The notes below the pieces were generated by a model. It was given only the letters and a program-made list of their open reading frames with translations. It had not been told where the DNA came from and did no database searches. Made by a program: the position numbers and the translations under genes. From Zeus faber (lineage: Eukaryota > Chordata > Actinopteri > Zeiformes > Zeidae), in contig OY482855.1 in assembly GCA_960531495.1 (NCBI GenBank), positions 372,001 to 436,000 on the forward strand: DNA of 64,000 nt, in the 5' to 3' direction. Of this stretch, positions 1 through 64,000 are shown piece by piece; within the stretch, counting starts at the first letter, position 1, and each line of letters starts with the position of its first letter.

Positions 1-1193
1 TGCACATGTGGGAAAAAAACGCATTTTCAGCCGATTTAAACGTCGAAAAGGGGAATTGGTTAAACGCTTCAGTCATTACTCTGTGTGACAGTGTCAGACA
101 GTTTAAATACAACTAGTATATGCTGCTAAAGTGTTGTTTGTCAAACAGTTTTAGGCCCATCTAACATGTATTTGTCGAGTTATGGTCATTTTCATCATTA
201 TGTGCACATGTGGGAAAAAACGCATTTTCAGCCGATTTAAACGTCGAAAAGGGGAATTGCTTAAACGCTTCAGTCATTACTCTGTGTGACAGTGTCAGAC
301 AGTTTAAATACAATGGTGAACTAGTATATGCTGCTAAAGTGTTGTTTATCAAACAGTTTTAGGCCCATCTAACATGTATTTGTCGAGTTATGATCATTTT
401 CATCATTATGTGCACATGTGGGAAAAAACGCATTTTCAGCCGATTTTAACGTCGAAAAGGGGAATTGCTTAAACGCTTCAGTCATTACTCTGTGTGACAG
501 TGTCAGACAGTTTAAATACAATGGTGAACTAGTATATGCTGCTAAAGTGTTGTTTGTCAAACAGTTTTAGGCCCATCTACCATGTATTTGTCGAGTTATA
601 ATCATTTTCATCATTATGTGCACATGTGGGAAAAAACGCATTTTCAGCCGATTTAAACGTCGAAAAGGGGAATTGGTTAAACGCTTCAGTCATTACTCTG
701 TGTGACAGTGTCAGACTGTTTAAATACAATGGTGAACTAGTATATGCTGGTAATGTGTTGTTTGTCAACCAGTATTAGGCCCATCTACCATGTATTTGTC
801 GAGTTATGATCATTTTCATCATTATGTGCACATGTGGGAAAAAACGCATTTTCAGCCGATTTAAACGTCGAAAAGGGGAATTGGTTAAACGCTTCAGTCA
901 TTACTCTGTGTGACAGTGTCAGACAGTTCAAATACAATGGTGAACTAGTATATGCTGCTAAAGTGTTGTTTGTCAACCAGTTTTAGGCCCATCTACCATG
1001 TATTTGTCGAGTTATGATCATTTTCATCATTATGTGCAAATGTGGGAAAAAACGCATTTTCAGCCGATTTAAACGTCGAAAAGGGGAATTGGTTAAACGC
1101 TTCAGTCATTACTCTGTGTGACAGTGTCAGACAGTTTAAATACAATGGTGAACTAGTATATGCTGCTAAAGCGTTGTTTGTCAAACAGTTTTA

Positions 1194-2222
1194 GGCCCAT
1201 ACAACATGTATTTGTCGAGGTATGAGCATTTTCAGAACATTGGACGGTTTGCTGTCTAGCTGAATTAGAGAAACACCGAACCATTGTCTCTTCAGAGGTT
1301 AATGATTCAGAATGCTGCAGTACAGCATAGAAATTTAATTAATATGATGAACTATTATGTGCTTCTTAAGTGTATCTCACAGATTTCTAGGCCCATCGAA
1401 CATGTATTTGTGGAGTTATGATCATTTTCATCATTGTGTGCACATGTGGGAAAAAACGCATTTCCAGCCGATTTAAACGTCGAAAAGGGGAATTGCTTAA
1501 ACGCTTTAGTCATTACTCTGTGTGACAGTGTCAGACAGTTTAAATACAATGGTGAACTAGTATATGCTGCTAAAGTGTTGTTTGTCAAACAGTTTTAGGC
1601 CCATCTAACATGTATTTGTCGAGTTATGGTCATTTTCATCATTATGTGCACATGTGGGAAAAAAAGCATTTTCAGCCGATTTAAACGTCGAAAAGGGGAA
1701 TTGCTTAAACGCTTCAGTCATTACTCTGTGTGACAGTGTCAGACAGTTTAAATACAATGGTGAACTAGTATATGCTGCTAAAGTGTTGTTTATCAAACAG
1801 TTTTAGGCCCAATCTAACATGTATTTGTCGAGTTATGATCATTTTCATCATTATGTGCACATGTGGGAAAAAACGCATTTTCAGCCGATTTAAACGTCGA
1901 AAAGGGGAATTGCTTAAACGCTTCAGTCATTACTCTGTGTGACAGTGTCAGACAGTTTAAATACAATGGTGAACTAGTATATGCTGCTAAAGTGTTGTTT
2001 GTCAAACAGTTTTAGGCCCATCTACCATGTATTTGTCGAGTTATGATCATTTTCATCATTATGTGCACATGTGGGAAAAAACGCATTTTCAGCCGATTTA
2101 AACGTCGAAAAGGGGAATTGGTTAAACGCTTCAGTCATTACTCTGTGTGACAGTGTCAGACAGTTTAAATACAATGGTGAACTAGTATATGCTGCTAATG
2201 TGTTGTTTGTCAAACAGTTTTA
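1194..2222 (+). repeat. Duplicated B+4A segment, left copy
   Basis: One B and four A monomers that match 7,174-8,201 at an offset of 5,980 bp. Shared private variants include GAGGTTAATG in the B monomer, CCCATCGAACATG in the following head and GGGAAAAAAAGC in the next A. The match ends at 2,222: the next A here carries GATTATTTTAATC and AATGCATT, which the other copy lacks. Confidence 0.85.
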
Positions 2223-2832
2223 GGCCCATGTAAAATGTATTTGTCGAGTTATGATTATTTTAATCATTGTGTGCACATGTGGGAAAAAATGCATTTTCAG
2301 CCGATTTAAACGTCGAAAAGGGGAATTGTTTAAACGCTTCAGTCATTACTCTGTGACAGTGTCAGACAGTTTAAATACAATGGTGAACTAGTATATGCTG
2401 CTAAAGTGTTGTTTGTCAACCAGTTTTAGGCCCATCTACCATGTATTTGTCGAGTTATGATCATTTTCATCATTGTGTGCACATGTGGGAAAAAACGCAT
2501 TTTCAGCCGATTTAAACGTCGAAAAGGGGAATTGATTAAACGCTTCAGTCATTACTCTGTGTGACAGTGTCAGACAGTTTAAATACAATGGTGAACTAGT
2601 ATATGCTGCTAAAGCGTTGTTTGTCAAACAGTTTTAGGCCCATACAACATGTATTTGTTGAGGTTTGAGCATTTTCAGAACATTGGACGGTTTGCTGTCT
2701 AGCTGAATTAGAGAAACACCGAACCATTGTCTCTTCAGAGGTGAATGATTCAGAATGCTGCAGTACAGCATAGAAACTTAATTAATATGATGAACTATTA
2801 TGTGCTTCTTAAGTGTTTCTCATAGATTTCTA

Positions 2833-5800
2833 GGCCCATCTAACATGTATTTGTTGAGTTATGATCATTTTCATCATCGTGTGCACATGTGGGAAAAAAC
2901 GCATTTTCAGCCGATTTAAACGTTGAAAAGGGGAATTGGTTAAACGCTTCAGTCATTACTCTGTGTGACAGTGTCAGACAGTTTAAATACAACTAGTATA
3001 TGCTGCTAAAGTGTTGTTTGTCAACCAGTTTTAGGCCCATCTAACATGTATTTGTCGAGTTATGATCATTTTCATCATTATGTGTACATGTGGGAAAAAA
3101 CGCATTTTCAGCCGATTTAAACGTCGAAAAGGGGAATTGCTTAAACGCTTCAGTCATTACTCGGTGTGACAGTGTCAGACAGTTTAAATACAATGGTGAA
3201 CTAGTATATGCTGCTAAAGTGTTGTTTGTCAAACAGTTTTAGGCCCATCTAACATGTATTTGTCGAGTTATGGTCATTTTCATCATTATGTGCACATGTG
3301 GGAAAAAACGCATTTTCAGCCGATTTAAACGTCGAAAAGGGGAATTGCTTAAACGCTTCAGTCATTACTCTGTGTGACAGTGTCAGACAGTTTAAATACA
3401 ATGGTGAACTAGTATATGCTGCTAAAGTGTTGTTTATCAAACAGTTTTAGGCCCATCTAACATGTATTTGTCGAGTTATGATCATTTTCATCATTATGTG
3501 CACATGTGGGAAAAAACGCATTTTCAGCCGATTTAAACGTCGAAAAGGGGAATTGCTTAAACGCTTCAGTCATTACTCTGTGTGACAGTGTCAGACAGTT
3601 TAAATACAATGGTGAACTAGTATATGCTGCTAAAGTGTTGTTTGTCAAACAGTTTTAGGCCCATCTACCATGTATTTGTCGAGTTATGATCATTTTCATC
3701 ATTATGTGCACATGTGGGAAAAAACGCATTTTCAGCCGATTTAAACGTCGAAAAGGGGAATTGGTTAAACGCTTCAGTCATTACTCTGTGTGACAGTGTC
3801 AGACTGTTTAAATACAATGGTGAACTAGTATATGCTGCTAATGTGTTGTTTGTCAACCAGTTTTAGGCCCATCTACCATGTATTTGTCGAGTTATGATCA
3901 TTTACATCATTATGTGTACATGTGGGAAAAAACGCATTTTCAGCCGATTTAAACGTCGAAAAGGGGAATTGCTTAAACGCTTCAGTCATTACTCTGTGTG
4001 ACAGTGTCAGACAGTTTAAATACAATGGTGAACTAGTATATGCTGCTAAAGTGTTGTTTATCAAACAGTTTTAGGCCCATCTAACATGTATTTGTCGAGT
4101 TATGATCATTTTCATCATTATGTGCACATGTGGGAAAAAACGCATTTTCAGCCTATTTAAACGTCGAAAAGGGGAATTGCTTAAACGCTTCAGTCATTAC
4201 TCTGTGTGACAGTGTCAGACAGTTTAAATACAATGGTGAACTAGTATATGCTGCTAAAGTGTTGTTTATCAAACAGTTTTAGACCCATCTAACATGTATT
4301 TGTCGAGTTATGATCATTTTCATCATTATGTGCACATGTGGGAAACAACGCATTTTCAGCCGATTTAAACGTCGAAAAGGGGAATTGCTTAAACGCTTCA
4401 GTCATTACTCTGTGTGACAGTGTCAGACAGTTTAAATACAATGGTGAACTAGTATATGCTGCTAATGTGTTGTTTGTCAACCAGTTTTAGGCCCATCTAC
4501 CATGTATTTGTCGAGTTATGATCATTTTCATCATTATGTGTACATGTGGGAAAAAACGCATTTTCAGCCGATTTAAACGTCGAAAAGGGGAATTGGTTAA
4601 ACGCTTCAGTCATTACTCTGTGTGACAGTGTCAGACAATTTAAATACCATGGTGAACTAGTATATGCTGCTAAAGTGTTGTTTGTCAACCAGTTTTAGGC
4701 CCATCTACCATGTATTTGTCGAGTTATGATCATTTTCATCATTGTGTGCACATGTGGGAAAAAACGCATTTTCAGCCGATTTAAACGTCGAAAAGGGGAA
4801 TTGGTTAAACGCTTCAGTCATTACTCTGTGTGACAGTGTCAGACAGTTTAAATACAATGGTGAACTAGTATATGCTGCTAAAGCGTTGTTTGTCAAACAG
4901 TTTTAGGCCCATACAACATGTATTTGTTGAGGTATGAGCATTTTCAGAACATTGGACGGTTTGCTGTCTAGCTGAATTAGAGAAACACCGAACCATTGTC
5001 TCTTCAGAGGTGAATGATTCAGAATGCTGCAGTACAGCATAGAAATTTAATTAATATGATGAACTATTATGTGCTTCTTAAGTGTTTCTCATAGATTTCT
5101 AGGCCCATCTAACATGTATTTGTTGAGTTATGATCATTTTCATCATCGTGTGCACATGTGGGAAAAAACGCATTTTCAGCCGATTTAAACGTCGAAAAGG
5201 GGAATTGGTTAAACGCTTCAGTCATTACTCTGTGTGACAGTGTCAGACAGTTTAAATACAACTAGTATATGCTGCTAAAGTGTTGTTTGTCAAACAGTTT
5301 TAGGCCCATCTAACATGTATTTGTCGAGTTATGGTCATTTTCATCATTATGTGCACATGTGGGAAAAAACGCATTTTCAGCCGATTTAAACGTCGAAAAG
5401 GGGAATTGGTTAAACGCTTCAGTCATTACTCTGTGTGACAGTGTCAGACAGTTTAAATACAATGGTGAACTAGTATATGCTGCTAAAGTGTTGTTTGTCA
5501 AACAGTTTTAGGCCCATCTAACATGTATTTGTCGAGTTATGGTCATTTTCATCATTATGTGCACATGTGGGAAAAAACGCATTTTCAGCCGATTTAAACG
5601 TCGAAAAGGGGAATTGCTTAAACGCTTCAGTCATTACTCTGTGTGACAGTGTCAGACAGTTTAAATACAATGGTGAACTAGTATATGCTGCTAAAGTGTT
5701 GTTTATCAAACAGTTTTAGGCCCATCTAACATGTATTTGTCGAGTTATGATCATTTTCATCATTATGTGCACATGTGGGAAAAAACGCATTTTCAGCCGA

Positions 5801-7369
5801 TTTAAACGTCGAAAAGGGGAATTGCTTAAACGCTTCAGTCATTACTCTGTGTGACAGTGTCAGACAGTTTAAATACAATGGTGAACTAGTATATGCTGCT
5901 AAAGTGTTGTTTGTCAAACAGTTTTAGGCCCATCTACCATGTATTTGTCGAGTTATGATCATTTTCATCATTATGTGCACATGTGGGAAAAAACGCATTT
6001 TCAGCCGATTTAAACGTCGAAAAGGGGAATTGCTTAAACGCTTCAGTCATTACTCTGTGTGACAGTGTCAGACTGTTTAAATACAATGGTGAACTAGTAT
6101 ATGCTGCTAATGTGTTGTTTGTCAACCAGTTTTAGGCCCATCTACCATGTATTTGTCGAGTTATGATCATTTTCATCATTATGTGTACATGTGGGAAAAA
6201 ACGCATTTTCAGCCGATTTAAACGTCGAAAAGGGGAATTGCTTAAACGCTTCAGTCATTACTCTGTGTGACAGTGTCAGACAGTTTAAATACAATGGTGA
6301 ACTAGTATATGCTGCTAAAGTGTTGTTTATCAAACAGTTTTAGGCCCATCTAACATGTATTTGTCGAGTTATGATCATTTTCATCATTATGTGCACATGT
6401 GGGAAAAAACGCATTTTCAGCCTATTTAAACGTCGAAAAGGGGAATTGCTTAAACGCTTCAGTCATTACTCTGTGTGACAGTGTCAGACAGTTTAAATAC
6501 AATGGTGAACTAGTATATGCTGCTAAAGTGTTGTTTATCAAACAGTTTTAGACCCATCTAACATGTATTTGTCGAGTTATGATCATTTTCATCATTATGT
6601 GCACATGTGGGAAACAACGCATTTTCAGCCGATTTAAACGTCGAAAAGGGGAATTGCTTAAACGCTTCAGTCATTACTCTGTGTGACAGTGTCAGACAGT
6701 TTAAATACAATGGTGAACTAGTATATGCTGCTAAAGTGTTGTTTGTCAAACAGTTTTAGGCCCATCTACCATGTATTTGTCGAGTTATGATCATTTTCAT
6801 CATTATGTGCACATGTGGGAAAAAACGCATTTTCAGCCGATTTAAACGTCGAAAAGGGGAATTGGTTAAACGCTTCAGTCATTACTCTGTGTGACAGTGT
6901 CAGACAGTTTAAATACAATGGTGAACTAGTATATGCTGCTAATGTGTTGTTTGTCAACCAGTTTTAGGCCCATCTACCATGTATTTGTCGAGTTATGATC
7001 ATTTTCATCATTATGTGTACATGTGGGAAAAAACGCATTTTCAGCCGATTTAAACGTCGAAAAGGGGAATTGGTTAAACGCTTTAGTCATTACTCTGTGT
7101 GACAGTGTCAGACAGTTTAAATACAATGGTGAACTAGTATATGCTGCTAAAGCGTTGTTTGTCAAACAGTTTAGGCCCATACAACATGTATTTGTCGAGG
7201 TATGAGCATTTTCAGAACATTGGACGGTTTGCTGTCTAGCTGAATTAGAGAAACACCGAACCATTGTCTCTTCAGAGGTTAATGATTCAGAATGCTGCAG
7301 TACAGCATAGAAATTTAATTAATATGATGAACTATTATGTGCTTCTTAAGTGTATCTCACAGATTTCTA
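2833..7369 (+). repeat. 2.27 kb higher-order repeat, two tandem copies
   Basis: Copies are 2,833-5,101 (2,269 bp) and 5,102-7,369 (2,268 bp). Each contains ten A monomers, the first with the 7 bp deletion, followed by one B. Shared private variants sit at the same positions in both copies, for example CCTATTTAAACG in place of CCGATTTAAACG in the seventh A monomer and GGGAAACAACGC in the eighth. Ten times 208, minus 7, plus 196 gives 2,269, so the length is fully accounted for; the second copy is one base shorter in its last A. Confidence 0.9.
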
Positions 7370-8201
7370 GGCCCATCGAACATGTATTTGTGGAGTTATG
7401 ATCATTTTCATCATTGTGTGCACATGTGGGAAAAAACGCATTTTCAGCCGATTTAAACGTCGAAAAGGGGAATTGGTTAAACGCTTTAGTCATTACTCTG
7501 TGTGACAGTGTCAGACAGTTTAAATACAATGGTGAACTAGTATATGCTGCTAAAGTGTTGTTTGTCAAACAGTTTTAGGCCCATCTAACATGTATTTGTC
7601 GAGTTATGGTCATTTTCATCATTATGTGCACATGTGGGAAAAAAAGCATTTTCAGCCGATTTAAACGTCGAAAAGGGGAATTGCTTAAACGCTTCAGTCA
7701 TTACTCTGTGTGACAGTGTCAGACAGTTTAAATACAATGGTGAACTAGTATATGCTGCTAAAGTGTTGTTTATCAAACAGTTTTAGGCCCATCTAACATG
7801 TATTTGTCGAGTTATGATCATTTTCATCATTATGTGCACATGTGGGAAAAAACGCATTTTCAGCCGATTTAAACGTCGAAAAGGGGAATTGCTTAAACGC
7901 TTCAGTCATTACTCTGTGTGACAGTGTCAGACAGTTTAAATACAATGGTGAACTAGTATATGCTGCTAAAGTGTTGTTTGTCAAACAGTTTTAGGCCCAT
8001 CTACCATGTATTTGTCGAGTTATGATCATTTTCATCATTATGTGCACATGTGGGAAAAAACGCATTTTCAGCCGATTTAAACGTCGAAAAGGGGAATTGG
8101 TTAAACGCTTCAGTCATTACTCTGTGTGACAGTGTCAGACAGTTTAAATACAATGGTGAACTAGTATATGCTGCTAAAGTGTTGTTTGTCAAACAGTTTT
8201 A
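7174..8201 (+). repeat. Duplicated B+4A segment, right copy
   Basis: Partner of 1,194-2,222, separated from it by the two 2.27 kb HOR copies. This layout suggests that the HOR expanded inside, or between, two copies of an older, longer repeat. One base of length difference comes from an extra A in the left copy (CCCAATCTAAC). Confidence 0.85.
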
Positions 8202-9217
8202 GGCCCATGTAAAATGTATTTGTCGAGTTATGATCATTTTCATCATTGTGTGCACATGTGGGAAAAAACGCATTTTCAGCCGATTTAAACGTCGAAAAGG
8301 GGAATTGGTTAAACGCTTCAGTCATAACTCTGTGTGACAGTGTCAGACAGTTTAAATACAATGGTGAACTAGTATATGCTGCTAAAGCGTTGTTTGTCAA
8401 ACAGTTTTAGGCCCAAACAACATGTATTTGTCGAGGTATGAGCATTTTCAGAACATTGGACGGTTTGCTGTCTAGCTGAATTAGAGAAACACCGAACCAT
8501 TGTCTCTTCAGAGGTGAATGATTCAGAATGCTGCAGTACAGCATAGAAATTTTATTAATATGATGAACTATTATGTGCTTCCTAAGTTTTTCTCTCAGAT
8601 TTCTATGCCCATCTAACATGTATTTCTGGAGTTATGATCATTTTCAGAACTTGTGATGGTTTGGTGTCTAACTGAATTAGAGAAACACCGAACCATTGTC
8701 TCTTCAGAGGTGAATGATTCAGAATGCTGCAGTTCAGCATAGAAATTTAATTAATATGATGAACTATTATGTGCTTCTTAAGTGTTTCTCACAGATTTCT
8801 AGGCCCATCTAACATGTATTTGTGGAGTTATGATCATTTTCATCATTGTGTGCACATGTGGGAAAAAATGCATTTTCAGGCGATTTAAACGTCGAAAAGG
8901 GGAATTGGTTAAACGCTTCAGTCATTACTCTGTGTGACAGTGTCAGACAGTTTAAATACAATCGTGAACTAGTATATGCTGCTAAAGTGTTGTTTGTCAA
9001 CAAGTTTTAGGCCCATCTTACATGTATTTATCGAGTTATGATCATTTTCATCATTATGTGTACATGTGGGAAAAAACGCATTTTCAGCCGATTTAAACGT
9101 CGAAAAGGGGAATTGCTTGAACGCTTCAGTCATTACTCTGGGTGACAGTGTCAGACAGTTTAAATACAATGGTGAACTAGTATATGCTGCTGAAGCGTTG
9201 TTTGTCAAACAGTTTTA

Positions 9218-9413
9218 GGCCCATACAACATGTATTTGTCGAGGTATGAGCATTTTCAGAACATTGGACGGTTTGCTGTCTAGCTGAATTAGAGAAACAC
9301 CGAACCATTGTCTCTTCAGAGGTGAATGATTCAGAATGCTGCAGTACAGCATAGAAATTGTATTAATATGATGAACTATTATGTGCTTCCTAAGTTTTTC
9401 TCTCAGATTTCTA
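9218..9413 (+). repeat. Representative Sat1 monomer B1 (B that follows A)
   Basis: A 196 bp monomer that begins GGCCCATACAACATG. Its head ends GAGGTATGAGCATTTTCA instead of GAGTTATGATCATTTTCA, followed by GAACATTGGACGG. It then has a centre not alignable by eye with A, a short inverted repeat (9,336-9,352), and a tail TGATGAACTATTATGTGC that aligns with the A tail. This form almost always follows an A monomer whose tail reads AAGCGTTG. It ends with TCTCTCAGATTTCTA, which leads into a B2 or an A monomer. Confidence 0.93.
9336..9352. other. Short hairpin-capable inverted repeat in monomer B
   Basis: ATGCTG and CAGCAT are separated by five bases (CAGTA), giving a 6 bp stem. It is present in almost every B monomer in both arms. 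No function can be assigned from the sequence. Confidence 0.55.
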
Positions 9414-9609
9414 TGCCCATCTAACATGTATTTCTGGAGTTATGATCATTTTCAGAACTTGTGACGGTTTGCTGTCTAACTGAATTAGAGAAACACCGAA
9501 CCATTGTCTCTTCAGAGGTGAATGATTCAGAATGCTGCAGTACAGCATAGAAATTTAATTAATATGATGAACTATTATGTGCTTCTTTAGTGTTTCTCAC
9601 AGATTTCTA
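9414..9609 (+). repeat. Representative Sat1 monomer B2 (B that follows B)
   Basis: A 196 bp B monomer that begins TGCCCATCTAACATG, with TTTCTGGAGTTATGATC in the head and GAACTTGTGACGG where B1 has GAACATTGGACGG. It usually ends CACAGATTTCTA before an A monomer with the TGTGGAG head. B2 is found directly after B1 throughout the mixed block, so the B-B pair was amplified as a unit. Exceptions occur, such as the B at 13,282, which follows a B but has the ATTGG centre. Confidence 0.9.
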
Positions 9610-12600
9610 GGCCCATCTAACATGTATTTGTGGAGTTATGATCAGTTTCATCATTGTGTGCACATGTGGGAAAAAATGCATTTTCAGCCGATTTAAACGT
9701 CGAAAAGGGGAATTGGTTAAACGCTTCAGTCATTCCTCTGTGTGACAGTGTCAGACAGTTTAAATACAATGGTGAACTAGTATATGCTGCTAAAGTGTTG
9801 TTTGTCAAACAGTTTTAGGCCCATGTAAAATGTATTTGTCGAGTTATGATTATTTTCATCATTGTGTGCACATGTGGGAAAAAACGCATTTTCAGCCGAT
9901 TTAAACGTCGAAAAGGGGAATTGGTTAAACGCTTCAGTCAATACTCAGTGTGACAGTGTCAGACAGTTTAAAGACAATGGTGAACTAGTATATGCTGCTA
10001 AAGTGTTGTTTGTCAACAAGATTTAGGCCCATCTTACATGTATTTATCGAGTTATGATCATTTTCATCATTATGTGTACATGTGGGAAAAAACGCATTTT
10101 CAGCCGATTTAAACGTCGAAAAGTGGAATTGCTTGAACGCTTCAGTCATTACTCTGTGTGACAGTGTCAGACAGTTTAAATACAATGGTGAACTAGTATA
10201 TGCTTCTGAAGCGTTGTTTGTCAAACAGTTTTAGGCCCATACAACATGTATTTGTCGAGGTATGAGCATTCTCAGAACATTGGACGGTTTGCTGTCTTGC
10301 TGAATTAGAGAAACACCGAACCATTGTCTCTTCAGAGGTGAATGATTCAGAATGCTGCAGTACAGCATTGAAATTTAATTAATATGATGAACTATTATGT
10401 GCTTCCTAAGTTTTTCTCTCAGATTTCTATGCCCATCAAACATGTATTTCTGGAGTTATGATCATTTTCAGAACTTGTGACGGTTTGCTGTCTAGCTGAA
10501 TTAGAGAAACACCGAACCATTGTCTCTTCAGAGGTGAATGATTCAGAATGCTGCAGTACAGCATAGAAATGTAATTAATATGATGAACTATTATGTGCTT
10601 CCTAAGTTTTTCTCTCAGATTTCTATGCCCATCTAACATGTATTTCTGGAGTTATGATCATTTTCATCATTGTGTGCACATGTGGGAAAAAAACGCATTT
10701 TCAGCCGATTTAAACGTCGAAAAGGGGAATTGGTTAAACGCTTCAGTCATTACTCTGTGTGACAGTGTCAGACAGTTTAAATACAATGGTGAACTAGTAT
10801 ATGCTGCTAAAGTGTTGTTTGTCAAAAAGTTTTAGGCCCATGTAAAATGTATTTGTCGAGTTATGATCATTTTCATCATTGTGTGCACATGTGGGAAAAA
10901 ACGCATTTTCAGCCGATTTAAACGTCGAAAGGGGGAATTGGTTAAACGCTTCAGTCATTACTCTGTGTGACAGTGTCAGACAGTTTAAATACAATGGTGA
11001 ACTAGTATATGCTGCTAAAGCGTTGTTTGTCAAACAGTTTTAGGCCCATACAACATGTATTTGTCGAGGTATGAGCATTTTCAGAACATTGGACGGTTTG
11101 CTGTCTAGCTGAATTAGAGAAACACCGAACCATTGTCTCTTCAGAGGTGAACGATTCAGAATGCTGCAGTACAGCATAGAAATTTTATTAATATGATGAA
11201 CTATTATGTGCTTCCTAAGTTTTTCTCTCAGATTTCTATGCCCATCTAACATGTATTTGTGGAGTTAGGATCATTTTCATCATAGTGTGCACATGTGGGA
11301 AAAAACGCATTTTCAGCCGATTTAAACGTCGAAAAGGGGAATTGGTTAAACGCTTCAGTCATAACTCTGTGTGACAGTGTCAGACAGTTTAAATACAATG
11401 GTGAACTAGTATATGCTGCTAAAGTGTTGTTTTTCAAAAAGTTTTAGGCCCATGTAAAATGTATTTGTCGAGTTATGATCATTTTCATCATTGTGTGCAC
11501 ATGTGGGAAAAAACGCATTTTCAGCCGATTTAAACGTCGAAAAGGGGAATTGGTTAAACGCTTCAGTCATTACTCTGTGTGACAGTGTCAGACAGTTTAA
11601 ATACCATGGTGAACTAGTATATGCTGCTAAAGTGTTGTTTGTCAACCAGTTTTAGGCCCATCTAACATGTATTTGTCGAGTTATGATCATTTTCACCATT
11701 ATGTGTACATGTGGGAAAAAACGCATTTTCAGCCGATTTAAACCTCGAAAAGGGGAATTGCTTAAACGCTTCAGTCATTACTCTGTGTGACAGTGTCAGA
11801 CAGTTTAAATACAATGGTGAACTAGTATATGCTGCTAAAGCGTTGTTTGTCAAACAGTTTTAGGCCCATACAACATGTATTTGTCGAGGTATGAGCATTT
11901 TCAGAACATTGGACGGTTTGCTGTCTAGCTGAAATAGAGAAACACCGAACCATTGTCTCTTCAGAGGTGAACGATTCAGAATGCTGCAGTACAGCATAGA
12001 AATTTTATTAATATGATGAACTATTATGTGCTTCCTAAGTTTTTCTCTCAGATTTCTATGCCCATCTAACATGTATTTCTGGAGTTACGGTCATTTTCAG
12101 AACTTGTGACGGTTTGCTGTCTAGCTGAATTAGAGAAACACCGAACCATTGTCTCTTCAGAGGTGAATGATTCAGAATGCTGCAGTACAGCATAGAAATT
12201 TTATTAATATGATGAACTATAATGTGCTTCCTAAGTTTTTCTCTCAGATTTCTATGCCCATCTAACATGTATTTGTGGAGTTAGGATCATTTTCATCATT
12301 GTGTGCACATGTGGAAAAAACGCATTTTCAGCCGATTTAAACGTCGAAAAGGGGAATTGGTTAAACGCTTCAGTCATTACTCTGTGTGACAGTGTCAGAC
12401 AGTTTAAATACAATGGTGAACTAGTATATGCTGCTAAAGTGTTGTTTGTCAACCAGTTTTAGGCCCATCTAACATGTATTTGTGGAGTTAGGATCATTTT
12501 CATCATAGTGTGCACATGTGGGAAAAAACGCATTTTCAGCCGATTTAAACGTCGAAAAGGGGAATTGCTTAAACGCTTCAGTCATAACTCTGTGTGACAG

Positions 12601-14494
12601 TGTCAGACAGTTTCAATACAATGGTGAACTAGTATATGCTGCTAAAGTGTTGTTTTTCAAAAAGTTTTAGGCCCATGTAAAATGTATTTGTCGAGTTATG
12701 ATCATTTTCATCATTGTGTGCACATGTGGGAAAAAACGCATTTTCAGCCGATTTAAACGTCGAAAAGGGGAATTGGTTAAACGCTTCAGTCATTACTCTG
12801 TGTGACAGTGTCAGACAGTTTAAATACAATGGTGAACTAGTATATGCTGCTAAAGTGTTGTTTGTCAAACAGTTTTAGGCCCATGTAAAATGTATTTGTC
12901 GAGTTATGATTATTTTCATCATTGTGTGCACATGTGGGAAAAAACGCATTTTCAGCGGATTTAAACGTCGAAAAGGGGAATTGCTTAAACGCTTCAGTCA
13001 TTACTCTGTGTGACAGTGTCAGACAGTTGAAATACAATGGTGAACTAGTATATGCTGCTAAAGCGTTGTTTGTCAAACAGTTTTAGGCCCATACAACATG
13101 TATTTGTCGAGGTATGAGCATTTTCAGAACATTGGACGGTTTGCTGTCTTGCTGAATTAGAGAAACACCGAACCATTGTCTCTTCAGAGGTGAATGATTC
13201 AGAATGCTGCAGTACAGCATTGAAATTTAATTAATATGATGAACTATTATGTGCTTCCTAAGTTTTTCTCTCAGATTTCTATGCCCATCTAACATGTATT
13301 TCTGGAGTTATGATCATTTTCAGAACATTGGACGGTTTGCTGTCTAGCTGAATTAGAGAAACACCGAACCATTGTCTCTTCAGAGGTGAATGATTCAGAA
13401 TGCTGCAGTACAGCATAGAAATGTAATTAATATGATGAACTATTATGTGCTTCCTAAGTTTTTCTCTCAGATTTCTATGCCCATCTAACATGTATTTCTG
13501 GAGTTATGATCATTTTCATCATTGTGTGCACATGTGGGAAAAAAACGCATTTTCAGCCGATTTAAACGTCGAAAAGGGGAATTGGTTAAACGCTTCAGTC
13601 ATTACTCTGTGTGACAGTGTCAGACAGTTTAAATACAATGGTGAACTAGTATATGCTGCTAAAGCGTTGTTTGTCAAACAGTTTTAGGCCCATACAACAT
13701 GTATTTGTCGAGGTATGAGCATTTTCAGAACATTGGACGGTTTGCTGTCTAGCTGAATTAGAGAAACACCGAACCATTGTCTCTTCAGAGGTGAACGATT
13801 CAGAATGCTGCAGTACAGCATAGAAATTTTATTAATATGATGAACTATTATGTGCTTCCTAAGTTTTTCTCTCAGATTTCTATGCCCATCTAACATGTAT
13901 TTCTGGAGTTATGATCATTTTCAGAACTTGTGACGGTTTGCTGTCTAGCTGAATTAGAGAAACACCGAACCATTGTCTCTTCAGAGGTGAATGATTCAGA
14001 ATGCTGCAGTACAGCATAGAAATTTTATTAATATGATGAACTATAATGTGCCTCCTAAGTTTTTCCCTCAGATTTCTATGCCCATCTAACATGTATTTGT
14101 GGAGTTAGGATCATTTTCATCATTGTGTGCACATGTGGGAAAAAATGCATTTTCAGCCGATTTAAACGTCGAAAAGGGGAATTGGTTAAACGCTTCAGTC
14201 ATTACTCTGTGTGACAGTGTCAGACAGTTTAAATATAATGGTGAACTAGTATATACTGCTAAAGTGTTGTTTGTCAACCAGTTTTAGGCCCATCTAACAT
14301 GTATTTGTGGAGTTATGATCACTTTCATCATTGTGTGCACATGTGGGAAAAAACGCATTTTCAGCCGATTTAAACGTCGAAAAGGGGAATTGCTTAAACG
14401 CTTCAGTCATTACTCTGTGTGACAGTGTCAGACAGTTTAATTACAATGGTGAACTAGTATATGCTGCTAAAGCGTTGTTTGTCAAACAGTTTTA

Positions 14495-17400
14495 GGCCCA
14501 AACAACATGTATATGTCGAGGTATGAGCATTTTCAGAACATTGGACGGTTTGCTGTCTAGCTGAATTAGAGAAACACCGAACCATTGTCTCTTCAGAGGT
14601 GAATGATTCAGAATGCTGCAGTACAGCATAGAAATTGTATTAATATGATGAACTATTATGTGCTTCCTAAGTTTTTCTCTCAGATTTCTATGCCCATCTA
14701 ACATGTATTTCTGGAGTTATGATCATTTTCAGAACTTGTGACGGTTTGCTGTCTAACTGAATTAGAGAAACACCGAACCATTGTCTCTTCAGAGGTGAAT
14801 GATTCAGAATGCTGCAGTACAGCATAGAAATTTAATTAATATGATGAACTATTATGTGCTTCTTTAGTGTTTCTCACAGATTTCTAGGCCCATCTAACAT
14901 GTATTTGTGGAGTTATGATCAGTTTCATCATTGTGTGCACATGTGGGAAAAAATGCATTTTCAGCCGATTTAAACGTCGAAAAGGGGAATTGGTTAAACG
15001 CTTCAGTCATTCCTCTGTGTGACAGTGTCAGACAGTTTAAATACAATGGTGAACTAGTATATGCTGCTAAAGTGTTGTTTGTCAAACAGTTTTAGGCCCA
15101 TGTAAAATGTATTTGTCGAGTTATGATTATTTTCATCATTGTGTGCACATGTGGGAAAAAACGCATTTTCAGCCGATTTAAACGTCGAAAAGGGGAATTG
15201 GTTAAACGCTTCAGTCAATACTCAGTGTGACAGTGTCAGACAGTTTAAAGACAATGGTGAACTAGTATATGCTGCTAAAGTGTTGTTTGTCAACAAGATT
15301 TAGGCCCATCTTACATGTATTTATCGAGTTATGATCATTTTCATCATTATGTGTACATGTGGGAAAAAACGCATTTTCAGCCGATTTAAACGTCGAAAAG
15401 TGGAATTGCTTGAACGCTTCAGTCATTACTCTGTGTGACAGTGTCAGACAGTTTAAATACAATGGTGAACTAGTATATGCTTCTGAAGCGTTGTTTGTCA
15501 AACAGTTTTAGGCCCATACAACATGTATTTGTCGAGGTATGAGCATTCTCAGAACATTGGACGGTTTGCTGTCTTGCTGAATTAGAGAAACACCGAACCA
15601 TTGTCTCTTCAGAGGTGAATGATTCAGAATGCTGCAGTACAGCATTGAAATTTAATTAATATGATGAACTATTATGTGCTTCCTAAGTTTTTCTCTCAGA
15701 TTTCTATGCCCATCAAACATGTATTTCTGGAGTTATGATCATTTTCAGAACTTGTGACGGTTTGCTGTCTAGCTGAATTAGAGAAACACCGAACCATTGT
15801 CTCTTCAGAGGTGAATGATTCAGAATGCTGCAGTACAGCATAGAAATGTAATTAATATGATGAACTATTATGTGCTTCCTAAGTTTTTCTCTCAGATTTC
15901 TATGCCCATCTAACATGTATTTCTGGAGTTATGATCATTTTCATCATTGTGTGCACGTGGGAAAAAAACGCATTTTCAGCCGATTTAAACGTCGAAAAGG
16001 GGAATTGGTTAAACGCTTCAGTCATTACTCTGTGTGACAGTGTCAGACAGTTTAAATACAATGGTGAACTAGTATATGCTGCTAAAGTGTTGTTTGTCAA
16101 AAAGTTTTAGGCCCATGTAAAATGTATTTGTCGAGTTATGATCATTTTCATCATTGTGTGCACATGTGGGAAAAAACGCATTTTCAGCCGATTTAAACGT
16201 CGAAAAGGGGAATTGGTTAAACGCTTCAGTCATTACTCTGTGTGACAGTGTCAGACAGTTTAAATACAATGGTGAACTAGTATATGCTGCTAAAGCGTTG
16301 TTTGTCAAACAGTTTTAGGCCCATACAACATGTATTTGTCGAGGTATGAGCATTTTCAGAACATTGGACGGTTTGCTGTCTAGCTGAATTAGAGAAACAC
16401 CGAACCATTGTCTCTTCAGAGGTGAACGATTCAGAATGCTGCAGTACAGCATAGAAATTTTATTAATATGATGAACTATTATGTGCTTCCTAAGTTTTTC
16501 TCTCAGATTTCTATGCCCATCTAACATGTATTTGTGGAGTTAGGATCATTTTCATCATAGTGTGCACATGTGGGAAAAAACGCATTTTCAGCCGATTTAA
16601 ACGTCGAAAAGGGGAATTGGTTAAACGCTTCAGTCATAACTCTGTGTGACAGTGTCAGACAGTTTAAATACAATGGTGAACTAGTATATGCTGCTAAAGT
16701 GTTGTTTTTCAAAAAGTTTTAGGCCCATGTAAAATGTATTTGTCGAGTTATGATCATTTTCATCATTGTGTGCACATGTGGGAAAAAACGCATTTTCAGC
16801 CGATTTAAACGTCGAAAAGGGGAATTGGTTAAACGCTTCAGTCATTACTCTGTGTGACAGTGTCAGACAGTTTAAATACCATGGTGAACTAGTATATGCT
16901 GCTAAAGTGTTGTTTGTCAACCAGTTTTAGGCCCATCTAACATGTATTTGTCGAGTTATGATCATTTTCACCATTATGTGTACATGTGGGAAAAAACGCA
17001 TTTTCAGCCGATTTAAACCTCGAAAAGGGGAATTGCTTAAACGCTTCAGTCATTACTCTGTGTGACAGTGTCAGACAGTTTAAATACAATGGTGAACTAG
17101 TATATGCTGCTAAAGCGTTGTTTGTCAAACAGTTTTAGGCCCATACAACATGTATTTGTCGAGGTATGAGCATTTTCAGAACATTGGACGGTTTGCTGTC
17201 TAGCTGAAATAGAGAAACACCGAACCATTGTCTCTTCAGAGGTGAACGATTCAGAATGCTGCAGTACAGCATAGAAATTTTATTAATATGATGAACTATT
17301 ATGTGCTTCCTAAGTTTTTCTCTCAGATTTCTATGCCCATCTAACATGTATTTCTGGAGTTACGGTCATTTTCAGAACTTGTGACGGTTTGCTGTCTAGC

Positions 17401-19769
17401 TGAATTAGAGAAACACCGAACCATTGTCTCTTCAGAGGTGAATGATTCAGAATGCTGCAGTACAGCATAGAAATTTTATTAATATGATGAACTATAATGT
17501 GCTTCCTAAGTTTTTCTCTCAGATTTCTATGCCCATCTAACATGTATTTGTGGAGTTAGGATCATTTTCATCATTGTGTGCACATGTGGAAAAAACGCAT
17601 TTTCAGCCGATTTAAACGTCGAAAAGGGGAATTGGTTAAACGCTTCAGTCATTACTCTGTGTGACAGTGTCAGACAGTTTAAATACAATGGTGAACTAGT
17701 ATATGCTGCTAAAGTGTTGTTTGTCAACCAGTTTTAGGCCCATCTAACATGTATTTGTGGAGTTAGGATCATTTTCATCATAGTGTGCACATGTGGGAAA
17801 AAACGCATTTTCAGCCGATTTAAACGTCGAAAAGGGGAATTGCTTAAACGCTTCAGTCATAACTCTGTGTGACAGTGTCAGACAGTTTCAATACAATGGT
17901 GAACTAGTATATGCTGCTAAAGTGTTGTTTTTCAAAAAGTTTTAGGCCCATGTAAAATGTATTTGTCGAGTTATGATCATTTTCATCATTGTGTGCACAT
18001 GTGGGAAAAAACGCATTTTCAGCCGATTTAAACGTCGAAAAGGGGAATTGGTTAAACGCTTCAGTCATTACTCTGTGTGACAGTGTCAGACAGTTTAAAT
18101 ACAATGGTGAACTACTATATGCTGCTAAAGTGTTGTTTGTCAAACAGTTTTAGGCCCATGTAAAATGTATTTGTCGAGTTATGATTATTTTCATCATTGT
18201 GTGCACATGTGGGAAAAAACGCATTTTCAGCGGATTTAAACGTCGAAAAGGGGAATTGCTTAAACGCTTCAGTCATTACTCTGTGTGACAGTGTCAGACA
18301 GTTGAAATACAATGGTGAACTAGTATATGCTGCTAAAGCGTTGTTTGTCAAACAGTTTTAGGCCCATACAACATGTATTTGTCGAGGTATGAGCATTTTC
18401 AGAACATTGGACGGTTTGCTGTCTTGCTGAATTAGAGAAACACCGAACCATTGTCTCTTCAGAGGTGAATGATTCAGAATGCTGCAGTACAGCATTGAAA
18501 TTTAATTAATATGATGAACTATTATGTGCTTCCTAAGTTTTTCTCTCAGATTTCTATGCCCATCTAACATGTATTTCTGGAGTTATGATCATTTTCAGAA
18601 CATTGGACGGTTTGCTGTCTAGCTGAATTAGAGAAACACCGAACCATTGTCTCTTCAGAGGTGAATGATTCAGAATGCTGCAGTACAGCATAGAAATGTA
18701 ATTAATATGATGAACTATTATGTGCTTCCTAAGTTTTTCTCTCAGATTTCTATGCCCATCTAACATGTATTTCTGGAGTTATGATCATTTTCATCATTGT
18801 GTGCACATGTGGGAAAAAAACGCATTTTCAGCCGATTTAAACGTCGAAAAGGGGAATTGGTTAAACGCTTCAGTCATTACTCTGTGTGACAGTGTCAGAC
18901 AGTTTAAATACAATGGTGAACTAGTATATGCTGCTAAAGCGTTGTTTGTCAAACAGTTTTAGGCCCATACAACATGTATTTGTCGAGGTATGAGCATTTT
19001 CAGAACATTGGACGGTTTGCTGTCTAGCTGAATTAGAGAAACACCGAACCATTGTCTCTTCAGAGGTGAACGATTCAGAATGCTGCAGTACAGCATAGAA
19101 ATTTTATTAATATGATGAACTATTATGTGCTTCCTAAGTTTTTCTCTCAGATTTCTATGCCCATCTAACATGTATTTCTGGAGTTATGATCATTTTCAGA
19201 ACTTGTGACGGTTTGCTGTCTAGCTGAATTAGAGAAACACCGAACCATTGTCTCTTCAGAGGTGAATGATTCAGAATGCTGCAGTACAGCATAGAAATTT
19301 TATTAATATGATGAACTATAATGTGCCTCCTAAGTTTTTCCCTCAGATTTCTATGCCCATCTAACATGTATTTGTGGAGTTAGGATCATTTTCATCATTG
19401 TGTGCACATGTGGGAAAAAATGCATTTTCAGCCGATTTAAACGTCGAAAAGGGGAATTGGTTAAACGCTTCAGTCATTACTCTGTGTGACAGTGTCAGAC
19501 AGTTTAAATATAATGGTGAACTAGTATATACTGCTAAAGTGTTGTTTGTCAACCAGTTTTAGGCCCATCTAACATGTATTTGTGGAGTTATGATCACTTT
19601 CATCATTGTGTGCACATGTGGGAAAAAACGCATTTTCAGCCGATTTAAACGTCGAAAAGGGGAATTGCTTAAACGCTTCAGTCATTACTCTGTGTGACAG
19701 TGTCAGACAGTTTAAATACAATGGTGAACTAGTATATGCTGCTAAAGCGTTGTTTGTCAAACAGTTTTA
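14495..19769 (+). repeat. 5.28 kb tandem duplication, right copy
   Basis: Second copy (5,275 bp) of 9,218-14,494. Few differences were seen by eye: loss of two bases in GCACGTGGG near 15,955, TGAACTACTATATG near 18,112, and TTTAAATAC rather than TTTAATTAC in the last A. The low difference count implies a recent duplication or ongoing exchange. The pattern does not continue into a third copy after 19,770. Confidence 0.9.
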
Positions 19770-22700
19770 GGCCCATACAACATGTATTTGTCGAGGTATG
19801 AGCATTTTCAGAACATTGGACGGTTTGCTGTCTAGCTGAATTAGAGAAACACCGAACCATTGTCCCTTCAGAGGTGAATGATTCAGAATGCTGCAGTACA
19901 GCATTGAAATTTAATTAATATGATGAACTATTATGTGCTTCCTAAGTTTTTCTCTCAGATTTCTATGCCCATCTAACATGTATTTGTGGAGTTAGGATTA
20001 TTTTCATCATAGTGTGCACATGTGGGAAAAAACGCATTTTCAGCCGATTTAAACGTCGAAAAGGGGAATTGGTTAAACGCTTCAGTCATAACTCTGTGTG
20101 ACAGTGTCAGACAGTTTAAATACAATGGTGAACTAGTATATGCTGCTAAAGTGTTGTTTTTCAAAAAGTTTTAGGCCCATGTAAAATGTATTTGTCGAGT
20201 TATGATCATTTTCATCATTGTGTGCACATGTGGGAAAAAACGCATTTTCAGCCGATTTAAACGTCGAAAAGGGGAATTGGTTAAACGCTTCAGTCATAAC
20301 TCTGTGTGACAGTGTCAGACAGTTTAAATACAATGGTGAACTAGTATATGCTGCTAAAGTGTTGTTTGTCAAACAGTTTTAGGCCCATGTAAAATGTATT
20401 TGTGGAGTTATGATCATTTTCATCATTGTGTGCACATGTGGGAAAAAACGCATTTTCAGCCGATTTAAACGTCGAAAAATGGAATTGGTTAAACGCTTCA
20501 GTCATTACTCTGTGTGACAGTGTCTGACAGTTTAAATACAATGGTGAACTAGTATATGCTGCTAAAGTGTTTTTTTTCAAACAGTTTTAGGCCCATCTAA
20601 CATGTATTTGTGGAGTTATGATCATTTTCATCATTGTGTGCACATGTGGGAAAAAACGCATTTTCAGCCGATTTAAACGTCGAAAAGGGGAATTGGTTAA
20701 ACGCTTCAGTCATTACTCTGTGTGACAGTGTCAGACAGTTTAAATACCATGGTGAACTAGTATATGCTGCTAAAGTGTTGTTTGTCAACCAGTTTTAGGC
20801 CCATCTAACATGTATTTGTCGAGTTATGATCATTTTCACCATTATGTGTACATGTGGGAAAAAACGCATTTTCAGCCGATTTAAACGTCGAAAAGGGGAA
20901 TTGCTTAAACGCTTCAGTCATTACTCTGTGTGACAGTGTCAGACAGTTTAAATACAATGGTGAACTAGTATATGCTGCTAAAGCGTTGTTTGTCAAACAG
21001 TTTTAGGCCCATACAATATGTATTTGTCGAGGTATGAGCATTTTCAGACATTGGACGGTTTGCTGTCTTGCTGAATTAGAGAAACACCGAACCATTGTCT
21101 CTTCAGAGGTGAATGATTCAGAATGCTGCAGTACAGCATTGAAATTTAATTAATATGATGAACTATTATGTGCTTCCTAAGTTTTTCTCTCAGATTTCTA
21201 TGCCCATCTAACATGTATTTCTGGAGTTATGATCATTTTCAGAACTTGTGACGGTTTGCTGTCTAGCTGAATTAGAGAAACACCGAACCATTGTCTCTTC
21301 AGAGGTGAATGATTCAGAATGCTGCAGTACAGCATAGAAATTTTATTAATATGATGAACTATTATGTGCTTCCTAAGTTTTTCTTTCAGATTTCTATGCC
21401 CATCTAACATGTATTTGTGGAGTTAGGATCATTTTCATCATAGTGTGCACATGTGGGAAAAAACGCATTTTCAGCCGATTTAAACGTCGAAAAGGGGAAT
21501 TGGTTAAACGCTTCAGTCATTACTCTGTGTGACAGTGTCAGACAGTTTAAATACAATGGTGAACTAGTATATGCTGCTAAAGTGTTGTTTGTCAACCAGT
21601 TTTAGGCCCATCTAACATGTATTTGTCGAGTTATGATCATTTTCATCATTATGTGTACATGTGGGAAAAAACGCATTTTCAGCCGATTTAAACGTCGAAA
21701 AGGGGAATTGCTTAAACGCTTCAGTCATTACTCTGTGTGACGGTGTCAGACAGTTTAAATACAATGGTGAACTAGTATATGCTGCTAAAGTGTTGTTTGT
21801 CAAAAAGTTTTAGGCCCATGTAAAATGTATTTGTCGAGTTATGATCATTTTCATCATTGTGTGCACATGTGGGAAAAAACGCATTTTCAGCCGATTTAAA
21901 CGTCGAAAAGGGGAATTGGTTAAACGCTTCAGTCATAACTCTGTGTGACAGTGTCAGACAGTTTAAATACAATGGTGAACTAGTATATGCTGCTAAAGCG
22001 TTGTTTGTCAAAAGTTTTAGGCCCATACAACATGTATTTGTCGAGGTATGAGCATTTTCAGAACATTGGACGGTTTGCTGTCTAGCTGAATTAGAGAAAC
22101 ACCGAACCATTGTCTCTTCAGAGGTGAACGATTCAGAATGCTGCAGTACAGCATAGAAATTTTATTAATATGATGAACTATTATGTGCTTCCTAAGTTTT
22201 TCTCTCAGATTTCTAGGCCCATCTAACATGTATTTGTGGAGTTATGATCATTTTCATCATTGTGTGCACATGTGGGAAAAAACGCATTTTCAGCCGATTT
22301 AAACGTCGAAAAGGGGAATTGGTTAAACGCTTCAGTCATTACTCTGTGTGACAGTGTCAGACAGTTTAAATACAATGGTGAACTGGTATATGCTGCTAAA
22401 GTGTTGTTTGTCAAACAGTTTTAGGCCCATGTAAAATGTATTTGTCGAGTTATGATTATTTTCATCATTGTGTGCACATGTGGGAAAAAACGCATTTTCA
22501 GCCGATTTAAACGTCGAAAAGGGGAATTGGTTAAACGCTTCAGTCATTACTCTGTGTGACAGTGTCAGACAGTTTAAATACAATGGTGAACTAGTATATG
22601 CTGCTAAGGTGTTGTTTGTCAACCAGTTTTAGGCCCATCTAACATGTATTTGTCGAGTTATGGTCATTTTCATCATTATGTGCACATGTGGGAAAAAACG

Positions 22701-23035
22701 CATTTTCAGCTGATTTAAATGTCGAAAAGGGGATTTGCTTAAACGCATCAGTCATTACTCTGTGTGACAGTGTCAGACAGTTTAAATACAATGGTGAACT
22801 AGTATATGCTGCTAAAGCGTGGTTTGTCAAACAGTTTTAGGCCCATACAACATGTATTTGTCGAGGTATGAGCATTTTCAGAACATTGGACGGTTTGCTG
22901 TCTAGCTGAATTAGAGAAACACCGAACCATTGTCTCTTCAGAGGTGAATGATTCAGAATGCTGCAGTACAGCATTGAAATTTAATTAATATGATGAACTA
23001 TTATGTGCTTCCTAAGTTTTTCTCTCAGATTTCTA

Positions 23036-24871
23036 TGCCCATCTAACATGTATTTGTGGAGTTAGGATCATTTTCATCATAGTGTGCACATGTGGGAAAA
23101 AACGCATTTTCAGCCGATTTAAACGTCGAAAAGGGGAATTGGTTAAACGCTTCAGTCATTACTCTGTGTGACAGTGTCAGACAGTTTAAATACAATGGTG
23201 AACTAGTATATGCAGCTAAAGTGTTGTTTGTCAAACAGTTTTAGGCCCATGTAAAATGTATTTGTCGAGTTATGATCATTTTCATCATTGTGTGCACATG
23301 TGGGAAAAAACGCATTTTCAGCCGATTTAAACGTCGAAAAGGGGAATTGGTTAAACGCTTCAGTCATAACTCTGTGTGACAGTGTCAGACAGTTTAAATA
23401 CAATGGTGAACTAGTATATGCTGCTAAAGCGTTGTTTGTCAAACAGTTTTAGGCCCATACAACATGTATTTGTCGAGGTATGAGCATTTTCAGAACATTG
23501 GACGGTTTGCTGTCTAGCTGAATTAGAGAAACACCGAACCATTGTCTCTTCAGAGGTGAACGATTCAGAATGCTGCAGTACAGCATAGAAATTTTATTAA
23601 TATGATGAACTATTATGTGCTTCCTAAGTTTTTCTCTCAGATTTCTATGCCCATCTAACATGTATTTGTGGAGTTAGGATCATCCTCATCATAGTGTGCA
23701 CATGTGGGAAAAAACGCATTTTCAGCCGATTTAAACGTCGAAAAGGGGAATTGGTTAAACGCTTCAGTCATTACTCTGTGTGACATTGTCAGACAGTTTA
23801 AATACAATGGTGAACTAGTATATGCTGCTAAAGTGTTGTTTGTCAAACAGTTTTAGGCCCATGTAAAATGTATTTGTCGAGTTATGATCATTTTCATCAT
23901 TGTGTGCACATGTGGGAAAAAACGCATTTTCAGCCGATTTAAACGTCGAAAAGGGGAATTGGTTAAACGCTTCAGTCATAACTCTGTGTGACAGTGTCAG
24001 ACAGTTTAAATACAATGGTGAACTAGTATATGCTGCTAAAGCGTTGTTTGTCAAACAGTTTTAGGCCCAAACAACATGTATTTGTCGAGGTATGAGCATT
24101 TTCAGAACATTGGACGGTTTGCTGTCTAGCTGAATTAGAGAAACACCGAACCATTGTCTCTTCAGAGGTGAACGATTCAGAATGCTGCAGTACAGCATAG
24201 AAATTTTATTAATATGATGAACTATTATGTGCTTCCTAAGTTTTTCTCTCAGATTTCTATGCCCATCTAACATGTATTTGTGGAGTTAGGATCATCTTCA
24301 TCATAGTGTGCACATGTGGGAAAAAACGCATTTTCAGCCGATTTAAACGTCGAAAAGGGGAATTGGTTAAACGCTTCAGTCATTACTCTGTGTGACAGTG
24401 TCAGACAGTTTAAATACAATGGTGAACTAGTATATGCTGCTAAAGTGTTGTTTGTCAAACAGTTTTAGGCCCATGTAAAATGTATTTGTCGAGTTATGAT
24501 CATTTTCATCATTGTGTGCACATGTGGGAAAAAACGCATTTTCAGCCGATTTAAACGTCGAAAAGGGGAATTGGTTAAACGCTTCAGTCATAACTCTGTG
24601 TGACAGTGTCAGACAGTTTAAATACAATGGTGAACTAGTATATGCTGCTAAAGCGTTGTTTGTCAAACAGTTTTAGGCCCATACAACATGTATTTGTCGA
24701 GGTATGAGCATTTTCAGAACATTGGACGGTTTGCTGTCTAGCTGAATTAGAGAAACACCGAACCATTGTCTCTTCAGAGGTGAATGATTCAGAATGCTGC
24801 AGTACAGCATTGAAATTTAATTAATATGATGAACTATTATGTGCTTCCTAAGTTTTTCTCTCAGATTTCTA
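23036..24871 (+). repeat. 612 bp AAB trimer, three copies
   Basis: Three consecutive A-A-B units start at 23,036, 23,648 and 24,260 (208+208+196 = 612 bp). The first two B monomers share GGTGAACGATTC and GAAATTTTATTAATATG. The third B carries GGTGAATGATTC and CATTGAAATTTAATT, so the repeat unit changes within the last copy. Confidence 0.85.
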
Positions 24872-27800
24872 TGCCCATCTAACATGTATTTCTGGAGTTA
24901 TGATCATTTTCAGAACTTGTGACGGTTTGCTGTCTAGCTGAAATAGAGAAACACCGAACCATTGTCTCTTCAGCGGTGAATGATTCAGAATGCTGCAGTA
25001 CAGCATAGAAATTTAATTAATATGATGAACTATTATGTGCTTCTTAAGTGTTTCTCACAGATTTCTAGGCCCATCTAACATGTATTTGTGGAGTTATGAT
25101 CATTTTCATCATTGTTTGCACATGTGGGAAAAAACGCATTTTCAGCCGATTTAAACGTCGAAAAGGGGAATTGGTTAAACGCTTCAGTCATTACTCTGTG
25201 TGACAGTGTCAGACAGTTTAAATACAATGGTGAACTAGTATATGCTGCTAAAGTGTTGTTTGTCAAACAGTTTTAGGCCCATGTAAAATGTATTTGTCGA
25301 GTTATGATTATTTTCATCATTGTGTGCACATGTGGGAAAAAACGCATTTTCAGCCGATTTAAACGTCGAAAAGGGGAATTGGTTAAACGCTTCAGTCATT
25401 ACTCTGTGTGACAGTGTCAGACAGTTTAAATACAATGGTGAACTAGTATATGCTGCTAAGGTGTTGTTTGTCAACCAGTTTTAGGCCCAGCTAACATGTA
25501 TTTGTCGAGTTATGATCATTTTCATCATTATGTGTACATGTGGGAAAAAACGCATTTTCAGCCGATTTAAACGTCGAAAAGGGGAATTGCTTAAACGCTT
25601 CAGTCATTACTCTGTGTGACAGTGTCAGACAGTTTAAATACAATGGTGAACTAGTATATGCTGCTAAAGCGTTGTTTGTCAAACAGTTTTAGGCCCATAC
25701 AACATGTATTTGTCGAGGTATGAGCATTTTCAGAACATTGGACGGTTTGCTGTCTAGCTGAATTAGAGAAACACCGAACCATTGTCTCTTCAGAGGTGAA
25801 TGATTCAGAATGCTGCAGTACAGCATTGAAATTTAATTAATATGATGAACTACTATGTGCTTCCTAAGTTTTTCTCTCAGATTTCTATGCCCATCTAACA
25901 TGTATTTGTGGAGTTAGGATAATTTTCATGATAGTGTGCACATGTGGGAAAAAACGCATTTTCAGCCGATTTAAACGTCGAAAAGGGGAATTGGTTAAAC
26001 GCTTCAGTCATTACTCTGTGTGACAGTGTCAGACAGTTTAAATACAATGGTGAACCAGTATATGCTGCTAAAGCGTTGTTTGTCAAACAGTTTTAGGCCC
26101 ATACAACATGTATTTGTCGAGTTATGATTATTTTCATCATTGTGTGCACATGTGGGAAAAAACGCATTTTCAGCCGATTTAAACGTCGAAAAGGGGAATT
26201 GGTTAAACGCTTCAGTCATTACTCTGTGTGACAGTGTCAGACAGTTTAAATACAATGGTGAACCAGTATATGCTGCTAAAGCGTTGTTTGTCAACCAGTT
26301 TTAGGCCCATCTAACATGTATTTGTCGAGTTATGATCATTTTCATCATTATGTGTACATGTGGGAAAAAACGCATTTTCAGCCGATTTAAACGTCGAAAA
26401 GGGGAATTGCTTAAACGCTTCAGTCATTACTCTGTGTGACAGTGTCAGACAGTTTAAATACAATGGTGAACTAGTATATGCTGCTAAAGCGTTGTTTGTC
26501 AAACAGTTTTAGGCCCATACAACATGTATTTGTCGAGGTATGAGCATTTTCAGAACATTGGACGGTTTGCTGTCTAGCTGAATTAGAGAAACACCGAACC
26601 ATTGTCTCTTCAGAGGTGAATGATTCAGAATGCTGCAGTACAGCATAGAAATTTTATTAATATGATGAACTATTATGTGCTTCCTAAGTTTTTCTCTCAG
26701 ATTTCTATGCCCATCTAACATGTATTTCTGGAGTTATGATCATTTTCAGAACTTGTGACGGTTTGCTGTCTAACTGAATTAGAGAAACACCGAACCATTG
26801 TCTCTTCAGAGGTGAATGATTCAGAATGCTGCAGTACAGCATAGAAATTTAATTAATATGATGAACTATTATGTGCTTCTTTAGTGTTTCTCACAGATTT
26901 CTAGGCCCATCTAACATGTATTTGTGGAGTTATGATCAGTTTCATCATTGTGTGCACATGTGGGAAAAAATGCATTTTCAGCCGATTTAAACGTCGAAAA
27001 GGGGAATTGGTTAAACGCTTCAGTCAATACTCAGTGTGACAGTGTCAGACAGTTTAAAGACAATGGTGAACTAGTATATGCTGCTAAAGTGTTGTTTGTC
27101 AAACAGTTTTAGGCCCATGTAAAATGTATTTGTCGAGTTATGATTATTTTCATCATTGTGTGCACATGTGGGAAAAAACGCATTTTCAGCCGATTTAAAC
27201 GTCGAAAAGGGGAATTGGTTAAACGCTTCAGTCAATACTCAGTGTGACAGTGTCAGACAGTTTAAAGACAATGGTGAACTAGTATATGCTGCTAAAGTGT
27301 TGTTTGTCAACAAGATTTAGGCCCATCTTACATGTATTTATCGAGTTATGATCATTTTCATCATTATGTGTACATGTGGGAAAAAACGCATTTTCAGCGG
27401 ATTTAAACGTCGAAAAGGGGAATTGCTTGAACGCTTCAGTCATTACTCTGTGTGACAGTGTCAGACAGTTTAAATACAATGGTGAACTAGTATATGCTTC
27501 TGAAGCGTTGTTTGTCAAACAGTTTTAGGCCCATACAACATGTATTTGTCGAGGTATGATCATTTTCAGAACTTGTGACGGTTTGCTGTCTAACTGAATT
27601 AGAGAAACACCGAACCATTGTCTCTTCAGAGGTGAATGATTCAGAATGCTGCAGTACAGCATAGAAATTTAATTAATATGATGAACTATTATGTGCTTCT
27701 TAAGTGTTTCTCACAGATTTCTAGGCCCATCTAACATGTATTTGTGGAGTTATGATCATTCTCATCATTGTGTGCACATGTGGGAAAAAACGCACAGTCA

Positions 27801-30800
27801 GCCGATTTAAACGTCGAAAAGGGGAATTGGTTAAACGCTTCAGTCATTACTCTGTGTGACAGTGTCAGACAGTTTAAATACAATGGTGAACTAGTATATG
27901 CTGCTAAAGTGTTGTTTGTCAAACAGTTTTAGGCCCATGTAAAATGTATTTGTCGAGTTATGATTATTTTCATCATTGTGTGCACATGTGGGAAAAAACG
28001 CATTTTCAGCGGATTTAAACGTCGAAAAGGGGAATTGGTAAAACGCTTCAGTCATTACTCTGTGTGACAGTGTCAGACAGTTTAAATACAATGGTGAACT
28101 AGTATATGCTGCTAAAGTGTTGTTTGTCAACAAGTGTTAGGCCCATCTAACATGTATTTGTCGAGTTATGATCATTTTCATCATTATGTGTACATGTGGG
28201 AAAAAACGCATTTTCAGCCGATTTAAACGTCGAAAAGGGGAATTGCTTGAACGCTTCAGTCATTACTCTGTGTGACAGTGTCAGACAGTTTAAATACAAT
28301 GGTGAACTAGTATATGCTGCCGAAGCGTTGTTTGTCAAACAGTTTTAGGCCCATACAACATGTATTTGTCGAGGTATGATCATTTTCAGAACTTGTGACG
28401 GTTTGCTGTCTAACTGAATTAGAGAAACACCGAACCATTGTCTCTTCAGAGGTGAATGATTCAGAATGCTGCAGTACAGCATAGAAATTTAATTAATATG
28501 ATGAACTATTATGTGCTTCTTAAGTGTTTCTCACAGATTTCTAGGCCCATCTAACATGTATTTGTGGAGTTATGATCATTCTCATCATTGTGTGCACATG
28601 TGGGAAAAAACGCATTTTCAGCCGATTTAAACGTCGAAAAGGGGAATTGGTTAAACGCTTCAGTCATTACTCTGTGTGACAGTGTCAGACAGTTTAAATA
28701 CAATGGTGAACTAGTATATGCTGCTAAAGTGTTGTTTGTCAACAAGTTTTAGGCCCATCTAACATGTATTTGTCGAGTTATGATCATTTTCATCATTATG
28801 TGTACATGTGGGAAAAAACGCATTTTCAGCCGTTTTAAACGTCGAAAAGGGGAATTGCTTGAACGCTTCAGTCAGTACTCTGTGTGACAGTATCAGACAG
28901 TTTAAATACAATGGTGAACTAGTATATGCTGCTGAAGCGTTGTTTGTCAAACAGTTTTTGGCCCATACAACATGTATTTGTCGAGGTATGAGCATTTTCA
29001 GAACATTGGACGGTTTGCTGTCTAGCTGAATTAGAGAAACACCGAACCATTGTCTCTTCAGAGGTGAATGATTCAGAATGCTGCAGTACAGCATAGAAAT
29101 TTTATTAATATGATGAACCATTATGTGCTTCCTAAGTTTTTCTCTCAGATTTCTATGCCCATCTTACATGTATTTGTGGAGTTAGGATCATTTTCATCAT
29201 AGTGTGCACATGTGGGAAAAAACGCATTTTCAGCCGATTTAAACGTCGAAAAGGGGAATTGGTTAAACGCTTTAGTCATTACTCTGTGTGACAGTGTCAG
29301 ACAGTTTAAATACAATGGTGAACTAGTATATGCTGCTAAAGCGTTGTTTGTCAAACAGTTTTAGGCCCAAACAACATGTATATGTCGAGGTATGAAAATT
29401 TTCAGAACATTGGACGGTTTGCTGTCTAGCTGAATTAGAGAAACACCGAACCACTGTCTCTTCAGAGGTGAATGATTCAGAATGCTGCAGTACAGCATTG
29501 AAATTGTATTAATATGATGAACTATTATGTGCTTCCTAAGTTTTTCTCTCAGATTTCTATGCCCATCTAACATGTATTTCTGGAGTTATGATCATTTTCA
29601 GAACTTGTGACGGTTTGCTGTCTAGCTGAATTTGAGAAACACCGAACCATTGTCTCTTCAGAGGTGAATGATTCAGAATGCTGCAGTACAGCATAGAAAT
29701 TTAATTAATATGATGAACTATTATGTGCTTCTTAAGTGTTTCTCACAGATTTCTAGGCCCATCTAACATGTATTTGTGGAGTTATGATCATTTTCATCTT
29801 AGTGTGCACATGTGGGAAAAAACGCATTTTCAGCCGATTTAAACGTCGAAAAGGGGAATTGGTTAAACGCTTCAGTCATTACTCTGTGTGACAGTGTCAG
29901 ACAGTTTAAATACAATGGTGAACTAGTATATGCTGCTAAAGTGTTGTTTGTCAACCAGTTTTAGGCCCATCTAACATGTATTTGTCGAGTTATGATCATT
30001 TTCATCATTATGTGTACATGTGGGAAAAAACGCATTTTCAGCCGATTTAAACGTCGAAAAGGGGAATTGCTTAAACGCTTCAGTCATTACTCTGTGTGAC
30101 AGTGTCAGACAGTTTAAATACAATGGTGAACTAGTATATGCTGCTAAAGCGTTGTTTGTCAAACAGTTTTAGGCCCATACAACATGTATTTGTCGAGGTA
30201 TGAGCATTTTCAGAACATTGGACGGTTTGCTGTCTAGCTGAATTAGAGAAACACCGAACCATTGTCTCTTCAGAGGTGAATGATTCAGAATGCTGCAGTA
30301 CAGCATAGAAATTTTATTAATATGATGAACTATTATGTGCTTCCTAAGTTTTTCTCTCAGATTTCTATGCCCATCTAACATGTATTTCTGGAGTTATGAT
30401 CATTTTCAGAACTTGTGACGGTTTGCTGTCTAACTGAATTAGAGAAACACCGAACCATTGTCTCTTCAGAGGTGAATGATTCAGAATGCTGCAGTACAGC
30501 ATAGAAATTTAATTAATATGATGAACTATTATGTGCTTCTTTAGTGTTTCTCACAGATTTCTAGGCCCATCTAACATGTATTTGTGGAGTTATGATCATT
30601 TTCATCATTGTGTGCACATGTGGGAAAAAACGCATTTTCAGCCGATTTAAACGTCGAAAAGGGGAATTGGTTAAACGCTTCAGTCAATACTCTGTGTGAC
30701 AGTGTCAGACAGTTTAAAGACAATGGTGAACTAGTATATGCTGCTAAAGTGTTGTTTGTCAACAAGATTTAGGCCCATCTTACATGTATTTATCGAGTTA

Positions 30801-31799
30801 TGATCATTTTCATCATTATGTGTACATGTGGGAAAAAACGCATTTTCAGCCGATTTAAACGTCGAAAAGGAGAATTGCTTGAACGCTTCAGTCATTACTC
30901 TGTGTGACAGTGTCAGACAGTTTAAATACAATGGTGAACTAGTATATGCTGCTGAAGCGTTGTTTGTCAAACAGTTTTAGGCCCATACAACATGTATTTG
31001 TCGAGGTATGATCATTTTCAGAACTTGTGACGGTTTGCTGTCTAACTGAATTAGAGAAACACCGAACCATTGTCTCTTCAGAGGTGAATGATTCAGAATG
31101 CTGCAGTACAGCATAGAAATTTAATTAATATGATGAACTATTATGTGCTTCTTAAGTGTTTCTCACAGATTTCTAGGCCCATCTAACATGTATTTGTGGA
31201 GTTATGATCATTCTCATCATTGTGTGCACATGTGGGAAAAAACGCATTTTCAGCCGATTTAAACGTCGAAAAGGGGAATTGGTTAAACGCTTCAGTCATT
31301 ACTCTGTGTGACAGTGTCAGACAGTTTAAATACAATGGTGAACTAGTATATGCTGCTAAAGTGTTGTTTGTCAAACAGTTTTAGGCCCATGTAAAATGTA
31401 TTTGTCGAGTTATGATTATTTTCATCATTGTGTGCACATGTGGGAAAAAACGCATTTTCAGCGGATTTAAACGTCGAAAAGGGGAATTGGTAAAACGCTT
31501 CAGTCATTACTCTGTGTGACAGTGTCAGACAATTTAAATACAATGGTGAACTAGTATATGCTGCTAAAGTGTTGTTTGTCAACCAGTTTTAGGCCCATCT
31601 AACATGTATTTGTCGAGTTATGATCATTTTCATCATTATGTGTACATGTGGGAAAAAACGCATTTTCAGCCGATTTAAACGTCGAAAAGGGGAATTGCTT
31701 AAACGCTTCAGTCATTACTCTGTGTGACAGTGTCAGACAGTTTAAATACAATGGTGAACTAGTATATGCTGCTAAAGCGTTGTTTGTCAAACAGTTTTA

Positions 31800-33813
31800 G
31801 GCCCAAACAACATGTATATGTCGAGGTATGAGCATTTTCAGAACATTGGACGGTTTGCTGTCTAGCTGAATTAGAGAAACATCGAACCATTGTCTCTTCA
31901 GAGGTGAATGATTCAGAATGCTGCAGTACAGCATTGAAATTGTATTAATATGATGAACTATTATGTTCTTCCTAAGTTTTTCTCTCAGATTTCTATGCCC
32001 ATCTAACATGTATTTCTGGAGTTATGATCATTTTCAGAACTTGTGACGGTTTGCTGTCTAGCTGAATTTGAGAAACACCGAACCATTTCAGAGGTGAATG
32101 ATTCAGAATGCTGCAGTACAGCATAGAAATTTAATTAATATGATGAACTATTATGTGCTTCTTAAGTGTTTCTCACAGATTTCTAGGCCCATCTAACATG
32201 TATTTGTGGAGTTATGATCATTTTCATCTTAGTGTGCACATGTGGGAAAAAACGCATTTTCAGCCGATTTAAACGTCGAAAAGGGGAATTGGTTAAACGC
32301 TTCAGTCATTACTCTGTGTGACAGTGTCAGACAGTTTAAATACAATGGTGAACTAGTATATGCTGCTAAAGTGTTGTTTGTCAAACAGTTTTAGGCCCAT
32401 CTAACATGTATTTGTCGAGTTATGATCATTTTCATCATTATGTGTACATGTGGGAAAAAACGCATTTTCAGCCGATTTAAACGTCGAAAAGGGGAATTGC
32501 TTAAACGCTTCAGTCATTACTCTGTGTGACAGTGTCAGACAGTTTAAATACAATGGTGAACTAGTAAATGCTGCTAAAGCGTTGTTTGTCAAACAGTTTT
32601 AGGCCCATACAACATGTATTTGTCGAGGTATGAGCATTTTCAGAACATTGGACGGTTTGCTGTCTAGCTGAATTAGAGAAACACCGAACTATTGTCTCTT
32701 CAGAGGTGAATGATTCAGAATGCTGCAGTACAGCATAGAAATTTTATTAATATGATGAACTATTATGTGCTTCCTAAGTTTTTCTCTCAGATTTCTATGC
32801 CCATCTAACATGTATTTCTGGAGTTATGATCATTTTCAGAACTTGTGACGGTTTGCTGTCTGACTGAATTAGAGAAACACCGAACCATTGTCTCTTCAGA
32901 GGTGAATGATTCAGAATGCTGCAGTACAGCATAGAAATTTAATTAATATGATGAACTATTATGTGCTTCTTTAGTGTTTCTCACAGATTTCTAGGCCCAT
33001 CTAACATGTATTTGTGGAGTTATGATCATTTTCATCATTGTGTGCACATGTGGGATAAAATGCATTTTCAGCCGATTTAAACGTCGAAAAGGGGAATTGG
33101 TTAAACGCTTCAGTCATTACTCTGTGTGACAGTGTCAGACAGTTTAAATACAATGGTGAACTAGTATATGCTGCTAAAGTGTTGTTTGTCAAACAGTTTT
33201 AGGCCCATGTAAAATGTATTTGTCGAGTTATGATTATTTTCATCATTGTGTGCACATGTGGGAAAAAACGCATTTTCAGCCGATTTAAACGTCGAAAAGG
33301 GGAATTGGTTAAACGCTTCAGTCAATACTCTGTGTGACAGTGTCAGACAGTTTAAAGACAATGGTGAACTAGTATATGCTGCTAAAGTGTTGTTTGTCAA
33401 CAAGATTTAGGCCCATCTTACATGTATTTATCGAGTTATGATCATTTTCATCATTATGTGTACATGTGGGAAAAAACGCATTTTCAGCCGATTTAAACGT
33501 CGAAAAGGGGAATTGCTTGAACGCTTCAGTCATTACTCTGTGTGACAGTGTCAGACAGTTTAAATACAATGGTGAACTAGTATATGCTGCTGAAGCGTTG
33601 TTTGTCAAACAGTTTTAGGCCCATACAACATGTATTTGTCGAGGTATGATCATTTTCAGAACTTGTGACGGTTTGCTGTCTAACTGAATTAGAGAAACAC
33701 CGAACCATTGTCTCTTCAGAGGTGAATGATTCAGAATGCTGCAGTACAGCATAGAAATGTAATTAATATGATGAACTATTATGTGCTTCTTAAGTGTTTC
33801 TCACAGATTTCTA
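31800..33813 (+). repeat. BBAABBAAAB block, left copy
   Basis: Monomer order B-B-A-A-B-B-A-A-A-B, beginning with the marked head CCCAAACAACATGTATATG. It matches 35,650-37,669 at an offset of 3,850-3,856 bp; the 6 bp change comes from loss of TTGTCTC-region bases near 32,085 in this copy. Related blocks with the same opening head start at 29,364 and 14,495, so this is one version of a diverging HOR family. Confidence 0.75.
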
Positions 33814-35649
33814 GGCCCATCTAACATGTATTTGTGGAGTTATGATCATTTTCATCTTAGTGTGCACATGTGGGAAAAAACGCATTTTCAGCCGATTTAA
33901 ACGTCGAAAAGGGGAATTGGTTAAACGCTTCAGTCATTACTCTGTGTGACAGTGTCAGACAGTTTAAATACAATGGTGAACTAGTATATGCTGCTAAAGT
34001 GTTGTTTGTCAACCAGTTTTAGGCCCATCTAACATGTATTTGTCGAGTTATGATCATTTTCATCATTATGTGTACATGTGGGAAAAAACACATTTTCAGC
34101 CGATTTAAACGTCGAAAAGGGGAATTGGTTAAACGCTTCAGTCATTACTCTGTGTGACAGTGTCAGACAGTTTAAATACAATGGTGAACTAGTATATGCT
34201 GCTAAAGTGTTGTTTGTCAACCAGTTTTAGGCCCATCTAACATGTATTTGTCGAGTTATGATCATTTTCATCATTATGTGTACATGTGGGAAAAAACGCA
34301 TTTTCAGCCGATTTAAACGTCGAAAAGGGGAATTGCTTAAACGCTTCAGTCATTACTCTGTGTGACAGTGTCAGACAGTTTAAATACAATGGTGAACTAG
34401 TATATGCTGCTAAAGCGTTGTTTGTCAAACAGTTTTAGGCCCACACAACATGTATTTGTCGAGGTATGAGCATTTTCAGAACATTGGACGGTTTGCTGTC
34501 TAGCTGAATTAGAGAAACACCGAACCATTGTCTCTTCAGAGGTGAATGATTCAGAATGCTGCAGTACAGCATAGAAATTTTATGAATATGATGAACTATT
34601 ATGTGCTTCCTAAGTTTTTCTCTCAGATTTCTATGCCCATCTAACATGTATTTCTGGAGTTATGATCATTTTCAGAATTTGTGACGGTTTGCTGTCTAAC
34701 TGTATTAGAGAAACACCGAACCATTGTCTCTTCAGAGGTGAATGATTCAGAATGCTGCAGTACAGCATAGAAATTTAATTAATATGATGAACTATTATGT
34801 GCTTCTTAAGTGTTTCTCGCAGATTTCTAGGCCCATCTAACATGTATTTGTCGAGTTATGATCATTTTCATCATTATGTGTACATGTGGGAAAAAATGCA
34901 TTTTCAGCCGATTTAAACGTCGAAAAGGGGAATTGGTTAAACGCTTCAGTCATTACTCTGTCTGACAGTGTCAGACAGTTTAAATACATTGGTGAACTAG
35001 TATATGCTGCTAAAGTGTTGTTTGTCAACCAGTTTTAGGCCCATCTAACATGTATTTGACGAGGTATGAGCATTTTCAGAACATTGGACGGTTTGCTGTC
35101 TAGCTGAATTAGAGAAACACCGAACCATTGTCTCTTCAGAGGTGAATGATTCAGAATGCTGCAGTACAGCATAGAAATTTTATTAATATGATGAACTATT
35201 ATGTGCTTCTTAAGTGTTTCTCACAGATTTCTAGGCCCATCTAACATGTATTTGTGGAGTTATGATAATTTTCATCATTGTGTGCACATGTGGGAAAAAA
35301 TGCATTTTCAGCCGATTTAAACGTCGAAAAGGTGAATTGGTTAAACGCTTCAGTCATTACTCTGTGTGACAGTGTCAGACAGTGTAAATACAATGGTGAA
35401 CTAGTATATGCTGCTAAAGTGTTGTTTGTCAACCAGTTTTAGGCCCATCTAACATGTATTTGTCGAGTTATGATCATTTTCATCATTATGTGTACATGTG
35501 GGAAAAAACGCATTTTCAGCCGATTTAAACGTCGAAAAGGGGAATTGCTTAAACGCTTCAGTCATTACTCTGTGTGACAGTGTCAGACAGTTTAATTACA
35601 ATGGTGAACTAGTATATGCTGCTAAAGCGTTGTTTGTCAAACAGTTTTA

Positions 35650-37669
35650 GGCCCAAACAACATGTATATGTCGAGGTATGAGCATTTTCAGAACATTGGA
35701 CGGTTTGCTGTCTAGCTGAATTAGAGAAACACCGAACCATTGTCTCTTCAGAGGTGAATGATTCAGAATGCTGCAGTACAGCATTGAAATTGTATTAATA
35801 TGATGAACTATTATGTGCTTCCTAAGTTTTTCTCTCAGATTTCTATGCCCATCTAACATGTATTTCTGGAGTTATGATCATTTTCAGAACTTGTGACGGT
35901 TTGCTGTCTAGCTGAATTTGAGAAACACCGAACCATTGTCTCTTCAGAGGTGAATGATTCAGAATGCTGCAGTACAGCATAGAAATTTAATTAATATGAT
36001 GAACTATTATGTGCTTCTTAAGTGTTTCTCACAGATTTCTAGGCCCATCTAACATGTATTTGTGGAGTTATGATCATTTTCATCTTAGTGTGCACATGTG
36101 GGAAAAAACGCATTTTCAGCCGATTTAAACGTCGAAAAGGGGAATTGGTTAAACGCTTCAGTCATTACTCTGTGTGACAGTGTCAGACAGTTTAAATACA
36201 ATGGTGAACTAGTATATGCTGCTAAAGTGTTGTTTGTCAACCAGTTTTAGGCCCATCTAACATGTATTTGTCGAGTTATGATCATTTTCATCATTATGTG
36301 TACATGTGGGAAAAAACGCATTTTCAGCCGATTTAAACGTCGAAAAGGGGAATTGCTTAAACGCTTCAGTCATTACTCTGTGTGACAGTGTCAGACAGTT
36401 TAAATACAATGGTGAACTAGTATATGCTGCTAAAGCGTTGTTTGTCAAACAGTTTTAGGCCCATACAACATGTATTTGTCGAGGTATGAGCATTTTCAGA
36501 ACATTGGACGGTTTGCTGTCTAGCTGAATTAGAGAAACACCGAACTATTGTCTCTTCAGAGGTGAATGATTCAGAATGCTGCAGTACAGCATAGAAATTT
36601 TATTAATATGATGAACTATTATGTGCTTCCTAAGTTTTTCTCTCAGATTTCTATGCCCATCTAACATGTATTTCTGGAGTTATGATCATTTTCAGAACTT
36701 GTGACGGTTTGCTGTCTAACTGAATTAGAGAAACACCGAACCATTGTCTCTTCAGAGGTGAATGATTCAGAATGCTGCAGTACAGCATAGAAATTTAATT
36801 AATATGATGAACTATTATGTGCTTCTTTAGTGTTTCTCACAGATTTCTAGGCCCATCTAACATGTATTTGTGGAGTTATGATCATTTTCATCATTGTGTG
36901 CACATGTGGGAAAAAATGCATTTTCAGCCGATTTAAACGTCGAAAAGGGGAATTGGTTAAACGCTTCAGTCATTACTCTGTGTGACAGTGTCAGACAGTT
37001 TAAATACAATGGTGAACTAGTATATGCTGCTAAAGTGTTGTTTGTCAAACAGTTTTAGGCCCATGTAAAATGTATTTGTCGAGTTATGATTATTTTCATC
37101 ATTGTGTGCACATGTGGGAAAAAACGCATTTTCAGCCGATTTAAACGTCGAAAAGGGGAATTGGTTAAACGCTTCAGTCAATACTCTGTGTGACAGTGTC
37201 AGACAGTTTAAAGACAATGGTGAACTAGTAAATGCTGCTAAAGTGTTGTTTGTCAACAAGATTTAGGCCCATCTTACATGTATTTATCGAGTTATGATCA
37301 TTTTCATCATTATGTGTACATGTGGGAAAAAACGCATTTTCAGCCGATTTAAACGTCGAAAAGGGGAATTGCTTGAACGCTTCAGTCATTACTCTGTGTG
37401 ACAGTGTCAGACAGTTTAAATACAATGGTGAACTAGTATATGCTGCTGAAGCGTTGTTTGTCAAACAGTTTTAGGCCCATACAACATGTATTTGTCGAGG
37501 TATGATCATTTTCAGAACTTGTGACGGTTTGCTGTCTAACTGAATTAGAGAAACACCGAACCATTGTCTCTTCAGAGGTGAATGATTCAGAATGCTGCAG
37601 TACAGCATAGAAATGTAATTAATATGATGAACTATTATGTGCTTCTTAAGTGTTTCTCACAGATTTCTA
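35650..37669 (+). repeat. BBAABBAAAB block, right copy
   Basis: Partner of 31,800-33,813. After the tenth monomer the two copies diverge: here the next A has CATTCTCATCATTGTG, and in the left copy CATTTTCATCTTAGTG. The 3.45 kb tandem duplication starts within this block. Confidence 0.75.
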
Positions 37670-40600
37670 GGCCCATCTAACATGTATTTGTGGAGTTATG
37701 ATCATTCTCATCATTGTGTGCACATGTGGGAAAAAACGCATTTTCAGCCGATTTAAACGTCGAAAAGGGGAATTGGTTAAACGCTTCAGTCATTACTCTG
37801 TGTGACAGTGTCAGACAGTTTAAATACAATGGTGAACTAGTATATGCTGCTAAAGTGTTGTTTGTCAAACAGTTTTAGGCCCATGTAAAATGTATTTGTC
37901 GAGTTATGATTATTTTCATCATTGTGTGCACATGTGGGAAAAAACGCATTTTCAGCCGATTTAAACGTCGAAAAGGGGAATTGGTTAAACGCTTCAGTCA
38001 ATACTCTGTGTGACAGTGTCAGACAGTTTAAATACAATGGTGAACTAGTATATGCTGCTAAAGCGTTGTTTGTCAAACAGTTTTAGGCCCATACAACATG
38101 TATTTGTCGAGGTATGAGCATTTTCAGAACATTGGACGGTTTGCTGTCTAGCTGAATTAGAGAAACACCGAACCATTGTCTCTTCAGAGGTGAATGATTC
38201 AGAATGCTGCAGTACAGCATTGAAATTTAATTAATGTGATGAACTATTATGTGCTTCCTAAGTTTTTCTCTCAGATTTCTATGCCCATCTAACATGTATT
38301 TCTGGAGTTATGATCATTTTCAGAACTTGTGACGGTTTGCTGTCTAACTGAATTAGAGAAACACCGAACCATTGTCTCTTCAGAGGTGAATGATTCAGAA
38401 TGCTGCAGTACAGCATAGAAATTTAATTACTATGATGAACTATTATGTGCTTCTTAAGTGTTTCTCACAGATTTCTAGGCCCATCTAACATGTATTTGTG
38501 GAGTTATGATCATTTTCATCATTGTGTGCACATGTGGGAAAAAACGCATTTTCAGCCGATTTAAACGTCGAAAAGGGGAATTGGTTAAACGCTTCAGTCA
38601 TTACTCTGTGTGACAGTGTCAGACAGTTTAAATACATTGGTGAACTAGTATATGCTGCTAAAGTGTTGTTTGTCAACCAGTTTTAGGCCCATCTAACATG
38701 TATTTGTCGAGTTATGATCATTTTCATCATTATGTGTACATGTGGGAAAAAACGCATTTTCAGCCGATTTAAACGTCGAAAAGGGGAATTGCTGAAACGC
38801 TTCAGTCATTTCTCTGTGTGACAGTGTCAGACAGTTTAAATACAATGGTGAACTAGTATATGCTGCTAAAGCGTTGTTTGTCAAACAGTTTTAGGCCCAT
38901 ACAACATGTATTTGACGAGGTATGAGCATTTTCAGAACATTGGACGGTTTGCTGTCTAGCTGAATTAGAGAAACACCGAACCATTGTCTCTTCAGAGGTG
39001 AATGATTCAGAATGCTGCAGTACAGCATAGAAATTTTATTAATATGATGAACTATTATGTGCTTCTTAAGTGTTTCCCACAGATTTCTAGGCCCATCTAA
39101 CATGTATTTGTGGAGTTATGATCATTTTCATCATTGTGTGCACATGTGGGAAAAAACGCATTTTCAGCCGATTTAAACGTCGAAAAGGGGAATTGGTTAA
39201 ACGCTTCAGTCATTACTCTGTGTGACAGTGTCAGACAGTTTAAATACAATGGTGAACTAGTATATGCTGCTAAAGTGTTGTTTGTCAAACAGTTTTAGGC
39301 CCATGTAAAATGAATTTGTCGAGTTATGATCATTTTCATAATGTGTGCACATGTGGGAAAAAACGCATTTTCAGCCGATTTAAACGTCGAAAAGGGGAAT
39401 TGCTGAAACGCTTCAGTCATTTCTCTGTGTGACAGTGTCAGACAGTTTAAATACAATGGTGAACTAGTATATGCTGCTAAAGCGTTGTTTGTCAAACAGT
39501 TTTAGGCCCATACAACATGTATTTGACGAGGTATGAGCATTTTCAGACATTGGACGGTTTGCTGTCTAGCTGAATTAGAGAAACACCGAACCATTGTCTC
39601 TTCAGAGGTGAATGATTCAGAATGCTGCAGTACAGCATAGAAATTTTATTAATATGATGAACTATTATGTGCTTCTTAAGTGTTTCCCACAGATTTCTAG
39701 GCCCATCTAACATGTATTTGTCGAGTTATGATCATTTTCATCATTGTGTGCACATGTGGGAAAAAATGCATTTTCAGCCGATTTAAACGTCGAAAAGGGG
39801 AATTGGTTAAACGCTTCAGTCATAACTCTGTGTGACAGTGTCAGACAGTTTAAATACAATGGTGAACTAGTATATGCTGCTAAAGCGTTGTTTGTCAAAC
39901 AGTTTTAGGCCCAAACAACATGTATTTGTCGAGGTATGAGCATTTTCAGAACATTGGACGGTTTGCTGTCTAGCTGAATTAGAGAAACACCGAACCATTG
40001 TCTCTTCAGAGGTGAATGATTCAGAATGCTGCAGTAAAGCATTGAAATTGTATTAATATGATGAACTATTATGTGCTTCCTAAGTTTTTCTCTCAGATTT
40101 CTATGCCCATCTAACATGTATTTCTGGGGTTATGATCATTTTCAGAACTTGTGACGGTTTGCTGTCTAGCTGAATTTGAGAAACACCGAACCATTGTCTC
40201 TTCAGAGGTGAATGATTCAGAATGCTGCAGTACAGCATAGAAATTTAATTAATATGATGAACTATTATGTGCTTCTTTAGTGTTTCTCACAGATTTCTAG
40301 GCCCATCTAACATGTATTTGTGGAGTTATGATCATTTTCATCATTGTGTGCACATGTGGGAAAAAATGCATTTTCAGCCGATTTAAACGTCGAAAAGGGG
40401 AATTGGTTAAACGCTTCAGTCATTACTCTGTGTGACAGTGTCAGACAGTTTAAATACAATGGTGAACTAGTATATGCTGCTAAAGTGTTGTTTGTCAAAC
40501 AGTTTTAGGCCCATGTAAAATGTATTTGTCGAGTTATGATTATTTTCATCATTGTGTGCACATGTGGGAAAAAACGCATTTTCAGCCGATTTAAACGTCG

Positions 40601-43600
40601 AAAAGGGGAATTGGTTAAACGCTTCAGTCAATACTCTGTGTGACAGTGTCAGACAGTTTAAAGACAATGGTGAACTAGTAAATGCTGCTAAAGTGTTGTT
40701 TGTCAACAAGATTTAGGCCCATCTTACATGTATTTATCGAGTTATGATCATTTTCATCATTATGTGTACATGTGGGAAAAAACGCATTTTCAGCCGATTT
40801 AAACGTCGAAAAGGGGAATTGCTTGAACGCTTCAGTCATTACTCTGTGTGACAGTGTCAGACAGTTTAAATACAATGGTGAACTAGTATATGCTGCTGAA
40901 GCGTTGTTTGTCAAACAGTTTTAGGCCCATACAACATGTATTTGTCGAGGTATGATCATTTTCAGAACTTGTGACGGTTTGCTGTCTAACTGAATTAGAG
41001 AAACACCGAACCATTGTCTCTTCAGAGGTGAATGATTCAGAATGCTGCAGTACAGCATAGAAATGTAATTAATATGATGAACTATTATGTGCTTCTTAAG
41101 TGTTTCTCACAGATTTCTAGGCCCATCTAACATGTATTTGTGGAGTTATGATCATTCTCATCATTGTGTGCACATGTGGGAAAAAACGCATTTTCAGCCG
41201 ATTTAAACGTCGAAAAGGGGAATTGGTTAAACGCTTCAGTCATTACTCTGTGTGACAGTGTCAGACAGTTTAAATACAATGGTGAACTAGTATATGCTGC
41301 TAAAGTGTTGTTTGTCAAACAGTTTTAGGCCCATGTAAAATGTATTTGTCGAGTTATGATTATTTTCATCATTGTGTGCACATGTGGGAAAAAACGCATT
41401 TTCAGCCGATTTAAACGTCGAAAAGGGGAATTGGTTAAACGCTTCAGTCAATACTCTGTGTGACAGTGTCAGACAGTTTAAATACAATGGTGAACTAGTA
41501 TATGCTGCTAAAGCGTTGTTTGTCAAACAGTTTTAGGCCCATACAACATGTATTTGTCGAGGTATGAGCATTTTCAGAACATTGGACGGTTTGCTGTCTA
41601 GCTGAATTAGAGAAACACCGAACCATTGTCTCTTCAGAGGTGAATGATTCAGAATGCTGCAGTACAGCATTGAAATTTAATTAATGTGATGAACTATTAT
41701 GTGCTTCCTAAGTTTTTCTCTCAGATTTCTATGCCCATCTAACATGTATTTCTGGAGTTATGATCATTTTCAGAACTTGTGACGGTTTGCTGTCTAACTG
41801 AATTAGAGAAACACCGAACCATTGTCTCTTCAGAGGTGAATGATTCAGAATGCTGCAGTACAGCATAGAAATTTAATTACTATGATGAACTATTATGTGC
41901 TTCTTAAGTGTTTCTCACAGATTTCTAGGCCCATCTAACATGTATTTGTGGAGTTATGATCATTTTCATCATTGTGTGCACATGTGGGAAAAAACGCATT
42001 TTCAGCCGATTTAAACGTCGAAAAGGGGAATTGGTTAAACGCTTCAGTCATTACTCTGTGTGACAGTGTCAGACAGTTTAAATACATTGGTGAACTAGTA
42101 TATGCTGCTAAAGTGTTGTTTGTCAACCAGTTTTAGGCCCATCTAACATGTATTTGTCGAGTTATGATCATTTTCATCATTATGTGTACATGTGGGAAAA
42201 AACGCATTTTCAGCCGATTTAAACGTCGAAAAGGGGAATTGCTGAAACGCTTCAGTCATTTCTCTGTGTGACAGTGTCAGACAGTTTAAATACAATGGTG
42301 AACTAGTATATGCTGCTAAAGCGTTGTTTGTCAAACAGTTTTAGGCCCATACAACATGTATTTGACGAGGTATGAGCATTTTCAGAACATTGGACGGTTT
42401 GCTGTCTAGCTGAATTAGAGAAACACCGAACCATTGTCTCTTCAGAGGTGAATGATTCAGAATGCTGCAGTACAGCATAGAAATTTTATTAATATGATGA
42501 ACTATTATGTGCTTCTTAAGTGTTTCCCACAGATTTCTAGGCCCATCTAACATGTATTTGTGGAGTTATGATCATTTTCATCATTGTGTGCACATGTGGG
42601 AAAAAACGCATTTTCAGCCGATTTAAACGTCGAAAAGGGGAATTGGTTAAACGCTTCAGTCATTACTCTGTGTGACAGTGTCAGACAGTTTAAATACAAT
42701 GGTGAACTAGTATATGCTGCTAAAGTGTTGTTTGTCAAACAGTTTTAGGCCCATGTAAAATGAATTTGTCGAGTTATGATCATTTTCATAATGTGTGCAC
42801 ATGTGGGAAAAAACGCATTTTCAGCCGATTTAAACGTCGAAAAGGGGAATTGCTGAAACGCTTCAGTCATTTCTCTGTGTGACAGTGTCAGACAGTTTAA
42901 ATACAATGGTGAACTAGTATATGCTGCTAAAGCGTTGTTTGTCAAACAGTTTTAGGCCCATACAACATGTATTTGACGAGGTATGAGCATTTTCAGACAT
43001 TGGACGGTTTGCTGTCTAGCTGAATTAGAGAAACACCGAACCATTGTCTCTTCAGAGGTGAATGATTCAGAATGCTGCAGTACAGCATAGAAATTTTATT
43101 AATATGATGAACTATTATGTGCTTCTTAAGTGTTTCCCACAGATTTCTAGGCCCATCTAACATGTATTTGTCGAGTTATGATCATTTTCATCATTGTGTG
43201 CACATGTGGGAAAAAATGCATTTTCAGCCGATTTAAACGTCGAAAAGGGGAATTGGTTAAACGCTTCAGTCATAACTCTGTGTGACAGTGTCAGACAGTT
43301 TAAATACAATGGTGAACTAGTATATGCTGCTAAAGCGTTGTTTGTCAAACAGTTTTAGGCCCAAACAACATGTATTTGTCGAGGTATGAGCATTTTCAGA
43401 ACATTGGACGGTTTGCTGTCTAGCTGAATTAGAGAAACACCGAACCATTGTCTCTTCAGAGGTGAATGATTCAGAATGCTGCAGTAAAGCATTGAAATTG
43501 TATTAATATGATGAACTATTATGTGCTTCCTAAGTTTTTCTCTCAGATTTCTATGCCCATCTAACATGTATTTCTGGGGTTATGATCATTTTCAGAACTT

Positions 43601-43627
43601 GTGACGGTTTGCTGTCTAGCTGAATTT
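36728..43627 (+). repeat. 3,450 bp tandem duplication, two copies
   Basis: Copies are about 36,728-40,177 and 40,178-43,627. All variants that I compared are shared at an exact 3,450 bp offset, including GAATTAATGTGATG, CATAATGTGTGCAC in the A at 39,298, GCAGTAAAGCATTG and TTTCTGGGGTTATG. The left limit is set by GAATTAGAG versus GAATTTGAG. The shared pattern continues to about 43,725, as expected when breakpoints lie in repeated sequence. The copies look essentially identical by eye. Confidence 0.9.
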
Positions 43628-45181
43628 GAGAAACACCGAACCATTGTCTCTTCAGAGGTGAATGATTCAGAATGCTGCAGTACAGCATAGAAATTTAATT
43701 AATATGATGAACTATTATGTGCTTCTTAAGTGTTTCTCACAGATTTCTAGGCCCATCTAACATGTATTTGTGGAGTTATGATCATTTTCATCATAGTGTG
43801 CACATGTGGGAAAAAACGCATTTTCAGCCGATTTAAACGTCGAAAAGGGGAATTGGTTAAACGCTTCAGTCATTACTCTGTGTGACAGTGTCAGACAGTT
43901 TAAATACAATGGTGAACTAGTATATGCTGCTAAAGTGTTGTTTGTCAACCAGTTTTAGGCCCATGTAAAATGTATTTGTCGAGTTATGATCATTTTCATC
44001 ATTGTGTGCACATGTGGGAAAAAACGCATTTTCAGCCGATTTAAACGTCGAAAAGGGGAATTGGTTAAACGCTTCAGTCATTACTCTGTGTGACAGTGTC
44101 AGACAGTTTAAATACATTGGTGAACTAGTATATGCTGCTAAAGTGTTGTTTGTCAACCAGTTTTAGGCCCATCTAACATGTATTTGTCGAGTTATGATCA
44201 TTTTCATCATTATGTGTACATGTGGGAAAAAACGCATTTTCAGCCGATTTAAACGTCGAAAAGGGGAATTGCTTAAACGCTTCAGTCATTTCTCTGTGTG
44301 ACAGTGTCAGACAGTTTAAATACAATGGTGAACTAGTATATGCTGCTAAAGCGTTGTTTGTCAAACAGTTTTAGGCCCATACAACATGTATTTGACGAGG
44401 TATGAGCATTTTCAGAACATTGGACGGTTTGCTGTCTAGCTGATTTAGAAAAACACCGAACCATTGTCTCTTCAGAGGTGAATGATTCAGAATGCTGCAG
44501 TACAGCATAGAAATTTTATTAATATGATGAACTATTATGTGCTTCTTAAGTGTTTCTCACGGATTTCTAGGCCCATCTAACATGTATTTGTGGAGTTATG
44601 ATCATTTTCATCATTGTGTGCACATGTGGGAAAAAACGCATTTTCAGCCGATTTAAACGTCGAAAAGGGGAATTGGTTAAACGCTTCAGTCATTACTCTG
44701 TGTGACAGTGTCAGACAGTTTAAATACAATGGTGAACTAGTATATGCTGCTAAAGTGTTGTTTGTCAAACAGTTTTCGGCCCATCTAACATGTATTTGTC
44801 GAGTTATGATCATTTTCATCATTATGTGCACATGTGGGAAAAAACGCATTTTCAGCCGATTTAAACGTCGAAAAGGAGAATTGGTTAAACGCTTCAGTCA
44901 TTACTCAGTGTGACAGTGTCAGACAGTTTAAATACAATGGTGAACTAGTATATGCTGCTAAAGCGTTGTTTGTCAAACAGTTTTAGGCCCATACAACATG
45001 TATTTGTCGAGGTATGAGCATTTTCAGAACATTGGACGGTTTGCTGTCTAGCTGAATTAGAGAAACACCGAACCATTGTCTCTTCAGAGGTGAATGATTC
45101 AGAATGCTGCAGTACAGCATTGAAATTTAATTAATATGATGAACTATTATGTGCTTCCTAAGTGTTTCTCTCAGATTTCTA

Positions 45182-46806
45182 TGCCCATCTAACATGTATT
45201 TGTGGAGTTATGATCATTTTCAGAACTTTTGACGGTTTGCTGTCTAGCTGAATTAGAGAAACACCGAACCATTGTCTCTTCAGAGGTGAATGATTCAGAA
45301 TGCTGCAGTACAGCATAGAAATTTAATTAATATGATGAACTATGATGTGCTTCTTAAGTGTTTCTCAGAGATTTCTAGGCCCATCTAACATGTATTTGTG
45401 GAGTTATGATCATTTTCATCATTGTGTGCACATGTGGGAAAAAACGCATTTTCAGCCGATTTAAACGTCGAAAAGGGGAATTGGTTAAACGCTTCAGTCA
45501 TTACTCTGTGTGACAGTGTCAGACAGTTTAAATACAATGGTGAACTAGTATATGCTGCTAAAGTGTTGTTTGTCAAACAGTTTTAGGCCCATGTACAATG
45601 TATTTGTCGAGTTATGATTATTTTCATCATTGTGTGCACATGTGGGAAAAAATGCATTTTCAGCCAATTTAAACGTCGAAAAGGGGAATTGGTTAAACGC
45701 TTCAGTCATTACTCTGTGTGACAGTGTCAGACAGTTTAAATACAATGGTGAACTAGTATATGCTGCTAAAGTGTTGTTTGTCAACCAGTTTTAGGCCCAT
45801 CTAACATGTATTTGTCGAGTTATGATCATTTTCATCATTATTTGTACGTGTGGGAAAAACGCATTTTCAGCCGATTTAAAAATCGAAAAGGGGAATTGCT
45901 TAAACGCTTCAGTCATAACTCTGTGTGACAGTGTCAGACAGTTTAAATACAATGGTGAACTAGTATATGCTGCTAAAGCGTTGTTTGTCAACCAGTTTTA
46001 GGCCCATACAACATGTATTTATCGAGGTATTTGCATTTTCAGAACATTGGACGGTTTGCTGTCTAGCTGAATTAGAGAAACACCGAACCATTGTCTATTC
46101 AGAGGGAATGATTCAGAATGCTGCAGTACAGCATTGAAATTTAATTAATATGATGAACTATTATGTGCTTCCTAAGTGTTTCTCTCAGATTTCTATGCCC
46201 ATCTAACATGTATTTGTGGAGTTATGATCATTTTCAGAACTTTTGACGGTTTGCTGTCTAGCTGAATTAGAGAAACACCGAACCATTGTCTCATCAGAGG
46301 TGAATGATTCAGAATGCTGCAGTACAGCATAGAAATTTAATTAATATGATGAACTATGATGTGCTTCTTAAGTGTTTCTCAGAGATTTCTAGGCCCATCT
46401 AACATGTATTTGTGGAGTTATGATCATTTTCATCATTGTGTGCACATGTGGGAAAAAACGCATTTTCAGCCGATTTAAACGTCGAAAAGGGGAATTGGTT
46501 AAACGCTTCAGTCATTACTCTGTGTGACAGTGTCAGACAGTTTAAATACAATGGTGAACTAGTATATGCTGCTAAAGTGTTGTTTGTCAACCAGTTTTAG
46601 GCCCATCTAACATGTATTTGTCGAGTTATGATCATTTTCATCATTATTTGTACGTGTGGGAAAAACGCATTTTCAGCCGATTTAAAAATCGAAAAGGGGA
46701 ATTGCTTAAACGCTTCAGTCATAACTCTGTGTGACAGTGTCAGACAGTTTAAATACAATGGTGAACTAGTATATGCTGCTAAAGCGTTGTTTGTCAACCA
46801 GTTTTA
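45182..46806 (+). repeat. Local B-A-A duplication with one A lost
   Basis: A segment starting at 45,182 recurs at about 46,197 (1,014 bp offset), marked by GAACTTTTGACGG and by CTATGATGTGCTTC. The A monomer at 45,794 and its partner at 46,600 (806 bp offset) share TTTGTACGTGTGGG and TTTAAAAATCGAAAAGG. The offset change of 208 bp equals one A monomer (the one at 45,586), which is absent from the right copy. The B monomers after both share GTCTATTCAGAGGGAATG. Confidence 0.8.
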
Positions 46807-49021
46807 GGCCCATACAACATGTATTTATCGAGGTATTTGCATTTTCAGAACATTGGACGGTTTGCTGTCTAGCTGAATTAGAGAAACACCGAACCATTGT
46901 CTATTCAGAGGGAATGATTCAGAATGCTGTAGTAGAGCATAGAAATTTTATTAATATGATGAACTATTATGTGCTTCCTAAGTTTTTCTCTCAGATTTCT
47001 ATGCCCATCTAACATGTATTTGTGGAGTTAGGATCATTTTCATCATAGTGTGCACATGTGGGAAAAAACGCATTTTCAGCCGATTTAAACGTCGAAAAGG
47101 GGAATTGGTTAAACGCTTCAGTCATTACTCTGTGTGACAGTGTCAGACAGTTTAAATTCAATGGTGAACTAGTATATGCTGCTAAAGCGTTGTTTGTCAA
47201 ACAGTTTTAGGCCCATACAACATGTATTTGTCGAGGTATGAGCATTTTCAGAACATTGGACGGTTTGCTGTCTAGCTGAATTAGAGAAACACCGAACCAT
47301 TGTCTCTTCAGAGGTGAATGATTCAGAATGCTGCAGTACAGCATAGAAAATTTATTAATATGATGAACTATTATGTGCTTCCTAAGTTTTTCTCTCAGAT
47401 TTCTATGCCCATCTAACATGTATTTGTGGAGTTAGGATCATTTTCATCATAGTGTGCACATGTGGGAAAAAACGCATTTTCAGCCGATTTAAACGTCGAA
47501 AAGGGGAATTGGTTAAACGCTTCAGTCATTACTCTGTGTGACAGTGTCAGACAGTTTAAATACAATGGTGAACTAGTATATGCTGCTAAAGCGTTGTTTG
47601 TCAAACAGTTTTAGGCCCATACAACATGTATTTGTCGAGGTATGAGCATTTTCAGAACATTGGACGGTTTGCTGTCTAGCTGAATTAGAGAAACACCGAA
47701 CCATTGTCTCTTCAGAGGTGAATGATTCAGAATGCTGCAGTAAAGCATTGAAATTGTATTAATATGATGAACTATTATGTGCTTCCTAAGTTTTTCTCTC
47801 AGATTTCTATGCCCATCTAACATGTATTTCTGGGGTTATGATCATTTTCAGAACTTGTGACGGTTTGCTGTCTAGCTGAATTTGAGAAACACCGAACCAT
47901 TGTCTCTTCAGAGGTGAATGATTCAGAATGCTGCAGTACAGCATAGAAATTTAATTAATATGATGAACTATTATGTGCTTCTTAAGTGTTTCTCACAGAT
48001 TTCTAGGCCCATCTAACATGTATTTGTGGAGTTATGATCATTTTCATCATAGTGTGCACATGTGGGAAAAAACGCATTTTCAGCCGATTTAAACGTCGAA
48101 AAGGGGAATTGGTTAAACGCTTCAGTCATTACTCTCTGTGACAGTGTCAGACAGTTTAAATACAATGGTGAACTAGTATATGCTGCTAAAGTGTTGTTTG
48201 TCAAACAGTTTTAGGCCCATCTAACATGTATTTGTGGAGTTATGATCATTTTCATCATTGTGTGCACATGTGTGAAAAAACGCATTTTCAGCCGATTTAA
48301 ACGTCGAAAAGGGGAATTGGTTAAACGCTTCAGTCATTACTCTGTGTGACAGTGTCAGACAGTTTAAATACAATGGTGAACTAGTATATGCTGCTAAAGC
48401 GTTGTTTGTCAAACAGTTTAAGGCCCATACAACATGTATTTGTCGAGGTATGAGCATTTTCAGAACATTGGACGGTTTGCTGTCTAGCTGAATTAGAGAA
48501 ACACCGAACCATTGTCTCTTCAGAGGTGAATGATTCAGAATGCTGCAGTACAGCATAGAAATTTTATTAATATGATGAACTATTATGTGCTTCTTAAGTG
48601 TTTCTCACAGATTTCTAGGCCCATCTAACATGTATTTGTGGAGTTATGATCATTTTCATCATTGTGTGCACATGTGGGAAAAAACGCATTTTCAGCCGAT
48701 TTAAACGTCGAAAAGGGGAATTGGTTAAACGCTTCAGTCATTACTCTGTGTGACAGTGTCAGACAGTTTAAATACAATGGTGAACTAGTATATGGTGCTA
48801 AAGCGTTGTTTGTCAAACAGTTTTAGGCCCATACAACATGTATTTGTCGAGGTATGAGCATTTTCAGAACATTGGACGGTTTGCTGTCTAGCTGAATTAG
48901 AGAAACACCGAACCATTGTCTCTTCAGAGGTGAATGATTCAGAATGCTGCAGTACAGCATAGAAATTTTATTAATATGATGAACTATTATGTGCTTCTTA
49001 AGTGTTTCTCACAGATTTCTA

Positions 49022-49229
49022 GGCCCATCTAACATGTATTTGTGGAGTTATGATCATTTTCATCATTGTGTGCACATGTGGGAAAAAACGCATTTTCAGC
49101 CGATTTAAACGTCGAAAAGGGGAATTGGTTAAACGCTTCAGTCATTACTCTGTGTGACAGTGTCAGACAGTTTAAATACAATGGTGAACTAGTATATGCT
49201 GCTAAAGTGTTGTTTGTCAACCAGTTTTA
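49022..49229 (+). repeat. Representative Sat1 monomer A
   Basis: A clean 208 bp A monomer. In order it has a ~42 bp head shared with B, an 8 bp palindrome CACATGTG (49,073-49,080), an A-run, a central AAACGTCGAAAAGGGG block with two CpGs, an imperfect dyad (49,151-49,169), TTTAAATACAATGGTGAAC, and a tail ending TTTTA before the next GGCCCA. On the minus strand it holds a 63-codon ORF (49,029-49,220) that stops in the head. Common variants are GCTTAAACG or GGTTAAACG after GGGGAATT, AACGCATT or AATGCATT, and TGTCGAG or TGTGGAG in the head. Confidence 0.95.
49151..49169. other. Imperfect dyad in monomer A
   Basis: TGTGTGACA and TGTCAGACA flank a single G. The second half is the reverse complement of the first with one mismatch in nine. 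The same dyad recurs in nearly every A monomer in the window, including the inverted arm. Function unknown; dyads are common in satellites, and a protein-binding or fold-back role would be speculation. Confidence 0.6.
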
Positions 49230-49851
49230 GGCCCATCTAACATGTATTTGTCGAGATATGATCATTTTCATCATTATGTGCACATGTGGGAAAAAACGCA
49301 TTTTCAGCCGATTTAAACGTCGAAAAGGGGAATTGCTTAAACGCTTCAGTCATTACTCTGTGTGACAGTGGTTCGGAATGCTGCAGTACAGCATAGAAAT
49401 TTTATTAATATGATGAACTATTATGTGCTTCCTAAGTTTTTCTCTCAGATTTCTATGCCCATCTAACATGTATTTCTGGAGTTATGATTAATTTCAGAAC
49501 TTGTGACGGTTTGCTGTCTAGCTGAATTAGAGAAACACCGAACCATTGTCTCTTCAGAGGTGAATGATTCAGAATGCTGCAGTACAGCATTGAAATTTAA
49601 TTAATATGATGAACTATTATGTGCTTCCTAAGTTTTTCTCTCAGATTTCTATGCCCATCTAACATGTATTTCTGGAGTTATGATCATTTTCAGAACTTGT
49701 GACGGTTTGCTGTCTAGCTTAATTAGAGAAACACCGAACCATTGTCTCTTCAGAGGTGAATGATTGAGAATGCTGCAGTACAGCATAGAAATTTAATTAA
49801 TATGATGAACTATTATGTGCTTCCTATGTTTTTCTCTCAGATTTCTATGCC
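49230..49851 (+). repeat. Rearranged distal edge of the forward Sat1 array
   Basis: The A monomer starting at 49,230 is broken at about 49,370, where GTGTGACAGTG joins directly to GTTCGGAATGCTGCAG from the middle of a B monomer. The partial B is followed by two more B monomers (about 49,460 and 49,656), the only run of B longer than two in the forward array. The last B has GTCTAGCTTAATTAG and GATTGAGAATG, variants unlike the bulk of the array. Confidence 0.8.
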
Positions 49852-50080
49852 CATCTCACATATATTTGTGGAATTAGGATCATTTTCATCATTGTGTGCA
49901 CATGTGGGAAAAAACGCATTTTCAGCCGATTTAAACGTCGAAAAGGGGAATTGGTTAAACGCTTCAGTCATTACTCTGTGTGACAGTGTCAGACAGTTTA
50001 AATACAATGGTGAACTAGTATATGCTGCTAAAGTGTTGTTTGTCAAACAGTTTTAGTCCCATACAACATGTATTTGTCGA

Positions 50081-53000
50081 GTCGAAAAACTTCAAAATAT
50101 ACAACGCCGAAAAATATCACAAATACTTCAAAATTTACAACCCAGATAAATATCCCAAAAACGACTTACGGAAAATGTCGAAAAACGTCAAAATACACAA
50201 CGCCAAAAAATGTCCCAAAAACGTCAAAATATACAACCCAGGTAATATCCCAAAAACGATATAAAACTATGTCGAAAAACGTCAAAATATACAACGCCAA
50301 AAAATATCCCAAAAACTACATAATACTATGTCGAAAAACATCAAAATATACCACGTCGAAAAATATCACAATAACGTAAAAATATACAACCCAGATAAAT
50401 ATCCCAAAAAACGACATAATATACGATGTCGAAAAAAGTCAACATATACAACACCAAAAAATGTCCCAAAAACGTCAAAATATACAACCCAGAAAAAAAT
50501 CCCAAAAACGATATATTACTATGTCGCAAAACGTCAAAATATACAACGCCAAAAAATATCCCAGAAACTACATTATACTATGTCGAAAAAAGTCAAAATA
50601 TACAACGCCAAATATGTCCCAAAAACGTCAAAATATACAACCCAGAGAAATATCCCAAAAACGACATAATACTATGTCAAAAAACGTCCAAATATACAAC
50701 ACGAAAAAATTTCCCAAAAACGACATAATACTATGTTGAAAAACGTCAAAATATACCACGTCGAAAAATATCACAATAACGTAAAAATATACAACCCAGA
50801 TAAATATTCCAAAAACGACATACTTGTTACGTCGAAAAAAGTCAAAATATACAATGCCAAAATATGTCCAAAGACGTCAAAATATACAACCCAGATAAAT
50901 ATCCCAAGAACGACATACTTGTTACGTCGAAAAAAGGCAAAATATACAACACCAAAAAATATCCCAAAAACTACATAATACTATGTCGAAAAACGTCAAA
51001 ATATACAACGCCAAAATATGTCCCAAAAACGTCAAAATATACAACCCAGATAAATATCCCAAAAACAATATATTACTATGTCGAAAAACGTCAAAAAATA
51101 CAACGCCAAAAAATATCCCAAAAACTACATAATACTATGTCGAAGAACGTCAAAATATACAACACCAAAAAATATCCCAAAAACTACATAATACTCTGTC
51201 GAAAAACGTCAAAATATACAACGCCGAAAAATATCACAAATACTTCAAAATTTACAACCCAGATAAATATTCCAAAAATGACATGATACTATGCCGAAAA
51301 ACGTCAAAATATACAACGCCGAAAAATATCCCAAAAACGACATACTATACTATGTCAAAAAAAGTCAAAATATACAACACCAAAAAATATCCCAAAAACT
51401 ACATAATACTATGTCGAAAAACATCAAAATATACCACGTCGAAAAATATCACAATAACGTAAAAATATACAACCCAGATAAATATCCCAAAAAACGACAT
51501 AATATACTATGTCGAAAAAAGTCAAAATATACAGCGCCAAAAAATGTCCCAAAAACGTCAAAATATACAACCCAGATAAAAATCCCAAAAACGATATATT
51601 ACTATGTCGAAAAACGTCAAAATATACAGCGCCAAAAATTATCCCAAAAACTACATAATACTATGTCGAAAAACGTCAAAATATACCACGTCGAAAAATA
51701 TCACAAAAACTTCAAAATATACAACCCAGATTAATATTCCAAAAATGACTTACTAAACTTTGTCGAAAAAAGCCAAAATATACAACGCCAAAATAAGTCC
51801 CAAAAACGTCAAACTTTACAACCCAGATAAATATCCCAAAAATGACATAATACTATGCCGAAAAACGTCAAAATATACAACGCCAAAAAATATCCCAAAA
51901 ACAACATAATACTATATCGAAAAACGTCAAAATATACAACCCAGATAAATATCCCAAAAACTACATAATACTATGTCAAAAAACGTCAAAATATACAACG
52001 CTGAAAAATATCACAAATACTTCAAAATATACAACTCAGATAAATAATCCAAAAACGACATCCAAAAAAAGTCGAAAAAAGTCGAAATATACAAGAACAA
52101 AAAATATCCCAAAAACGACCAGTATGTCATATGTATCCCAAAGTACGACACTATGTCAAAAAACTTCTATATATACAACGCCAAAAAATATCCCAAAAAT
52201 GACATAATACCATGTCGAAAAACATCAAAATATAAAATGCCGAAAAATATCCCAAAAACTACATATTATACTATGTCGAAAAAAGTCAAAATATACAACG
52301 CCAAAATATGTCCCAAAAACGTCAAACTTTACAACCCAGATAAATATCCCAAAAATGACATAATACTATGCCGAAAAAGGTCAAAATATACAACGCCGAA
52401 AAATATCCCAAAAACGACATACTATATTTGTCAAAAAAAGTCAAAATATACAGCGCCAAAAAATGTCCCAAAAACGTCAAAATATACAACCCAGATAAAA
52501 ATCCCAAAAACGATTTATTATCATGTCGAAAAACGTCAAAATATACAACGCCAAAAAATATCCCAAAAACTGCATAATACTATGTCGAAAAACGTCAAAA
52601 TATACCACGTCACAAAAAATATCACAATAACGTAAAAATATACAACCCAGATAAATATTCCAAAAATGACATACTAAACTATGTCGAAAAAAGCCAAAAT
52701 ATACAGCGCCAAAATATGTCCAAAAACGTCAAAATATACAACCCAGATAAATATCCCAAAAAAGGACATAATATACTATGTCGAAAAAAGTCAACATACA
52801 CAACACCAAAAAATATCCCAAAAACTACATAATACTATGTCAAAAAACGTAAAAAAATATACCATGCCGAAAAATATCACAAATACTTCAAAATTTACAA
52901 CCCAGATAAATATCCTAAAAACGACATACGGAAAAAGTAGAAAAAAGTCAAAACATACAACGCCAAAAAATATCCCAAAATCGACATAATACTATATCGA

Positions 53001-53850
53001 AAAACGTCAAAATATACAACCCAGATAAATATCCCAAAAACTACATAATACTATGTCAAAAAACGTAAAAATATACAACGCTGAAAAATATCACAAATAC
53101 TTCAAAATATACAACTCAGATAAAAAAGCCAAAAACGACATCCAAAAAAAGTCGAAAAAAAGTCAAAATATACAAGGCCAAAAAATATCCCAAAAACGAC
53201 CTATTACACTATGTCGAAAAACGTCTATATATACAACGCCAAAAAATATCCCAAAAATGACATAATACCATGTCGAAAAACGTCAAAATATAAAACGCCG
53301 AAAAATATCCCAAAAACTACATATTATACTATGTCGAAAAAAGTCAAAATATACAACTCCAAAAAATATCCCAAAAACTAGAGAATACTATGTCGAAAAA
53401 TGTCAAAATATACAACGCCGAAAAATGTCACAAATACTTCAAAGTATACAACCCAGATAAATATTCCAAAAACGACATACTTGTTACGTCGAAAAAAGTC
53501 AAAATATACAACGCCAAAATATGTCCAAAGACGTCAAAATATACAACCCAGATAAAAATCCCAAGAACGACATACTTGTTACGTCGAAAAAAGTCAAAAT
53601 ATACAACACCAAAAAATATCCCAAAAACTACATAATACTATGTCGAAAAACGTCAAAATGTACAACGCCAAAATATGTCCCTAAAACGTCAAAATATACA
53701 ACCCTGAGAAATATCCCAAAAACAATTTATTACTATGTCGAAAAACGTCAAAAAATACAAAGCCAGAAAATATCCCAAAAACTACATAATACTAGGTCGA
53801 AGAACGTGAAAATATACAACACCAAAAAACATCCCAAAAACTACATAATT
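50081..53850 (+). repeat. Sat2 A-rich satellite (~59 bp), block 1
   Basis: A strongly A-rich, T-poor strand built from units such as ACTATGTCGAAAAACGTC, AAAATATACAACGCC, AAAAAATATCCCAAAAAC, TACATAAT, with a period of about 59 bp (for example 50,266 to 50,325). A second flavour carries ATACAACCCAGATAAATATC. Longer repetition is visible at about 1,080-1,083 bp: 50,325 matches 51,408, and 51,961 matches 53,041. Overlapping K/N/Y-rich ORFs appear in several frames and change frame between units, so I treat them as non-coding. I do not recognise the family. Confidence 0.93.
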
Positions 53851-53854
53851 CCTA

Positions 53855-53938
53855 TCTGTCACTGTCACACAGAGTAATGACTGTAGCTTTTAACCAATTC
53901 ACCTTTTCGACGTTTAAATCGGCTGAAAATGCATTTTT
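53855..53938 (-). repeat. Inverted Sat1 A fragment inside the duplication
   Basis: About 84 bp of the reverse complement of monomer A, from TCTGTCACTGTCACACAG to GAAAATGCATTTTT. It is followed immediately by forward B sequence, so an inverted junction sits at about 53,938. It reads TTCACCTTTTC where the forward array reads TTCCCCTTTTC and the longer inverted arm TTCGCCTTTTC or ATCGCCTTTTC. Confidence 0.9.
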
Positions 53939-54313
53939 TTTGCTGTCTAGCTTAATTAGAGAAACACCGAACCATTGTCTCTTCAGAGGTGAATGATTGA
54001 GAATGCTGCAGTACAGCATAGAAATTTAATTAATATGATGAACTATTATGTGCTTCCTATGTTTTTCTCTCAGATTTCTATGCCCATCTCACATATATTT
54101 GTGGAATTAGGATCATTTTCATCATTGTGTGCACATGTGGGAAAAAACGCATTTTCAGCCGATTTAAACGTCGAAAAGGGGAATTGGTTAAACGCTTCAG
54201 TCATTACTCTGTGTGACAGTGTCAGACAGTTTAAATACAATGGTGAACTAGTATATGCTGCTAAAGTGTTGTTTGTCAAACAGTTTTAGTCCCATACAAC
54301 ATGTATTTGTCGA
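53939..54313 (+). repeat. Forward Sat1 fragment between the two Sat2 blocks
   Basis: Partial B monomer followed by one full A monomer, ending at GTATTTGTCGA, which overlaps the first bases of Sat2. It is the duplicate of 49,706-50,080. The final head reads GTCCCATACAACATG, with GT in place of GG. Confidence 0.92.
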
Positions 54314-57300
54314 GTCGAAAAACTTCAAAATATACAACGCCGAAAAATATCACAAATACTTCAAAATTTACAACCCAGATAAATATCCCAAAAACGACTT
54401 ACGGAAAATGTCGAAAAACGTCAAAATACACAACGCCAAAAAATGTCCCAAAAACGTCAAAATATACAACCCAGGTAATATCCCAAAAACGATATAAAAC
54501 TATGTCGAAAAACGTCAAAATATACAACGCCAAAAAATATCCCAAAAACTACATAATACTATGTCGAAAAACATCAAAATATACCACGTCGAAAAATATC
54601 ACAATAACGTAAAAATATACAACCCAGATAAATATCCCAAAAAACGACATAATATACGATGTCGAAAAAAGTCAACATATACAACACCAAAAAATGTCCC
54701 AAAAACGTCAAAATATACAACCCAGAAAAAAATCCCAAAAACGATATATTACTATGTCGCAAAACGTCAAAATATACAACGCCAAAAAATATCCCAGAAA
54801 CTACATTATACTATGTCGAAAAAAGTCAAAATATACAACGCCAAATATGTCCCAAAAACGTCAAAATATACAACCCAGAGAAATATCCCAAAAACGACAT
54901 AATACTATGTCAAAAAACGTCCAAATATACAACACGAAAAAATTTCCCAAAAACGACATAATACTATGTTGAAAAACGTCAAAATATACCACGTCGAAAA
55001 ATATCACAATAACGTAAAAATATACAACCCAGATAAATATTCCAAAAACGACATACTTGTTACGTCGAAAAAAGTCAAAATATACAATGCCAAAATATGT
55101 CCAAAGACGTCAAAATATACAACCCAGATAAATATCCCAAGAACGACATACTTGTTACGTCGAAAAAAGGCAAAATATACAACACCAAAAAATATCCCAA
55201 AAACTACATAATACTATGTCGAAAAACGTCAAAATATACAACGCCAAAATATGTCCCAAAAACGTCAAAATATACAACCCAGATAAATATCCCAAAAACA
55301 ATATATTACTATGTCGAAAAACGTCAAAAAATACAACGCCAAAAAATATCCCAAAAACTACATAATACTATGTCGAAGAACGTCAAAATATACAACACCA
55401 AAAAATATCCCAAAAACTACATAATACTCTGTCGAAAAACGTCAAAATATACAACGCCGAAAAATATCACAAATACTTCAAAATTTACAACCCAGATAAA
55501 TATTCCAAAAATGACATGATACTATGCCGAAAAACGTCAAAATATACAACGCCGAAAAATATCCCAAAAACGACATACTATACTATGTCAAAAAAAGTCA
55601 AAATATACAACACCAAAAAATATCCCAAAAACTACATAATACTATGTCGAAAAACATCAAAATATACCACGTCGAAAAATATCACAATAACGTAAAAATA
55701 TACAACCCAGATAAATATCCCAAAAAACGACATAATATACTATGTCGAAAAAAGTCAAAATATACAGCGCCAAAAAATGTCCCAAAAACGTCAAAATATA
55801 CAACCCAGATAAAAATCCCAAAAACGATATATTACTATGTCGAAAAACGTCAAAATATACAGCGCCAAAAATTATCCCAAAAACTACATAATACTATGTC
55901 GAAAAACGTCAAAATATACCACGTCGAAAAATATCACAAAAACTTCAAAATATACAACCCAGATTAATATTCCAAAAATGACTTACTAAACTTTGTCGAA
56001 AAAAGCCAAAATATACAACGCCAAAATAAGTCCCAAAAACGTCAAACTTTACAACCCAGATAAATATCCCAAAAATGACATAATACTATGCCGAAAAACG
56101 TCAAAATATACAACGCCAAAAAATATCCCAAAAACAACATAATACTATATCGAAAAACGTCAAAATATACAACCCAGATAAATATCCCAAAAACTACATA
56201 ATACTATGTCAAAAAACGTCAAAATATACAACGCTGAAAAATATCACAAATACTTCAAAATATACAACTCAGATAAATAATCCAAAAACGACATCCAAAA
56301 AAAGTCGAAAAAAGTCGAAATATACAAGAACAAAAAATATCCCAAAAACGACCAGTATGTCATATGTATCCCAAAGTACGACACTATGTCAAAAAACTTC
56401 TATATATACAACGCCAAAAAATATCCCAAAAATGACATAATACCATGTCGAAAAACATCAAAATATAAAATGCCGAAAAATATCCCAAAAACTACATATT
56501 ATACTATGTCGAAAAAAGTCAAAATATACAACGCCAAAATATGTCCCAAAAACGTCAAACTTTACAACCCAGATAAATATCCCAAAAATGACATAATACT
56601 ATGCCGAAAAAGGTCAAAATATACAACGCCGAAAAATATCCCAAAAACGACATACTATATTTGTCAAAAAAAGTCAAAATATACAGCGCCAAAAAATGTC
56701 CCAAAAACGTCAAAATATACAACCCAGATAAAAATCCCAAAAACGATTTATTATCATGTCGAAAAACGTCAAAATATACAACGCCAAAAAATATCCCAAA
56801 AACTGCATAATACTATGTCGAAAAACGTCAAAATATACCACGTCACAAAAAATATCACAATAACGTAAAAATATACAACCCAGATAAATATTCCAAAAAT
56901 GACATACTAAACTATGTCGAAAAAAGCCAAAATATACAGCGCCAAAATATGTCCAAAAACGTCAAAATATACAACCCAGATAAATATCCCAAAAAAGGAC
57001 ATAATATACTATGTCGAAAAAAGTCAACATACACAACACCAAAAAATATCCCAAAAACTACATAATACTATGTCAAAAAACGTAAAAAAATATACCATGC
57101 CGAAAAATATCACAAATACTTCAAAATTTACAACCCAGATAAATATCCTAAAAACGACATACGGAAAAAGTAGAAAAAAGTCAAAACATACAACGCCAAA
57201 AAATATCCCAAAATCGACATAATACTATATCGAAAAACGTCAAAATATACAACCCAGATAAATATCCCAAAAACTACATAATACTATGTCAAAAAACGTA

Positions 57301-58083
57301 AAAATATACAACGCTGAAAAATATCACAAATACTTCAAAATATACAACTCAGATAAAAAAGCCAAAAACGACATCCAAAAAAAGTCGAAAAAAAGTCAAA
57401 ATATACAAGGCCAAAAAATATCCCAAAAACGACCTATTACACTATGTCGAAAAACGTCTATATATACAACGCCAAAAAATATCCCAAAAATGACATAATA
57501 CCATGTCGAAAAACGTCAAAATATAAAACGCCGAAAAATATCCCAAAAACTACATATTATACTATGTCGAAAAAAGTCAAAATATACAACTCCAAAAAAT
57601 ATCCCAAAAACTAGAGAATACTATGTCGAAAAATGTCAAAATATACAACGCCGAAAAATGTCACAAATACTTCAAAGTATACAACCCAGATAAATATTCC
57701 AAAAACGACATACTTGTTACGTCGAAAAAAGTCAAAATATACAACGCCAAAATATGTCCAAAGACGTCAAAATATACAACCCAGATAAAAATCCCAAGAA
57801 CGACATACTTGTTACGTCGAAAAAAGTCAAAATATACAACACCAAAAAATATCCCAAAAACTACATAATACTATGTCGAAAAACGTCAAAATGTACAACG
57901 CCAAAATATGTCCCTAAAACGTCAAAATATACAACCCTGAGAAATATCCCAAAAACAATTTATTACTATGTCGAAAAACGTCAAAAAATACAAAGCCAGA
58001 AAATATCCCAAAAACTACATAATACTAGGTCGAAGAACGTGAAAATATACAACACCAAAAAACATCCCAAAAACTACATAATT
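54314..58083 (+). repeat. Sat2 A-rich satellite (~59 bp), block 2
   Basis: Apparently identical to block 1 at an offset of 4,233 bp, as part of the composite duplication. It is flanked on the left by forward Sat1 (GTATTTGTCGA shared with the start of Sat2) and on the right by inverted Sat1 (CCTATCTGTCACTGTCACAC). Confidence 0.93.
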
Positions 58084-59012
58084 CCTATCTGTCACTGTCA
58101 CACAGAGTAATGACTGTAGCTTTTAACCAATTCACCTTTTCGACGTTTAAATCGGCTGAAAATGCATTTTTTCCCACATGTGCACACTATGATGAAAATG
58201 ATCATAACTCCACAAATACATGTTAGATGGGCCTAGAAGTCTGTGAGAAACACTTAAGAAGCACATAATGGTTAATCATATTAATTAAATTTCTATGCTG
58301 TACTGCAGCATTCTGAATCATTCACCTCTGAAGAGACAATGGTTCGGTGTTTCTCTAATTCAGCTAGACAGCAAACCGTCAAAAGTTCTGAAAATGATCA
58401 TAACTCCACAAATACATGTTAGATGGGCATAGAAATCTGTGAGAAACATTTAAGAAGCACATAATAGTTCATCATATTAATTTAATTTCTATGCTGTACT
58501 GCAGCATTCTGAATCATTCACCTCTGAAGAGACAATGGGTCGGTGTTTCTCTAATTCAGTTAGACAGCAAACCGTCCAAAGTTCTGAAAATTATCATAAC
58601 TCGAAAAATTCATGTTAGATGGGCTTAAAACTCTGTGAGAAACACTTATGGACCACATAATAGTTCATCATATTAATCAAATTTCTATGCTGTACTGCAG
58701 CATTCTGAACCATTCACCTTTGATGAGACAATGGTTCAGTGTTTCTCTAATTCAGCTAGACAGCAAACCGTCCAAAGTTCTGACGTGATCAAAACTCCTC
58801 AAATACATGTTAGATGGGCCTAGAGGTCTGTGAGAAACACTTAAGAAGCACATAATAGTTCCTCATATTAGATTTCAATGGTGTACGGCAGCATTCTGAA
58901 TCATTCACCTATAAAGAGACAAAGGTTCGGTGTTTCTCTAATTCAGCTAGACCGCAAATCGTCCAAAGTTCTGAAAATGATCATAACTCGAAAAATACAT
59001 TTTATATGGGCC

Positions 59013-59636
59013 TAAAACTGTTTGACCAACAACACTTTAGCAGCATATACTAGTTCATCATTGTATTTAAACTGTCTGTCACTGTCACACAGAGTAATGA
59101 CTGTAGCTTATAACCAAATCGCCTTTTCGACGTTTAAATCGGCTGAAAATGCGTTTTTTCCCACATGTGCACACTATGATGAAAATGATCATAACTCGAC
59201 AAATACATTTTATTTGGGCCTAAAACTGTTTGACAAACAACACTTTAGCAGCATATACTAGTTCACTATTGTATTTAAACTGTCTGGCACTGTCACACAG
59301 AGTAATGACTGAAGTGTTTAACCAATTCGCCTTTTCGACGTTTAAATCGGCTGAAAATGCGTATTTTCCCACATGTGCACACTATGATCAAAATGATCAA
59401 ACCTCGACAAATACATTTTAAATGGGCCTAAAACTGTTTGACATACAACACTTTAGCAGCACATACTAGTTATTCATTGTATTTAAACTGTCTGACACTG
59501 TCACACAGAGTAATGACTGAAGCTTTAAACCAAATCGCCTTTTCGACGTTTAAATCGGCTGAAAACGCATTTTTTCCCACATGTGCACACTATGATGAAA
59601 ATGATCATAACTCAACAAATACATATTAGATGGGCC
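59013..59636 (-). repeat. Three consecutive A monomers in the inverted arm
   Basis: Units 59,013-59,220, 59,221-59,428 and 59,429-59,636, each exactly 208 bp. All keep the ~63-codon open frame (here on the + strand) despite substitutions, and all keep the CGCCTTTTCG diagnostic variant. The first two have heads equivalent to the forward GTAAAATG type, without the stop codon, so their frames reach 79 codons or join the next unit. Confidence 0.88.
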
Positions 59637-60028
59637 TAGAACTCTGTGAGAAACACTTAAGAAGGACATAATAGTTCATCATATTAATTACATTTCTATG
59701 CTGTACTGCAGCATTCTGAATCATTCACCGCTGAAGAGACAATGGTTCGGTGTTTCTCTAATTCAGCTAGACAGCAAACCGTCAAAAGTTCTGAAAATGA
59801 TCATAACTCCACAAATACATGTTAGATGGGCATAGTAATCCGTGAGAAACACTTAAGAAGCACATAATAGTTCATCATTTTAATTAAATTTCTATGCTGT
59901 ACTGCAGCATTCTGAATCATTCACTTATGAAGAGACAATGGTTCGGTGTTTCTCTAACACAGCTAGACAGCAAACCGTTCAATGTTCTGAAAATGCTCAT
60001 AACTCGACAAATACATGTTGTATGGGAC

Positions 60029-60227
60029 TAAAACTGTTTGACAAGCAACACTTTAGCAGCACAGACTAGTTCATCATATTAATTAAATTTCTATGCTGTA
60101 CTGCAGCATTCTGAATCATTCACCGCTGAAGAGACAATGGTTCGGTGTTTCTCTAATTCAGCTAGACAGCAAACCATCAAAAGTTCTGAAAATGATCTTA
60201 ACTCCACAAATACATGTTATATGGGAC
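60029..60227 (-). repeat. A/B chimeric monomer (199 bp)
   Basis: Read on the + strand, it starts as an A tail (TAAAACTGTTTGACAAGC, TTTAGCAGCACAGACTAG) and changes to B sequence at TTCATCATATTAATTAAATT. It then continues as B to the head. The switch falls in the TGAACTA region where A and B tails are homologous, so unequal crossing-over or conversion between the two monomer types is the simplest explanation. Confidence 0.85.
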
Positions 60228-60435
60228 TAAAACTGTTTGACAAACAACACTTTAGCAGCACAGACTAGTTAGTCATAGTATTCAAACTGTCTCACACTGT
60301 CACACAGAGTAATGACTGAAGCGTTTAACCTATTCGCCTTTTCGACGTTTAAATCGGTTGAAAATTTGTTTTTTCCCACATGTGCACACTATGATGAAAA
60401 TGATCATAACTCGACAAATACATGTTGTATGGGAC

Positions 60436-60569
60436 TAAAACTGTTTGACAAGCAACACTTTAGCAGCACATACTTGTTCATCATAGTATTTAAACTGTCT
60501 GACACTGTCACACAGAGTAATGACTGTCTGAAAATGATCATAACTCGAAAAATACATGTTAGATGGGCC
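60436..60569 (-). repeat. Internally deleted A monomer (134 bp)
   Basis: Starts as a normal inverted A, but after GAGTAATGACTG jumps to TCTGAAAATGATCATAAC, which is the B-type approach to the head. About 74 bp of the A centre is missing. A truncated B follows (60,570-60,681), so monomer order decays towards the array edge. Confidence 0.85.
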
Positions 60570-62114
60570 TAAAACTCTGTGAGAAACACTTATGGAGCAC
60601 ATAATAGTTCATCATATTAATCATCATATTATGTACTGCAGCATTCTGAACCATTCACCTTTGATGAGACAATGGTTCGGTATTGAAAGAAAGATTGAAT
60701 GATTGAAAGAAATGTAGATTGAAATAAAGAATGAAAGAAAGATTTGAAGTAAGAATGAAATATTGAAAGAAAGATTTAAGGAAAGGTTGAAAGACTGAAA
60801 GAAAGAATGAAAGATTGAAAGAAAGATTGAAAGATTTAAAGAAATATTGAAAGAAAGAGAATTTGAAAATAAGAAAGATTGAAAGAAAGATTGAAATAAA
60901 TAAAGATTGAAAGAAAGAATAAAAGAAAAATTGAAAGATTGAAAGATTGAAAGATTGAAAGAAAGATTGAAAGAAAGATTTAACGAAAATTGAAAGACTG
61001 AAAGTAAGAATGAAAGAAAGATTGAAAGTTTGAAAGAAAGAATGAAAGAATTAAAGAAAGATTGAAAGAAATATTGAAAGAAAGAATGAAAGATTGAAAG
61101 AAAGAATGAAAGAATGAAAGAAATACTGAAAGAAAGAAAGATTGAAAGTAAGAACGATTGAAAGAAAGATTTATAGAAAGATTGAAAGACTGAAAGAAAG
61201 AATGAAAGATTGAAAGAAATATTGAAAGAAAGAGAGATTGAAAGATTAAAAGATTGAAAGAAAGATTGAAAGTAATAAAGATTGAAAGAAAGAATGGAGG
61301 AATAATTGAAAGATTGAAAGAAAAAATGAAAGAATTAAAGAAAGATTGTAAGAAATATTGAAAGAAAGATTGAAAGAAAGAATGAAAGAAAGATTGTAAG
61401 AAAGAATGAAAGTAAGAAAGAAATATTGAAAGATTGAAAGAAATATTGAAAGAAAGAAAGATTGAAAGTAAGAACGATTGAAAGAAAGATTGAAAGAAAG
61501 ACTGAAAGCTTGAAAGAAAGAATGAAAGAAAGATTTAAAGAAAGGTTGAAAGACTGAAAGAAAGAATGAAAGATTGAAAGAAAGAATGAAAGAACGATTG
61601 AAAGAAAAAATGAAAGAATGATAGAAAGATTGAAAGATTGAAAGATTGAAAGAAAGATTGAATGTTTGAAAGAAAGATTGAAAGTATTAAAGATCGAAAG
61701 AAATATTTAAAGAAAGATTGAAAGATTAAAAGAAAGAATGAAATAACGATTGAAAGAAAGAATGAAAGAATGAAAGAATTATTGAAAGATTGAAAGAAAT
61801 ATTGAAAGAAAGAGAGATTGAAAGATTAAAAGATTGAAAGAAAGATTGAAAGTTATGAAGATTGAAAGAAAGAATGAAGGAAAAACTGAAAGATTGAAAG
61901 ACTGAAAGGATGAATGAAAGAAAGATTGAAAGATTGAAAGAAAAAATGAAAAACTTAAAGAAAGATTGAAAGAAATATTGAAAGACAGATTGAAAGATTG
62001 AAAGAAAGAAAGATTGAAAGAAAGAATGAAAGAAAGATTGTAAGAAAGAATGAAATATTGAAAGAAAAAATGAAAGAAAGACTGAAAAAAACAAAGAAAG
62101 ATTGAAAGAAATAA

Positions 62115-62328
62115 AGATTTAAAGAAAAAAAGATTTAAAGAAAGATTGAAAGACTAAAAGTAAGAATGAAAAAAAAGATTGAAAGAAAGATTGAAAAAAG
62201 AAAGAAAGATTGAAAGAAAGATTGAAAGAAAGATTGAAAGAAAGAATGAAAGTTTGAAAGAAAGATTGAAAGAAAGATTGAAAGAAAGATTGAAAGACTG
62301 AAAGAAAAAATGAAAGAAAGATTAAAAG
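62115..62328 (+). repeat. Long-range repeat inside the minisatellite, copy 1
   Basis: An ordered string of variants (AGATTTAAAG, then GACTAAAAGTAAGAATG, then GAAAAAAGAAAG, then GAATGAAAGTTTG) that recurs at 63,799-64,000. The offset is 1,684 bp at the left end and 1,672 bp at the right, a difference of one 12 bp subunit. Confidence 0.75.
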
Positions 62329-63798
62329 AGAGATTGAAAGATTGAAAGATTGAAAGAAGGAATGAAAGAAAGATTGAATGATTGAAAGATTGAAATAAAG
62401 AATGAAAGATTGAAAGAAAGAATAAAAGAACGATTGAAAGAAAGAATGAAAGAATGAAAGAAAGATTGAAAGATTGAAAGAATATTGAAAGAAAGAGAGA
62501 ATGAAAGTAAGAAAGATTGAAAGAAAGATTGAAAGTAAAAAAGATTGAAAGAAAGAATGAAAGAAAAATTGAAAGATTGAAAGATTGAAAGAAAGATTTA
62601 AAGAAAGATTTAAAGAAAGATTGAAAGACTGGAAGAAAGAATGAATAAAAGAATAAAAGAAAGATTGAACGATTGAAATATTGAAATAAAGAATGAAAGT
62701 TTGAAAGAAAGATTGAAAGAAAGTTTTAAAGAAAGAAAGATTGAAAGAAAGTTTTAAAGAAAGAAAGATTGAAAGTAAAAAAGATTGAAAGAAATATTGA
62801 AAGAAAGATTGAAAGATTGAAAAAAAGAATAAAAGAAAGATTGAAAGAATGAAAGAAAGATTGAAATAAATAATGAAAGAAAGATTGAAAGAAGGAATGA
62901 AAGACTAAAAGTAAGAATGAAAAAAAAGAATGAAAGCAAGATTGAAAGATTGAAAGATTGAAAGAAAGAATGAAAGATTGAAAGAAAGAATGAAAGAATG
63001 AAAGATAGATTGAAAGACTGAAAGAAATATTGAAAGAAGGAGAGAATGAAAGTAAGAAAGATTGAATGAAAAATTGAAAGATTGAAAGATTGAAAGAAAG
63101 AATGAAAGAAAGATTGAAAGATTGAAAGAAATACTGAAAGAAAGAAAGAAGATTGAAAGTGAGAACGATTGAAAGAAAGCTTGAAACGAAAGATTGAAAG
63201 AAAGAATGAAAGAAAGATTGAAAGATTGAACGATTGAAAGAAAGAATGAAAGATTGAAAGAAAGAATAAAAGAACGATTGAAAGAAAGAATGAAAGAATG
63301 AAAGAAAGATTGAAAGTAAAAATTGAAAGATTGAAAGATTGAAAGAAAGATTTAAAGAAAGATTTAAAGAAAGATTGAAAGACTGAAAGAAAGAATGAAT
63401 AAAAGAATTAAAGAAAGATTGAAAGATCGAAAGATTGAAAGATTGAAAGAAAGATTGAAAAAAGAATGATTAAAAGAAAGAAAGATTTAAAGAATGAAAG
63501 ATTTAAAGAAAGATTGAAAGACTAAAAGTAAGAATGAAAAAAAAGAATGAAAGAAAGATTGAAAGATTGAAAGATTGAAAGAAAGAATGAAAGATTGAAA
63601 GAAAGAATGAAAGAACGATTGAAAGAAAGAATGAAAGAAAGATTGAAAGATTGAAAGAAATATTGAAAGAAAGAGAGAATGAAAGTAAGAAAGATGGAAA
63701 GAAAAATTGAAAGATTGAAAGATTGAAAGAAAGAATTAAAGAAAGATTGAATGATTGAAAGATTGAAAGAAAAATTGAAAGAAAGATTGAAGAAAGAA

Positions 63799-64000
63799 AG
63801 ATTTAAAGAAAAAAAGATTTAAAGAAAGATTGAAAGACTAAAAGTAAGAATGAAAAAAAAGATTGAAAGAAAGATTGAAAAAAGAAAGAAAGATTGAAAG
63901 AAAGATTGAAAGAAAGAATGAAAGTTTGAAAGAAAGATTGAAAGAAAGATTGAAAGAAAGATTGAAAGACTGAAAGAAAAAATGAAAGAAAGATTAAAAG
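63799..64000 (+). repeat. Long-range repeat inside the minisatellite, copy 2 (cut by window end)
   Basis: Partner of 62,115-62,328. The marker GACTAAAAGTAAGAATG occurs at 62,152, 62,903, 63,520 and 63,836, so the minisatellite contains several overlapping higher-order periods (about 617, 751 and 1,684 bp) and is not a random mix of tetranucleotides. Confidence 0.75.

Follow-up and report, generated by a model that had tools for sequence, protein, structure and literature searches.

An exactly duplicated satellite junction at what looks like the worn edge of a long satellite array in Zeus faber

Introduction

Strand switches are already known in several satellites. Inversions within primate alpha-satellite arrays, one of them of 3.2 Mb, have been verified by ultra-long reads (PMC11062924). 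Satellite arrays of Tribolium tend to symmetry and have recurrent inversion sites (2,044 INV_1a sequences); their minor satellite has an inversion site of its own (PMC13081366). For alpha satellite, a "segment cut off scenario" has been described, in which inversion or the amplification of another tandem repeat removes pieces of an array from homogenisation (PMC2729386). Here we analyse a stretch of 64,000 nucleotides of Zeus faber DNA (the window), in which one satellite, Sat1, lies on both strands around a second satellite, Sat2. The locus looks like the worn edge of a long satellite array and an ordinary, if instructive, example of array breakage and decay; nothing in it points to a new mechanism.

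Results

The features of the window are as follows, Sat1(+) and Sat1(-) denoting Sat1 on the forward and reverse strand, respectively.

1 to 50,081, forward: Sat1(+) array of A (208 bp) and B (approximately 196 bp) monomers in variable order
49,272 to 49,495, forward: odd monomer of 224 bp, an A/B hybrid by eye
49,706 to 53,939, forward: duplication copy 1, comprising the last 376 bp of Sat1(+), Sat2 and the first approximately 88 bp of Sat1(-)
50,081 to 53,854, forward: Sat2 copy 1, A+T-rich (29.6% G+C)
53,852 to 53,939, reverse: inverted Sat1 sliver, a truncated A monomer where copy 1 is cut off
53,939, no strand: duplication junction, where Sat1(-) is joined to Sat1(+) with approximately 1 bp of common sequence
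53,939 to 54,314, forward: second forward Sat1 piece, a B monomer without its first 13 positions followed by an A monomer truncated near position 195
53,939 to 58,172, forward: duplication copy 2, matching copy 1 at 100% identity in 4,234 bases
54,314 to 58,087, forward: Sat2 copy 2, within duplication copy 2
58,085 to 60,684, reverse: Sat1(-) block of 14 monomers or parts of monomers, 8 of them B, in the order abbbbaaabbbaab
60,682 to 64,000, forward: degenerate ATTGAAAG/AAAG-type simple repeat, extending beyond the right end of the window

Sat1 monomers were listed as 263 non-overlapping matches at E≤1e-8. In the forward array, which extends beyond the left end of the window and is at least 50 kb long, neighbouring monomer matches are spaced by 10 bp at most and the median nearest-neighbour identity is 1.000. 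Among the 246 monomers ahead of the first strand switch, B monomers occur 29 times singly, 29 times as pairs and never in longer runs. The array also contains an exact match of 3,550 bases at a spacing of 3,450 bp. All 17 monomers of this duplicated unit are longer than 180 bp, and the ungapped identity of its flanks is 0.847 and 0.975. In-register unequal crossover would explain this duplication.

The preliminary description of this DNA had proposed a single polarity switch, beginning at 49,370 and centred on Sat2. The order Sat1(+), Sat2, Sat1(-) is indeed seen, Sat1 meets Sat2 near 50,081 and 58,085, and the same monomer family occupies both strands of one contiguous stretch. Inverted Sat1, previously placed near 53,855–53,938 and 58,088–60,681, was found at 53,852–53,939 (60.4 bits) and 58,085–60,684 (14 minus-strand matches, 78.0–172.3 bits). 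As a control, 100 dinucleotide shuffles of 58,085–60,681, which covered the long block and not the sliver, gave one match with E<10, at 3.8 bits. Other parts of the description need revision. Position 49,370 is only the point, inside the 224-bp monomer, at which Tandem Repeats Finder stops; the forward array runs on to approximately 50,081. There are three strand switches and not one, since Sat1 returns to the forward strand between 53,939 and approximately 54,314. Sat2 is not a single 8-kb satellite holding a bit of inverted Sat1 but one 3.77-kb block occurring twice. A distinct satellite does lie in the switch, but the centre of the window is made of two exact copies of a piece consisting of the Sat1(+) end, Sat2 and the Sat1(-) start, joined at 53,939.

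These two copies (49,706–53,939 and 53,939–58,172) lie head to tail at an offset of 4,233 bp and show no difference in 4,234 bases. At the same offset, identity in the 300-base flanks falls to 0.247 and 0.26. The outer edges of the pair lie inside uninterrupted monomers (a B monomer at 49,694–49,884 and an A(-) monomer at 58,085–58,191), whereas the inner junction at 53,939 cuts one A and one B monomer. This arrangement fits one tandem duplication. The junction sits in a run of eight T, so that slippage would allow an overlap of up to 3 bp in place of approximately 1 bp. In-register unequal crossover does not explain the duplication, because the overlap is so short and two monomers are cut; the low flank identities are in line with this. 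In contrast to the 3,450-bp duplication inside Sat1, the 4,233-bp one has neither breakpoint homology nor preserved monomer phase.

Sat2 contains interleaved, diverged sub-repeats of approximately 36, 59, 95 and 154 bp. Its boundaries with Sat1 are abrupt, the A monomer being cut at approximately position 195 on one side and approximately 108 on the other. Searched with 7-base words against a single monomer of each type (A and B), it gave no match at E≤1, which speaks against Sat2 as diverged Sat1. A known RNA or tRNA origin was likewise rejected (no Rfam match at the gathering threshold and no tRNA). Among the minus-strand matches at E≤1e-8 that exceeded 60 bp, none was an inverted self-match of Sat2. 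Neither a terminal inverted repeat nor a target-site duplication was seen by eye in the printed sequence of the junctions. Open reading frames of at least 100 aa in Sat2, called with the bacterial code, reach 160 aa.

The monomers of the long Sat1(-) block differ from those of the forward array. In alignments restricted to matches of at least 170 bp, which left out 4 of the 263 (the sliver at 53,852 and three matches of the minus block), the 11 of 14 minus-block matches that were long enough had a best identity to Sat1(+) of 0.927–0.966 for A and 0.911–0.974 for B. Counting substitutions but not indels, these 11 minus monomers carry 154 differences from consensus. Of these, 82 are absent from all Sat1(+) reference monomers, and 17 of the 82 are common to another minus monomer. 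B monomers in the block form runs of four, three and one. Trees were built after omitting identical rows and four named ones (the 224-bp monomer, two duplicated monomers and the first partial monomer), which reduced the rows from 164 to 117 for A and from 95 to 62 for B. Minus monomers had mean terminal branches of 0.048 for A and 0.056 for B, compared with 0.007 for A and 0.006 for B among plus monomers, with overlapping ranges (minus minima 0.0267 for A and 0.0179 for B; plus maxima 0.049 for A and 0.0369 for B). In the trees as written the four aligned A(-) monomers cluster together and the seven B(-) monomers do not. Judged by its monomers, the Sat1(-) block looks old: private changes are numerous and the A/B order is not that of the forward array, whose median nearest-neighbour identity is 1.000.

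A recent fold-back (or palindrome) of the array in its present form finds no support, since the two arms are not mirror images: one is at least 50 kb long with B-runs of at most two, and the other is 2.6 kb long, has the runs of three and four and ends at 60,684. In addition, none of the 11 aligned minus monomers matches Sat1(+) above 0.974. We also compared the minus block with the Sat1(+) monomers closest to Sat2, using plus monomers below 49,260 only. No excess likeness to the monomers at 45–49.3 kb was found; a difference as large as the observed one arose in 119 of 156 circular shifts for A and in 23 of 84 for B. Inversion of the Sat2-proximal end of Sat1(+) is therefore not supported; a local inversion is not established by these data, and the block might have another origin.

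Searches elsewhere gave no matches. Viral contigs were scanned for one exact Sat1 pattern and for one Sat2 pattern, and genome contigs for the Sat1 pattern; all of these scans came back empty, which says little because the collections hold viruses, bacteria, archaea and plasmids. The same holds for blastn of 53,800–54,600 against phages and plasmids, collections of little bearing here. Six short stretches of the window searched as text in open-licence literature had no match, from which we do not claim that the junction is absent from print.

Discussion

Our preferred explanation, which we consider reasonably probable, is that an old edge segment was cut off from homogenisation by inversion and Sat2, and that a non-homologous tandem duplication followed recently. 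On this view, a satellite array of eukaryote type would be decaying at its edge. An ancient inversion, combined with the placement of Sat2, would have split a 2.6-kb Sat1 segment, now on the minus strand, from the main array. The divergence pattern described above suggests that this segment has since lain outside the unequal exchange by which Sat1(+) stays uniform; it would have retained another, B-richer monomer order and accumulated private changes and truncations. Finally, a 4,233-bp piece spanning Sat1(+), Sat2 and Sat1(-) would recently have doubled head to tail through a non-homologous join with approximately 1 bp of overlap. This last duplication is present in the assembled sequence, and the process behind it was probably replication template switching or end joining. 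It would have produced both the small inverted sliver and the second stretch of forward Sat1.

An assembly artefact is the alternative that survives best, although we think it rather less than probable. The second 4.2-kb copy would then stem from a false tandem duplication or a chimeric read, and the true locus would be Sat1(+), one Sat2 and Sat1(-). The complete identity of the copies agrees with this, as does the position of their junction in one of only two homopolymers of at least 8 in the first 60,681 bases. Overlap-based assembly, however, requires shared sequence for a join, and here there is approximately 1 bp. The exact 3,550-base match within Sat1, if real, also indicates that young exact duplications occur in this DNA. 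False duplications are documented, and 7 to 24% of them lay on the same scaffold in the earlier assemblies studied, but gaps between the copies are listed as one of their marks (PMC9516828), and the window contains no N. If the second copy is false, the locus offers satellite assemblies a test case of false tandem duplication.

Alternatively, Sat2 could have entered a pre-existing head-to-head Sat1 junction as a unit, for instance as a repeat internal to a mobile element, but we consider this unlikely. The abrupt boundaries at different places of the A monomer are compatible with it, and satellites sourced from tandem repeats inside retrotransposons have been described (PMC7004042). Against it stand the junctions, at which no terminal inverted repeat or target-site duplication was seen by eye, and reading frames that reach 160 aa. 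Such an insertion differs from the preferred explanation in the order of its first step only. It is improbable that the 4.2-kb duplication came not from template switching but from an extrachromosomal circle reintegrated at its locus of origin through homologous recombination. From the anatomy of the locus, a circle should equally leave two exact copies head to tail, with an inner junction that is nearly blunt, but nothing in the window distinguishes this route from template switching.

It is highly improbable that the Sat1(+)/Sat2/Sat1(-) unit is a young, spreading "inverted cassette", that is, a dyad junction amplifying by non-homologous duplication and caught at its first doubling. If this were true, satellite/minor-satellite cassettes such as those of Tribolium would have a second, simple origin (PMC13081366). 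Least probable of all is a maintained dyad with a role in (peri)centromeric chromatin: with its two opposed Sat1 arms and a second satellite between them, the locus resembles Tribolium macro-dyads (PMC13081366), and the strand at 53,840–54,240 folds better than 100 of 100 shuffles (-100.7 kcal/mol versus a mean of -35.8), but the arms are unequal, the short one is diverged, and the hairpin follows from the duplication junction (82 of the 88 bases of the sliver at 53,852–53,939 match the reverse complement of 54,142–54,229) and says nothing on selection.

Under the preferred explanation, the locus is a compact record of two modes of array change, in-register within the uniform array and non-homologous at its diverged, inverted edge. 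It is comparable to several described systems. Like primate alpha-satellite inversions (PMC11062924), it has a strand switch inside one satellite family, and like human HSat2,3, both strands of which are matched by reads, it has one family on both strands (PMC4022460); the available parts of these two reports mention no second satellite at the switch (PMC11062924, PMC4022460). With Tribolium macro-dyads it shares opposed subarrays, an adjoining second satellite and abrupt junctions of truncated monomers. It differs from them as described there in that its arms are of dissimilar length (at least 50 kb versus approximately 2.6 kb, with the end of the short arm inside the window), in being one locus in one window, and in that Sat2 has no listed inverted self-match and hence no inversion within its own cassette among the matches considered (PMC13081366). 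The older alpha-satellite segments flanking human centromeres are alike in being un-homogenised pieces, set apart by inversion or another repeat, beside a uniform array (PMC2729386). Here, too, the segment is set apart in this way, and its monomers (11 of 14 aligned) are more diverged than the main array and have not turned over with it. The human segments differ in sequence, and the piece described here is only 2.6 kb long.

The polarity switch is part of a duplicated Sat1/Sat2 junction

Nearly the whole content of the 64-kb window is repeat; no tRNA was found in it, and no Rfam family reached the gathering threshold in it. The main components are as follows.

1 to approximately 50,081, forward strand: array of the main satellite, Sat1, whose two monomers, A (208 bp) and B (approximately 196 bp), are related to each other and follow in variable order
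From approximately 50,081: Sat2, an A+T-rich satellite distinct from Sat1 (29.6% G+C; interleaved periods near 36, 59, 95, and 154 bp)
53,852-53,939 and 58,085-60,684, reverse strand: inverted Sat1
60,682 to the window end: ATTGAAAG-type simple repeat

Within Sat1 (1-50,081), B monomers are scarce over the initial 10 kb (8 of 49); from 10 kb onward they account for approximately one third to one half of the monomers per 5-kb bin. Sat2 contains a 128-base exact repeat (50,297-50,424 and 51,380-51,507, spacing 1,083 bp), which lies inside approximately 300 bp at 94% to 99% identity, while the remaining Sat2 at this spacing is 25% to 50% identical.

The long inverted stretch at 58,085-60,684 (the minus block) gave 14 Sat1 matches of 78.0 to 172.3 bits, and the small inverted piece at 53,852-53,939 one of 60.4 bits. 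When 58,085-60,681 was dinucleotide-shuffled 100 times, a single match with E<10 was obtained (3.8 bits). The inverted Sat1 signal in the minus block thus exceeds chance. The preliminary description had claimed one switch from Sat1(+) through Sat2 to Sat1(-); the sequence bears out the switch itself, but the layout had been misread. Positions 49,706-53,939 and 53,939-58,172 form an exact direct repeat of 4,234 positions, longer than any other in the window. The order is therefore Sat1(+), Sat2, 88 bp of Sat1(-), approximately 376 bp of Sat1(+), Sat2 again, and 2.6 kb of Sat1(-), and the strand switches three times. The piece previously placed at 53,855-53,938 is indeed Sat1(-), but it had gone unnoticed that it represents the truncated end of duplication copy 1.

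The junction copies are joined with almost no homology

The 300 bases just outside the identical pair share, at the same offset, identities of only 0.247 and 0.26. The outer edges of the pair fall within monomers that continue across the edge, and the inner junction at 53,939 interrupts an A(-) monomer at its position 21 and a B(+) monomer at its position 14. This anatomy is what is expected when a Sat1(+)/Sat2/Sat1(-) junction, older and originally single, has been duplicated once in tandem. A 224-bp monomer close to the duplicated edge (49,272-49,495; 0.758 identity to the A consensus) appears by eye to be an A/B hybrid.

The overlap at the 53,939 join is approximately 1 bp, within a run of eight T. 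We infer that the copies were joined by template switching or end joining; a re-inserted circle is a possible source of the join, and in-register unequal crossover does not fit the ~1-bp join. Inside Sat1(+), 36,728-43,727 holds an exact tandem duplication (3,550 identical bases, spacing 3,450 bp) with a unit of 17 monomers, all longer than 180 bp, and flanks of 0.847 and 0.975 ungapped identity, and 9,237-19,715 holds a near-exact one (spacing 5,275-5,277 bp; exact stretches of 1,443, 1,908, and 1,600 bases). These are the products expected of in-register unequal crossover, and the mode of duplication inside Sat1 differs from that at 53,939.

The absence of differences in 4,233 bases sets a 95% upper bound on divergence of approximately 7e-4 per site, which makes the duplication, if real, a young one. 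That the second copy of the 4,233-bp unit is an assembly artefact seems to us rather unlikely: same-scaffold false duplications are documented (PMC9516828, as excerpted), but nearly no sequence is shared at the 53,939 join and no gap lies between the copies. Through the join, the 88 bp of A(-) come to lie at a distance of 202 bp from an A(+) counterpart, with 82 of the 88 bases matching, and the predicted single-strand fold there reaches -100.7 kcal/mol (shuffle mean -35.8; 0 of 100 as low). We regard this strong predicted fold as a consequence of the duplication, not as a function.

The minus block is diverged from the forward array

Sat1(+) is strongly homogenised, with a median nearest-neighbour identity of 1.000 for A and B alike. 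Eleven of the 14 minus-block matches were long enough to be aligned, and their best matches within Sat1(+) were 0.927 to 0.966 identical for A and 0.911 to 0.974 for B. Summed over these monomers, 82 of 154 substitutions were absent from all Sat1(+) reference monomers, and 17 of these 82 were common to another minus monomer. Mean terminal branches were 0.048 (A) and 0.056 (B) for minus and 0.007 (A) and 0.006 (B) for plus monomers, with overlapping ranges (the longest plus branches are 0.049 for A and 0.0369 for B, the shortest minus branches 0.0267 for A and 0.0179 for B). The longest plus-B branch (0.0369) belongs to the monomer at 49,694, adjoining the Sat2 edge. Ahead of the first switch, B occurs among 246 plus monomers in 29 single and 29 double runs and none longer; the 14-monomer minus block has B-runs of four, three, and one. 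Its divergence, private changes, and other monomer order make the minus block look like an old segment that has stopped turning over with the array. The last Sat1(-) monomers are broken (60,396-60,684): an A part without its first 76 positions is followed by a partial B that stops at the simple repeat.

That the neighbouring array end was inverted is not demonstrated by these sequences, because the minus block showed no special likeness to the Sat2-proximal Sat1(+) end in a circular-shift test (the observed difference was reached by 119 of 156 shifts in A and by 23 of 84 in B). The tree, as written, places the four aligned A(-) monomers in one group and does not unite the seven B(-). Sat2 may have arrived with the inversion or after it; inspection by eye showed neither a terminal inverted repeat nor a target-site duplication at its edges. 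Altogether, the locus is best explained as an array edge that is diverged and inverted and whose junction was recently duplicated in tandem by a non-homologous route.

Comparison with known satellite systems

Inversions are reported in primate alpha satellite (PMC11062924, in the part consulted), and 1,738 human HSat2,3 reads with matches on both strands were set aside as possible inversion breakpoints (PMC4022460, likewise in part); satellite strand switches are thus an already known kind of event. The macro-dyads of Tribolium, as excerpted from PMC13081366, differ from the present locus in 2 tested features, similar arm length and inversion within the minor satellite, neither of which was found here; opposed arms and a second satellite are alike in both. 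In the excerpt of PMC2729386, pieces of alpha-satellite array are excluded from homogenisation once an inversion, a different tandem repeat, or mobile elements have cut them off, and the present locus appears to work likewise.
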